Assembly: GCA_023078555.1 (NCBI GenBank)
Contig: CM041203.1
Coordinates: forward strand, 3,701,981-3,765,980
DNA: 64,000 bases
From: Ulva prolifera
Lineage: Eukaryota; Chlorophyta; Ulvophyceae; Ulvales; Ulvaceae
Direction: 5' to 3'
Each line of letters starts with the position of its first letter. The first letter of the stretch is position 1. The translations under genes were made by a program, and so were the position numbers. Of this stretch, positions 1 to 64,000 are shown piece by piece. Below the pieces are notes generated by a model. That model did not search any database. It was not told the origin of the DNA and saw nothing but the letters and a program-made list of their open reading frames with translations.

Positions 1-1
1 G

Positions 2-283
2 GCATTGCTAATGTGTGTCCTGATCTGCTACACAACCATTGCTACGCAGCTGATCATGGCACACATGGCAAAGGAGGCACTAGAACCTGCGAAGGCTCCT
101 TATGTGTTTCTTGCACTCGGGGTGATCAACAGCTTGTTCGACTTCGTTGAAGGGGAAACGCTGACCTATGGAATGGCTGTGATTGTGATTCTCCTTTACC
201 TGCATTACGTGATGAATGTGTGTCGGCAGGTCTGCCATCACTTGGGCATAAACTGTCTGACAATACGCAAATGCAAGATGTAA
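2..283 (+). CDS. Aminoalcoholphosphotransferase (CDP-choline/ethanolamine type), 3' end
   Basis: This is the C-terminal part of a membrane enzyme that transfers phosphocholine or phosphoethanolamine from its CDP derivative to diacylglycerol, the last step of the Kennedy pathway, in the ER membrane. The gene is cut by the left edge of the window, so the catalytic CDP-alcohol motif is not present. What is visible is about 93 residues with three hydrophobic stretches. They end in a segment containing LHYVMNVCRQVCHHLGINCL and a short basic tail TIRKCKM before the stop. In this family the last helix is followed by a similar pattern of HYVxNVxxEIC...LGI.CLTI, and that is the basis of the call. The frame is open to the window edge, and it is probably the last exon. 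Confidence 0.7.
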   Translation, partial: ALLMCVLICYTTIATQLIMAHMAKEALEPAKAPYVFLALGVINSLFDFVEGETLTYGMAVIVILLYLHYVMNVCRQVCHHLGINCLTIRKCKM

Positions 284-984
284 ATGTGTCGACGAAATGA
301 AGGTAGCCTCTTTGATGCTGCTGACATTCTCGGCTGCTGAGCAAGGTTACACAGTCATGCCATAGTTTCTGGATGCGTGCAACCAATGTGAGAAGAATTG
401 CCTGTTTCCCACGACCTGGCGGACATCAATTGAGTCATAAATCGTCAATACAAGACCTTAACCATGTCAGCCTGCACTGCTCAGCGTGCAGCAACGTTCA
501 AACATTACACAAATTGTGCTAACGTAACATTATCAACCCTGGCAGATGCTAAGCGACAATGTCAGGAGGGCTTGCGGCTCTCTCGTGCTGCACCGCCAGG
601 TGTTGCTAGACATGCATGGGGTGCATGCGTGGCATGGGGTCAACAGGATCTGGCTTTGATCAGCACTGTAGTTTCCAGATGCTATACGTGATCAAAGCTT
701 GCATTTCTACGGATGCGAATGACTTGCATGTTTGACTGATTTGTCTTGCGATATAGATCAGGAGATGCACACGTGCTGCATCGTGCAGTTGCGCGAACGC
801 CAGTGTACCTGGACCAATAGTTCTGCGTTGTGGATCTAGCGACAGTTAGATCCATAAACTCTCAGACGGTCCTTTACAACGCTTTGAAAGCTATTATCTG
901 CTTCTGTGGCTCTCTCTCGTGCTTCAGCAGCACTGCATCTGCAACTGAATTGTCGCTTAGCTAGCGGCCGAGGCCAACAAGGCC
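284..984. other. Intergenic, 3' flank of transferase and 5' flank of PA200
   Basis: No supportable gene. A 75-codon open frame at 464-691 (+) has no recognisable content. The ends of the flanking transcripts cannot be placed from sequence alone. A good splice acceptor just before 963 would place a short upstream exon of the PA200 gene somewhere in this stretch, if the ATG at 985 or 997 is not the start. Confidence 0.4.
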
Positions 985-3900
985 GTGCCGTCCAACATGG
1001 TGCACACGTGGGACGATCGGGCCTTATTGTGGCTACCAGAAGAATGCGTGAAGGACATAAAAGGCAACGAGAATGATAGATTTGCTCGGCTTGTGAAAGC
1101 TGTGATAGGCTTGGTGGATGAGGCCTGCGCAGCGGGAGAGCCGAGCCCGGAAGCATTGCAACGTTCCATCGCATGGGCTGACCATGTTTCAAAGTGCGGC
1201 CGCAACCCTCCGTGTGTGTGTTTCTGCTGCAGCTGACAGCAGATAACGAGCCCGTGCTCACGACTGAAGGACATGAGCGGACGTTTGCGCTGACAGGTGG
1301 GATCACGGGGGTACAATCGGGACCATGCAACGCTCAAGCGGGTAAATATGCAGGTACATGCGTACAAAGACCAGATATCAGCCTGAACTGGTTTCTGAAT
1401 TGTATGATGCCATCATCAAGCTGATTACATCAACCTATGCCACTGTCACGGTCAACTCAAGATGGCTTGGCATAGCTCGCTTAGTTCTGAGTACATATCG
1501 TGAAGAACTCTTCCCCATCAGGACGCATGAATTCTCACAGTACTGGGCTTTGTTCAACGATGCACTTGACCGATGCATGCGGCTGGAGTTTGACGGCAAT
1601 ATGCGGGCATCAAATCTGTCGCTCGTGGCTGAGCTCTGCAAGCAGGTGTGTTATCATCATCACCACATCAACACGTTGATCCACTGTCACAGTGAATTTC
1701 TGGCGGCCTATCCTGTGTCAGATGTGGCGCCGTTGTACATTAGCATGTACACATGGATGCCTCTTTCGGTCCCGGATTTCGGAGCTGTCAATGTCTAAAT
1801 GCATACGGCTGCGTAATCATGCATGCATACGTAAATACACAAGCTCTGTACAATTGGCAAGCTTTGCAAACACCAAGCAGGGTACATGAGTGCTGCAGTT
1901 TGCACGCGCCGAATGTCTACACAGATAGATTGCCATCAGGCGTGCGTTGCAGGCCCGTTCCTTTTTCCCTGCCAGTGCAGCAACATCGGTTTGGAACAAG
2001 CTAAAAGGAGAGCTCAAGCTCTCATTGTCGCCAGTCAGCCTGTGTGCCGTTGCCAAACTGCTCATATTTTTTCCCCATCGCAGCATCACAACAGACAGGT
2101 CTCTTCCATGGAATCAGTGGGCCACCGAGGCGGTGGACCTGTGGCGCGGAATATCCCACAACTCGTACTGGGACTCCATGTGGATGTGTTTTCTCGCTCG
2201 CTTGGCTAAGCATGACACATTTGTACGCCCTGCTCCGCCAAAAATCTGCAACCTGATTAGCCCAGCTGTTCTGTTCCTGCCCTTGTCACGGGTGCTGTCC
2301 GACTAGTCTGCATGCGTTGGAACTGACGGAGACCTTGTCACAGTAGCCACTGCATGTGTGCTGCAGTTGCACAACACACTGCCCTGTGCCCATGCTTCTC
2401 GCACACCGCGTGGCAGGTTAGTGCTATGCTCCTGTCATGTATTCTGGATGTCTGCCGATTCCTGCCCTGTGCCAGTATCAATGAGCAGGGGCCGCTGTGT
2501 CTGTGCGCCTGCACTCTGTATCGCGATTAGGGTGTGTGCTGCAGCTGTGTCAACAGCATTGCATATGCTTCCAGATTGATCCATGTGGCTGCAGCTATGT
2601 CACTGGAACTGGCATGCAGGGTGTCATAGACTGGCCCAGCATCCTGCCCTTTATCTGCTCCAACTCCATCTGGCAGTTCCACGTGCCTGTGGGAAATGCA
2701 TCTCCGCCGCAGCCGCGTAGGATAGCGCCTCGCTTCCCCCTGGATATTGTCGCCGCCGCTGCGGTCAAAAGGGGCTCATCGGTGCACGCCCATCTGGCCA
2801 AGATCCTCATGCATACATTGACCGCCGAGGCAGACAGTGCGGAACAGCGGGATGGCCGCCTGACCGCCCTGCAGGGCCTCAAGCACCTAGCTACTCTCTT
2901 TGAGCATTTCTTCCACGCAAGCAATACCGGCCCGTACGCCATCCTCCACCTTGAGCGATGTGTCACCCTTTGTCAGTGTCCCTGCGAATCATCATGGACG
3001 CTGAGGCGCGCTTGGTCCGGATTATGTCTGTGTGTCAGTGCCTTTCAAGCATGTATCCATATCACAAAGAGCCCAATTGATCAGCTGGGTGTTGTCAATA
3101 CGACGTGTATATGGCAGGCTGACTGCGCGCTTTGCGGCGCCTCCGGTGCATGTAGAGTAGGCCACCCTGATGTTGCAGACGCTGTTCATGCCTGCAGCAG
3201 GCACTTTGCCACCTTGCCATTGATGCACGCTCGCTCGCAGGTGGTGCAACCAGTTGTCCGATTGGCTGGACAGCCTGTCGTGGTACCTCATGCGCCGACG
3301 CCTGACCGCCGAGGCCTCTGCATCGTGGGTTGGCAGCCCATGCCGCAAGCTGGACAGAAACGCACTGACCCCGGTCATCAAAGTGCTGCTCCAGCTGGCG
3401 GAACCGGCTATGTACCACAAGAACGGCAGCCTGCGCTCCGCGTCGCTGGAAGTTCTCAGCAATGCCGTCTACCTGCAGCCGGACCTCATCTTGCCGGTGG
3501 TTGTACGGCGCTTCCAGGAGGCGCTTGCGGCTAGCAACTCTGTCCACCAGATCTCTTCGTCCATCCGTGCCCTCTCAGGCACGCTCCTTCGTTTCCCTGC
3601 TCTCTGCTGCCTGCACTTCAGTATCTGTGTGCACAGTTCTGGACACCCAGTAGAGTCTGCCGCAGCTGTGGCGTACCTTCTAGAGCTTCTTAGAGCTGGA
3701 AATGGTGTTTGCATGGCTAGCCACTGAATAAATCAGTGGTGTAGCAGCACACATGGACAAACCTTTGCACATTTAAGTCCTGGCTGTGAGTGTGTCTTTT
3801 CTGACTGGGCACTGCTGATTGGTTGCAGCGTGCCTGAGGCCGATGCTCCTGCATGGCCTCTCGATGCCGGAGGATGAGCCAGTGCCGGACCTGTCCCCTC

Positions 3901-6900
3901 ATGGCCAAGCATGCCAGGAGATTGCGGCCGCCATGATGCTGCTCCTGCCCGGCCTTGATGCAAACGACCAGACCAAAGCAGAGGCCGCGCTCGCGTTCTA
4001 TTTGTCTGTGTTGAGCAACTGCGTGGCGGTTGCTGGCCTTGACGCGCCCCCGGTGCCGGGCCAGCCAGCCATCGAGCTGCCGCTGTACCTCTGCGACTTC
4101 ATGCCGCAGCTGATGCAGCAGCTGTTCAGCATGGTCGATGCGCTGAGGGGCAACGCTGGCGCCATGGACTCTGGTGGGTGTGTGCCCGGCTCTACAAATG
4201 CATGCCCCACTGCGCAGTTTGATGCTGCAGTTGAACGCCTTATGGTTGTAGGAACACACCGGGTGGAACGTGCCATCTGCATGCCACAATGCTTGCACCG
4301 TACCAATCCAGCATCACGGCCCCTGTCATGAGTGATCCTGCATAGATTGAATCTGAGAACATATCTGCCGAATTGCATTTGCAGCGGGGGTCTGTCGTTG
4401 GGATCATGGGTCAGCCGCAGCCCGCACATGCGGCCGCTTGCACAGGAGCTCTTCCAGAAGTTTCCGGAGGAGCACCTGTTGGAGGCAATGCAGCAGATCA
4501 CAAAGTACGCACTGGGTCTGTCCGAACCACAGCCCGCTTTTGACGTCGGTCCGCTAATCGAGGCTGCAGCGAGCACTTTTCCAAACGCCGTGTGCACTGC
4601 GATGCTGGAGCCCACCCTCAAGGTGATAGAGGAAGACCTGCAGCACCTCGACGGCACGCCCACCCTCCCCCCACTGCCGTATCCTTGTCTGCATCTACAT
4701 ACATCAGTGCCGGCGTGAGGGAACATCATGGTCCATGTGCATGTCTGCCCGTTTCTGCTGTAAATGAAGCATGCTGTGCATCTTGCGCTCCGAGCAAGAC
4801 AGCCTCTGCAGGTGATGCCAACCCAAGCCAGAGCGCGACGAAGCGCATCAACGCGCACTTGGCAGTGCTCTCATTCGTGGAGCAGGGCCTTCGCAGCAAT
4901 GTTGCGCCGCATGCACGGAAGATCTTCGAGCTCATGCTGCGCGTCACGCGCGTTGCGGATCCCCTTGTTGTTGTGCTTGCCTCCCGCGTCCTCTCTACCA
5001 TGTTCAACAGCCTCACCTTCTGCTGGATATTGCCAACGCCGCGGGCCGAGGGCGTTGACGTGGACGGGGAGACACAGAGCATGGGGGTCGCCGGTTCGCT
5101 GAACAACGCCGTTGCTCGCTGGGTGCCCAAGTCGTGCGAGGGCTGTGCAAAGCTGCAGTGGCACACACCCACGGAGGAGCAGGTGGATCTCGCGCTGGAG
5201 CTGATGGGGGAGTGTGTGGGGCACGGGCGGGAGGCACTTGCGGCAATGAAGGCTGCAGGGACACTCGCCGACAGCAAGAGCTCCTCAAGGCAGGAGCTGC
5301 GCCGGCTGCAGACACTGCTTTCGGTCGTGGCGCGGCTGCTGGACGGCTCGGCCTGCACCGTTGCGATGACAAACGGCGCCGCGGCGGCTGCCGCAGAGGA
5401 GCGCTTTGACATCTGCATCCCGATACCATCTCCGCGGATATCGGCATGCACGCTTATGAATGACGTGTTAGAGCTGTCACTGGAGATCATTGCTGGCACT
5501 GACGCGGGAAACGTACAGGCTCTGTCAGTGGCAATGGTCGAGCTGGAGGTGCTGCCAACCCGCCACCCAACTGCGTCACATGCGCTCTGTGCTCGCGCAT
5601 CTTGCCGCATCTTGACCCAGCCTGGCTTAATATTCGCTGGGCCAGACTGCTTGTTGTTGACATCTGGGCCCTGGATTCCAGGGCGCATGGACGAGATGCA
5701 ATGCTGCTGTGCTGATGTGGACCTTCACCAGTCGTGCCGTTATGTCTGCACTCAAACTGTGATCATATAGTCATTTGTTGTGCGTGTGGCGGGATCATGG
5801 TGCGCTGCGTGAGCGTGAGTGCAGAATGTACAGCAGCCTACGGGACGCATGTCTCCTGCTACACTGACATGCAACCACATTGTCACCATCAATGCGTGCC
5901 TGGCCTGCAGCGGATTGGCGGGGGAGTCGTGGGTCAGCAGGCGCGGTCGCACAGCTCCAAGTACGGCACTGTGAAGTCGCGCGACCGCCGCTGGAATGAA
6001 CCAGTGTTCGCTGATCAGCTGCTCGGACTCGAGGCCGGTGCCCTCGGCCAAACGCTGCGGCAGCCGTACTGGGCCGCGCGGAAGGCAATCAGCCAGGCGT
6101 ATTTGTCTCGCCTGGCGCTGCGCGCCGGGGCACCCAATGCAACCACGTCCCACCCGGAGCTTGACCTCACCCACGCCCACCCACTCGCGCTGAAAGCCAT
6201 ATCGGCGCTGGTGCAGCTCAGCTTCCACCGCTACAGTGCGGTTGCTGCGCGTGCGGCGCGAGCGATTTCGGGCTTGATGCCACTGAGCTCCTCGCTTGCG
6301 CTGTGCCTACTGCCTGTGCTGTCGTCGCGGCTCGCACTGATGGACCCGAACGGCGGTGGGCCTGGCGCGGTGCCCGAGGAGGTGACCGCGGAAGGGGGCT
6401 ATCAAATTCCAGTGTCCAATGCGGCCGCAGAGGAGCTGCTGGAGACGCACACGAAGGATTTGGATGGCCTGATTGGGGTGGTGGAGCGCCAGGGCGGCTC
6501 GGCCGAGCGCTGCACGAGTGACAACAAGCACTTGTTGCTGGGCGCGCTTGGCCTGCTAGAGACGCTGCGGGGCCACCTGTCAATGGCTGTTAGCCTGAAC
6601 CCCAGCGCGCTGACGACTGTCTTTCTGAGCATGATGCTGCTGCAGAGCTACTCCCTGCTGGTGTGCCTTCTGCTTGTCGTCGGTCCCTGCGAGCCTGTGT
6701 CCCTGTTGCAGACAGAGCCCAGCCTGTAGAACTCTACGGCACGTTCGATCAGTTGGAAGCATGTTGAAAGGTGATGGCAAACTGTGTAGACCCTTTCCAG
6801 GTGCGCAGCTACGCTGAGTCCGTCGGCGGTGCTGCTGGTGCGCTTGAGCTGCTCCAACAAGGACTCAGCCGTGATTGCAGGACTCCTCTCTGCATCCCGA

Positions 6901-9900
6901 ATGCACCTGCATCCGGTAGAGAGCTCCCCGTCGGTAGCATCGAGGTATCACAGTGTGTACTGCAATTACAGCCGACACCTAGTCGTTGCCTGCTCACACA
7001 GCACAGCCACAGGGTCCGCCCGTCGCCTATGGCTTTGGAACACACTAGCAACAGCTGCTGCAGGATGTCAAGCTGGCGGTGAATCGCACCATTGCAGCCT
7101 TCGGTGTGCTCTTTTCGCGGCCGCCGTACGCTCAGCGCTACGCGCAGCACCCGCAGCTACGCAATGTGTCGCAGATGCTGCTGGCCAAGGTGCACGCCGG
7201 CGCGCTGCACTGGCGTTCTATCATCCTCACACATGCGTGGTTCGTGGTGCTGATGCCGGTGCCGTCGGACCTTGAGCTGACTCGTGAAGTCGTGCAGTTG
7301 CAGCTGCAGCACGCGACACAGTCCGACATGCTTTTTGTCAAGGTCCGGCCCCTGCTCAGTCAATTCTCTCTTAGCGTCCGGCATGCGTCCTGCCCTCGAC
7401 AGCAGTGAGTGCATGTCACGAGGGCATCATATGCAAAAAATGACCTACAGATCTGCATTTGAGTACATTTCCCCCAATCCTCGGGAGAAACGCGCCTGCT
7501 TGTGGGAACATGCGTACTTGCAGCCTCGGCCTTCCCCCCTGTGCTGCACAGCATCGGTATCGGTGCATGCATGGCAGTGTAGCAGAGGCAGCCAGACCAT
7601 GCAGGACATGGCAGTCAGCGCCCTGCTGCTGCTTCTGGACATGTGCCTTCGTCCTGGCGCCGATGCTGCTGTCCGAGCAGCAGTATTCAAGTCCGTGCGC
7701 GCCGCTGCCGCCGATCCCGTCTGGACCCAAGGCCTCGTCTCGACCTTGAATGACCTGCATGGCGCGTTTGACGGCATCAACACCAACTCCCCGGGCGCCA
7801 TGCTCCAGTCCCTGCCGGAGGCCAGCCTGCTGCTGCAGTTGCGGCAGCCGCCAGTGACGGCGCGGCGGCACGAGGGAACCTTACACCTCAGCCCGGAACC
7901 GCACGGCCCGACAAAGGACCCGTCGGCGGCGCAGCGCGGGCCACTGCACGGTGTCTCTCTGCGGCTCACATTCTTCCTCGAAGCGCTCATGCGCATCGCG
8001 CCGGATCCCATCATGGCTGCAGTTAAAGGGCCCGCCTCAGAGTTCAGCACGCTTCCCCCTGAGGTGCGCTGGTCTCAAAGGGTCAACCGCGCTACCATCG
8101 CTGTGCTCCGCACAGGTGTCCGTCCCCACATGCAAAAATCCGCCACAGGCTCGTCAACTGTGTCCTCCTCAACATGTCGCTGCTGACACAGTATGCAGTT
8201 CGCCAGGGCTTCACAGACCGGATCTAAACGGCTTTGACTGTCATGGAGGTGGTGACGATTTTTACCAGCTGCAGAGAACATGAATTTCTCCGTGCAATCT
8301 GCGGCTGTTGTCGTCTCAGCCACAGCCTATAGTTTCACATACAACAATGGTGCAATGGCGCATGCAGAAGCAGGCACTGGAGGCAAGCATGGAGTACACA
8401 GTTGTGGAGATCTGTATTGCAGCAATGGCTTCAGGCGCGGCCTTCATTCCAAGGGACGCCGGCAGCCCGACGCGATGGCGATTGTGGGTGCAGCACGTGC
8501 TGCAGGAGAGCTACAGTAGCGCACCGCTGGACCGGTGCGCGGTGGTGGCATACGCAATTGCACGTGCACTGCGCAGCCTCGGTAACGAGGCCGTGGGGGC
8601 GCTGCAGGTGGCGCCGGAGGCAGGTCTGCAAGACGTGCAGGGGGCGCTGACGGCTGCAACGGATGAGGTGTGCAGGCTGGTGGGAGCGTGGTCGGGCTCA
8701 AGCTCGTCGGATACGAAGCATGCGCACATGCTGGTGTACGCTGTGGACCTCCTCATGCAGGCATGCTAGCCCCTTCTTGTGTGCTGTCGTTTGGTGTAGC
8801 AGTGCGTGGCAGCTCCCTGCGTCGTGGGTCCAGGTGGTGTGCCGTGTCTGGAGCACATCCCATGTTGGCCATGCTTATATTTGGTCTACATGCTGCTTAG
8901 CAACAGATGATTTCTGGTCCGATGCTTGGGTTTGGATTGCTCTGTATGGCTGTAGGCAGGCTGCGCCACTTGAGGCCTGCCGCCTGTGTGCGTGCCACGC
9001 CATTTAGATTCAGGCTGCTTCAGCAGCTGATGTCGCCCAGCGCATCTTACGCCTGTCCAACGCTGACTCTGTGATGTGTGCAGCTTCAAAGTGAAAAGCC
9101 GTCGGCAGCGGGTGCGAAGTCCCTGCAGTCCCTGCTGGCCTGTTGCCGCACGATCGTGCCAGCGAGCGCATCACATCCGCTGCAGACAGTGCGCCTCACC
9201 GCGTCCACGCTCATCCCTGTCTACCTCGGCGCCATCCGCTCTCGCATGCCGCTCCTCGACGACCCAGCTTCAGACCATGAGCACAAGGCCTCGCTTGATG
9301 CTGAAGCACTTTCAAGCGTCCGGGAGATCTACGGAAGCGCGCAGCGTGCGTTGGCGACCGCGAGTGGCGCAGCCGTCGGGGACGGCGCCTCGGCCGGCTC
9401 GGCCGCGGTTGTGCAGCAGTGGGAGAGTAGTATTGGCTACGCGGCCGGGCTGACTTCAACGCTGACTCTGTGCAGCTTTCTCACACCGATGCTACATGAC
9501 GTGGCACTGATCGCGCTGCCATGGGTGATCGAGGTGCAGAGCCTGCAGCACGCACAAATGCAGGGGCTGACGCTCACAATCCGCCGCGTCATTGTGCTCA
9601 TGAAGAACTTCATGTTCGCGGCGGCCGATGTTCAGCATGTCGTCGGCACCGTGCTGCGCGCTCTGGAGCTGCCAGCGTGGCAGGCGCGTGGCTCAGCCCT
9701 CTCGTTTATGCAGTCTCTCTGGTTCCGGTGTGCCCCTCGGAATATAGCTGCATGAGGCCAGCGGCGCAGTGTGCGGTGGTATCTTCCTGTAAAAGCAGCA
9801 CAAGCGACGCAGGCGAATCAATGCAGGAACTTCTTCGCCCTGCGGCCAGAGGAGCTTCAGTTGCTCGTGCATGCGTGCGACCGTTGCCTACAAGATGAAA

Positions 9901-10552
9901 AGTTGGAGATCCGCAGCCTCGCAGGAGCAACACTGTCAGGTCTGGTGAAGGTTCTGCCCGTCACGCTTTCAGAGTTTCTGCGTGAGTCAATCCTGGAACA
10001 GGCCCGCGCCGCGTTCCCACCCGGCCGCATCTCCAAAGCATCACCTCTGTCGGTGACGGAACTACATTCATGTGTTATCCGGCTAGCTGCGCTGTTGTCC
10101 AGCAGTCCGTACACCATCTGCGACTGGTGCGGCCGTCCGCACACCCTGGCCTGCGCCTTGTGCTCGTTCTCTGATGTGAGCGCGTAATTGTTGCTCAGGC
10201 AACGCAGCCTTGGTGACAGTGTCCCATCGAAGTCAGCTTCGTGATGGCTCTGGGGGAAGAACCTTCACATCACCTGAACAGTGCAGTGAGTGTAACGCAG
10301 GACTGTGTTTCGCCTTTGACAGAGAGCTGATGGTAGACGTATGTGCCGCGAATGCAGGATGGATGAAGCGCTGGTGTTGATAGCTCGCGCCGCGAGGCGG
10401 CCAGTGCCGGTGCGCACAGCTGCAACGGCAGCTCTTGGAGAGTTCCGGAAGACACATGAGACCACCGAAAGCCAGCCTCTCAAAGAGCGGCTGAAGCCTC
10501 ATGTCTGGGATAGCATCATGGATGTCACCTTGCAGTCGTCATACTTTGCGTA
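985..10552 (+). CDS. PA200: Proteasome activator PA200/BLM10, multi-exon
   Basis: Large HEAT-repeat protein that caps the 20S proteasome and opens its gate; it is nuclear and cytoplasmic and linked to histone and peptide degradation. The gene is split into many exons by short introns. The N-terminal exon (985-1182) contains LWLPEECVKDIKG and NDRFARLVKAVIGLV, matching the start of plant PA200. An exon near 1358-1650 gives the first helical repeats. The exon around 2100-2215 contains AVDLWRGISHNSYWDSMW, matching the family pattern of LWDSIPNCQFW followed by W. Further repeats run through 3254-3600, 3830-4170, 4400-5470, 5900-6600, 7079-7400, 7600-8070, 8350-8760, 9080-9740 and 9820-10140. The last exon (about 10360-10552) ends in SSYFA, a hydrophobic-Tyr-X (HbYX-like) tail that inserts into the alpha-ring pockets; plant PA200 also ends in SYFA. 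Exact exon joins were not all resolved. The true start may lie one small exon upstream. Confidence 0.9.
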
Positions 10553-12487
10553 ATTCGTTTCGAGGCCGCACCAGGCTAGCAGCCAGCCGCCGAAAGCGCA
10601 GTCCTTGCGCAGCTCATGCCTCAGTGGCACTGAATCAGTGAACTGCCATCTGGCGCATTCAGTGCCTGACAGACAGCCAGAATTCGGCTGTTGGGATAAT
10701 AAGTGTATCCTGTTCACACGTGTGTATCCAGTTTTCTTTACCGTATCAAGGTTTCACGTGTCACAGCACACACATTGACTGTGTCTTCGTGCAAGCAGTC
10801 ATCCGATCGGTGTGTGAGTTTTAAGCTAGCAGATAGGTGCATTGCATGTGCATGCATGATGCCAGGGGCTTAAAGGTAGACAGCCACGAGGCTACTCATA
10901 GATTCGTGAGTCCAGCCGCTGAGAGCACAGACGGTCCGGCCTGCGATGTACACACAGCTGCAGTTTATGGCTTGTGCAGCAGAGTTCGCCCCCACGCCTG
11001 ATCCCAGCCAAGTGCGGTAGCATGTTCTTACTTTGTCATGCTATGCCCATGCACATACATATCCCATGGCCGGCCACAGAGAGGACAGGTAGTGCAACAG
11101 CACAGAATGAACCGTGCTCCATCGGTGGCTGAGGTGTCGTAGTCCTAGGCAGGGCGCTGCAGAGCGTTGACCTGCGGCGGCAGCATGCACTCAGTGCACC
11201 GACTGCAATATCAAGGCAGCCAAATATCAACGAATGATTGGGGGCAGAGTCGCAGCACGAAAAACTCATCACGCGGCATAGATCGCTATAGTGCCTGTTC
11301 TTGCAGCAAGCCAGCTGCACTACCTACACAGCTGGGAGCATAGACTGCACATCTAGGCGGGTGAAGCACCAGCCAGCTGCACGTACGCATGGCCTCTAGC
11401 AGAATCGACTGGGCATCAGCCTTCATGCTGCTGCGTTGCATACGCCCACATGCACAGATGTCAGCCCAAACAGAAGTGGCACCACCACGGCCTTTCTGTA
11501 ACACCATCCCTGGACCTTAGCCCTTCCTAGAATTCGGTGATGTATTGCTGCGATCAGCGGCAAATGTTTGGGTCCGACAGCTCACAGCGCCTCCTGTGGC
11601 AAGATGGGGTGCCATGGCTGCCACATCCCCACCCCCTACACCACGGCATATCACACACACACTGAACGAAGTTTCCACGTGGATGCCCTTCAGCATCGCA
11701 TTCTGGTCGTCCGGAATTTTGAAGGCCCGTTCAGGATCTGGTAAAGTAGCTCCCAGGCTGCTTTTGCTTCGTACCTCACCCGAGAGGGCGACGTCATGCA
11801 GCCGCACCCTGATGGACAGCCTTCTTGCGCAACACTGACAGCGAGCAGCCTGATCACCCTGTGGGGCTGACAACGGGTTGGAGTGCTAATCACGCAAGCT
11901 TGTTCCTCAGCGTTCCCGGCATGCAGCTGCGCCAAACAGACAGATTGAACATTGTGGAAAGGACCTCCTGTAGCCACGGCTTCTCGGGTGTGCGCGTGAC
12001 AGCTGGCATTGCATCGTGCAACGTTCCCGGCTACGTTGTGTGCATCATGTTTGGTGTTGCCAGTGCATCACTGACTGCCGGATTGTGTCGCTTCTACCCG
12101 CTAGTTGTCGGCAAGGGCTAATCTGTCTGGTACAGTGTTTCTATACCTGCTCGTTATGCAGTGCAGTGGCTGAGTAGACAAAATACTGACACGTTCTTAC
12201 ATTTTGAACAATTTCTGCTTCGACTGGCATGCACAGCCGATGTATGGCTTGCGCGTCTTAACGTTCTGCAGGGAGTGCAGTGGAATTGTTGTCGATTTGC
12301 GTGTTGCTAGGCGCATGTCGTGGAAGCATGTGCATAAATTGCAGCATTCATTAGTACTGCTGATTTCTGTGTCAACGATGCGTCGCTATCGCTTTGCTGG
12401 CGGGTGTGACATGATGTAGCACTGCCGTGCTAGCGAATACGAAATTTTCATATTCCGGCGGTCGCTAACAACTATTGCACGACTCAG
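10553..12487. other. Long intergenic stretch with no supported gene
   Basis: It follows the PA200 stop and precedes the first URI exon. Two overlapping minus-strand open frames (11517-11873 and 11690-11977) contain stretches that could be exon-like, such as RYEAKAAWELLYQ in one frame and DPERAFKIPDDQN in the other. They use different frames of the same DNA, so at most one can be real. Neither has a recognisable family. TG- and CA-rich simple sequence is common here. Confidence 0.35.
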
Positions 12488-14290
12488 ATGTCTCGACACA
12501 GAGTACCAGATGCTGCTGACGTGACAGTGGAGCGATTGCGTCCCGAGGATGTAGCCGCTGCTGAGGAGCTGTGGCTCAGGACTGTAGACGAGGTGATCTG
12601 ACCTGATCCATGCATGTGTGCCAGACAGTCCCAGACAGCGGCAATTCACAACACCTGACTGACCGTCTCCAGTCAATATGCTCTGTCCTCAGGCAATAGA
12701 AGGGGAGAAAAGTACGATCAGTGCACTACAAGTGCATATCTCCGAAATTGACGACACATTATCCACATTGAAGACACTCCATGAGAAAATTCGTCATGAA
12801 ATTATGGTTCCTTATGGGCGCGTCGCAATGTTCAAGGGTAAGATGATGTTTTGTCTGAGGCTGATGTGCAACAGAGCATGCCATGCCACCAGCTGTGAGA
12901 AGAAGCACATAGTCATGTCTGCATGCTCTGGTGCAGGTCAGATAACAAGGACAAACGAAGTCCACGTCCACCTTTCCTCCAGTACCATGGTGCACACTTC
13001 TACGAAGCATGCGCAGGCTGTTTTGCGAAGACGGCGTGACTACACTGTCGAGAAACAAGAGTTAGTACAGCAACAACTGGACGCGCTGAAGTCTCGCCGT
13101 GTTTTTGCGAACTCTGAGAAGGAGCAGGATGGGGTATGCAATATAAGCCCACCTGACACATGGCAACTGAGGTCATATCTCAAGTACTTGTGATGTATAT
13201 CGCTGATGCAGGTATTGTATCGCCTGCTATTGGGTCAGAGTACATGTCCAGAAAATAGAAAAGAATGCAATGTGTGTGTTTGTGTCCTCAGCATGCCTAG
13301 CCCATGTGCAGGAGAACGTTGAAGAAATTGTTGAGGTCTATGATGAAAAGGTGCATGGGCCGCTTGATGGTCCGATGGTTAGGGATGAAGTGTATGCTAG
13401 CCGGAAGTACTTTGGTCCACCTCGAAATGAAGCAGAGCGGCAAGCACATGAGGCAGACATGGAGGCTCTGAGAACGTTCGTGGCACAGCATGCTGAGGGC
13501 CCCAGCGCGACGGCCGATGCTCAGCATGACTCGCACGTCGGACCAGTACTGGATGCAATGAGCCCACGTAGCACAGACAGCGATGACGAAGACTCAGCCA
13601 CGTTGGCACCACATCCGATGCATGCCAACCTCAAGTCCGCACAGCACCAGGCGGCACCTCTTACTGGAGGGCCGCAGCTTGAGCAGGAGCTGGACCGCCT
13701 CGTGGCTGCGTTTGAGGGCGCAGCTGTGATTCATGATGGAGGGTAGGACCATGCCTTGCTCTTATGCATCGTATTCTCAGAGTGTCAGGTTGTACAAATG
13801 GAAGAGAATGTGCCGGCAAACTTCTGGCCCGGAGCCTTGTTCAAGCTGTGATTGAACAGTGATGTTTAAGAGCTGTGTGCAGTCAAGGCGCTACAGATGG
13901 CCGCCCCCCTTCAGCCAATCTGCTCATCCAGGAAGTTCCGGCTGGTTTAGCAGTAGGGCAAGCGCCTCAGAGGAACGCTCCTGGCCAGACATCAGGAGTA
14001 CGTGATGCACCAGCGGCACGTGCCACCACCCGCTCGTCGCCACCATGCTACGGCCTGAGGCATGGATTCTTTGACAAGGCAGCCAGACCCAAGAAGGGTA
14101 TTCTCAAGAAGGGCAATGAAGCTGCTGATGCTGCACTGCCTGAGCAGACCTCTGGGCCGCAGGTCTCTCGTTCGCTGGTCAGAAAGGATACCTGCACCGC
14201 ATTGGAACTCAGTGCATTTTCAGGCGTTGTTAAGGAAAGGCCCCAGGCAGCAACTGCACCGCACAGTGGCAGTGAACAGCAAAAGGCATG
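12488..14290 (+). CDS. URI1: URI1-like unconventional prefoldin (RPB5 interactor)
   Basis: Prefoldin-alpha-type chaperone subunit that, in other eukaryotes, works with RPB5 and the R2TP/prefoldin-like complex in RNA polymerase assembly. Exons can be joined cleanly. The first (12488-12593) begins MSRHRVPDAADVTVERL. The second (from 12693) is the N-terminal coiled coil with IRHEIMVPYGRVAMFKG. The third (from 12937) gives the beta-hairpin ITRTNEVHVHL and the C-terminal coil ending RRRDYTVEKQELVQQQL. The next starts at 13312 with ENVEEIVEVYDE. The last exon (13880-14290) carries PKKGILKKG, the KGILK-type motif seen near the C terminus of URI proteins. The introns are GT-AG and keep frame. An acidic linker (STDSDDEDSAT) is also typical. 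Length is about 400 residues, similar to the family. Confidence 0.85.
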
Positions 14291-14817
14291 ACCGTCGCCC
14301 GCTACTTGTCTGCTTTCTAATATTGTACGTCGTCTCAGGCCGGTGCCTGTCTAGCTGATGTATGAAGTTTGAGCTGCTCTCAATTTTACCTGCAATGCTC
14401 GGCAGGAGGGCCACCGTCGATTGCCCCAAGTTTCGAATCCATGTTGTAGGCACATGCACGGACCACAGCCTCGCCAGGTGCGAGGAAAATCTCAAAGTTC
14501 AAATCCCAGCGTGCAGAAGCGATGGGAAAGACCGATCAAATTTCGCCGGGCTTGTGACACTTGTGAACGGGACATTGGATGTGCTCTGTCTATGATGATG
14601 TGCGACTGCCTGGCTGCACAACCTTGACCGGGACAGCTGGGTGTGGAGCCCTAAGCGATGGTGGAACCTTCAAATCTCTATGTGTGACTTGATCAAGCCA
14701 TAGCTAGGGCGAGGCCTCTCACAGGAGCAGGGGATTCAGGTTATCCACTGTGGCATTATAACTCAAAAGTGACCGTTACAATTTAACACTTTGATGCCGG
14801 TGCTATTTGTATGTGCT
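14291..14817. other. Convergent 3' flanks of URI and Nudix genes
   Basis: The two genes converge here. No coding content is supported. The frame at 14362-14595 (+) has no family signature, and no clear polyadenylation signal could be assigned to either gene. Confidence 0.4.
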
Positions 14818-15873
14818 TCATGTCTTTGTCACTGGTGTGGGAAGGTCTATTTGATAACTATCTACGAATTGAAAGGCATTTTGGTCTCTGATGGATGCCC
14901 CAGGCCTCTTGCGAATCACACCATGGTGTAATGAGTACATGCCTCGTTTCCTATCAGCCACCCACCGTTTCAACGTGATGTACACACTGCTGAAAGCAAT
15001 GTCATCAAAGGGAATGTCTTCCGGGGAAAACAGGGCAACCTCTTGAGACTCGGGTCCTGAACTGAATGTGTACGGCTCAGCCAAGCGCGCACGAAAGAAT
15101 ATGTAAGCCTGTCCGATTACGGGGATGTCCAGGTGTGCATATGGTGCGAGAATGTTGACTAGGGCATTTGCTTCTTCCACAGTCTCTCTCGCTGCTCCTT
15201 CTGCAGCATTAGTCCAGATTAGCCCTGTAGGCACGCAGCTGCAGACGACAGGTAAAGCTTTCTTGTCGGACCAACGCCCAGGTTTGATGCGCAGTGCTGC
15301 AAGTGTTGAAGCTATCGCAGTAAAGTACCTGCTGTGGATTCAGCGAGTTCCATGTACCCAGCTGGCAGCGTCCATAGGCCAGAGCAGGGTTCCAGTGCTC
15401 GCCGGCACATGAGCACTTTGCCGTCATGTTCAACAACGCAGCCGACAACCTGAAAACGCCAGTGCCAGAGCATGAAATCTGTTTCTTACATTTGTTGTAC
15501 TGAATGAGGTCCGAAGGGCAGGCTGCGGACCACACAGACAAGTGCGCACCATGCGAGGATTGTGATAGTCAATGAAGCCACAGCTGGAACAAACGTGACG
15601 CAATTCATCTTCACCTTGTGGCACGATGATGCTCATAGAGTTGCCACACCGCTTGCAAAAATTGCATTTCAGACCTGCTAAATTGGAAGCGCGGATTTCT
15701 TTGGCCAGAGTTCCATCTGGCACATCCTCCGTTGTTGCGGTGCAGATTGCAGGGTTATGCTTCTTGCGTTCCATCATAGATGCACTCACCATCCATCGTT
15801 GCGTGGCAGCAAGGTTGCTCTGCATCATTGAAATGCACTTACTGACACCATCACGCAAGCACAGCCCGTGCAT
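14818..15873 (-). CDS. NUDX23: NUDX23-like Nudix hydrolase (FAD pyrophosphatase type)
   Basis: Nudix enzyme predicted to cleave FAD to FMN and AMP; the land-plant enzyme is plastidial. The first exon (to about 15550 on the minus strand) encodes a likely transit region of about 70 residues. It is followed by a zinc-ribbon-like segment with CKRCG and CSSCG, ending at DYHNPRM. A second exon (about 15450 down to 15328) begins [19 protein letters not shown] and continues through [16 protein letters not shown] third (about 15212 to 14818) starts [13 protein letters not shown], then [18 protein letters not shown] and [11 protein letters not shown]. The Nudix box reads G-x5-E-x7-RETVEEANA: the metal-binding REUxEE core is intact, but the usual Gly after EEx is Asn. 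The C-terminal [12 protein letters not shown] matches the family end. Start choice is uncertain because the transit region is not conserved. Confidence 0.88.
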
Positions 15874-16417
15874 TGATGGGCAGCCATATCATACGCCACG
15901 CTAGTTCTGCCTATGAAGAGCGGCACTGCATGATTAATGCTTCATGCCTCGTCAGTGCAAGCACATGCCGTGAAACGTACAGCACTATGCCGCATCATCA
16001 AGAGAGGCCTGCAAGCCTTGTCCAGGGGTGGCATAGGATTGTCAGTTACCCTGCTGCTGTAAGGCGTGTGGATGTCGAGAGCTTTGCTGACATGCCTGAC
16101 CTGTAAATCCGAGCTGTGGACAGTCTCATAGAGCCGTTGGCCCCGATCATAACAAGACACCTGGATCACGTCAGTGAGAATACAAAACGTGATAGCCCCA
16201 GATCTGGTGAAACGCGGCTGCACGCAATCGAGGCAGCGTAGCAGGTACATCATAGTGTCGACTGGGTCACCGCGGTGCACCGCGCGCGACGTTGGACAAA
16301 TCGTGTCTTCAGGGCGCAGAAAGAGACATGTGATGGCTGCTTGTTGACACAAGAGCTCACGGCCATAGTTTGGCCGTCGTGTAAAGAGCCCGTGGGACAA
16401 GCTTTCAAGGCATCAGC
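15874..16417. other. Region without supported gene
   Basis: Flanks the 5' end of the minus-strand Nudix gene. The minus-strand frame 15942-16400 (152 codons) has no recognisable pattern and overlaps nothing conserved. The promoter of the Nudix gene should lie here, but no element can be identified from sequence alone. Confidence 0.3.
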
Positions 16418-16564
16418 ATGGGAGGACGTAATGCTCAAGCTGTTCGAATTTTAACGGCCAATCACACTCTTTGCGCCTGCCCACCTCAAGACCTTCAGGC
16501 CTTTAAGAAGTGAATTCCTGCCACTTTTGTCCTGACAGCGGTCCACCCGACGGTTTCATGCCTT

Positions 16565-16997
16565 TTGGGCACTGTTGCTCACGAGCCATCTCGTTCCGGT
16601 GGGATCCTTGCGCAGCGATTCACAGCAACAACCCGGACCTCCACGCTGTTGTTTGAAGGCGCTCCAATGGGCGCAGTCTTATCCCTTGCTGAACGATGCT
16701 ACACTCGCGCTCAGGACTGTTTTGGCGGAGGTCAGTCCCACCGAAGGCGCCGGGCACTTGTGAACCTGCAGGACATGGGAGTCGATATGTACGAACCAGC
16801 AGGTGCGTTGAAGTTTTCGGCTGCAGCCGGCGTTGATGTCCGGTGATTTGATGTGATTACCTTGTTTGCGGCACCCGCTATGCGAGTTACCTTTGTAACG
16901 ATTTGATCATCTGTAAATTGCTGCAGATTTCAGTGATCAAGGCAACACCGTTGAGATGGGCACCGGTGCGCTGGGAAGGTCGTCCGGATATCCTTAA
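16565..16997 (+). CDS. Unrecognised gene, 3' part, two exons
   Basis: Low-confidence gene of unknown function. The first visible exon reads through LLFEGAPMGAVLSLAERCYT and VNLQDMGVDMYEP and ends at a consensus donor at 16802/16803 (GCAG|GTGCG). An acceptor (CTGCAG) at 16926 joins in frame to DFSDQGNTVEMGTGALGRS, then SGYP and a stop at 16995-16997. The join preserves frame and both splice sites match those of neighbouring genes. This is the only support. The 5' end was not found: it could begin near the ATG at 16418 or further upstream. No domain was recognised. Confidence 0.25.
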
Positions 16998-17201
16998 CAG
17001 GATGTCCTCGTCTAAGCTGCGGAACGGTCCTCCGATGATGTGTCAAGCAATCATGCTGTTGCCAGCAGTTACACATGAGGACTGCATCGTTTTGATAATT
17101 ATAGTTTCAGTCGGGCGGAATTATCCATGTAGAGCTAGGCTGTTGTTCGAGTACGTCTCGGTGAACATATGGAAGGCTTGCACATAAAGGGTGCACTGGT
17201 G

Positions 17202-17655
17202 TCACCTCTTGAAGACAAAGTAGCAGAGGGTGAACACTATTAAACAGCCACCAACGACGTAAGCTAGCAGGCGGTTTTCTCCGTTTGAAAAAACCTGTAA
17301 ACAAGATTCCCTGTTGAGGAGGCCCCTCGTGGCGCCAACACTGACAGCGTGAAGAAACACGCCTTGCTGAATTTAGCCATGCTAGACTTGAGCATATCGT
17401 TTGCACCTGTCGTGCTGTTGTCAATGCGATCGAGCATGCCGACCTGTGCCCTGACTTCTCCGAGCAACTCATTCGCAATCTGCACACTTACCGCGCTTGA
17501 TGCGCACAGCATACGCCTTACATGGGGTTTTATTGTATGTTTGAATTATGGTGTCACGATTCTCGCCTGTGTCGCACCTCATGTAGCTGTACAGCTTTGC
17601 CGGTCATCAAGTCGATCCCTTCGTCATTCTCCTTCTCTTGGGCCTCTACATCAAT
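17202..17655 (-). CDS. BET1: BET1-type Qc-SNARE (ER-Golgi), N-terminal exon unresolved
   Basis: Small tail-anchored SNARE of the ER-Golgi fusion machinery. Three exons join in frame on the minus strand. Exon 17655-17578 (26 codons) contains AQEKENDEGIDLMTGKAVQL. Exon 17479-17363 (39 codons) contains IANELLGEVRAQVGMLDRID and then NSTTGANDMLKSSMAKFSK. Exon 17294-17202 contains VFSNGENRL, then a hydrophobic anchor AYVVGGCLIVFTLCYFVF and the tail KR. The pattern of ENDxGID, a central Q-layer region with MLDxxD, and a C-terminal anchor matches BET1. The second intron appears to start with GC (AAG|GCGTGT): using the GT two bases inside would shift frame into a stop. The short variable N-terminal exon lies upstream of 17655 (about 17740-17850) but its boundaries were not resolved. 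Confidence 0.82.
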
Positions 17656-17849
17656 CTGCGGGCATACATAAAGCACGTGGATGTCCACAGCTTGATACCA
17701 TGTGAGACAAGGTTCGAGATCGCCAATATGAGCAGAACTTTCGCACCTGAGCGGGGACTGTGCCATATCGCGGAGGCCTGAACACACAGAGGTGATTTCG
17801 CGCCGGTCATACGCCTGTGACACACTGACTCGTCCGTGCGCACCTGTGA

Positions 17850-18945
17850 GACGACATCTAATCTTGCCTGTCGATGTTCAACCCGATTGCCTGATCGTCT
17901 GCGCCTTCAGCATGGTCTTTGACTCCACGAGAATAAGCTGTGTCGTCGACAACGGCACATGAGGTCAGGGAAATGGCGAACAGTCTGTACAATCGTATAC
18001 GTCGCGGCTGCCTGTCGAAGGACGCTGCAGGCTTTTTTGTCAGATTATCCCTTGTGGCCATCCGCTGTGTTACAAGGATAGTGTCGGAGAGGCAGGTAGG
18101 ACAGCAGGCATCGCACACGTCGCCATCCGTTGTGAGCCAACTGAACCTAGGCCTTCCGCAACCAACAGGGGGCTCTAGAGCAATGGCCACTAGCTGACAA
18201 ACCTGTAGGCGCACCAGGGGTACAACTGTCATGGAGCATAGAAGCTGCGCTGCCTTTGAGCTATCAGTCTACAAGAGCGCCGGGTTGTCTGTGCACTTCA
18301 ATGAAAGGTATCGCTAGCGTTCACACACACGCACTCCACAAGGCATCATGGATGTCCATGGGTGCACAAAGGTTGCCATAACACCCAAATCAAGTGTTGC
18401 TGAATATTTGCATGGACGAACATATGATCAAATTACCGTCCTCAATTAAATGCATCGACAAGTAACGCGTAACGCTGGGGTTCTGGGCCCCACCTAGGTA
18501 TAGTGTACTATGATCTTTCGGGGTGACTGAGCCAACAAAGATTACGGTGTTTTGATTTAGACCCCACGTAACGCTGGCCTCGATGTCGATGGACTTCATT
18601 TAGTACGGTAATTATTCCATGAAATGCGCTGGCCACTAGATTCCCCGACTGTGTCCTGGCACATTGATGCCTCCCCAACAGCCCACAGCCAGGTGCGAAC
18701 CCTCACAGATGATTCTTGATCAAGAGCCATGCTAAATCACGTGACACAGAATTGTAGAAGCTGCCATGAGGTATCAGCCTCAGCAGTAGCCACTCCTTGG
18801 TGACCGAAGAACAAGTACATAATCATCAAACGGTCGGGCACTCTGAACAGCAGCTTTGTCATTGGAATCTGGCTACATGAGTTATCCACTGGTGCATGGT
18901 TCGACACAGTGCAAACTCTGCTGACACGTTCCACGCAGTAGCCAG
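17850..18945. other. Intergenic with no supported gene
   Basis: Between the SNARE gene and the 3' end of the Arg/Asp-repeat gene. Minus-strand frames at 17858-18232 and 18390-18599 have no conserved pattern. The 5' exon of the SNARE may lie at its left edge. Confidence 0.3.
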
Positions 18946-19785
18946 CTAACGTCTGTTCCTACGCCCATCATCCCGATCGCGCCTGTAATCCCTATCATCC
19001 CGTACTCGTCCTTGAGTGTCTCTGTCCCGATCACGCCGGCGGCTGTAATCCATAGCATGCCCCCTGTCCCCATCTCTACCCCTGTCCTTGTCCCTGCCCC
19101 GCACCCTGTCCCTATTACAATCTCTTTCTCTGCGATCGATGTCCCGGTCCTGGAAGCTACGATTGCGATCTCTGTCTCGGGCCCCTTCTCTACTAGAGTC
19201 TCGCGTCCCAGCGTCAGGACCTCTATCAACACTATGCTCACGGCCTCGGTCACGGTCCTCACTCCGCCGCAACTCCCAATCAATGTGCTTGTGGCCGCCG
19301 CGCGTTTCGGGGGACCGATCTATCCGCCGCTGGCTTTCCTGTCCTTGTGCCCGGGCGGGAGCTTCATCGCGGGCCACAGGTCGCGTCTGCCCTCGCATGG
19401 CTGGATCGACGCTTCTGTCTGAGGGCAGCGGTGTAGACGCCATTCTGACGTCTGCTGCAGAGCGGCCACCATTCACAGCGCGGTCCTCTTCTGAATCCTC
19501 GTCTGGCAGCGGCGGCGCTCCTTCGATGTCGTCAGGTAGGCCTGGAGGCAGCGGCGGCTGTTCTGGATCCGGAAGCGGCGGCTGTGCTTCTGGTGGTGGC
19601 TGAGGCGGCTGCACCACTTGCTCCAAGTCAATTTCACCCCCCATGCCGACAATCATTTTGGCCACTTTCACACGTGACATCCTGGTCTGTGCTCCCTGCA
19701 TCAAGACTGCGACATTTACATCTGTTGCCAATGTATATCCACAACACATCCAGACAGCGTTCCGCATAAAGTGTTGGATGCTCAT
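18946..19785 (-). CDS. Arg/Asp-repeat (RD/RS-like) protein, possible splicing factor
   Basis: The frame is open for 279 codons. The last ~130 residues are dominated by alternating Arg-Asp and Arg-Glu dipeptides (for example DRDRGREHS, RDRDRNRSFQDRD, SRRRDRDRD) and end in RRNRR. Before this is a Pro-rich acidic stretch with PPLPPGLPDDIEGAPPLPDE. The N-terminal part with MSRVKVAKMIVGMGGEIDLE may be the real start: an acceptor-like TTGATGCAG lies just before it, so the first ~37 codons of the open frame may be intron. Such RD/RE-rich tails occur in nuclear RNA-processing proteins (U1-70K, RED, cyclin-L type). The family here is not identified. The opposite strand also has a long open frame, which is a by-product of the repeat. 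Confidence 0.6.
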   Translation of the reverse strand: MSIQHFMRNAVWMCCGYTLATDVNVAVLMQGAQTRMSRVKVAKMIVGMGGEIDLEQVVQPPQPPPEAQPPLPDPEQPPLPPGLPDDIEGAPPLPDEDSEEDRAVNGGRSAADVRMASTPLPSDRSVDPAMRGQTRPVARDEAPARAQGQESQRRIDRSPETRGGHKHIDWELRRSEDRDRGREHSVDRGPDAGTRDSSREGARDRDRNRSFQDRDIDRRERDCNRDRVRGRDKDRGRDGDRGHAMDYSRRRDRDRDTQGRVRDDRDYRRDRDDGRRNRR

Positions 19786-19885
19786 GTTGTCATGGGTAGG
19801 AAGCCGCGCTTAGCCCCACTTTATTGAGCCGAGGGCCAGCACTGCTGGGCCAGCAGTGTCGGATTGCATCGACATCCCTCTTGCG

Positions 19886-22601
19886 TCACACATGACGCTG
19901 CCATGCAAAGTGCCATGTTGCGGATGAACACCTGGAGGAAAAATGCTGAATTCTGCGCACCTCTACTTGTTGTGAAATGTCAGCGTACAGCGATTCCAGA
20001 TAAGTTCTAACAGTTGCTAAAGACGCCTGGCGCTGGTGCAGCAGTGCTAGAAGCCGCTTTCGCAGCAGTGCATCGCCAGTTCCCCACAAATATCCAAAGA
20101 TCAGGCTAACCTGCAAGTGCAGCAGGATATCACCGGAGCCAATTGCACGCACGTCACAGCATAGACTGTCGGTTGGCAACCAGACTGCCAAGCCATCCTG
20201 CAGTCCACATGTAGATGGTGACTGTGGCCGCATGCAGGCTCAGGCAGTCAGATCACGAGCTTGCCATATTAAAATTTGATTATGCATTACTGGTCATGTA
20301 GTAAGCAACAGAAAAGTGAAGGTTTGAGGTGTATCATGGCGCAGCGTTCTTCCCCTTGCAGAGCTTGCGTTATACTAGCTGATCGTATATAGGATTACAA
20401 CAATCGATATTTTGCTGATTTGTTGAGTTTCGAATGGCTCACATGCGATGCAACACCGCAAGGAGTCGCACTTGCTGCAGCATGAACTGCCCAGCCTCCC
20501 TCAGCTCAGCGTCCATGTCCTCGTCTTGGTCCACGTCATCCCTGCGTTTCAGTCGTTCCAATGCTGCCTTGATACGACGTTGGTACTGGAAAAATATCTC
20601 CATCAATCTGTCCGCCTTCTCAAACTCGTTCTCCACAAATTTTGCCGCCACACGGTCACAATTGGACCTGAATGTGTGCGTTCCTCAATGAGTGATCAAT
20701 TTGCACAACCTGCACACAATAAGCAAGACAAAAGAGGCAAGGGTAACACGACTAGAAAGAGGCGAGTGTGCCATATTTAGAAACGCGTTTTCGATGGAGC
20801 ACACCGCTTGGTGTAGTGCATGAGATTTGCGATGATGGACACGATTCCCTCCAACTGCTGCCGTGCATCGTCTGTACTTGATTTGACACCCGCAGTCTTG
20901 TTCTTGCCCATGAATATGCCGAAAATTGCAGGCAGCCCAGGCATACCCTTGGATTCGACACAGAGATCTGCTGTTTTTGGAAACTCCGTTGTTGCATGCG
21001 CCAGCACCTGAATTGTACAATGATGTAACGATTAGTACCAGTGCATCACCATGAGACACCGAACTTGATGATCGGTACAAGTAAAAACTCACCTTGATAC
21101 ATCCCAGTCTGAAAAACTGGCGGTTCCTGAGCATAATCAACATCAGCTCAATACCCTCGAACTCGAGGAATTGCTGCTTCCCAGCAGCCTCGATACAACA
21201 GGCACTGAAAACATTACAAATTTCTAGCACAAACTCCTCTTCGCTCTTGTCTTTGAGGGGCTTCTTGATCTTTCGGTAGCCAGACATCGTTACCATGAGC
21301 TTGTCCATTGCACCCTCCGCCAGCAGTCTATTCCGGCACGCAATGCTGAACTGCACCCATGAATGGCAGATGAGAGTCTGTCAGACAGAACAGTATGCGA
21401 GTAGGGGGTGCAGGCTTGGGTGTGATCACAGGCTTCATAAGGACCGACTGCACACCTGTGCTAATGTGGCCAAGAGTTCTGCTGCAATCCCTTTGTTCTC
21501 ATCGAACTTCCTGTTCTTGACAACATAAATTCTGTCAACCAGCCATGGCACTAGCAATGAATGCTCAGAGAGCGTGGTGAGTACCCGGGGATCGACCTCA
21601 CCCATGTTCTGAAAGCAGACCAAAATTGCTGTCACAGCGTTGAACATCTCATCCGAGTTCTCCTTAAACATCTTGAGCCTGGCAATCAACAGATCTATGC
21701 CCATGGAACTCAAGATTGCGGCCACAAGCCTTATACATTCCTGCACCACATGCTGCTCTGACGGCGTGCGATGGTCACATGAAACGTCCATACACCATAC
21801 ATGTATAGACTTTTAAGAGAAAAATTCAAGAGATACATGATGCCAGAGCCTCACGAGCAAGATGCGATCACACCTCATCAAGATCCTCCACTGAATCTGC
21901 GTCTGTGAGGTCCCTGAATAGCTCCACAACTGCCAAAACAATGTCAATGTTCTCGTGGTGCAGGAGCTCTAACAAAAGCGAAACACTGTTTTGTTCGACT
22001 AGCTGTTTATACAGCTCCGGCTCCCCAGCTAGAGCGCTTAGCTTGGTCAACAACTCGTTGAGCTCAAGCTCGGACTCCAGGAACCGTTGAGGTTCCTGTG
22101 CATGCTTCAATCGTAATTCCTGATTGCGGCGGATACGGCGTTCAATTCCGGCCACAATCCGCTTGATGCCCCTGTCGTCGATGTTTTCAAGATCTGCTAG
22201 GTCCTCTGCGAGCTGCTCAGCTTCCTGAATACTTGGCGATACTAGTCACAGTGAATTATGCGTAGGACATTCACCATTCTCCTAAGATTCTCCTAGCACA
22301 TCTCTGGCGGAGTTCAGTTGATAGCTACATAGCAGATGGGCACCTCCAACAGAAATTTGGAGTCCTTTGCAATCGCCTCAACATCAGCCTCCTTGACTTC
22401 AGCTTCTTGCAATGAGGCCAGTGGTCCTTCTCTGTAGTATCCCAAACCTGCCTGCCCTGTCTTGAAAACATATCCATGCTTTGTACCTTCCCATGATGCT
22501 GCCTGGATAAAGATACCGCTCTGATTGTCGGCCCGGGTGCGATCATCTTCGAAGGCGGTGTCCACAGCGCGCAACACATGCAGCGCAGCCTGAGACGCCA
22601 T
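19886..22601 (-). CDS. CTNNBL1: CTNNBL1 (beta-catenin-like 1), ARM-repeat splicing-associated protein
   Basis: Nuclear armadillo-repeat protein associated with the PRP19/CDC5L spliceosomal complex. Recognised exons on the minus strand, in order: 22232-21868 (EAEQLAEDLADLENIDDRG, then ELRLKHAQEPQRFLESELEL and LYKQLVEQNSVSLLLELL); about 21770-21455 (GIDLLIARLKMFKENSDEMF, DENKGIAAELLATLAQ); about 21350-21090 (QFLEFEGIELMLIMLRNRQF); about 21007-20795 (KSSTDDARQQLEGIVSIIAN); 20651-20450 (FVENEFEKADRLMEIFFQYQ); and one from about 20112 downwards (SLIFGYLWGTGDALLRKRL). This order matches plant CTNNBL1 throughout. An upstream exon starting at 22601 can splice in phase 0 (GAG|GTGCCC to TTCAG|GAAGCT), giving an N terminus with HGYVFKTGQAGLGYYREG that I do not know from other members. 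The true C terminus may come from a donor near 19950. Confidence 0.85.
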
Positions 22602-22890
22602 TCTATGCTATGTCAGCCTTGCATTGCAAACTTCGCGCCGACGCATGTATCAATCGTGCACTACGGTCAATGATTGCGCCGGTGTAACAGTATTTTCTGG
22701 CAATCGACTTCATCAGAGCGCAAGGCTGTGTCCACGCGGTCAGCACCGCGCATCCGTACGTCGCTCAACATTCCACATCGGACGCGATCAGACAGTTTTA
22801 AAGGCACTTGTGCTGCACATAGCAAGGAAGTCAAGGCACGGAGTTCCGACGTTGCAGGTCCATTTGACAGCTGTAGACACGGTGTTAAAT

Positions 22891-22891
<1 letters not shown>

Positions 22892-22923
<32 letters not shown>
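22892..22923 (+). repeat. Poly-G homopolymer run, 32 bases
   Basis: An uninterrupted run of 32 G on the plus strand, about 290 bases upstream of the proposed CTNNBL1 start. It is not inside a supported gene. Long G runs can form quadruplex structures and are prone to length error in sequencing, so the exact length is uncertain. Confidence 0.9.
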
Positions 22924-22924
<1 letters not shown>

Positions 22925-23879
22925 GAGCGGCCCTTGCGCCTGTACGAGTGACAGCGCTGAGTTGGAGTCGGCTCGACTTGGCTTCACGTCTTCGCTGTTG
23001 ACGTTGTTGGCTGCTAACACATCTCGGAAAAGACGTGAAGGTGACAAGAATTATGACGAGACCTTCTTACCGCTCAGTCTCGCACGTATGCCGTCTCCCA
23101 GATGAACGTCACCGCTGGGGGTTGCACGACATAATCTGACCTGAAACTTTCGTAGAAACGAGCACACGGTCACGAAATGCTTTCATGGCTCATCGAGGTG
23201 TAGTGCTGAGTTCGGCCACATGGATGGCCAAGCTTGGATATACAGTCAAATATATATACAGCTTGGATATACAGCTGCGCTAGCTCCTCGAAAGGTGACA
23301 GAGCCTACGGCGCACAATGGATAGGTTCAGGGCTCGGGACATCCGGCAGGACTCGGAAGAACATGCCACGGCAATTACATGTGCTCTGTCTGCATGCCAT
23401 AGACCATGCTGCAGGCATCCTGGAAGCAAAGACAGGACAAACAGCTGCACGCATGTATATACCACAGAACTTTTCAGCTTCAAGAGTTTTTGGTGGGATG
23501 CTGTGAAGGGTGGCCTTTGTGGAAGCATCTGCCTGCTGTACGGTGGCCACGGGACACTAGGGCAATCGCGACAGCCAGGAAGTATGCAGCTGGAACCTGC
23601 GCATACATCATCTTGTCTCCGAGCTCAGTTCAGTCCAATCGGATCAAGGCTGGCCTTGATTCCACTGGGACAGCAAATATCGTGTGGACGCTTTTGAAGA
23701 GCAGGGACCGCCTGCGGATGGGGTCTGCTCAGCATACATGGGTTTGGACTGAGGTGAGGCTGTGTCGCCTACTTTGGCTTTAGACTTCGTTTGAATGGGC
23801 ATGCTCACGTGTGTGACGTGGTTTCTTTGTACGATCTCTCCGCTTGGCTGTTCATGCATGGTAGAAACACAAGAAGTGG

Positions 23880-23960
23880 GGGCGGCATACCTGGAGCTCC
23901 AATCATTGCAGGTACCAGGATATTCCCGAATCCGCCCATTAGAGCTTGCGCTTTGCCGCT
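23880..23960 (-). pseudogene. Short decayed fragment resembling mitochondrial cox1
   Basis: On the minus strand the frame reads LMGGFGNILVPAMIGAP followed by GMPPP. This closely matches the conserved segment of cytochrome c oxidase subunit I around GGFGN-x-LVP-x-MIGAP-x-M-x-x-P, between transmembrane helices II and III. Outside about 25 residues the similarity fades. There is no metal-ligand His segment and no neighbouring helix sequence. The most economical reading is a nuclear copy of mitochondrial DNA (NUMT) that has decayed. Convergent chance similarity over so short a stretch is possible but unlikely given the exact spacing. Confidence 0.45.
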
Positions 23961-25568
23961 GCCCGTGCCAAGTAACTTATGCGCACACCAAAAACAAGTA
24001 ATTTTCATAGTGGTTGAAAATATGCCATTTGCCAACTTTTGGTTTTGTGGTTTTGTTGACGGTCACTGTGGTACAGGATAATTATGCAACATGTGCAAGT
24101 TACATCATGAATAAGACAATGTCATTTCCGCATACCAAGCCTAGACGGGTGGCAGCCGCGCGTACATGTCAGGGTCACCTTAAGAAAACTCCCTCGAGTG
24201 ACAGGAAGGGATTTGTCTGCTGTGCTGGCAGCATGTGCTGAAGTGTTGTCTGTGGAGAGGCTGATGTGCACTGCAGTGGGAACATAAATCGTTAAGCTGT
24301 TAATCCACATTGATGGTACAGTTGTACATCTGGGTCCATGGCAATTCACTTCTGCATAGCTTTCCCTGCAGCATCTGGAGGGAATGAAATGACATGCGCA
24401 GGGTCTTCGCAGCAGCATGGGGCAGGCCAAGGTTGTATGGAATTTGGAAGGTCATGTGGAAGTCAGTAAGACAATCAGGCGTCGTGCCTCACACACAACG
24501 ATAGCGATACATTATGGTGTCGGGCCATGTTAGCTGAGGTATTGGTAGTTGCTGCAGCTGGTGACCTCTGTGCAGTTCGTGAAGAACAATCAATGTTGGC
24601 AACGTATGTCATCAATCCTTGTCCGCTGGCGGAAGCGTTGAGTCTCAACACACATCTGCATGCCTTTCAATGGAAGGGGGGATGTCCGTGAGCCCTGAGT
24701 GGATCTACGGGCGCATTACAGACGACGGATTGGGTGCGTGAATGTACTGGTGTGCGCGGGTAGTGGTGTGCTGACTGGCTGCTGTGTCTGAGCTCTGTGT
24801 CGACTGGCATCAGCATGGGTGGTCCTGTTGTGTTTCGCGTGGCCGTGGCCCTGCTGCCGCATGCGGTGCTACCTGCCTCCCCGAATTTGTCCATGTAGCA
24901 TCACGGAATAGAGAACGGGTCTGAAGCAAACGCGATGCAACAGTCCCACACACGAGGTGTCTGACACATCAGGCTTCACCCACATGCAGCATGTGTAAGC
25001 AAAACGGACCAGCCGGCACGTCTAGCACGGCCAGAGCAGGGCTCCACAGACCTTGACATGCCTGAAACTGCATAGCAGCCCTGGGACATTATAAGCCGGG
25101 GAGAATGTTGTCGTCACCCATTCTGTGAAGTTCAGTCGGTCATCTCAGGTGTACGGTGGCTGTGTGTTTAAATATTCACGTGAGATGCATGCCATCAGGT
25201 GAGGCTTGTCGGGCTGTTATCGCCGCGACGCCAAGACTACTCGATCGATCTTCGGATGAGAGGAAGCCGTGTGGGAAATAGTCAGATTGCATTCACGAAA
25301 TCTATAGGCAACTTGCGGTGGTCACCGCTGGCAGGCCACATGTTGTGCAGTCGCAGTTCAGTGAACCCCGTAAGTACATCCTCATGTCTCGTAGCGAAGC
25401 GTTAAGTTGTAAGCCATGTTGTCATGTCGTCACAAATTCCATGGGCATTACGCTTGGTCTTTTGCTGCTCGTGGTTTCGTTTCCACGTCTACCTGCCAAC
25501 AGCGCATGCTGGACTGACGGCACTTTCAGACAGCATCGGTAGGCGTGTATATAGAAGGCAAATAAATA

Positions 25569-27476
25569 TGGTCCTCAGTGCTGAGATAATAGATGTCTTC
25601 CTCAGGGTCCTCCAACAGCTTCGCGGCGAGAGTAATCAACGGTTAGAGGGGCTCGAAGAGCATGCAGTGGACACCGTGTCAAAATATTTAGCAGGATTAT
25701 CATCAGTGAGCGTTGATCTTTTTGTGAAGGCCACCTGTTGTCGTTTATAAGATGCTCCCCGGCTCAGATTTGATAATTGCTGCAGTCCGTGAAGAATGAA
25801 GGCGGACTGCTGCAACAAGCTGACGAGTTTGGGGCAGAGTGGAAGCACGCAGCCGGTGTCCCTCGTAAAAAAGAAGCAAAGGGACGATATCTGACAGGCT
25901 CTGCTGTCCCTAGTGTAAGGCTGCGACTGGATGGAGGCAGCTCAATCTTGGCTTCTTGGGCTGGCAGCACTGCAGATCCAGGCACTGACAGAATGGTACA
26001 GATCGCTTATCTACCTGGACCTCAGCAACTTTGGGAATGTTAACTTCTATGGGGACGAGATACTTTCATCCCAATGCATGTTTGGTTGCCACCCAGCTCG
26101 AGGTCTTTGGGAAAATCGCTCGGCAGGTCAGCATGGATCACACACTGCTTTGGACTCCAGGTCGAAGACGCTATGACTGCTATAGAGAGTTGGGAAAACT
26201 TCAATGTGTTTTCCGTCGCAAAACTGGTGCAGGGCCACATCTTGGCTACTGTAGTGTATTACTCGCTGGAACGCTACTGCCTTATTGAGAAGTTGGGCTT
26301 GCCAGAGGACAAGCTCCTCAACTTTGTGGCTGTACGCAACATCTGTTTACTTGGCCTTGACCTGTTTGTACACCACGCTGACTTGAGATTGCAGCATCTG
26401 GGTTGGTGCAGGAAATTGAGGGGCGATATCGCCCCAACCCATACCACAATGCCATGCACGCAGCAGATGTGACACAATCTGCAATGTGTATGATTGCATA
26501 CGATGGACTTAGCGAAGGTCTAACGGACTTAGAGCTGCTGTGCATTATCATATCATGCTGCATCCATGATGTGGGTCACTATGGAGTAAACAATGATTTC
26601 CTGGTGAAAACACAACATGAATGGGCATTGATCTACAATGACACAAGTGTCAATGAAAATATGCATGTGCGTGTCGCATTCGAGGTGCTGCAAGAGCCCG
26701 AATGCAACATTTTTGAAGGTATGCCTGGACAACAGCTGCTACTCAAAGACAATGTAGTGTTTTTTCACATTGCTTGCCTGCAGGGTTCTCGGTCGAAGAT
26801 TACAGATTTGTGAGGAAGACTATCAAAGATATTGTACTTATGACAGACATGTACCACCACAGCAAGCTAGTACAGTCACTGGATAGTATCGTTGCAGCTG
26901 GGCCCAACGAGACCGGTGTTCCACTACTGAATTCATTCAATGCAAATGGCAGGAGTACTGTTCTACAGATGATTGTACACGCTGCAGATATCTCAAATAC
27001 ATGCCGTCCGCCTGGACCTTGCGGCCTATGGGCCAAGCGTGTCACCGATGGTAAGTTCCTTTGGCGTGGCTCTTGACTCTGCAGGGAAGACCATCAGGCA
27101 GAAGCAAACATCCATGCGCAGATGTAGCCATGCATCAATTCATCCGTTTGCAGAGTTCTTCTGTCAAGGAGACAAAGAGAGAAAGCATGGCCTTCCAGTA
27201 ACACCAATTCTGAACCGGTCGACGGGACACCTGGCATCATCACAGCTGGCGTTTGTGATGTATGTAACTAAGCCTATGATGGAGTCGTTGGCACCTATTC
27301 TGCCAACATTTGTCACTATGGCAATGACGAATATGGAGCAAAATATGATGCTTTACCAAGATATTATCATCGAGGGGCCATCGTCTAGGTTCAAGACTAT
27401 AGGGGTTGAATACGACAGGATACTGCCTCCAGGAGCTGCGGTCACGGACGACATGCCTATAGAAAACATGGAGTAG
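25569..27476 (+). CDS. 3',5'-cyclic-nucleotide phosphodiesterase (class I, HD domain)
   Basis: Hydrolyses cAMP and/or cGMP. The catalytic domain is clear. It starts with AIESWENFNVFSVAKL (from about 26177). An intron at about 26332-26420 (ending GGTGCAG) joins to EIEGRYRPNPYHNAMHAADV, which carries the YHNxxHA signature. HDVGHYGVNND then gives the metal-binding HDxxHxGxxN motif, with a further IVHAADISN motif and the invariant metal Asp. The C-terminal helices contain FVMYVTKPMMESLAPILP. Upstream exons (25569-25706, IDVFLRVLQQLRGESNQRLE; then from 25783, SVKNEGGLLQQADEF) join in phase 0 but carry no recognised regulatory domain. No transmembrane or GAF domain is visible, and the N terminus may lie further upstream. 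Substrate preference cannot be read from the sequence. A Gln that orients the purine base (LASSQLAFV region) is present. Confidence 0.85.
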
Positions 27477-28140
27477 AGATAATATTTTGCTCGTTCGTGC
27501 GCCTTGATTTATTAAAGTATGTCTTTGCAGAATCAGGGGAATGCCTGCTAGAGGAAGGTCTGCTTCTTGCCGTTTGCGGGCCATGCGTGTAGTATATTCA
27601 TCGCATGCTCTCAAGAGCTGAAGTTCGATTGCATACCAGCCAGAACTAGTCTGCCAAATTACTTTCGGAGGTACATACAGACAACAATATGCCTGTTTGT
27701 AGACTTGTACCGTTTTTTCAAACCCTGTTCAGGCGCAGGATGGTCAGCTGTAGATTGGAGTGAAAACGTACACGAAGTTCAATGTCAAAACGAGCTACGC
27801 AGCGTTTTAACTCTATCGGCACAGTTGATTTTCTACAGAATAAGAAGTCTAACATATTTCCATGATTATCAGTTCGGGTGAGTGATGGCCTGCACCAGTA
27901 CCCAGTTTACTGGAGTGCCAGCTAATTGTGCGAGCTCATGCTTCTTGCACTTGTTCTTCAAGGGATAATTATGAACATGGCTAGGCACGTGCTCGAGTCC
28001 AAAGGCCTTGCAACCAAAAAGTGTCATGATACATGTGGTCATCTCTCCGCATTGTTTGTACAGTCGAGTAGTCACGTGCTCATGCTAGCATTCTGAGTGC
28101 TCAAGCTTCGGCATGGGCTCGATTCATTGCTGTGATTGAA
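27477..28140. other. Convergent 3' flanks, no supported gene
   Basis: Between the phosphodiesterase stop (+) and the CNOT11 stop (-). One 104-codon open frame on the plus strand (27567-27881) has no family pattern. The region is slightly AT-richer than its neighbours. Confidence 0.35.
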
Positions 28141-29855
28141 TCATTGAAGCTGCTTTACAGGAGATGCTGATGTAGTAGACGGGTCATTCAGGTTTTGCAG
28201 CAAACGAAACAATGATGCTGCTTCCCGAATTCGAGAAAATTTAACACAGAATGACAGAACCTCATACTGGATAGCTCTGACGTCTACGATCTTAGTCCGG
28301 ATGAGCGACTGTAGGAAAACACACACTAGGCGAACAGGGCGATTTTGCTGCTTGGTGGTACGCTGCTCGATTGCTTCGCATGCTGCAATACACGAGTTGA
28401 TGTATCGATGTATAAACTCTTCTGAAAGACTAGCTGCAGATGTCAGAGTTTTGACAACCTCCATAGAGTGTACAGACAGGTCCATGTGTACCAGCACGTC
28501 CAGGAACGCAGTGATGCGAGGTGAACTGGTCTCAATCAGTTTCAGAAGAAGGTCGACTGCAACCATGTTATTATGCTCCACTAGCGCTGGGAGTTGGGTG
28601 GGGCAGAAACCAATATGATGCACCAATCTTGGCCATGACTCCTGCACGCATTCAAGCAGTCAGATAATGCGTGCCACCCACAAAAAAGTGCAGCGATAGA
28701 GTTTCTTTGCTTCAGTATCTCCCCTAGCTACGCACCAACGCAAGCAAAAACTCTTTGTGTTGTATCGGCTGTAGGGGCTTGGATTGCGCGTCAAGGAGTA
28801 GCTGTTGCAATTGAGCTAAGCATGCTGGTGCAACTTCGCCGGAGTCGTCCCATATCAGGGAATTGGCAATTGATGGCTGAACTGTAGCTGACTCCAAGTT
28901 CGTCAGGGCGCTGAGCGGTGGTAGGGGGCGCGGAAAGCTAGGTGCGAAGCCATGGCATTCGAAGCCACCTGCCCCTCCGATGCCTGCTGCACGTGATAAA
29001 ACTTGTCCCCCAGAATTTGACTGGAAATTTCTCTGGCGTGCAACGGGCGCCACAAAATCTGGTGTGCTGCAGTGCTGCTGCTCGCAATCTGGCGCCTCCC
29101 CTGTAGCTTCAGTGGACTTCCAGGTGCTGCTGAGGGGAATATCAGGTGGAAGATCGCATAATGATGTATGCGATTCTTTTTGTCTCACCTTGACAAATGA
29201 CACAGGTAAAGCACATTGTAGCGATGCGGTCAAGTATGGTGGATCATTTTGACTTGCAGCCAGACGAGGCATATGTACGACCGGAGCATTCACATCACCG
29301 TCGAAAGCTTCTGCTATTGACATCGATGTACTGTTCTTAAAACTCTCTGTTGTGCTCGTCAGCAAAGCTCGCAAGAAGCATGCATCAGCTCTGACTTGAC
29401 CAGATCCTCGGGCCACCTCAGCCAGCTGCGAACAGGTGTGCAGGTAAGTATTGCCGCAGGCACACCAGCGAGCGCGACCCGTTGTGATCAAGCGCATGCA
29501 GTTGGAAATCATATAGCAGCGCATGAGCACTCCCAGAGCCAAGCCATACCTGCAAGAACACATGGAGGAAAGGAAACGATGGCAGCTCGCACAAGTAGCC
29601 GTGCCGCAAGATAAAAATAGCAGCTATACGTTCACGAACGTCTTCCAGTACGTTTTGCTTCAGGAGATATGCATACAGGCAGCGCGCTTGGAAGCGCGCT
29701 CCCGGCGCTTGGAAGTGATTTGTAAATGTTTCGAAAACGGATTCCATTGGTTGGCTGCCGGACTGTACAAGAGATATCAGGACATTAATACAATACGGTG
29801 ACATATGCATTGCAGTGGGACCCATATTCGGAAGTTCCTGTCTCAGTATACCCAA
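28141..29855 (-). CDS. CNOT11: CCR4-NOT complex subunit 11 (CNOT11)
   Basis: Component of the CCR4-NOT deadenylase complex, acting in cytoplasmic mRNA turnover. Exons on the minus strand: the first starts at 29855 (MGILRQELPNMGP, then FETFTNHFQAPGARFQARCL and DVRERIAAIFILRHG). A second (about 29420-28730) contains ACFLRALLTS, a low-complexity middle, then NSLIWDDSGE and HKEFLLALVR. The last (28640-28141) is the conserved C-terminal domain, with SWPRLVHHIGFCPTQLPALV, DVLVHMDLSVHSMEVVKTL, EEFIHRYINSCIAACEAIE, RLVCVFLQSLIRTKIVDVRA and FSRIREAASLFRLLQNLN. These match CNOT11 of animals and plants almost segment by segment. In animals this domain interacts with the CNOT10 arm. Small internal direct repeats (GCGCGCTTGGAAG) occur at 29677-29712 without breaking the frame. 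Confidence 0.9.
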
Positions 29856-30581
29856 CCTGAATGCGCTCGTGAATCACATTGACGTACGGCCAATGCTCAG
29901 AGAATCAGGGTCGAACAGGACCTTGAAGCTGATACTGGCATCAAAATCATCTCACATTTACATTGGTATGATCACGGCTTCCCTGACTTTCTATCTCTAG
30001 ATACATCATACCTTGCAAGGCCTTGCTTGCACAGGGCACCACGTCCCCAGTGGCCACGCATGCGTGCGAAAGTTGTCGCGAAGCTCTTGCGGCTTTTCAC
30101 ACAAGAAATAACCAACATCGTTGGCTTTGAGAGCTATTCATTATACCGAAGTAACGGCTTCTTCGGCGTCGTTTCTATGGCCTCCCCTCATGATTCACAG
30201 CAGGAACTGCATGGAATGGACGAGAGCGTCAAACATCGAAATCTGAGAGAGGACAACAGGAGCATGCTCCGCTGGGTGTGCGTCACAAATCAGAAGCAAG
30301 ATACCTTGTGCACCATGCAACGTTTTTGACAGAATCTGGGAAGGGCTCGAACACACAGCACCCTAGCAAGCACTCGGCCACCTGAACATAGTGATACTGC
30401 AAGCCGCAGGCCTACCCCAACACTTCAGTATCCGAATGACAATCTCTTCTCGGTAATAGCCGTGATCTTGTCACCACGTGGAATATCCCATTCCAGCAGG
30501 GTCAAGGACCCTTCACACAGACTAACCAGCATGAATCAAAAGCTCTAATGTGATGACATATGTAGCCACTATCCATACAGA
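29856..30581. other. Spacer between CNOT11 and the pseudokinase array
   Basis: Contains the promoter side of CNOT11 and the 3' flank of the first array gene (PKA). Open frames at 29815-30000 and 30027-30329 (+) have no recognisable pattern. Confidence 0.35.
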
Positions 30582-33500
30582 CTAGCCCTGCAGTGTCTGG
30601 GTCGCCTGCCGTCTGACATGATTTGGATCATTGAGTGTGGGCACATTTGTTGCCAGGTCTACGTCCAGCTGATCAATCAAAGCAGCCGAGTTGAATCGCT
30701 GAGCTGGATCCCTGTGCATGAGTTTCTGTAGGATCTTGTGTACGAATTCTAGCTGCACGGGATGCTCCTCATGAGGTAGCATTGTTTCTGGATCTTCCAA
30801 TGCACGCAAGATCTGATCATCAGATAGATGGCATGCCCAGTACGCGTCCTCAGACAACGCTTCGTAGACAAGGATTCCTAGCTGCCACATGTCATATGCT
30901 GGGCTCAAACGGATCTTGGAGTCATGTCCAGAGAGCATCTGTGCTGCTAACTGCACAGAGCACATAGCGATCAGGGGCCACTGTAAAACGATACTACCCC
31001 TGCGAGCTGTGAGCTAATCATGTAGAAAGAGAGACTCATTGCGAAGTGTCATATGCTGCACCAGTGACGGCCTTCAGCAAAGCCATGAAGCAGAACATGT
31101 TGGATTGCGCACTTCGGGAGGGACTGTTCGCGCGGGAACTGTATCCTTTTCAATGTCGCGCTTGTCTTTTGCAACGCGTGCAAATTCAAGCAGGCTCCAG
31201 CCATGGCTGTTGCCGATGCTCACTTGGACGACATTATCATGCGTGACATCTCGTAGGTAGCGTCCACGCATATGGAAAATTCGCAGAAGCTTGGCCAGGT
31301 ACCGCCAAACTGCGAACAGCTCCTGTTGTTTGGCCTGACCAGACTCTAGTGGCCCAATCACATTGCTCAATGACCTTGCACGATTCACAAAAATGCACGC
31401 TGGTATTGTTCTGCTCTGGCCGTTGTGCCTGCATACAATCATTGACAGTGAATAACTGTCCCTCTGAATTACATTAGCCATGTGAAGGCCGACTTTGAGA
31501 GAGAGTGATTGATTACTGTGTGAGATACATGGCCACCTGGCAGCAAAAAGCGGCAGCCAATACGGTTGATTTGTGACTGTGAAAGGCTGGAGCCTTGAAG
31601 TTGAGGCATGCTTTGTGTGTTTGTGCCAAAGGTGAGGTCCAAAATGGCATGTTGAGCCTCAGCAAGAAACTGCTGGGCACTCATGCCCGCCACGACTGCG
31701 CCCACTGCACTTGTCTGATAATTTTTGGCGGTTGTGGGGCTGCAGCTATGTCGGTTCTGGCATGTGCAGCCTCTGCCAACACCACCAGCATATGTGTTTC
31801 ATGTCCTGTCAATCAGCACATTTATCACCTCGCATCCCCAATTCCCGTGATCCCATCAATTCATCTCTCATCTCCGTGCGCATGCTGTTTGATCGCTCAT
31901 TCGTTACGCGCCAAGTTACACACGCATCTCCAGATCTGAACTAAGGCAGCAGTCATTTCCGTGAAATGCATCGCAGCTTATCTCGCGCCGAGCTGAATAT
32001 TACTGCGCTCTGTGCAATTGAGCGGAGTTTTGGCGTTCGGCATGTTGCATGGATGCTGACGCATGGACAGCTAATGTGATTCGAACCGACTGATAAATGA
32101 GCACACTGTGCATTGTGATGCTGCCCACAGTATCTTTTTGCAATTGTTAGCATTGCTCTTTTTTGGTTCAGCAGGTATCCTAAATATCTACAAGCGGCAG
32201 ATTTTTTTTGCAAAACCTGGAGCAAAATCACAAATCTGTGAATCACAGTGCATTGCACACAGAATGAACTACGTTGCATGGTGAGGGGTAAAAAGCGGGG
32301 TCGCCCTATGTCATGGGTGTAATTCCGACCATGAGAGTGTGACTCCAGAGCAAGTGGCCACACCACAAAGAAGGCACGGAGTTGACAATGTAGTATGATG
32401 CTGAAACATCACATTGATTGAAGCACAGGCGTGCAGCATCTGCAAAATGTCTGTGTGCACAGTAGCGCACGTGTGATCATATTCATCTGTGTCCATGGTG
32501 ACCAGCGGCATGCTGTCCCTGAGGCTCAAATGCTGATACATGTTCATGTGACGAGCTTTAAACTTGCTGTTGGGGAAGAAAAGCGCTGTTTCTCCTGTCG
32601 CACAACCTGTTGCAACGTCGGCAATCACAGCGTTGATTCCCATCCTGCAACATGTTGGCATGTCACCTTTTACCATGGCTCAGCTTCTGAAGAACCATGT
32701 CTCCTGCGAAACAATATATCACCAATGGTTAGGGAATGCTGTACAGGCATGCAGCAATATTCACAGCACCTCAAATCAAAGCGAGCAGCTGCCCGAAGCA
32801 CCCTGTAGACAAGCATTATAGGTGACATAGTAACAGAATTGAAAAGAGTTGACGTGACAGAATTCAAAAGCGTTGCCTTATGCTGGTTTTTATCAATATC
32901 TTGCCTGGCTTGACATTGCCTCCCATCACTGCGCAAACATCTTGGAGCACATCGTTGACGGCTTCCAGCGAAGGGTCATTGCTGGCTTGAAGATCAGTTC
33001 TCACCACTGCACGACACGCCAGAGGTGAGCATGCTCGACATGATAGCAATAGAGTTGAATGGTACATCAGTGCCTGTAGGTACAGTACATTGGCCAAGAG
33101 AGCCACACCTGGACCTATTGGCTGAGGACCATGTGGACGCAGAACGGAGCCATGTCCCTGCCACAGCACAGGTGCCACCGGCACTGATGGATAGCCCTCC
33201 ACAGCGCCGTGTCCTGGACCAGACAGATATGGTGTGTGCGGTGGCAGATCGACCCCGGTTCCCTGTCGGTGTGGACTGCGCGGTGCCGGCCCCATTGATG
33301 TTTGCATGGGTTGGACGGGTGAGGCAGCAGATGGCTCAGCGTTGTTCTCCGCTTGGTGCCGCTCCACCAACCTTGTCCCCATGCAGATTCCACATAATAT
33401 GATAGCAGGGACAAGAACTGCTGCTGATATGAATGCTACTGTTAAGCTTGCAACGCCATTTGGTAGTACAACGTCTGGTGTGCTTGAGAGTTCAGACGCC

Positions 33501-34648
33501 TGTGCCAGGAGAATTCTCATGACAGACGTTTCAAATCTGCAGAGTGAACTTGTTCAGATAGATGGTAGCCGATACCTTCTCCCTGGCTTTGCTTGTAATC
33601 AAATCGCCAGGAACGCAGTTTAGATGAAATAGCACACCAGATCCAGTCGTGTTGTAGTGTACGATATGTTGTCAACTTTTTCCAGTGCGATACAATGCGC
33701 GAATTGCGTCTGGCCTGTGCAGTTGTTGCCGTTCTGCCAGGGACAGACACGTGCAAAGAAGTCCACGACAACTGGCCACTGATCATCAATTTGCAAGAAC
33801 TCCAGAAGATTCCTCCAAAAATCTGAAATCAGTTTGCAGCAGTCGACAGAATCTGCTGAAGTTTTCTCTATATGGCAACGGCACGGCGCTACCCATCCCG
33901 GACCTACGCCAGACGACCTCCGCGTCGAAAGTTGTTTGCATGCTGACATTGTGCACCTGCAGACGAGCCGGAAACACTATCTGGTTGAACAAATCAACAT
34001 GGTTGCATGATCAGCCGAGAGGTCCACGAAAATTGTGGCAGTCCGTAGGCTGCAGCGGGTGCCAATACGCGCCTGCTCATGGCATGCAGCAGGCGGTGTG
34101 CACAAGCAGTGCAAGACAGGCCGGTGGGACACGCGCGCAAGCGCAAGCGACGTAGATTTCATCGAAATAAATTTCGGACCATAAGCTGTTTATTTACGAG
34201 TTGGGCCGGTGGAACGCAGCCAAGGCCAACATGCCCCGGGGCAGCATATTGCCCCAAACAGGGAAAGTTTTGAACGAACCACCGCATGAAACCAACGTAT
34301 GTACACCAGTATTGCAGGAAACCGACACTTGTGTAACCCAGCCAGCACGTCTGCAAAACTTGTGCTGTTCGTTGCCGTGTTACCCCCTGACAATGGGTCT
34401 GTGAGCCAGTGCACATTGCAGTACATTCTGCCGTTGCCTCGCTCGAGCATCAAAGGATTATCCACAGACACGCTGTTAAAGTCTATGCGATACATTGTGT
34501 TCGTCATATGCATTGGGCATATCATCATGGGCCCGACCACCAGACGTGTACACATTGTGGTGGTCAGCCAAGAGCTACATGTTCTTAAGCGATTGAGAAC
34601 GACGATCTGGACAGAGCTGTTGACACATACAGAAAGCTCATCTGTCAA
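30582..34648 (-). CDS. PKA: membrane-anchored pseudokinase, array copy 1
   Basis: First of five paralogues. Exons on the minus strand: C-lobe 30950-30582; catalytic loop 31428-31113; N-lobe 32644-32471; juxtamembrane 33006-32877; and a TM and linker exon from about 33540. Membrane helix: VASLTVAFISAAVLVPAIIL, followed by a Pro-rich cytoplasmic linker and the conserved juxtamembrane KPGKILIKTSIR. The kinase fold is shown by YDMWQLGILVYE and RDPAQRF in the C-lobe and a VPPE activation-segment end. Key residues are degraded. The beta-3 position reads TALFFPN without Lys, HRD reads YLRDVTHDN (Asp and Asn kept, Lys lost) and DFG reads LLEFA. The intron after the juxtamembrane exon starts with GC (ATAAG|GCAACG). 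Upstream exons at 33949-33620 (SDFWRNLLEFLQIDDQW) and 34648-34190 probably belong to the N-terminal, outward-facing part. Predicted non-catalytic receptor-like protein. Confidence 0.72.
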
Positions 34649-34693
34649 GACGAGTCTATCGCCAAAATGCCGCCATACGAAAAGGCATACGTC

Positions 34694-37547
34694 CTAACTT
34701 TCAATGACTAAATCGGGCTCCTCAATCGCATCGCCCGGATTCAATGTTACAGCGCCTGCTGTAGCAAGATCCTGCTCCAGGCGCTTGATGAGATCAGCAG
34801 AGCTGAACCGCTCCTGCGGATCGCGGTGCATCAAGTGCTCCATCACCTTCTGTACAAGGTCCAGCCCCATCGGGCGCTCCTCATGTGGTAGCGGTTTCCG
34901 CGGATCAGCCATTGCACGCAAGACGTCACCATCACTCATGCTCTCAGGCCAGTACTTGGACCCAGTCATAACTTCATATACCAGAATACCCAACTGCCAC
35001 ATGTCATATGCAGGACTGAGGTGGATCTTCTCTCCAAGCGCCGTCAACATCTTTTCTGCCAACTGCATCCACATACACATATGAATAGAGCATTGAAGCT
35101 GGCCTATCATGCATAAGCAACCCAGACACACGAGCATCGCTACGATAGACACAGGTATCAACATCAATGGCACAAGTACTTGACGTCAGCCAAGAATCGC
35201 ACCTCTGGTGTGACCGTGCGAGGTGGGACAGTTGCTTTTTCGATGGCCTTGCGCTCTTTCGACGCATTCCCAAACTCAAGCAAGGTCCAGCCTTCACTTA
35301 CTCCCATACGTACAAACACGACGTTTTCATACCTCACATCTCTGAGATACCAACCGCGCTGATGGAACATGCGCAGAAGCCTAGCTAGCTGCTGCCAAAT
35401 GCCAAAGAGCTCCTGCTGCTTTTCCTGAGGCGTCGCGAAGTTCTGTACAACGCTGTCCAGGGTCTTGGCACGGTTCACAAAGATACACGCTGGCAGCATG
35501 GCGGAACGGTCATGATCCCTACAGTGTCAGAACTTCGTCGGTTGGGTAGCTCAATAGCACTGCTCTGCATCGAAAACAGCAACTGGACATACAATGTGTG
35601 CAATGAATGACATGGCACGTTGACCCATCCTATGATGATTGAGACATACGTTTGCTCAAATGGATCTGTGTCCAGTGACACCAGGGGCATGCTGTCCTTG
35701 AGATTGAGCTGCTCATAGAGCTTCATCTGCCTGATCTTGCAATTCCGGTCCGGGAAAAAGAGAATCGTTTCATCTACAGCATAGTTCGTCGAAGCATCAG
35801 CAATCACTGCGTTGATGCCCTTCCTGCACCATTTGTTCAAGTCATGTGCCCTTGCAGTAGATCTGGCTTCAGCATGTCATGTGTACAGACAAACCAAGAC
35901 GTGCAACTCGTAGAGTCGTGGGGCCTGATTTTGCTATACAGGAAACAAACTGCCAATGTGGAAGCCTTTGATGTGTGAGCTGTCACTTATTCCAACATGA
36001 GAGAATTGTCTGGGCGAAGATGCAGTCAGTAAACTATCGAGTGCCTGAACGCAAGCTGCAATTACGCAGCTGCATGTTGTAACGAGTAGCAAGTACCTGA
36101 TACTGCTCTTGATAAGAGTTTTTCCTGGCCGAACGCTACCCTTCATCAGGGTACACATGTTGTGAAGCACTTCTTCCACTGCTTCAAGCGAAGTGTCTCT
36201 GGGGTTCAGCACTGCTCCATCTGAAACAAGAAGAAATCGTGCGGCACCTTCTGGAAAAGGACAATGGCCACGACTGGAAATTGCGCATGCAGTGTACAGA
36301 GAGTGAATACGTACCCGACTGCTGGGGTGAGGCTGATACATGACCTGGCGGGCCCAGGGGAGGACCAGCACCATGCACAGCAGGCGGCACGCCAGGAGGC
36401 TGGTGCCCTGGTACTGGGGGGCCTTGATAGCCTACGCCTGACTGTAAATTCGCCTGGTTTGGTGGTGTGAAGCCAGGCGGATAGTTGTGTAGATACCCGG
36501 GAGGGTAAGGGGTTGGATATGCATGATGAGGTGCTCCAGGAGAAACACCATGTGGAGGTCCATGTGGAAGGACAGCGTAGTTCGCGGGCCAAGGGTGTGA
36601 CCCGTGCGAGTAGTGCTGTGCTCCTGGTGGACGGTGGGGACCATGCTGGGCAGCGGACTGGTGGGCAGGGGGAGCCGGTGGTTGGTGATCCGGTTTCGAA
36701 TCGCTACAAAGCCCGCATAGTAGCAATGCCGGAACAATGACTACTAATGAAACCAGCGCGAGCGTCACGGCGGCAGTCGCTGTGCCGGTAAACTCTGCCG
36801 CTTCGACAGCCACGGCCAACAGCTCCCGCATGACGACAGAAGCGTTTCAAGTACCTACGCGCAGGTCAGAACCGATTCGTACGGACTCACTCGCAATTTT
36901 CAATCAAACAGGCTGTATGTTGCAAAGCGACAGTTCCGGTCTCATGGATCGTGGAAGCACTACTACACAGGGCACTCAGGTAGGCAAACGGAAGGACACA
37001 AAATGCGTAACGATTTCGACTCAACATGGGCATGCGTTCGTTGGATAGTCGTGTCTGGAACTGCAGCTGCCCATGTGCAACATGAATTACTACCTTCCAC
37101 AGAGCCTGGAGGAGTCCTTCTCCATGCAGGTAAAATGAGGCAGCGAGGATATAACGATACCGTATTTTGATGGACGACCCAGACGAAGGACGCCTACAGC
37201 TTTCCAAGAGAGCACTCACGGAGCATAGCCAAGATTGCGAATTCGATGGCGATGTCGATGCTGAAAGGAACTGTGCCGTATATGATCTGCTCATATTTTG
37301 TGTCAAGCATGCGACATCACCTGCCGTTTGTTGCCGTGTCAGGCAAAATGGTCGTGGCATGTTCGTCGCCGCTCATGATCGCAGTAGCGTACATGCATGC
37401 AGCAGAGACACTGTGAGCAGCTACCGGAGAGGACAGGCTGCAGCAGTGCTCAGCAACGAAGGCCAGGATCAGCGAGAGCTGCGCAAAAATGGCATTCATG
37501 TTGATTTTGGCGCCCCGATGGTGTGTTGCGATTCCGCGGTGATACAT
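34694..37547 (-). CDS. PKB: membrane-anchored pseudokinase, array copy 2
   Basis: Best-resolved copy. Exons on the minus strand: C-lobe 35062-34694, catalytic loop 35518-35203, N-lobe 35823-35650, juxtamembrane 36220-36097, TM and linker from about 36831 to 36315. Membrane helix: AAVTLALVSLVVIVPALLLC, then a His/Pro/Gly-rich linker (HQPPAPPAHQSAAQHGP) of about 120 residues, then the juxtamembrane motif VRPGKTLIKSSIRKG. Kinase-like hallmarks: WYLRDVRYENVVFV (HRD becomes LRD, Lys becomes Arg, Asn kept), GWTLLEFGNASK (DFG becomes EFG), TVTPE, YDMWQLGILVYEV and RDPQERF. The beta-3 Lys is absent (ETILFFPDRN) and no Gly-rich loop is seen. The N-terminal region probably includes 37547-37317 (MNAIFAQLSLILAFV), which lines up with exons of PKA, PKD and PKE. 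The join to the TM exon is out of frame as read. Confidence 0.75.
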
Positions 37548-39405
37548 GAAGCGGTCTTCAGTGTCTCTGGTAGTCTTTCCTGAGTTGCACAGACATCTCG
37601 GCTGGTGCAGTACACCATACTAGGCTGAATGTATGGCAGGGCGCCTTGCCACGTCCCGATCCAGCAGAATGCTTGCATTTTGCGATAGTATGAGCGGCAG
37701 TATAAGTCGTTTGGCTCATGGGTGCCAGGTGCTTTGCTTTGCTTTGGTATGCAATCGCTCAATTCACGCGGATGGCATTGCGGGTGCTTTTCAGGGGTGT
37801 TGCAGAGCCATTGGAGGCTGCCACCATCGATACATCTGCCCTGACATTGGTTGTGGAAAGCGGGCTTTTCTTGAGCTGGCAAATGGCTCAGTTCAATACG
37901 GCCCACCTCGGGCAGATAAGGCTGACGCTCTCGGGAGGTGTGGTGTGATGTCCGACTGGGGGGGGTGGGGGGAGGGGGCCCAGGTGAAGAGCCCTGGAGC
38001 CTAGGTTAGTTTACATGCATGAACCGTGTACACTCCTGCTGGGCTGAAGTCCCTTCATAGCGAGAACCTGTGACTGTCAACATCGACATTGCGAACATGT
38101 TATATTGTTACACATCGGAGCTTGTGCTGTTCTGGGCCACCAGACAGCATTTCGAGGTGCGGTGCGAATGGCATTCATACCGATGCGAAGGAAAGCATAC
38201 ACGGCCAGCGATGTGCATGGCACATACCGATTGCACAACGTACAAGGAGCACACAAAGCGCAGAGTCTGCCTTCTTGAGGCAAGGCCAGGCGTTTGGGGC
38301 TCCCGACTGATGGACACGGACATGAGCATGGAGGTTCAGGTCAATGCGGACATCTCAACATGCTGTGTATCCATCTGTGTGGCGTGGTCCTTGGAATCGG
38401 TGGCTGAGTCAAACTCGCTATTGAAACATCAGGCTATTGACTGGACTTCTGGTGTCCTCGGCTGCGCCGTGGCTCCACAGCGGCTGTATGCGGCAGGCAG
38501 CCTTCGCACATGTGTTGTGGGATCGGAGGCTGTCTCACGGTCGCCCTCACAGTCCTCTTGGGAGAGCCTGGTTGGTAGATGCTGTAGATGGGCTCGGGCA
38601 ACTCAGGCGCCTGCGGTTGCCGCCTGCTGCCATGTCAACTCTGCCTTCGCGTGAGGCTGCACGCACAGGAAGTGGCCATGCCTTGTGGTGCTTGCATAGA
38701 CAATAACACATGTACATCTGGTGATCATGTCTCCCAGTCATCGCAACTTCCAAAGGACTGGAGATATTTGACGATCGGATGTTTCACGCATACCACCACT
38801 GCAGCATGACCAGCTGGGGACATGCGCATACCCAGGCGGGGGGGCGTGCGCATGTCTCTGGCTGGCAGTGCCTGGCACAGCGCCCCCCACAGCGCTCGCC
38901 CTGTGCTGTGAAAAGACGTGTACGCCGCCGTCACGACTTCAGCATCAGCCTCGCCGTTGAACAGCCTTACTCATGCATTCGGCATGTCGCGGACATACAG
39001 TGATGGGCGCTGCGGCAGGCTGCCCGGGAGGGGTGCTGCTCGGTCGTGCCTGTGCTGTTGGCCCACCTCCAGTGGCTTGCAGTCATGTGCTCTGTCCTCA
39101 CTACTTGTAAGTTGAATATCCCATGTGCAATGTCAGGTTCGGTATGCACTCAAGGAATCATTTCTGTGGGGTGTGTTGCTGTGAACGCCAGTGAGTGGGC
39201 TTCATGCTGCCGTGGCTCTGGGGAGTGCTGTCGCAGGCAGCAATGTGAGTGCATGACACAAGCACCGGTTTGGTGGCTGAAAATTCGCGATTCAGTGTTG
39301 CGAGAGTGGTTGTGTAAAAAAAAAAGTTGCTGTGATCTGTAACCTTGGCAGTCCCCTAGGGGCTCCTGATCCGCATCAGTCCCACCGCTGCTGGAACCCA
39401 CGCAC

Positions 39406-39441
<36 letters not shown>

Positions 39442-39775
39442 CCGCAAGAATCTTGCTGCTGTGGCAACAGCCTGTGCGCTGGTGTCACTTGCGAATGTGG
39501 TGACTCCCCTTCAAGTGCTGATGCCAAACCTGTGCGATTGAAAAGCGATACCTACGCATTGCTCTTGAAATTTTGATCACCGGTGATGCATGTGCCCCGG
39601 AGTGTCCAGCCCGAGATAAACACCTCCAGGTTCGTCAACGATGCATGCACGCAACATACTGTGGGGCACTTGAATTTTGCAAAGAATCAAGTTTACAAAG
39701 CATGTTAATGTTACATCTGTATGCACCACCATCCGGTGCAAATCAGTGTAAAATACACAGAGTTCAAATCATGAA
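37548..39775. other. Spacer between PKB and PKC
   Basis: Possible further 5' exons of PKB on the minus strand (a frame at 37906-37496) cannot be confirmed. Long plus-strand frames (38070-38654, 38437-38706) lack any family pattern. It contains the poly-C run at 39408-39437. Confidence 0.3.
39408..39437 (+). repeat. Poly-C homopolymer run, 30 bases
   Basis: Uninterrupted run of 30 C on the plus strand (poly-G on the strand the array genes use), about 330 bases from the PKC stop. It lies outside any supported exon and would be prone to length error in assembly. Confidence 0.9.
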
Positions 39776-41863
39776 CTATGTGGCATTTAGTTCCACTGGT
39801 TTTTGTTGGTGAATTGGAGCATTGCTGTTCAGGGTCTTCACCATGGACGCAGTGACCACTTCCTCCTCCATCATCGTGTACAACTCAGTCGCATTGATGC
39901 GTGCCTGCGGGTCCCTTGCAAGCATGCGCACGAGCACACTCTGGATGACCTCACGGGAAACTGGCCGTTCTTGGTGTGGTAGGGGTGCACCGGGGTCGCT
40001 GAGCACCTGGAGGACTTCGATGTCGGTCATGGAGTCCTGCCAGTATCTTTCACCGGACATGACCTCGTATACGAGTACACCAAGCCTCCAGATGTCATAT
40101 GATGAATGCATCTTGACTCTTTCCTCAGACTCTGTCAGCATCTCAGCCGCAAACTGTAACTATGGGAAGTCAACAACGCTGAGCGGCAAAGGCAATGAAT
40201 GACGCATACACACGCGTTCATGTTTGATTTGCATAGTGCCTGACGAGCTGGGTACATACCTCTGGAGGCACAGCACGCGGATTGAGAGCTGCTTTGTCGA
40301 TGCCTTTACCTTGCTTACTTGCGTGCCCAAACTCCAGCAAGGTCCATCCTTCACTGCCACCAATCCGCACATGCACAACATTATCTGCCTCGACGTGCCG
40401 CAAGTACCATCCACGTACATGAAAGATCTTCAGCAGCTTGGTGATGTTTGTCCAAACACTGATCAGCTCAGTATGTCTCTCCTCAGGGCTTTGCACACTG
40501 TCCATCACTGCTTGCAACGGCTTGGCACGGCTGACAAAGATTGCAGCTGGCAACATGGCCGTTAGACCAACATCTCTGCATGTGTGACCAATGAAATGTG
40601 TCAAGGACGTTCATAGTAGCGCAGCGCCAGTGCAATTGCCTTCCGTCAAGACCAAGCTAGTGCAGCAAAGAACGCACGAGTGTGAAAAAGCATCTGTATC
40701 TTGTGACACCAGAGGCATGCTGTCTTTGAGATTGAGCTGTTCGTACAGCTTCATTTGCCGCTGCTTGCAATTACGGTCAGAAAAAAACATGACTGTTTCC
40801 TCAGTGCCATGCACTGTCGTAGTGTTTGCAATGACCGCAGTGAATCCCAGCCTGCACTGCCATGGATGCATAGATTCATTGTTTCAGGTGGCAACGATAC
40901 TCAATCATACTCAATATGAGAAGGCCTGGACCTGTCCGAGTGAACTGCAACATGTACAGTGTACAGAAACCTGACGCTACCAGCAGGAAATCATTTGCAT
41001 TGTGACTGCAATATGACATCATCTCTAAATGACCATTGTCTGATCGTTGTCATGCCATGAACATGTCCCCCCTAGATGATACCAATTGGGATGTCGTTGG
41101 GACCAAAGACAGACCAACGTCAGCCGTTCCAGGGCTAGCTCGGTTGCGTACCTGACTGATCCTTTCACAATGTTTTTACCTGGCTTGATGCCACCTTTCA
41201 TGACGTCCCCCATCTGGTTCAGCACATGCGCGATTGCAGGCAGAGAGTTATCAGCTGGTTGTAGGACCATTGCTACATCAGCAGATAAATGTTGGTTTTG
41301 AAATTTGTCGTGCACACAGTACAAGTGACCGGGCCTCTCACAATGAGGTTACTCATGTGGGACGCGTTGAAGATTCACCGAGGTCAGCATGAAATAGGAC
41401 TCATCGCACCTGTCGGACGGGGCTGCTGATCAAATGCTGAGGCTTGTGGCTGATGCAGCGTCGCATCTGGTGCAGTCACATGTGCAGCCGCAGCAATGGG
41501 GATGCCGCTACTGGCCGTGCTTTGCTTCCCAATTACACCCTGATTGTGATTCAAGACAGGATTCTTTGTTGGAGCAGCATGGGGCTTGGATTCTTCACAT
41601 ATTCCACAGATGATCATTGCAGGCACTAGCACAGCCATGGAAACAATGGCAAGAACCACCGCAGTTGTGGCCGTGGCAGGACTCACTTCGTCCACTGAGG
41701 ATATGGCAAGAAGAGCACGCATTACGCCAGATATTTCACTCTGTCGACCAATATTCTGCATGAGCGTCAAGAGTTGCTGTGGCAGACCAGTGGCCGTGCT
41801 GCTCAGGCGCGTGACTGTGCAGCAACGATCGGGATACCTGTCATCTGCTCGAAACGACTGCAA
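39776..41863 (-). CDS. PKC: membrane-anchored pseudokinase, array copy 3
   Basis: Exons on the minus strand: C-lobe 40154-39776, catalytic loop 40575-40260, N-lobe 40851-40678, juxtamembrane 41272-41152, TM and linker from 41863 to 41410. Membrane helix: TAVVLAIVSMAVLVPAMIIC. The juxtamembrane reads GGIKPGKNIVKGSVR. The C-lobe shows YDIWRLGVLVYEV and RDPQARI. This is the most degraded active site in the array. The catalytic loop is WYLRHVEADNVVHV, so the catalytic Asp of HRD is His. DFG is EFG (LLEFGHASK) and the beta-3 segment is ETVMFFSDRN without Lys. Its N-lobe (MKLYEQLNLKDSMPLV) is identical over that stretch to PKB, so the two are closest relatives. Residues before the TM exon (GLPQQLLTLMQNIGR) suggest an upstream region, but only about 700 bases separate it from the PKD stop, so the N-terminal part is probably short. 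Confidence 0.72.
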
Positions 41864-42563
41864 TGTGCGATCATCACAGGAGCGGATGCTTCACAGGGTG
41901 TCCACCATGATCATTATTCCCCACGGCTCGCGTGGCGAAGCCTCTGACAACACCCCGTGCACAGAATAAAAATTGTTGACACACACAAATGGGCACAGCG
42001 CGACACTTCTGCGGGGCGTCACACTATGTCTTACAATTGTATATTGCGGATTTGGTGTCGGTTCTACGTACAGTTGTGATTTCAGCACTTTTGCCGAGGA
42101 AACGCGGATTCAGCTTGCGCATGCGCCGTTGGGAAACATGACGAAGTCGCACTCTACGCTAGGGAGGCGACCTGAAGGGATCAGGTGGTGCACGTTTCGC
42201 GAGTACGTCATCAAAGATATTACATTCCCGAAAGAAAGTTAAGCTGAAGCCAGCCTGCCGATGTCGGCAACGCGCGTACACCTGTGAGGCTATGGTGCAG
42301 TCTGTCGGACCAGAAGTGTACGGCATCAGGCGACGTGATGGCCGGCCTGTTTCAACTCGAGTGCGATCACAAAACCGTATGTCACATGCACACACACCAC
42401 ATTTGTGGTGACAACAACGCTGCGAGTATCTTGACGTCACGCGCACCATCACTGCGAAACCACCCCGACTGTCCACTGCTTCGTGCCCCCTCCCCCCTCC
42501 CACCGGCGATCAGTCAGCAGGAGCCGCAAACACCCGATTAAAGTCTCGCCACCGGGTACCATA
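41864..42563. other. Spacer between PKC and PKD
   Basis: Short spacer between array genes; it may hold 5' exons of PKC. Frames on the minus strand (42088-41891, 42503-42159) have no recognised pattern. Confidence 0.3.
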
Positions 42564-45438
42564 TCAAGCATCTAAGACTACTACTGGCTGCGGCACAGGT
42601 GGCATGGCGTTCATTGTCGAGGAGAGAGTTCCAGTTTCTTCCTCATGGTCCAACAGGGCTTTGAGCGCAACTGCATCGAGCCGCGCACCCTCATCACGAG
42701 TTAAGAGCTGGCCCAAGATCCTATTAACAAGATCGATTGATACTGGGTTGCTCTCATGTGGCAAGCGCGCCTGAGGTGTAGCGAGATTGTGAAGGATTTG
42801 TCCCTCAGTCATCCTGCTTGGCCAATATGGGCGGCCTGTGCTGAGCTCATATATGAACACTCCCAACTGCCACATGTCATAGGACTGCCGCACGATCATC
42901 GGACTCCCATTAAGGCGGCCACTGGCAAGCTGCAGCACAATCAAGAAGTTTAACAATCAAGCACTAAAGCACCGCAGATGATCTCCCCACATACATCAGC
43001 AACAGCGTCCTCCCGACCGGACATCGACTGTAGAGTCAACAAAGCCAAATCACATCAAATGATGCAGAGAATCAGAGTTGTCAACAGCCTGGACACCATA
43101 CCTCAGGTGGAGTGCTTCGTGCAGGCATGGACTCCGTCTTTGCTCCACACTTCACTGCACCCGCGTATTCAAGGAACGTCCAGCTACGAACCTGGCCGAG
43201 ACTGGCTCGCACAACATTGCGCACACAGATGTCCCTTACTACGATCTTCCGCCTGTGCATCAGCACAAGCTGGCGGGTGATGTGCTGGCACACAGTAAAC
43301 AGTTCATGAAGGACATCGCGCTGAGTCCTACATATTGACATTGCCTCCCGAAGTGTTTGGCATCTGTCAACAAACACATGTCCAGGAAGATGCGCAGCTT
43401 TGCCAGAATGGTCCCTACATGCAGGCAGTCGTAACTCCAGAAGCCCAACATCCAAATTCGAACGAGCGAAACTATGCAACCCTTCGCACATGTTTAAATG
43501 ACATGCTGAAAGTGGCTCACCTGTATATCAGTGGGCTTCTCTGCTCAGATATGACGGGCATGAAATCGCGAATTCCTTGTTTTTGGTACATCTTCATGTG
43601 CTTCTCCATGCGGGACGGATCAGGGAAGAAGAATGCGGTCACTTCAGTCCTGAATCTATTTGTGACTTCTGCAACAGCTGCATGCATTCCTGCCCTGCGC
43701 CACAAAAACTTCCTCACAATCTTGTGCGCTCAGACAGCTCGCAGCAGAGCCCCTAGGGTAATGTTCACCACTCTAGCCATATATTTTCATGATTCCACCA
43801 GACACACTGATTCAGCACATGCGAAAACAAGCCACTCAACAAATTACATGTCAGCAAAGCTCAGTGCCATTTCCACTGTCACGAAACTGGATCGTGGGAG
43901 TGACACACTGCCGCTGCACCAGCATTGTGAAACAACCTTGGGCATACATCAGTTCTCAAGTGCTGTCATCAACAGCTCGAGGACATTCAGCACCGGCGAA
44001 CAAAAGCACACTTTACCCCAAACGTGCAGCCAGGCCAGTGTAATGAGGAGCATCGGACCATCCACTGTTCAACAGTGAACTTGCCGCCCTGATGGTGAAC
44101 CCGAGCAGCACTGTGTAATGAGATGAAATCCACCAGAAACTCATCAACTTCCACACACACTCCACCACATCACCATGGATAACAAAGCGACAGGAACCTC
44201 ATCGCTGGAACTGCTGCCACCGTATGTGCGTACAAATCAGCGTACAGTCAGCCTATCGATGCAAGATGTATTGCCCACACTACTCGCCATAAGTAGTGGT
44301 ACTTTTGTTGTGGCAGATGGCTCAAGTGACACGGATGACAGAGTCCAGAAGCACGACTGAAACACACCGAATCGTTCCCTGGTGAAGATAGCACTGCGGT
44401 TGAATAGCTCCGCCCATGACATCGCACACAGTATGGAGTGTGCGGATAGTATCCTCGACTGTGCTCTCTGCTTGTGTACCAATAGGCGCGCTGACTGAAG
44501 TACAGCATGCATGTCAAACTTTCTCAGCAGGTTGGTTCACTTACGGCTACACAGTGCAGGAGAGATCACCTTGTGTGCCTGAAAGATCTGTATTTTCGTA
44601 TGCATCCACAGGAGGATAGCCTTGGCTACTTGGACTGATCTGCATGACACAGCATTCGTACAGCTCACGCGCAGGAAGTCAGACGATTTACTTCATTCAT
44701 GCAACAAGAACTGTTATGGTCGCACTCTTGCAGGTGGATTTGGCTGGGGTGGCTGACGCGGGGCTGGGGCTGCCGGTTGAGGTGGAGCTGGGGGTGGCTG
44801 ACTCCCGTGATGGTGCTCTTGCGAAGGACCCGCTGAGGGCTTTGACCACTCGGGAGCAGGATGATGAGGATCATTGACAATAATCTGGTCGTGTCCTTCT
44901 TTGTGTGCCTGATATTCATCCTCTGAGGCATGAATCGGCATTTCCGCGGAATTTGCCGACGGATCAGGCTGCGGGCTGGGCCTAGTACTCTTTCTCCCAC
45001 ACATAGCAAGCAGAGCCCCCATGACTATCATTGTAGACAATATGCCCAACACGGCGCCAAGATCTGTCTCGCCCAAGCCCGTATTGAGCAATGTCCTCAT
45101 GACTGTAATGCACGGAAGCACTCTGATATGAACACAGTGATGCAAGAATTTCGCCGATTGGCGATGTGCAGCTGTCAGTCGTTTCCTATCGCTGCTGCAG
45201 AAGTGTCGTTACCGATGCATCCCATCTAGCTGCACCCCAGTACGCGATTGAGAAGGACTCGCAATGACTGCACAACGTTGCTGGTCATCAAATGTATGCG
45301 TTCGCTGTAGACATTGGTAAGGCAGCCGTGAAGAAACGCAAAAAGATCCTCGCGGCGAGCCACAAGGGAGAGGTACCGTCGGCGAGCATTGCTCAGTCGA
45401 TCTTTCAGTCTGCTTTCTTGACTTCCGGGCTGCAGCAT
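42564..45438 (-). CDS. PKD: membrane-anchored pseudokinase, array copy 4
   Basis: Exons on the minus strand: C-lobe 42929-42564, catalytic loop 43414-43102, N-lobe 43694-43521, juxtamembrane about 44494-44368, TM and linker about 45110 to 44730. The membrane helix LGAVLGILSTMIVMGALLAM is followed by a Pro-rich linker ending QPAAPAPRQPPQPNPP. The juxtamembrane reads VCDVMGGAIQPQCYLHQG, close to PKE and unlike the PGK form of PKA to PKC. Kinase-like marks: IVVRDICVRNVV (HRD becomes VRD, Lys becomes Cys), TFLEYAGAVK (DFG becomes EYA), STPPE, YDMWQLGVFIYEL and RDEGARL. Beta-3 is VTAFFFPDPS, without Lys. An exon at 45438-45226 (DLFAFLHGCL, NVVQSLRVLLNRVL) probably belongs to the N-terminal side. 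The exact donor of the linker exon is not settled. Confidence 0.7.
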
Positions 45439-47454
45439 ATGGGCCGTTCTGTGTGCTTCAGCAACCGCGACCCGCTACTAGCACATGCATGCTTGCACGA
45501 AGCCTGCCGCGAGGCCTGCCGCGAGGCCTGTCGCCCCAGCCGGCCACGGCCGTAACAGGTTACAACTTTCCAATCAAGACACGCAAGTACACGTCGCAAG
45601 ACAATTGCCAGCGATGAACCGGTCGATCAAGAAGTTGCGGGGGTTATATTGTCCGGATACGGCTTCCGACCACAAGCACAGACAATGTGCCCAAGTGCCT
45701 GGCTTGGCGGCAGGCACATGATATTGATAATTTTCTAAAGAAGTTTTGCCGAGCTGTTTCGCAATCACATTCTCAGGAAGCCTCATATGCTTTGCTCTTT
45801 GCGCACGACATCGCCATGCAGAGAGGCAGCTTAAGTGGCCTACAACCCCCGCATCTTGAATCAACACGTGAAATTATGTGACGATGTATTCTATTGCTTC
45901 TTCGGGTGTATGACGAGATGATGCATTGATGCGTTGGTTGTAGACGCTGTACCAGACTTTCACGTCAGCCACACGCGTCGCAAACAAGCTAGCGTCGCGT
46001 CGTGTCAGAGAAGTATATTGATAAGACCTTGTCAAGACCCGAGTTCGGCCGAATCGCGGTTTTGTTGTCTTTTGACACCGTGGACCTCCGACTGCGGAGC
46101 GAATCCTGAGTTTTGGATCAGCCATCCATTGCTTTCAGGCTTGGACGAGTCAGACATGATATTCCCTCTTCCTTCTTGTTTCCTGAGTTTCGACTGCGCA
46201 TTGTACGCGTCAGCGGAAAAGTCGTCGTTTCTTGGTCACCTGCCCATACGCAACTCTCGCGCTTGTTGTCGCCTGGGTCGGTCAGCCCCGTCAACTTGAC
46301 TCCGATACTTTATGTATGCCGGTGCAATGGCACTCGAAGTAAAACCCGGTACCGACAACACCCCAGATCGTGCTGCCACCCAATACCATACATGGCAGAC
46401 ACATGTGCAACGCCTCAACACGCCCTAGATTTTAAGATCAAGCCATCATATAGCGCTAAGAAGACATGACCTGCAGATTCTTTGGGACTTCTTTGCAGAC
46501 TTTGCAGGACTGTCCGACTGACACTGCGTTCTAAAAGCTTTCACACTGCCTTGTGGTGCAAACTTGGTCGAATTTAGAATTTTACACGTATGCACGTGCG
46601 TGTTCTTCACATGAGTGCTCTGAAGCCTTTGAACACCACGCGCAACTGTTCACGCAAGCAGACGTTCCATTCATGCATTTCAAGTTCTGCAGCCTACAAT
46701 GTTGGTGTCCAGGTTAACAATTATTTGGAAAAGGCAGCCCGACATCACAGGACATTCAAACGGAATATTTTTATTCTACAGAAGATTTTTCTGTTGTCCA
46801 ACCGCGGACCGGGACATCCCCATCAGACAAACTGCACCCAACATACAGTTAACACGAATATCACAATACCAACTTGTACTTGGTAACCCCTTGACAAGGT
46901 GAAGCTGGAACGTTGAAACATTTGATGTGCCAACTCAGGCTGCACGGCTGGCGTCCATGTTCAGGAAAAATCAAATGAGAACGTAAAATCGATGACACTG
47001 TGATCTGTGCTATGAGCATTCGGCCGACAGGCGAGTGATATTGTCGAAAATACAGGCCACCATTGGCAATGCTAACCGCGTCCAGTGCAACGTTGCGTGT
47101 GTGCGACTCTATATGGTAGTGCCCCGGACAAACACATCAGCTATCTATTATTTGCCAATTGGAGCGTCATGGGTGACTAGGAGAATGTCCGCATGATGGC
47201 CAGACAGGGACAACATGCCTTGTGTTAGACTACATCAACATTATACAGGAAGTTCGACAGTTCTATCCTTGCCATCCGGGCGACTGGGGTAGTTGGTCCA
47301 CACTCCAACAGTACCTGCATGGAAGCCCACTGTAAGATTTGGAAACTTCGACACAAGACAGGGCAGAAAGTGCCACGGCTCGACAACCTGTAACTGCAGG
47401 CGCAATAGACACCACAGCTGCTGATATGAAGCAAATCATTCATATGAGATCTTA
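45439..47454. other. Spacer between PKD and PKE
   Basis: May contain the first exons of PKD (a minus-strand frame at 46125-45874 is a candidate, with VWYSVYNQRINASS). Three copies of a 12-base unit GCCTGCCGCGAG, the last imperfect, lie at 45500-45535. No other gene is supported. Confidence 0.3.
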
Positions 47455-50400
47455 TCATGGTCCGAGCACACCAGACTTATCATGGTCCTCCAAGACTGTC
47501 TTCAGACCATCATGCTTGGGCCTGTCAGTAGGGTCCCGTGCAAGCATCAGTCTGAGCATGCCCTGCACATTGTCCAGCCGGACTGGTGCTACCTCATGAG
47601 GCAGCGGAACATCTGCGCTTGCTAAGGTGTGCAAGAGCTCGGCTTCTGATATGTCAGGCCGCCAGTATGGCCGCCGCTGCACGATCTCATATACCAGTAT
47701 ACCAAGTTGCCACACGTCAAACGGTCGGTCCATGCGGAGGCTCTCACCCCGCATGCGTGCGTCCGCAAGCTCTGGTACTGTCATGCGCAGCGGTACATAT
47801 GATGAGTCTGTGCCAGCCGCTGCACTGGAACAGTATTCCAGAAGGGTCCATCGGCGCTGTGTTCCCGTCAAGGTTTGCACAACATTAGACATGCATAAGT
47901 CGCGGACAACCTGGAAGCGCCGTCCCTGTTTTGAAACATGCTGCTCCAGTCGTCCAGAATACCATGGCATGCATGAGATTTATAGAGACAAGCTCGGTGG
48001 GCAAACATGATTCCAAAGAACGCACATCTGGCAGCAGCAACTTGCGCCCAGCAATTCATACTTCCATGCAACTCACAGCACACACACGCCACAACACGCA
48101 CATACAGGAAGCACAGCGGAGAAATTTTGGTTGCACACACCTTCTTGCGAATGTGAAAGGCAGATATCTGATAGTACAGTTGAATGCATATGAGGAACAC
48201 CTCAGCGCTGAGAGCCTTGTCGTCGTCACATCGAGCGATCGCATCTGGCACTGATGTGCATCTATCAACAAGAATGTGCGGAGGCAGCATCACACTGCAA
48301 TTGTTATGCCTGCATGCATCAGCCCCAGGTGAAGCAACTGCGCTGCACACACAGGTGATCCCAGCACATACACCTTGGCGAATTGAGATGTTGTGGCCAT
48401 CGTAGAATCAGAATTTGTGTCTGTGCGCAACACAGCAACACAGCAAGTGCAACACGAACGTTGCGACTGCGCGACCTGTCATTGGGGGAACAATTGAGAA
48501 ACATAAACCAGCGCAGCGCATCACCTGAATTCCATGCCATCATTGCAGCTGTTGACATTCGGCATGAAATCTGATACCCATTGCTTTTTGTACATCTTCC
48601 TCTGTCTAGAGTATCGGTTGTGCCTGGGGAAGAACATGGCTGTGGAGGTGACACCATGTGACGTCACCTCTGCGACCGCAGTGTTTATGCCGCTCCTGCA
48701 TCACACCAGCTGTGTCTGTCACCCATCATTCCAGAATTTTTGCATGACCATGCAGGATCTGGCCAAAAGCCGGCCTAACAACGATGTGGATCTTGAATAT
48801 GATAACTGCCCAGGACCAGATGTCACGGTATAGATTCGCAAATGCCAAATCGACAACCCGGTAGTCGGGGAAGCCATGAAGAGAATGATCGAGCAACACA
48901 GCCAGGTCATCGGGTGAACACTGCTGTTCAATTCACTTGACCAAAACTCACAGCCAGAGAATAGGGATGAACCGAGTCCACTAACACATCGGAAACAGCT
49001 TGGGAACAGAGCAAAGTTACCATACCGTATGCTCTCCTTATGGATGTGGTGCTGTGGTCCAATGGCACCATTCATCTCATCGCAGATCTTATTCAGCAGC
49101 CGCATGACGTCATCTACCGAGTCCCCCTCAAGCTCTATGTCACACCGACCTTTTTGTACCCCAGCCGTTGTGGCCGCTGTGCCTGCAGCGATAATGATTG
49201 GGTGAGGCGTTGGCGGCAAATCAGCAGATAGAGGTGAACTGAAGTAACAGTGTTCTTCACTGCAGATTCTATTGACATGCCATGCAGCATGAACAGCATC
49301 CAGAAACATGCGAGCATGGTATCCAGTGAGGTGGTGGTGACGGTGTAATGTGGGAATTCATGGGTGCGGACGCTCACAGTACATGACCAGTCGCAGCACG
49401 CTGCTGACCACATTGACTGTCGCGCCGTGAGAGGATGTCAAAGCGCAGGTTCTGAAGAAGATTGGCACAGCCGTGGGCACGCTTCACCAAGAGTGCCATG
49501 CAGTGCAACGTGTCCGCGGTAAGGGTGTCGTCATTTGCAGTAATCACAGGCTCAGGCGCGTCAACATAAGCGAACGTACTGCTTGCTAAAAGGCTTGAAC
49601 CGCCGGGGAACGCATGGGGAATTTCCGGCAATACAGATCCTTCTGTACTAACACATGATCCTTGCTTGTCAAACTGTATCTGCAATAACGTATTCAGGCT
49701 TGCGGTTCATTCGGCACACTACATACATACGTCATATAGGCGCAGAAGCTGATGTGCCCGTGTTCACCCTGACATGCAGTGCCGGCACATGCCAAGTGTC
49801 ACACCGCAGAGCCTGACTGTGGCGGCTGTGGTGATTGTGGAGGCTGTGTTGAATGGGGCGGCTTGCTGACACTAACTGGGACATCGGCTTGCTGTGTTCT
49901 CTCGGCCTTCGAGCCGGCACACAGTGCGCACACTGCCACCAACGCTCCCGCGCAGAGAACAGACGCAAGAGCCCAAGCGAAACCCCCTGCTTGATTCGTG
50001 AATATTTCGGAATTAGATGTGGACGGATGGACCAGCAGACCTCTCATTGCTTAAAAGTCCAGTCCTGACTCTCAAGCTGCCAGGGCGGATGTGCTCTTTT
50101 ACAGCCAGTGTGCGGGCCTCAACTTGGCCTGAACGCAAAACTGTTGTACAGGACCAGCCTCCTGCGCCTCAGAACCTCGGGACTACCATGTTGATCAGAA
50201 CTGAGGATTGAATACTCTCATGCTTTGGCATCTGGTGCCCTGTACCGAGAGAATGCGATTGCAGAGAACGAGTGACGTGTATGCCAATTTCATGTTCTGA
50301 TATGGTTTATGGTAGATGTGACATCAGAGACGAATCTTCTTTCTACTAGCTTGGCGGGGTATGTGTGACCGATGTATTTCGCCAGCAATTTGCCCCACGG

Positions 50401-51421
50401 TAATTCATTCTGCGTGCAGGCCGTGTACCTGCGCCTGATGCAACGTCGTGGCCACAGGCTAGAACAATACCATATGTGCGTACGTACGTGGCTCCGGTAG
50501 GAATAGATTGGAAAACAAATGTCCCGGGAAACGACGTGCTCTAGATACGGTGGTGAGAGGAAATCAGAAAAATTGAAAGGCTGCAGTCAAAATGATGCAA
50601 CAGAGTCAGTATGACGTACTAACTGTAGACGGTGACGAGGAAAGAAGTCGCCAAGAGCTGGAAGTAACTAAACAGCCCCTTGGCATTCAGGCTTGAATAA
50701 TCCGCAACATACTAGCACCTTTGTTGCAGATCAGATAATCTGCGTGCCACGCTCACTTGGGCTCAAGTTTTTGCGAGGTGTGACGCCAGAAACACATACT
50801 TTCAGTAGACTGCGTGCGTGGACATCTCCCGATCGCGCCCTTTGCGACACACCAAGACAGAAGTCGGGAGAATCTATGCGATAGGTGTACATTCCGCTTT
50901 CAAACGGGCGCATGGATGCTGCCAATCAGCTTGCAATGATTCGGGCACACGCAGTAACCCAAAGCATGTCTTGAGTGGATTCTGTTACCAACTGGATCTG
51001 TTGAGTGGTGCACAGTCGCGGCAGAACAACTTTCCGCAACGGCCGGACTGGGTGGCAAAATTGATCAACTGCAGATCAATTGGTCACTGATCGCATTCAT
51101 CAATTCGGGCTGAAGCGGTTTGTATACCTCCAAAGGGCCTTTGCTGGCATGGCGCAAGAGGTGTTCAAGCCACTGCACCAGCTCGACGTTCGAGTGTCGA
51201 GGCAAGCCGCAGCCAAAAACGAAAAGCAGCTTCGAAAGGATTGCGAAATGGCGGTTCAACGTATTCACAGACTGCGCCTGGACGATCAGGCTGCTCAACG
51301 CAAGACGTTGACGTGTAGAGCAGAAATTCATCGGGTACGGTCGTGGGTCTCTTTTACACGCACATACAAATGTGCTACAGAGGCCTTCATGTGGTTTTGT
51401 GCTGGTTGTACAGGCGGGCAC
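47455..51421 (-). CDS. PKE: membrane-anchored pseudokinase, array copy 5
   Basis: Most diverged copy. Exons on the minus strand: catalytic loop plus C-lobe in one exon 47925-47455; 48309-48141; N-lobe 48695-48525; juxtamembrane 49149-49026; TM exon about 50030 to 49800; and a membrane-proximal exon in 51421-51065. Membrane helix: GGFAWALASVLCAGALVAVC. Juxtamembrane: ICDEMNGAIGPQHHIHKESI. Kinase-like marks: VVRDLCMSNVV, TLLEYCSSAA (DFG becomes EYC), a degenerate TVPE, FDVWQLGILVYEI and RDPTDRP. Beta-3 is TAMFFPRHN, without Lys. The intron found after the PPE codon in the four other copies is missing, and the reading frame runs straight through. A different intron (47926-48140) splits the catalytic-loop exon instead. 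The region upstream may extend to about 52.2 kb, where an exon-like segment with VLMVVPVKYQTDQFA is followed by a consensus donor. Confidence 0.68.
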
Positions 51422-54400
51422 TTACTTTTGGTCTTGAGGACAGCTCACTTGCAAATCGCATCTGAGTTTTTTTATTTGCACATTGACATCATGTTCACAC
51501 AGGAACTCCTGCGGCAGGCACACAGCTCTGCCTCGGACTCTTGCTTCGCGGCCCGGCTCATCCTGGCACATCATGGTGCCAATCAGCCTTTACACTGGCC
51601 GGTGCATGAGACCTGGCACAAAATTTCAGGAGACTCTGTCTCTCTGCGAGGTTCTGATCTGCAAGGGCAAGGGAACAGCCACCCTGATGACGAGGCCACA
51701 TCTCACAATGAGCGGGGCAAACCTGAAAGTTCAAATAGCTCCTGGGAGTCATCTGCCAGTATCTGTCACAGTGTGACCCCACATGCTGTACTTGCTGGTT
51801 CAATGGCACAAACAGTTCAAGTGACCTGTAAGCACATCGATACACATACGCACATCAAGTCATGTCAATCGTGCGCCAAAGAAATTGCTGACTCATCGTG
51901 CGGTATGTGCGGTAACGTTGAAAGGAACGTGAACGTGAAAGGAACGTAAAAGGAACGTTGAACACCTGTGTTAACTGCCTTGCCATTGTTGTCTGCGCAA
52001 AATGCAAACACTCATCCAAATACAAACACTCACCAGGAAGCACATTACAGCCATGGTAGATGGCCACACTGTGGTTGATGATTTGCAAGCAGCGAATTGG
52101 TCGGTCTGGTACTTGACAGGCACTACCATGAGCACGCCGTCTGCAGGAAAGATTCTAATAGACCTGCTGTGTCCGCAAGAGCTACATCAACTTGTTCAGG
52201 GTATCAAGGTAGGCATCAACTGCAGCTTGATTCTGTCAGTGCGGCCCTGAGCCTGTGGTCAACAGCTCGTTTTATCAGCTTCCATGGCTGTACAGATTCG
52301 AGCAGCCATGCGCGCTTTCAACCTGCAGACACCAAGCCACAGCACAGCACACAGCGTAGGAGCTGGGGCATGGAGATGATTTTTTTGCTCAAGCAAAGGT
52401 TGCCAAATCCTATGAGCCTTTTGTTCAGCAGTCTGACTGTGTCGTTTGTAGGAGGGATTTGCATTAGCCAGATCAGCTAGCGGTACGGCAGCAGCTGCAG
52501 ACTATCTTAGTAACGTGACTCATGGCTTGCTATGCTTTCCTCGGCCTGGACGACTTCATGTGCAGCATGAAAGAGCCCTACCTTTTAGACAGATTTACCA
52601 TGAGACATGCTAGTCAATCAATGTCAATCAATCAATGGTCTGCACATGCTCTTATCCTGTTCCACATGGTTCATGCGATGTTCATTATCGCTGCAGAATT
52701 CAGCACCCATTGCCATGTTGGCATCAGATGTACAGATGAGGTCTTGGAATGCCGCACACAATTTCTGCAGAGATAACAGCCGAACACTGCTAGAATGGCA
52801 TTTACAAGAGCTTCAAGACTGCAGACATCACGCACATGGCGTTGGCAAAATGGAATGTGGAAAATGGTCAGGGCATGGGAGTGCAGGAAAGTACCACGTT
52901 CAAGCAGTCTATGCATGCCGTCTCAGGAGGTCTTGCAGTGCTCAAGCCACAGGAACACATCAAACGTGGACACATGACTTGACAGCGAGACGTGTGTGTT
53001 TGGAATTCTTTGGAACTAAGAATGGCTGTCCCAGCAGCAACTCTATATTTCTCAACAACGTATTCCGATTTCAGCGCACACAGTGCACAAGTTCAATGCG
53101 GGTTAATGCATGGTGCATGCTGGTCAATCACCAGGTTGTACCTCAACTTCTGCAAGAACAAGCGCCACCACTGCATGCATCAATCTGTTCTAGGCAGGCA
53201 AAGAGTGCTGCCACCCGCTGTGACTGGTAGCCCATTGTCGCCATCTTCATCTGGCAAGCCAGTGGAGTCGGAACACACCGCAGGTGTCCCAACAACAGCC
53301 CAGGCTCCCCAAGCGCAGCTACATGGCGGCCGCTTCCACAAAAGCTATTCGGGGGCCATCTCCCATCATCGGCGCACACGAGTGGTGTCGGGAACGATGC
53401 CCGAGAAATCCGTAGACTATGGTGGTACGTGGTGTATGGGGAATTGCGGCGGCGAAAAACTCAGCACACACGATGATCTTTCGGTGGGGTCGGGACCCTT
53501 TGCGCTGTATCCGGGGGCACACATGCATGAGTAATGTCTCTGGGAGCTGTTCGTGTGGCTTCAAACAGCGGAGGGCTTCAAGCATCGAACGAGCGGGAGC
53601 GGAACAGCATACATGGCAGGACACAACCAGCCGCTGAGACAATGTAACAGTGCGCTGGGACCGCGCGCGGGGAATCTCGGCCCGCATGCAAGAGGTCAAT
53701 CTGGAGATTGTGAGTTCACACAGCAGCCGGCATCGCCACGATTCGCCTGCGGGGTAGCGAGCAGGTATTTCAGCCGCAGGTGCTCCACATGCGGCCACTG
53801 ATGCTCAACAGCATGGTCATCTCCACATTCATCATGCCGGTTCTTGTCTCTTTCTTATCAAAGCAAGACCACTAGGCGTTCGAAACAGCAGATAGCGATT
53901 CAGCTGAGTTCGTTCGCTATGTATCTGCATGATAAATGGTGTATCGGTGCTGCAGTCTGTTGTTACAGCCCCCCGTGTTATTCTCCCAGCGCTGTGGTCA
54001 CCACGCCACCCTCGCTAGTGTACAGTCACGTCCAAAAACCAATCATGAGCATCAAGACAGCAGCAAAATCGCTACGAAGCGTCAATGATTGTTATCTTGT
54101 GATACTCTGCCTTCGTGGCGAAAGTTTATATGCCTCGTGGGGCCTCTGTGGCGTCGCCTGACCGTTGAGCGGCAGCATTGCTCAATGGCACGTCGATGTT
54201 GGCAGTGCAGCTTCAAACGAACATTTGAATTTTGTTTAACGCGAGCCTGGCCTTCACGCATCAGGAGATCGGTCTGCATGCTGTAGATACGTACAAGTGC
54301 ACTGCATACGACTGCGCTGTCATGACCCGTCCTGTCACAGCCAGCGAAAGAGATAGCAGTTACTGATCGATCACCAGGAGGAACCAAAAGATCGATGAGG

Positions 54401-57010
54401 TGTGATAAGCTTTGGCGCGAGAGTGCATGGTCATGACTTACACAATCACCACGACTACATTGTGCGAGCCCAGTGCAATCTAGACTCCTCTGAGTCCACT
54501 CTCCAATAAATTCACCATGTGATCGAAGACTACTTGATCCTCGGCTATCGTAGCAGATCTGTCATTCACGAGGGGCTGCACAGCTGGCCTTGCACCGCTC
54601 GATGGTCCCTCCACTACAGCTGGGCGTGACACTGATACGTCTGATTTAAACTTGTTTTCATACCATTTTGTTGCTTGTGCCGATGTGTTCGGCAGTTTCC
54701 GCGTTGTTCCTCCTCGAGTACGAAATGCCCGAGTGTGTTGTTGACATCATTACACCGCAGACGAGCAGCGACAGCGTTCCTACGCTAGTCTGTAGTCCAA
54801 CAAATATCATCACAAGATACAGCATCTTCAACGCTCTGAGGCTCGAGACGTCAGTCTCGAAGATCTACCGCGATGGTGAGGTCCGGCAACGCAGTAACAA
54901 TCGAATGGGCCATGGTATCTACACGCTCGTCAGCTTCCAAGCCAATGACATTTGCTTGGAGGAACGAGAGCAATTTTTGGTTGTTTTGCTGCTGTCTTGA
55001 TGCTCATGAATGGTTTTTGGACGTGACTGCACGCTAGCGAGGGTGGCGTGGTGACCACAGCGCTGGGAGAATATCTCGGATCCGCCCTGGCTCGGGTCGG
55101 CCCAGTCATGGGTCACTTGAAGCAATACAAACGGGCAGACGTCTTGACATTGAGCCGCTCGCTATATCGCTAAGCATGTACCATCTTATATGTCTTGAGA
55201 ACGGCCCTGCGTCGAAAAGACGCTGTTTCGTGTCCTCCCGTGGCAGTGAGCCGCTCGGAAGCGTGTGGCTGTCAGGATCAGCGGTACTGACTACATCAAA
55301 TTACGCGCCAGACGCGCCACGCCAGCCAGCGCCACGCATCATAGCATACTTGGATAGTGTTGACCGTTCTCTCAAGTGGCTAGGTGGCTTGGAGTCAGGC
55401 GCGTGGTGGCGTTTCAAACGCTTCCGCTTCAATGTGCTGCGAAACACAGCCCGTGGCGCTCAGGTCGTCGACAATATGTACCTAAACGACTTCATACAGA
55501 CTATATATTGCCCATGTATTCTTCATACATACATTGTACTCGTTTATTGGCTGGTAACAATAACATAGACGTCCAGATCGCCTGTTGCAGTGAGGTTCCC
55601 GGTGCTGTAAATCACAAGAACCTCGCTGGCCAAGCCCTCTGCTACGATTCTATTAGACTGCTATATATCATTACTTGTTATAAATCTATTCTCGTTGTCC
55701 GCGGACGTGTATTCCGGACTATGAACCCCGTGACCCGCGACTGGCAACATGGCTAGAGGGGCTCAAAGTATCGCGCCGTCTGCAGTCACGCGGGCACCCC
55801 TTCACGTCACGGGCGTAATAATACAGCCCCTGATACGTGTCGTGATGGGCATCACGTCGAGTAGATGCCCATAATCGCGTCATAGCCTCAGTTCTGACAA
55901 GTGACCCGAGCCAGGGCGGATCCGAGATAACACGGGGGGTTCCAGCCTGCCTGCAGTGTTACCCCTTGAAGCCGGGTGTCGGTGGCATCCTGTTCGTCAG
56001 GGCAAATGCAGAAATGCCGATGCTCTTCTGCTATGGCATGATGGCCAGTCAATCTGTTGACAAGTATGTTTTTCCTGCTCAGGACATGGAGTGGGCAGGG
56101 GAGGGCAGGCCACCGTAGGGCTGCAAGTTTGCACATGTACAGTTTGTGTGTGTGCTCGCAGCTACCCTGCAGCAAAGTATCCGTGTGGACACTGTTTCTT
56201 GCCGCCTTTATCCTTGTAACACGGTGTCGTGCTGGGCTTTCTCAGTCGGTCCCATATGCCCTCTAGGGCACCGGCTCTAGGTCCATAACGATCACGCCGG
56301 AAAAATCAAAGCGGACTGTTTGTGCTCTCGATGATCCTGCAGGGTTCTGCAGGGTCGGTTATCTAGTCGACTGTGACAATTGTCTGGCTCCATGTAGCTG
56401 ATTGCCGGCATGCATGGTGCACTCAACGAAGCCTGTTCATGAATCGCTGTGCGTATCCTGGACGGATAAATGAGGCTTGTGAAAGCACGGTCATTGTAGC
56501 GATCTGGCACAGTAACGCTGGAACTGTGATAATTTTGGACCTGGTGTGGGGCGACAACACGCCGTGTGCACAGCGCCACATTTGTGTACTTTCACTTTCG
56601 CACAATCTCCGACAGCCTGACGATAGAAAAGACTGTGCTAGACGTAAACATGTATACTGATCAAATGGATAGACCTTGTGGGAGTTGCTACATGCAGCTG
56701 TACCCTTGTCTGCATCAGTTTCTCGTCTGAAGTTTGCTCTGCAGAAGCCTTCCATGTTGCGACGAGTTACCAGTTTTCCGATCGACGAGTCTGATCTCAT
56801 ATGCGGTGATGCGTCTGGGCTCACATCGTCGGGCGGGTGCGAAACGTTGTTACACAAACGCAGTGCCGTGAAACTGTCAACGCGATCGGCCTGCGCGCCT
56901 TGAGCAGTGGGCGACGTTCTCCGTAATTAATATTTCCCCACATTTCGTGCCGATGCTGGAGATCCGTTCCATGGATTTTACAGCTTGCTCATGCGCGCTC
57001 GCATTCTTGC
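51422..57010. other. Long stretch without a supported gene; possible 5' exons of PKE
   Basis: A minus-strand segment at about 52200-52035 (IRIFPADGVLMVV, PVKYQTDQFAACKSS) ends at a good donor and could be an N-terminal exon of PKE. From about 53 to 57 kb I see only short unrelated frames, for example 54668-55000 and 55176-55568 (+), without family patterns. Tandemly related GAAAGGAACGT units lie at 51916-51963 and TCAATCAATG units at 52612-52638. Confidence 0.3.
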
Positions 57011-57410
57011 GTGGCTCTCAGCGAGCACAGTGACGCGCAATGTGATTTGCGCAGGTCAAACGTTAGGCCCGATAGTGCGCCCGAGGAGAGACGCATCTTG
57101 AATGACGTGAAGAACGCGGATGCGAAGCTGTGGGGAATTCGAGGCTGTGTCAGCAAAGACAGCGGCAAGGGCTCAGATCAAGGAAGTGGCCCAGGCATCC
57201 ACGGACGACAGCAGAGTGTCCTTGAGAAATGCCCTGACAAACGCACTGATCTTGTTCAGCAGGCTTCGGGTGTATCAGCTTTGGCCGAAGTGGCCTCAAT
57301 TCCTTCATCCCAAGGTTGTGTAACCTCGCCAAGAGTGTCCAGTATGGTTAAGCGGGTAGTGGAGGCCACTGGACATGGGCTAGAACAGCTGCTGGGACAA
57401 GAGAACAGCA

Positions 57411-60400
57411 TTGGCCCGGCACCTGTGTGGACAACATCCAGCCTTGCCGTGCGGCCGACCTCAAGGTGAGGATCTGCAGCATAATGTGTCAGTGATCATT
57501 CTCTCATTCAGCAATGTGCGTAGACCGCTTGTGAGTGCCTGGACAGCTCTCGTGATGCAGCTGTTGTGGTGCAGCTGCGTCCTGGAGACTTACCGTCGAT
57601 CTTACAAAGATGTGCAGCTGTGCTTGACATTCAGCTCGCCTGATCACTCACCCACCCTCGTGACTGTGCACCACTCGCAGAGCCCGACCGCAGACTTCCG
57701 TGTACTCGGTGTTGCCGACATCCAGAAGACCTCAGAGGCCTGCACACATGTCATAGCCTTTCCAGAGCACAAGCAGCAGCTTCTCCGCTTTGTGCGTGTG
57801 CAGCTCCGATACTGCCATGGGCCCCGTGTTCATGGTGTGTGCAAGCATGAAGTGACTACCGTCTCTCTCCAGGGAATTCCAACCATTCGCCGTTCTGTAC
57901 ACAGCGTCAATCGACGCGTGCGTCGCTGCGGAATCCAAGTCAGCAGCGCGCTGCGCACTCCACCAGTGCCAGGCTGCCGCCGTAAGCGCAGCAGCTTGTG
58001 GGCTACTCGGGGTAGCCCCTCCCCTGGCAACACACGGGACCGATCCGGACTTGCACAGTGCTGGGGTATGGCAGAAGCAGATCCAGTGATCCTGCGAGAT
58101 GGACAGAGTGCAGCAGATGAGCACCAGCTGGACGTCAGCAATCTGACACCGCGGCAGGAGTCTGCCTTAGATAGCAACGCAACCCCACCAGCCTGCACAG
58201 CAACACCAGCTTTTCGTACCCCAGTGTCGTACCTCCGACCATATGAAACAGTTACACCCAAACGGCCGGAGTTGTCTCCTCAAAAGGGACCTCCATCAGC
58301 TCCGTTGCTGCCCGGCGCACTGGTTTGTCGCAATGTGCCAACTTTGCCAGCTGATGCGATCTGTGACACTGGAACCAAGGTCGCTTGCGAGGTTACTGCC
58401 GTAGCAGATGTCGTCAAGCCATGTACGCCCGCGCCTCCTCCGCCGCCACCCCCCCTGCCTGGACGCGCACATAAGACGGAGCCCGCACCAGCACCACCCG
58501 TGCCGCCGCCACCGCCACCTGGCGTGACCAAGAAGGTGATCGGGGCGCCACCACCGCCACCCCCTCCGCCATTGCGGAAAGGTCCCAATGTCAATGCCCG
58601 GCCAGCACCCATTGGTCAGGCAGCTGCGCAGTGTGCTGACACTGGTCCAGCGCCAACAAAAAAGACTGTCAGGTTGTTCTGGAAAAAAATGGCAGACCCC
58701 GTCCGGGCTGAGCAGCCTACAGTCTGGTCCGATATGGCATCGCTGCCTGTGTGCTCTCCTCGCGCTCATGTGCCCAATGCAATGACAGCATGAATAACGT
58801 CATGGCAGGCTCCTCGTGCAAACAAGGGCTGCTGCAGTTTGTTTATTGTGCATTGTGCGCATCGGTGTTGTATCCCAGCTCTCTGTGGTGCGGTAGCTGC
58901 ATTACTGCAATTGTGGCGGAGTTGTCACTGATGCCGCCATGTGTTTGTGTGTCACTTACAAGAACAATGTCAGACAACTTCAAACTATAAGGTAAGCCGG
59001 TCTACAGGTAAATATTGACTTTTCCGAGCTTGAGGAGCAGTTTGCGGCGAAGGCTGTGGTGAGCAAGCCCGCCCATGAGAGCCCTATCAAGCTTGTTGCA
59101 GGGCCAGGTCCAGCCGCCAGTGTTCTAGATATGGACCGTGCCCGGAATGTAGGAGTGCTGATGCGCAGCCTCAAGATGGATGTACAAGCCATACAGGCGG
59201 TGCTGTACTCATCACTGTCCCTTGAAGCTGGGAATGAGAGGCGCCTGGAGGAGTTTGAGATTGTGGGAATTCTTGGCGCATTCCCGAGCGCAGCAGAGGC
59301 AACGAAGCTGCAAGGCATCGGGTGAGCATTCACTTCTCTTGCCGGCGGTTCCTTCATGTAATGGGTGCTACAGCCTGAACATTGAGTTTTTCTCGGTCGT
59401 TTGCCTCGGACCGGCTGTTTTCATGTGGGGCCGTGCTCATCTCCTAGCCCTGCAATGCTTCACTGGAGTGTCGAAACTGATCAATCCGCTTCCTGTGTGA
59501 AACTCCGCATTCTTCGGCCACTGTATGTAGAAATGCACGTTGCTGCAGCATCGGGATGGTTTGGTATGGTGGCCGAGGGATGTACATGTTTTCAAATGTG
59601 CAGGGATCGCCGGCCCACGAAAGAGGAACTCTTCCTGTTGCAATTGCTGGCTGCGCCAACGTTGAAGCAGATGCTTGTGGCTGCGAAGCATATGCGGGCT
59701 GCGGAGGCGGCAATTGCCACTGTACGTGCTGATGTGAGCACAATCGCACATGCATGCTCAGACGTCCAGAATTCCGAGACACTACGGAAGGTCCTGCGGT
59801 ACACGCTGAGCATGGGTAACTTTCTGAACTCCGGCAGCAAGGATGCTTGTGCTGCTGCCTTTCATGTCGAGGACCTTCTGAAGCTCAGAGAAGTCAAAGG
59901 CTCTGGCTCCACCCCTGGCTGCAAGTCCCTGCTCCATTTCCTTGCCAAGCAGCTTCTGCAGGTGTGTGCCCCGCTGCTCGTCCCTTCCGTCCCTTCTTTG
60001 ATTTTAGTTTGTCAACCAGCTACCATGTTTCTGTATGACAATTGATATGTGTCTCTTGGCAGGAATTTCAAGCCACTAATAGCAGAGACGCGGGCGCAAC
60101 CCCTCCAAAGCCTGGCTTAGATGTAGCAGCCGCTATCAGTGCCATCCGGTCTGAACTGGCCGGGTGTGGGCCGGCCAGCAAGATAGACATCGCGTCAACA
60201 AGGAACAGTATTGCAGACGCAACCGCTTCGTTGAGCCAGGTGCTTTTTGAGTCATGCGTTATGGAGCATGGTGAGCCGTCCGGAGCCCGTCCATGTCGGA
60301 TTCGCAGTCCAGGCGTGGAGATGCTGTGACGACTGCGTGCATGCATACATGCATGTTATATGCACTTGCCCGATCTGATCATCTGCGCCACAGACAATGG

Positions 60401-62448
60401 GCCGATGCTCTTGCTACGAAGAAACAGACATATCTGCCCTGCAGCTGAAGCAGCTGCTGAAGAGCTTTGAAGCCAGCACCTCGAAGATGGAGCCTGGAAT
60501 GGTTGAGTCATTTGGAAAGTCAGTGCAAGAGGCGGAGACCCAGGTGGACGCGCTGAAGCGGTCCTGGGGAGCCGAGATGCAGGCATTTGCTCAGCTGGTG
60601 GCCTACCTTAAGGGTCTTAAGCCTTCCATCACTCCTGGCGAGCTCTTCCAGATGATCCACTCCTTCCTCAAGCACCTGGAGGGAGCGATGGTAGACGTTA
60701 TGGAGGCAGAGAGAAACGCGGCGCGTGTCGCAGCATCTCCGGCACGGTCCCCAGGGCTGCCACACAAGAGCCCCGGCCATGAGCGCAGCCCGATGCAGGT
60801 GAAAGAGGGGGTCATTCAGCAGATGAAGGCGCTGTGCAGGCTGACGCCGGAGGCGCGTCGGGAGCGGATTGCACAGGCTGGATATGAGCGGCGGCTTATA
60901 TCTGAGAACATGAGTGGCCGTGACAGCCTACAGGCTGACATCGGCAGCGGGCCTGCCGTGTCAACGGGAAAGTTGCGCCAGTCCAAGGTGAATGTCATCT
61001 TCCTGCCTCTCTGGGGTTATGCAACTTCGATCAATTGCCACTGGGACAGTCATGCCATAATATCTGGCCAGTCAAACTGCCAAGCCACAATGACCAGGCG
61101 GTGAATCATGGCTGCACTGGACACACACGGCTGCATGTACCCTGGTACCCAATAATCTGCTTGATGTGTACAGTGTGAATCAACGGCTCCTGAAGTGGCT
61201 TGCAGGTGCACTCCTTGGGAAACGCCAAGGCCAGGCCTCGTGGGAACACTCCCCGCGCATCGCGACTGACGCCCCGGGGCCGCATGAACCCTCAGATTTG
61301 GGGATTCGAAGGCGTATGTGCCCGTCGCACTCGCGACTTCAAGGTTCCAGCTGTAATGAAAAATTCAAGCTGTCAGAGCACAGCCAGTCATCCCTCTGCA
61401 CAGCAGGCAGCGCAAGCAAAACCTGCCGCACCAGCATGTACGATGCAACAAACACCAGCACAGGCAGTCAGACATCCTGGTGCATCAGATGATCGGCCAC
61501 TCACTGCCGTACGGCACAGCAATCACAAGCCCGCAGGTGGGGGTGGTGCAAGGACTGGCGAGGCTGCGCCTCGAGGCCTTGGACAACAGCAACCTGCTGA
61601 AGTGGCATGGGCGAGTCCGCTGCGCTACGGTCTGTTTGGGGCAAGTAACACATGGCAGCCAGGTTTGCTGTTCAGGCCTTGTGCTTTTGCATACACGTGG
61701 AAACACTTATTGTACTGTTCATTCTGCAGCGCTTTGGTCATTGTGACATATGTTGTTGCTCACGTTTGCTTATGTTTGTGCTGATGATATGCAGGACCCG
61801 GACGATATGATGGTTGCACATCGTCTACAAATAACACCCAGACAGAGGCTAGAGGTTCAATGAACTCGGCCATCAGCCGCCAGCAAACCCCGTCTAAGCT
61901 TATCCCCAGAATTCCTGTGCATGGTTCACCGATAGCGGGCCCGCCTCAACATTCGCAGAATGTTCCAGGCCCTTCCCAGCGTGGGTCTCCGATTACTGTG
62001 CGCCAACCGATTGCACATGCGGCGGAAGGCGACTGGTCCCTTGTTAGTCTCGCACACGAACAGCGACCGCAGCCACAGGAGTGGCCAGTCATGAATCCGC
62101 AAGTTGAGCAACATGGTACCGCTTTGCTTTGTTCTTGTGCATGAGAGCCGTAGTCACAATGGCATCATTGTTGACATGCTGATGTGTGCAGGGCACACAC
62201 CTGCAAGCGTCACTGGATCCTGTAAAACACCGTCCCCCGAGCGGCATCTACAGAACCGCAGAGGAGTGATCAGACAAGTTCCAGATAGGGAATCTGCTGC
62301 CGCTGCTCAGCCTGTGCACAATCCTACAAAGATACATCAATTCAGCAGTCCCTGTCCATCACATGTACCGCCCGCTGCAGGAAGCAGCGCGCAACGAACT
62401 AAAGACATACTAGCACGTGCATGGCAAACTGTAGCAGATGAACTCTGA
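57411..62448 (+). CDS. Formin with FH1 and FH2 domains
   Basis: Actin nucleator and elongator. The first exons are uncertain. A region at about 57590-57830 (RRSYKDVQLCLTF, ITTDFRVLG-like strand pattern, LRFVRVQLRYCHG) has the look of a C2/PH-like N-terminal module. The FH1 region at 58430-58610 has polyproline tracts (APPPPPPPLPGR, VPPPPPPGVTKK) that bind profilin. FH2 begins TVRLFWKKMADPVRAEQPTVW. It continues after an intron at 59010 (VNIDFSELEEQFA), then RARNVGVLMRSLKMDVQAIQ, RPTKEELFLLQLLAAPTLK, the signature LSMGNFLNSG followed by AFHVEDLLKL, and CKSLLHFLAKQLL at 59950. Later exons (60061-60300, 60407-60980) complete FH2 with RSWGAEMQAFAQLV and ELFQMIHSFLKHLEG. The tail from 61200 to 62448 is low-complexity, rich in Pro, Gln, Ser and Ala, and its exon joins are unclear. 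No Rho-binding (GBD/FH3) or PTEN-like domain was seen. Confidence 0.85.
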
Positions 62449-62622
62449 TACACAAGCATGGCTCATCTGCTTCAGGAGCTATGCAAAAGAGGTTTGCACA
62501 ATAGTGTGCAAGTTGAGTAACGTGCCAATAGTTTCATCAAGTGTAGATCACATTGTGTTTCTTTCAGACATGTTTACACTTGATATCGACTGCGGTGCTG
62601 AATAACAATGGATTGACAAGCC

Positions 62623-63524
62623 TCATTTTGATTGAACCAAAGGCACTGGCTGAGCAAGGTGATCCCGAGCTGTGATGAGCCTTATTTTGTCCAACTCTAT
62701 TTCAGCTTGTCGGCGACGTCTTCCTTCAACTTCATGCTTTCTCCTCAATTCTGCAACTTCGATGCCAGCATTGACAGCCCGTTTTTGAGCCATCTTGCCA
62801 TCCTCTGCTGCAGCCCATGCTGCTTGAAGATCAGCATGTAGCTTTTTACGTTCACGCTCAAGCATTCCAACCTGATCTTTGAGGGACTCCAATTGCATTT
62901 CCCTTTCCTTGACTAACCCCTGCAGACAGCTAAGTTCATTTCTCCACCAGGTTGGATTTGAACTCTCCTGAACCTCGTCATCAAAGGAGATAGGAGCATG
63001 CATGGCGTTCAGAGGCACATTCAAAGCACACATTGACTGCGCCCAGTCTGGATCAGCTAAGGCCAGAATAGATCATATCAAGAGCACTCGGAGCTGCTCA
63101 TTACCTGTGAAACATGCAGTTTTGCTGCTGCCCCTCGTGCCTCAGCTTTGTACTTCCTCAGAATTTCCTCTTTTGCAGACATCATGTGCTCTGCCTCAGC
63201 CACGCTCCGGTTGTATGCAAATATCGCCTCTTCTAGCTTGGTAGATAATAGCTGCACCTCAGAGATGTACTCTGAGCGCACAGATGCCAGGGTGGTGCCA
63301 GCCATGTCATTAGTTCGTGTCAGAGAAGTCCTCACTGACTCCAACTCACGCCGAGTTGTGTCCAGCTGCTGGGTGAGCACCGTCACGTCATTCCTGCTGT
63401 CCACTGTTGAGGCCTGCAACTCCCAGACACTTGCGTCGTTTGCATTGGAGGGAAATGTCCATTTAGGCGTTTCGCGGTCGCCACTGTCACTTCAGCATCA
63501 GCAATCCAGGCGGCGAACACATCA
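62623..63524 (-). CDS. Coiled-coil protein, C-terminal exons
   Basis: Function unknown. Two exons on the minus strand encode long heptad-like helices. The first (about 63524-63105) starts near SDSGDRETPKWTFPSNANDA and runs through TVLTQQLDTTRRELESVRTS, EVQLLSTKLEEAIFAYNRSV and AEHMMSAKEEILRKYKAEA. The second (about 63000-62623) continues through LKDQVGMLERERKKLHADLQ and ELRRKHEVEGRRRRQAEIEL, and stops after VPLVQSK. The composition (Glu, Lys, Arg, Leu, Gln) and lack of Pro or Gly indicate an extended coiled coil. No other domain is visible, and 5' exons probably extend beyond 63524 and maybe beyond the window. The gene is convergent with the formin, with about 175 bases between stops. Confidence 0.6.
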
Positions 63525-64000
63525 CAAGCACACTTGCTGTCAATCCATGCACGCCTAGTAACGCCAGCGCTCAGAATGTGATCCATTCTACTCCACACGG
63601 CAATGGCAGCGCAGCCACTCGCATGGCGTTTAAGCCCTTGCAGAAACCCAACACGCCTACACTGAGGTGCCCACCAGAATCCCTGTGACCAGACGTGCAG
63701 ACAGACCACACGCACTCTACCGGAAACAGCAGCCCGCCGCAATAAGATTAGACACTGCCGTGACATCTTCTAGGAACAGATCACAACAAGCATCTGCAAG
63801 CCCCATGACCACAGTTGTGGCAATCAGAACGACCGTGTGGCATTCGTCTCATCCCTAAATGCAGTGATGAGACGCGCACCAAGCACGGCCGCGCATCACT
63901 TGGCAGGTAACAAGGCACAGTCACAAGCGGACAAACCAATGTCAAATAGTCAATGTCCCACAATGCATTCTACACCATGGTGAGACCCACGCTGCTTACT
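63525..64000. other. Right edge, probable upstream intron or 5' part of coiled-coil gene
   Basis: No exon can be assigned with confidence. The 127-codon minus-strand frame ending at 63383 overlaps the coiled-coil exon in another frame. Its upstream half (DHILSAGVTRRAWIDSKCAC) might be coding but lacks support. Confidence 0.3.

Follow-up and report, generated by a model that had tools for sequence, protein, structure and literature searches.

The window, that is, the whole stretch of 64,000 nucleotides of Ulva prolifera DNA that was analyzed, contains five tandem genes on the minus strand (A to E, 30582–50047), which are intact and spliced in the predicted models. Each product would cross the membrane once, with a very short tail at its N-terminus and, after the helix, a flexible linker and a kinase-like domain of the pseudokinase type. 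With moderate confidence, we propose that these proteins act as membrane-bound pseudokinase adaptors or co-receptors devoid of an ectodomain, similar to CORYNE (CRN) of Arabidopsis.

Table 1. Predicted gene models of the array and selected features of gene B.
Feature	Coordinates	Strand	Exons	Product or remark
Gene A	30582..33520	-	5: 33520-33109, 33006-32877, 32644-32471, 31428-31113, 30950-30582	466 aa
Gene B	34694..36831	-	5: 36831-36315, 36220-36097, 35823-35650, 35518-35203, 35062-34694	499 aa
Gene C	39776..41722	-	5: 41722-41410, 41272-41152, 40851-40678, 40575-40260, 40153-39776	433 aa
Gene D	42564..45100	-	6: 45100-44726, 44639-44570, 44494-44368, 43694-43521, 43414-43102, 42929-42564	474 aa
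Gene E	47455..50047	-	6: 50047-49805, 49679-49580, 49182-49026, 48695-48525, 48309-48141, 47910-47455	431 aa
Gene B, membrane helix (LALVSLVVIVPALLLCGLC)	36706..36762	-		predicted from hydropathy
Gene B, exon 3 (N-lobe)	35650..35823	-		Leu (TILFF) in place of the beta-3 Lys, Gln in place of the alpha-C Glu
Gene B, exon 4	35203..35518	-		hinge, alpha-E, catalytic loop LRDVRYEN, LLEFG at the DFG site

The models agree with a preliminary description of this DNA, in which five minus-strand genes of one architecture had been placed in a row. Its upper border of the array at 51421, however, is apparently about 1.4 kb too far, as the last gene begins at 50047, and no match to gene B was found in 50048–51421. 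Together, the models comprise 27 exons and 22 introns, 21 of the latter with GT-AG borders and 1, in gene A, with GC-AG; no frame is broken. Two splice positions are common to all five genes, the exon 3 type measures 174 nt in A to D and 171 nt in E, and the exon 4 type measures 316 nt in A, B, and C and 313 nt in D. Among the individual features, intron 3 of gene A spans 1042 nt, while gene E is devoid of the intron that falls between PE and L and carries an additional one upstream of the catalytic loop. The starts of all five genes were placed by eye from conservation, as were the short second exons of D and E, with that of E being the least certain exon of its model, and gene C contains another in-frame ATG 5' of the chosen start. 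A sixth close copy was not found among the 113 of 169 candidates scored in the genome.

The kinase-like nature of the domain is supported separately for both lobes. The Pfam family Pkinase (PF00069) matches all five proteins over the C-lobe only, with E-values ranging from 2.1e-11 (B) through 1.5e-9 (C), 6e-7 (D), and 1.8e-5 (A) to 5.5e-5 (E), of which those of B and C lie above the curated cut-off and those of A, D, and E below it. A profile built from the five sequences matched PAK6 in the PDB at 3.1e-12, and titin was among its further matches (3.8e-6). Independently of the C-lobe, the N-lobe matched that of relatives in the same genome with an hhalign probability of 96.7 and a score of 53 (5 rows from the window versus 22 of 29 loci), as against a best value of 13.5 in 30 column shuffles. 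Based on sequence evidence from the C-lobe and the N-lobe, A to E belong to the protein kinase superfamily.

The same genome holds a large family of relatives, with at least 155 matches counted at the exon level. The assembly also contains an LHCII of green type and gave no rbcL match. The kinase part aligns with these relatives from the N-lobe to the C-lobe, including the hinge (LPPCIVMERG/LPACIFVNRA), and the open frames of three of them (L017, L018, and L030) suggest an intron right before the glycine-loop strand, as in A to E, while that of L034 reads through this site. Among the 28 distinct relatives that were read, the beta-3 Lys is kept in all 26 that are covered there and the DFG Asp in 27; 20 harbor the full motif set, and 2 further ones are merely cut short. 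Flaws also occur in relatives scored as complete, namely, a stop and a frame break within the kinase part of L022, a missing APE Glu in L026, and a missing HRD Arg in L050. A to E form one group with a support of 100/100 in a tree that is unrooted, contains relatives chosen by similarity, and does not give the direction of motif change; the parsimonious reading from the relatives is that A to E lost the motifs. By its sequence relationships, the array thus appears as an offshoot of a large family of receptor-kinase-like genes in the same genome. The local expansion claimed in the preliminary description is borne out by the five tandem copies and their single tree group, but they do not represent an isolated family, since the genome is rich in relatives with complete catalytic motifs. 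The lineage-specific and immune-type character proposed there is putative, the former having been examined in this one genome and in viral contigs.

This setting bears on the main rival to the adaptor role, according to which the array mimics receptor-kinase domains and serves as a set of decoys guarded by an immune sensor, like the ZED1-related kinases (ZRKs) and ZAR1 in Arabidopsis. While a tandem arrangement of pseudokinases alongside many relatives with complete catalytic motifs would suit such decoys, and the available part of one report describes the ZRKs as clustered in the genome and for the most part pseudokinases (PMC9539561), the kinase parts of A to E have diverged to 30–57% identity and are not recent copies, and the proteins are anchored in the membrane by a helix. 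We regard a decoy function as unlikely.

The active site of all five proteins lacks the same three residues: none (0/5) has the Lys of beta-3, the Glu of alpha-C, or the Asp of DFG, and the last of these positions is occupied by Glu in 5/5. The catalytic-loop Asn is kept in 5/5 and the HRD Asp in 4/5 (His in C), DxWxLG and RDxxxR are present throughout (5/5), and a single Gly of the glycine loop is retained. The pseudokinase-type active site described previously is hence supported in every copy, both in the retained DxWxLG and RDxxxR and in the missing beta-3 Lys and DFG Asp; the absence of the alpha-C Glu, the retention of the HRD Asp, and the constant Glu at the DFG site had not been mentioned. 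Under the sequence definition, by which at least one of the beta-3 Lys, HRD Asp, and DFG Asp is missing, A to E are pseudokinases, and they most likely cannot transfer phosphate. Two Lys positions outside beta-3 (alignment columns 31 and 69) are kept in 4/5; the one immediately preceding the first strand is Gln in D, and the other, within the alpha-C helix, is Asn in A. These could be putative stand-ins if A to E were enzymatically active despite their atypical site, or bound nucleotide or metal; the beta-3 Lys would then be dispensable or replaced, and the HRD Asp, the Asn, and the Glu at DFG could hold metal and nucleotide. This possibility appears distinctly improbable to us, as neither the Lys nor its Glu partner is present, the DFG Asp is likewise missing, the glycine loop is reduced, no juxtamembrane or N-lobe column of the A to E alignment holds a Lys common to all five, and, according to the available part of the report, the corresponding Glu in titin kinase accompanies inactivity (PMC4042850).

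With regard to the N-terminal part, all five proteins start with 'MRxLL' and share the order of a short tail (15–27 residues), one membrane helix, a linker, a juxtamembrane exon, and the kinase-like domain. As proposed before, there is one clear helix per protein (5/5): the best hydrophobic window of 19 residues begins at residue 16–28 and reaches a Kyte-Doolittle mean of 2.31–2.83. In A, C, D, and E, it is also exon 1 that encodes the equivalent of the gene B helix (Table 1). The linker is Pro-rich, as previously described, in A, B, and D (17–26% Pro) and fits this description less well in C and E (12%). Because of the tail of 15–27 residues and the in-frame stops upstream of the ATG (2 codons in E, 6 in B, 12 in A, 37 in D, and 57 in C), no ligand-binding part lies in one frame with the helix in the predicted models. 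A tail of this length leaves no room for a sensor domain, and the designation as receptors is not supported, unless spliced exons farther upstream contribute such a part; the preliminary description was silent on this missing ectodomain. Of the components of a receptor-like kinase, A to E as modelled possess the helix and a (degenerate) kinase domain and lack the extracellular ligand-binding domain. In contrast, long stretches precede the helix in the open frames of L018 with L033, L019, and L034. Searched with five ectodomain pieces of relatives, the window gave no match with an E-value below 0.24, and 2 ectodomain pieces of relatives yielded no match in Pfam.

The charges flanking the helix are too weak to settle the topology. 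An N-terminal hydrophobic segment whose orientation is left free in this way might be a signal peptide or a luminal anchor, with the kinase-like domain acting outside the cytosol, yet a usual signal peptide differs from a 19-residue hydrophobic window starting at residue 16–28, and in the relatives L019 and L034 the kinase is placed after a helix with a basic flank. We consider this topology very unlikely and the kinase-like domain of A to E probably cytosolic.

The kinase part is conserved although synonymous sites are saturated (A–B, dN 0.375 and dS 2.57; B–C, dN 0.40 and dS 4.11; all by NG86 only, with dS saturated or undefined), while tail, helix, and linker change faster. Exon 3 is similar between B and C; as dS is about 2.2 there, constraint is a likelier cause than recent gene conversion, although this estimate lies near saturation. 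None of 105 pattern stretches in viral contigs was a relative in one scan, and, to that extent, a viral origin of A to E was rejected. That the genes are ordinary decaying copies without function is extremely unlikely: active-site residues are missing, and relatives such as L032, L035, L036, L037, and L046 are degenerate too, but the frames of all five are intact, the 22 introns have GT-AG or GC-AG borders and include two at positions common to all the genes, the protein is conserved while synonymous sites are saturated, and the identical three residues are missing in 5/5.

As adaptors or co-receptors, A to E, which share their stock with the receptor-kinase-like family of this genome, would act as non-enzymatic partners that bind ectodomain-bearing relatives or kinase-less receptors. 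Such contacts would be made by the helix, by the juxtamembrane segment, or by the kinase fold, and the proteins may thereby help to assemble, deliver, or gate receptor complexes, in the way CORYNE acts for CLV2. This adaptor model is favored by frames that have stayed intact and splice positions that are shared despite divergence, by the uniform absence of three residues, by the conserved kinase part, the single tree group, and the separate N-lobe match, by the short tail with one helix, and by what is described for CORYNE and titin kinase; against it, the HRD Asp kept in 4/5 and the catalytic Asn kept in 5/5 would be needless in a pure scaffold.

Pseudokinases as partners in receptor-kinase signalling are known mainly from land plants and animals. 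If the proposed role holds true, a large receptor-kinase-like family and, sharing its stock, an array of membrane pseudokinases would coexist in a green alga. Five copies and complete-motif relatives in one genome would then provide a natural system for studying the role of a kinase fold after catalysis is lost. More tentatively, the array may represent shared non-catalytic partners or decoys for this very large receptor-kinase family, a counterpart of CORYNE or the ZRKs outside land plants, with a distinct dead-site signature and possibly still able to bind metal or nucleotide.

Among known systems, the ZRKs are not known to have an ectodomain or a membrane helix. Like the five tandem copies described here, these Arabidopsis proteins (RLCK XII-2) are clustered pseudokinases (PMC9539561); they differ in being land-plant proteins and in having the NLR ZAR1 as partner. 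Titin kinase shares the Glu at the DFG site, one of its two deviations, and was interpreted as an inactive pseudokinase scaffold in the available part of the report (PMC4042850); it differs in its retained beta-3 Lys (YMAK) and in being a muscle protein that is not membrane-anchored, and we take the shared Glu as convergent. In green algae, WAK-, malectin-, and G-lectin-RLKs as well as expanded LRR-RLKs have been described (PMC10834447), and Trebouxia genomes show gains and losses in families of kinases, including some designated LRR receptor-like kinases (PMC11523091); the available parts of both reports contain no ectodomain-less pseudokinase array. Within the genome studied here, relatives such as L018/L033, L019, and L034 have a long N-terminal part, and 20 of the 28 relatives read have the full motifs; A to E have neither. 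The previous statement that no described family has this layout holds insofar as no description of this family appeared among the papers listed in our literature searches, but the clustering resembles that of the ZRKs and the layout that of CORYNE. The latter is an Arabidopsis membrane pseudokinase with a helix and a kinase-like domain of degraded motifs, without a large extracellular domain, which pairs with CLV2 through its TMD and requires this pairing for ER export, as far as the available part of the report goes (PMC4983110). A to E likewise combine a helix and a pseudokinase domain without a large ectodomain, a likeness that is an analogy in layout to a land-plant protein. CRN has lost the HRD Asp and possesses a signal peptide and a small extracellular domain, whereas A to E lack the Lys, the alpha-C Glu, and the DFG Asp, mostly keep the HRD Asp, and occur as five tandem copies with a linker.

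The five genes A-E lie in a row on the minus strand, as the preliminary description had it. The window belongs to a eukaryotic assembly of 88.9 Mb in 44 contigs, in which a nuclear LHCII-type gene has PDB matches to green-plant and green-algal light-harvesting proteins; the organism is therefore a green alga, or else an alga whose plastid is green. The gene models, built by joining conserved exons by eye and then checked by script, comprise 27 exons separated by 22 introns. The intron borders are GT-AG in 21 cases and GC-AG in one, and the frames are unbroken in all five genes. Two introns, one ahead of the glycine-loop strand and the other ahead of the hinge strand, are common to A-E in position and phase, and the exons of type 3 measure 174 nt in A-D and 171 nt in E. 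The kinase parts are only 30-57% identical, and the retention of one structure by five such diverged copies is not due to chance. Compared to A-D, gene E lacks the intron after the PE motif and has an additional one ahead of the catalytic loop, which probably represents one loss and one gain within one gene. The GC-AG intron is intron 2 of gene A, with GT-AG at that position in B-E. Intron 3 of gene A has 1042 nt, compared to 102-215 nt for its counterpart in B-E, and may contain an insertion. The array had been thought to extend to 51421; the models reach only 50047, and part of that interval lies beyond the array. A 294-codon open frame overlaps this portion.

Features of the window, and two identical kinase genes on contigs C7 and C23 of the same genome
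Feature	Location	Strand	Remark
Genes A-E	window 30582-50047	-	array
Gene A, intron 2	window 32876-32645	-	
Gene A, intron 3	window 32470-31429	-	
Gene E, region without post-PE-motif intron	window 47455-48695	-	extra intron ahead of catalytic loop
Open frame	window 51065-51949	+	294 codons, stop to stop; upstream of gene E
CTNNBL1 gene piece	window 20688-21377	-	other flank of array, at a distance
Formin FH2 gene piece	window 59389-61101	+	flanks array at a distance
Homopolymer run, 32 G	window 22892-22923		
Homopolymer run, 30 C	window 39408-39437		
L020, kinase gene	C7:624539-628072		identical to L021
L021, kinase gene	C23:12612-16145		identical to L020

The architecture described earlier is shared by all five predicted proteins: each starts with MRxLL and has 15-27 residues ahead of a single best hydrophobic window (19 residues, mean 2.31-2.83), followed by a linker (74-140 residues, 12-26% Pro), the juxtamembrane exon and the kinase-like domain. 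The reading of these proteins as receptors was not supported: an in-frame stop precedes the chosen ATG by 12 codons in A, 6 in B, 57 in C, 37 in D and 2 in E, and gene C has one more in-frame ATG within that interval. Given the short tail and these stops, the proteins as modelled have no ligand-binding domain, although spliced upstream exons may exist. A search of the window with five N-terminal-region pieces of relatives gave a best E of 0.24, a weak control because these regions diverge fast. The charges flanking the helix do not fix which side the kinase part faces; by analogy with the relatives, we infer that it is cytosolic.

Kinase homology is supported by sequence searches. The Pfam Pkinase profile matched the C-lobe of all five (E 2.1e-11 to 5.5e-5), with B and C passing the curated cut-off and A, D and E below it, and a five-sequence profile retrieved PAK6 from the PDB at 3.1e-12, likewise in the C-lobe region. 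The N-lobe is too diverged for such matches. Its hhalign comparison with that of 22 of the 29 relative loci read, both sides being taken from a joint alignment and realigned separately, gave a probability of 96.7 and a score of 53, with 30 column shuffles reaching at most 13.5. Here, KFF of the relatives aligned to LFF of A-E, which supports the loss of the beta-3 Lys.

That both this Lys and the DFG Asp are missing, as first noted, was borne out in each gene. The beta-3 position is occupied by L (A, B), M (C, E) or F (D), the alpha-C Glu position by H (A, D) or Q (B, C, E), and the HRD Asp position by D, except for H in C; the catalytic Asn is kept and the DFG Asp replaced by Glu in 5/5. No Lys is common to A-E in the juxtamembrane and N-lobe columns, where two Lys positions are retained in 4/5.

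Searching the genome with gene B returned the five window genes and many far weaker places on other contigs, the best at 53.5 bits (113 of 169 candidates scored). The kinase part of one relative yielded at least 155 matches at E <=1e-5 (150 of 525 candidates scored), with clusters at 7.2-8.7 Mb of contig C5, 0.56-0.73 Mb of C7 and 4.3-4.4 Mb of C1. Upstream of the kinase, the relatives L018 (with L033), L019 and L034 have long open-frame stretches followed by a helix with a basic flank, which justifies calling the family receptor-kinase-like; two of their ectodomain pieces were run against Pfam and gave no match. L020 and L021 being identical, the 28-kb contig C23 is probably a copy of part of C7 and may be an assembly duplicate. 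The 29 loci therefore represent 28 distinct relatives, picked non-randomly, by similarity, from a family with at least 155 exon-level matches. The beta-3 Lys is present in 26/26 of those covering the position, the HRD Asp in 24/28, the DFG Asp in 27/28 and the full five-residue set in 20/28. L041 and L048 fall short of the set solely through truncation of the match or locus; L025, L032, L035, L036, L037 and L046 depart at one or more positions. The last five all keep the beta-3 Lys; four of them have Asn for the HRD Asp, and L032 has GFG for DFG. The pattern of A-E was found in none of the 28, and these other dead-site patterns suggest that pseudokinases in this family may have several independent origins. 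This large family, with many members carrying complete motifs, may be a bigger story than the array itself.

In an unrooted maximum-likelihood tree of 32 rows (omitting L021 and the cut L048), for which the program warned of long branches, a branch supported at 100/100 sets A-E apart from all other rows, in agreement with a locally expanded family; the five divide into D with E on the one hand and A, B and C on the other. For the kinase part, NG86 values, unreliable as ratios, were dN 0.375 and dS 2.57 for A-B and dN 0.40 and dS 4.11 for B-C, with most remaining pairs undefined through saturation. Tail, helix and linker evolve faster (dN 0.64-0.93 among A, B and C). The conserved protein and saturated silent sites speak for purifying selection on the kinase part.

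Receptor-like kinases in green algae and kinase-family turnover in Trebouxia are covered in PMC10834447 and PMC11523091, respectively. Our literature search, in which subscription journals were thinly covered and which is thus weak evidence, listed no paper describing algae with such an array, in which pseudokinases lacking an ectodomain stand in tandem. Membrane pseudokinases without an ectodomain are a known kind; the new element is their occurrence in a green alga as an array of five genes. Membrane anchor, flexible linker and a kinase fold whose site is disabled fit with a non-catalytic partner, which would be the most likely role; judging from the kept HRD Asp and Asn, metal or nucleotide binding may persist. 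A decoy role would find its parallel, with no membership implied, in the ZRK pseudokinases, which PMC9539561 describes as clustered sensors for the NLR ZAR1. For the non-catalytic partner, the best functional parallel, again with no membership implied, would be CORYNE, which, according to PMC4983110, has a transmembrane domain and lacks both a large extracellular domain and the HRD Asp, and pairs with CLV2 via the transmembrane domain, a step that has to precede ER export. Like CORYNE, A-E combine a helix and a kinase-like domain without a large extracellular domain, but the HRD Asp is kept in 4/5. Furthermore, with no membership implied, A-E share the Glu at the DFG position with titin kinase, which is described as an inactive pseudokinase scaffold in PMC4042850.
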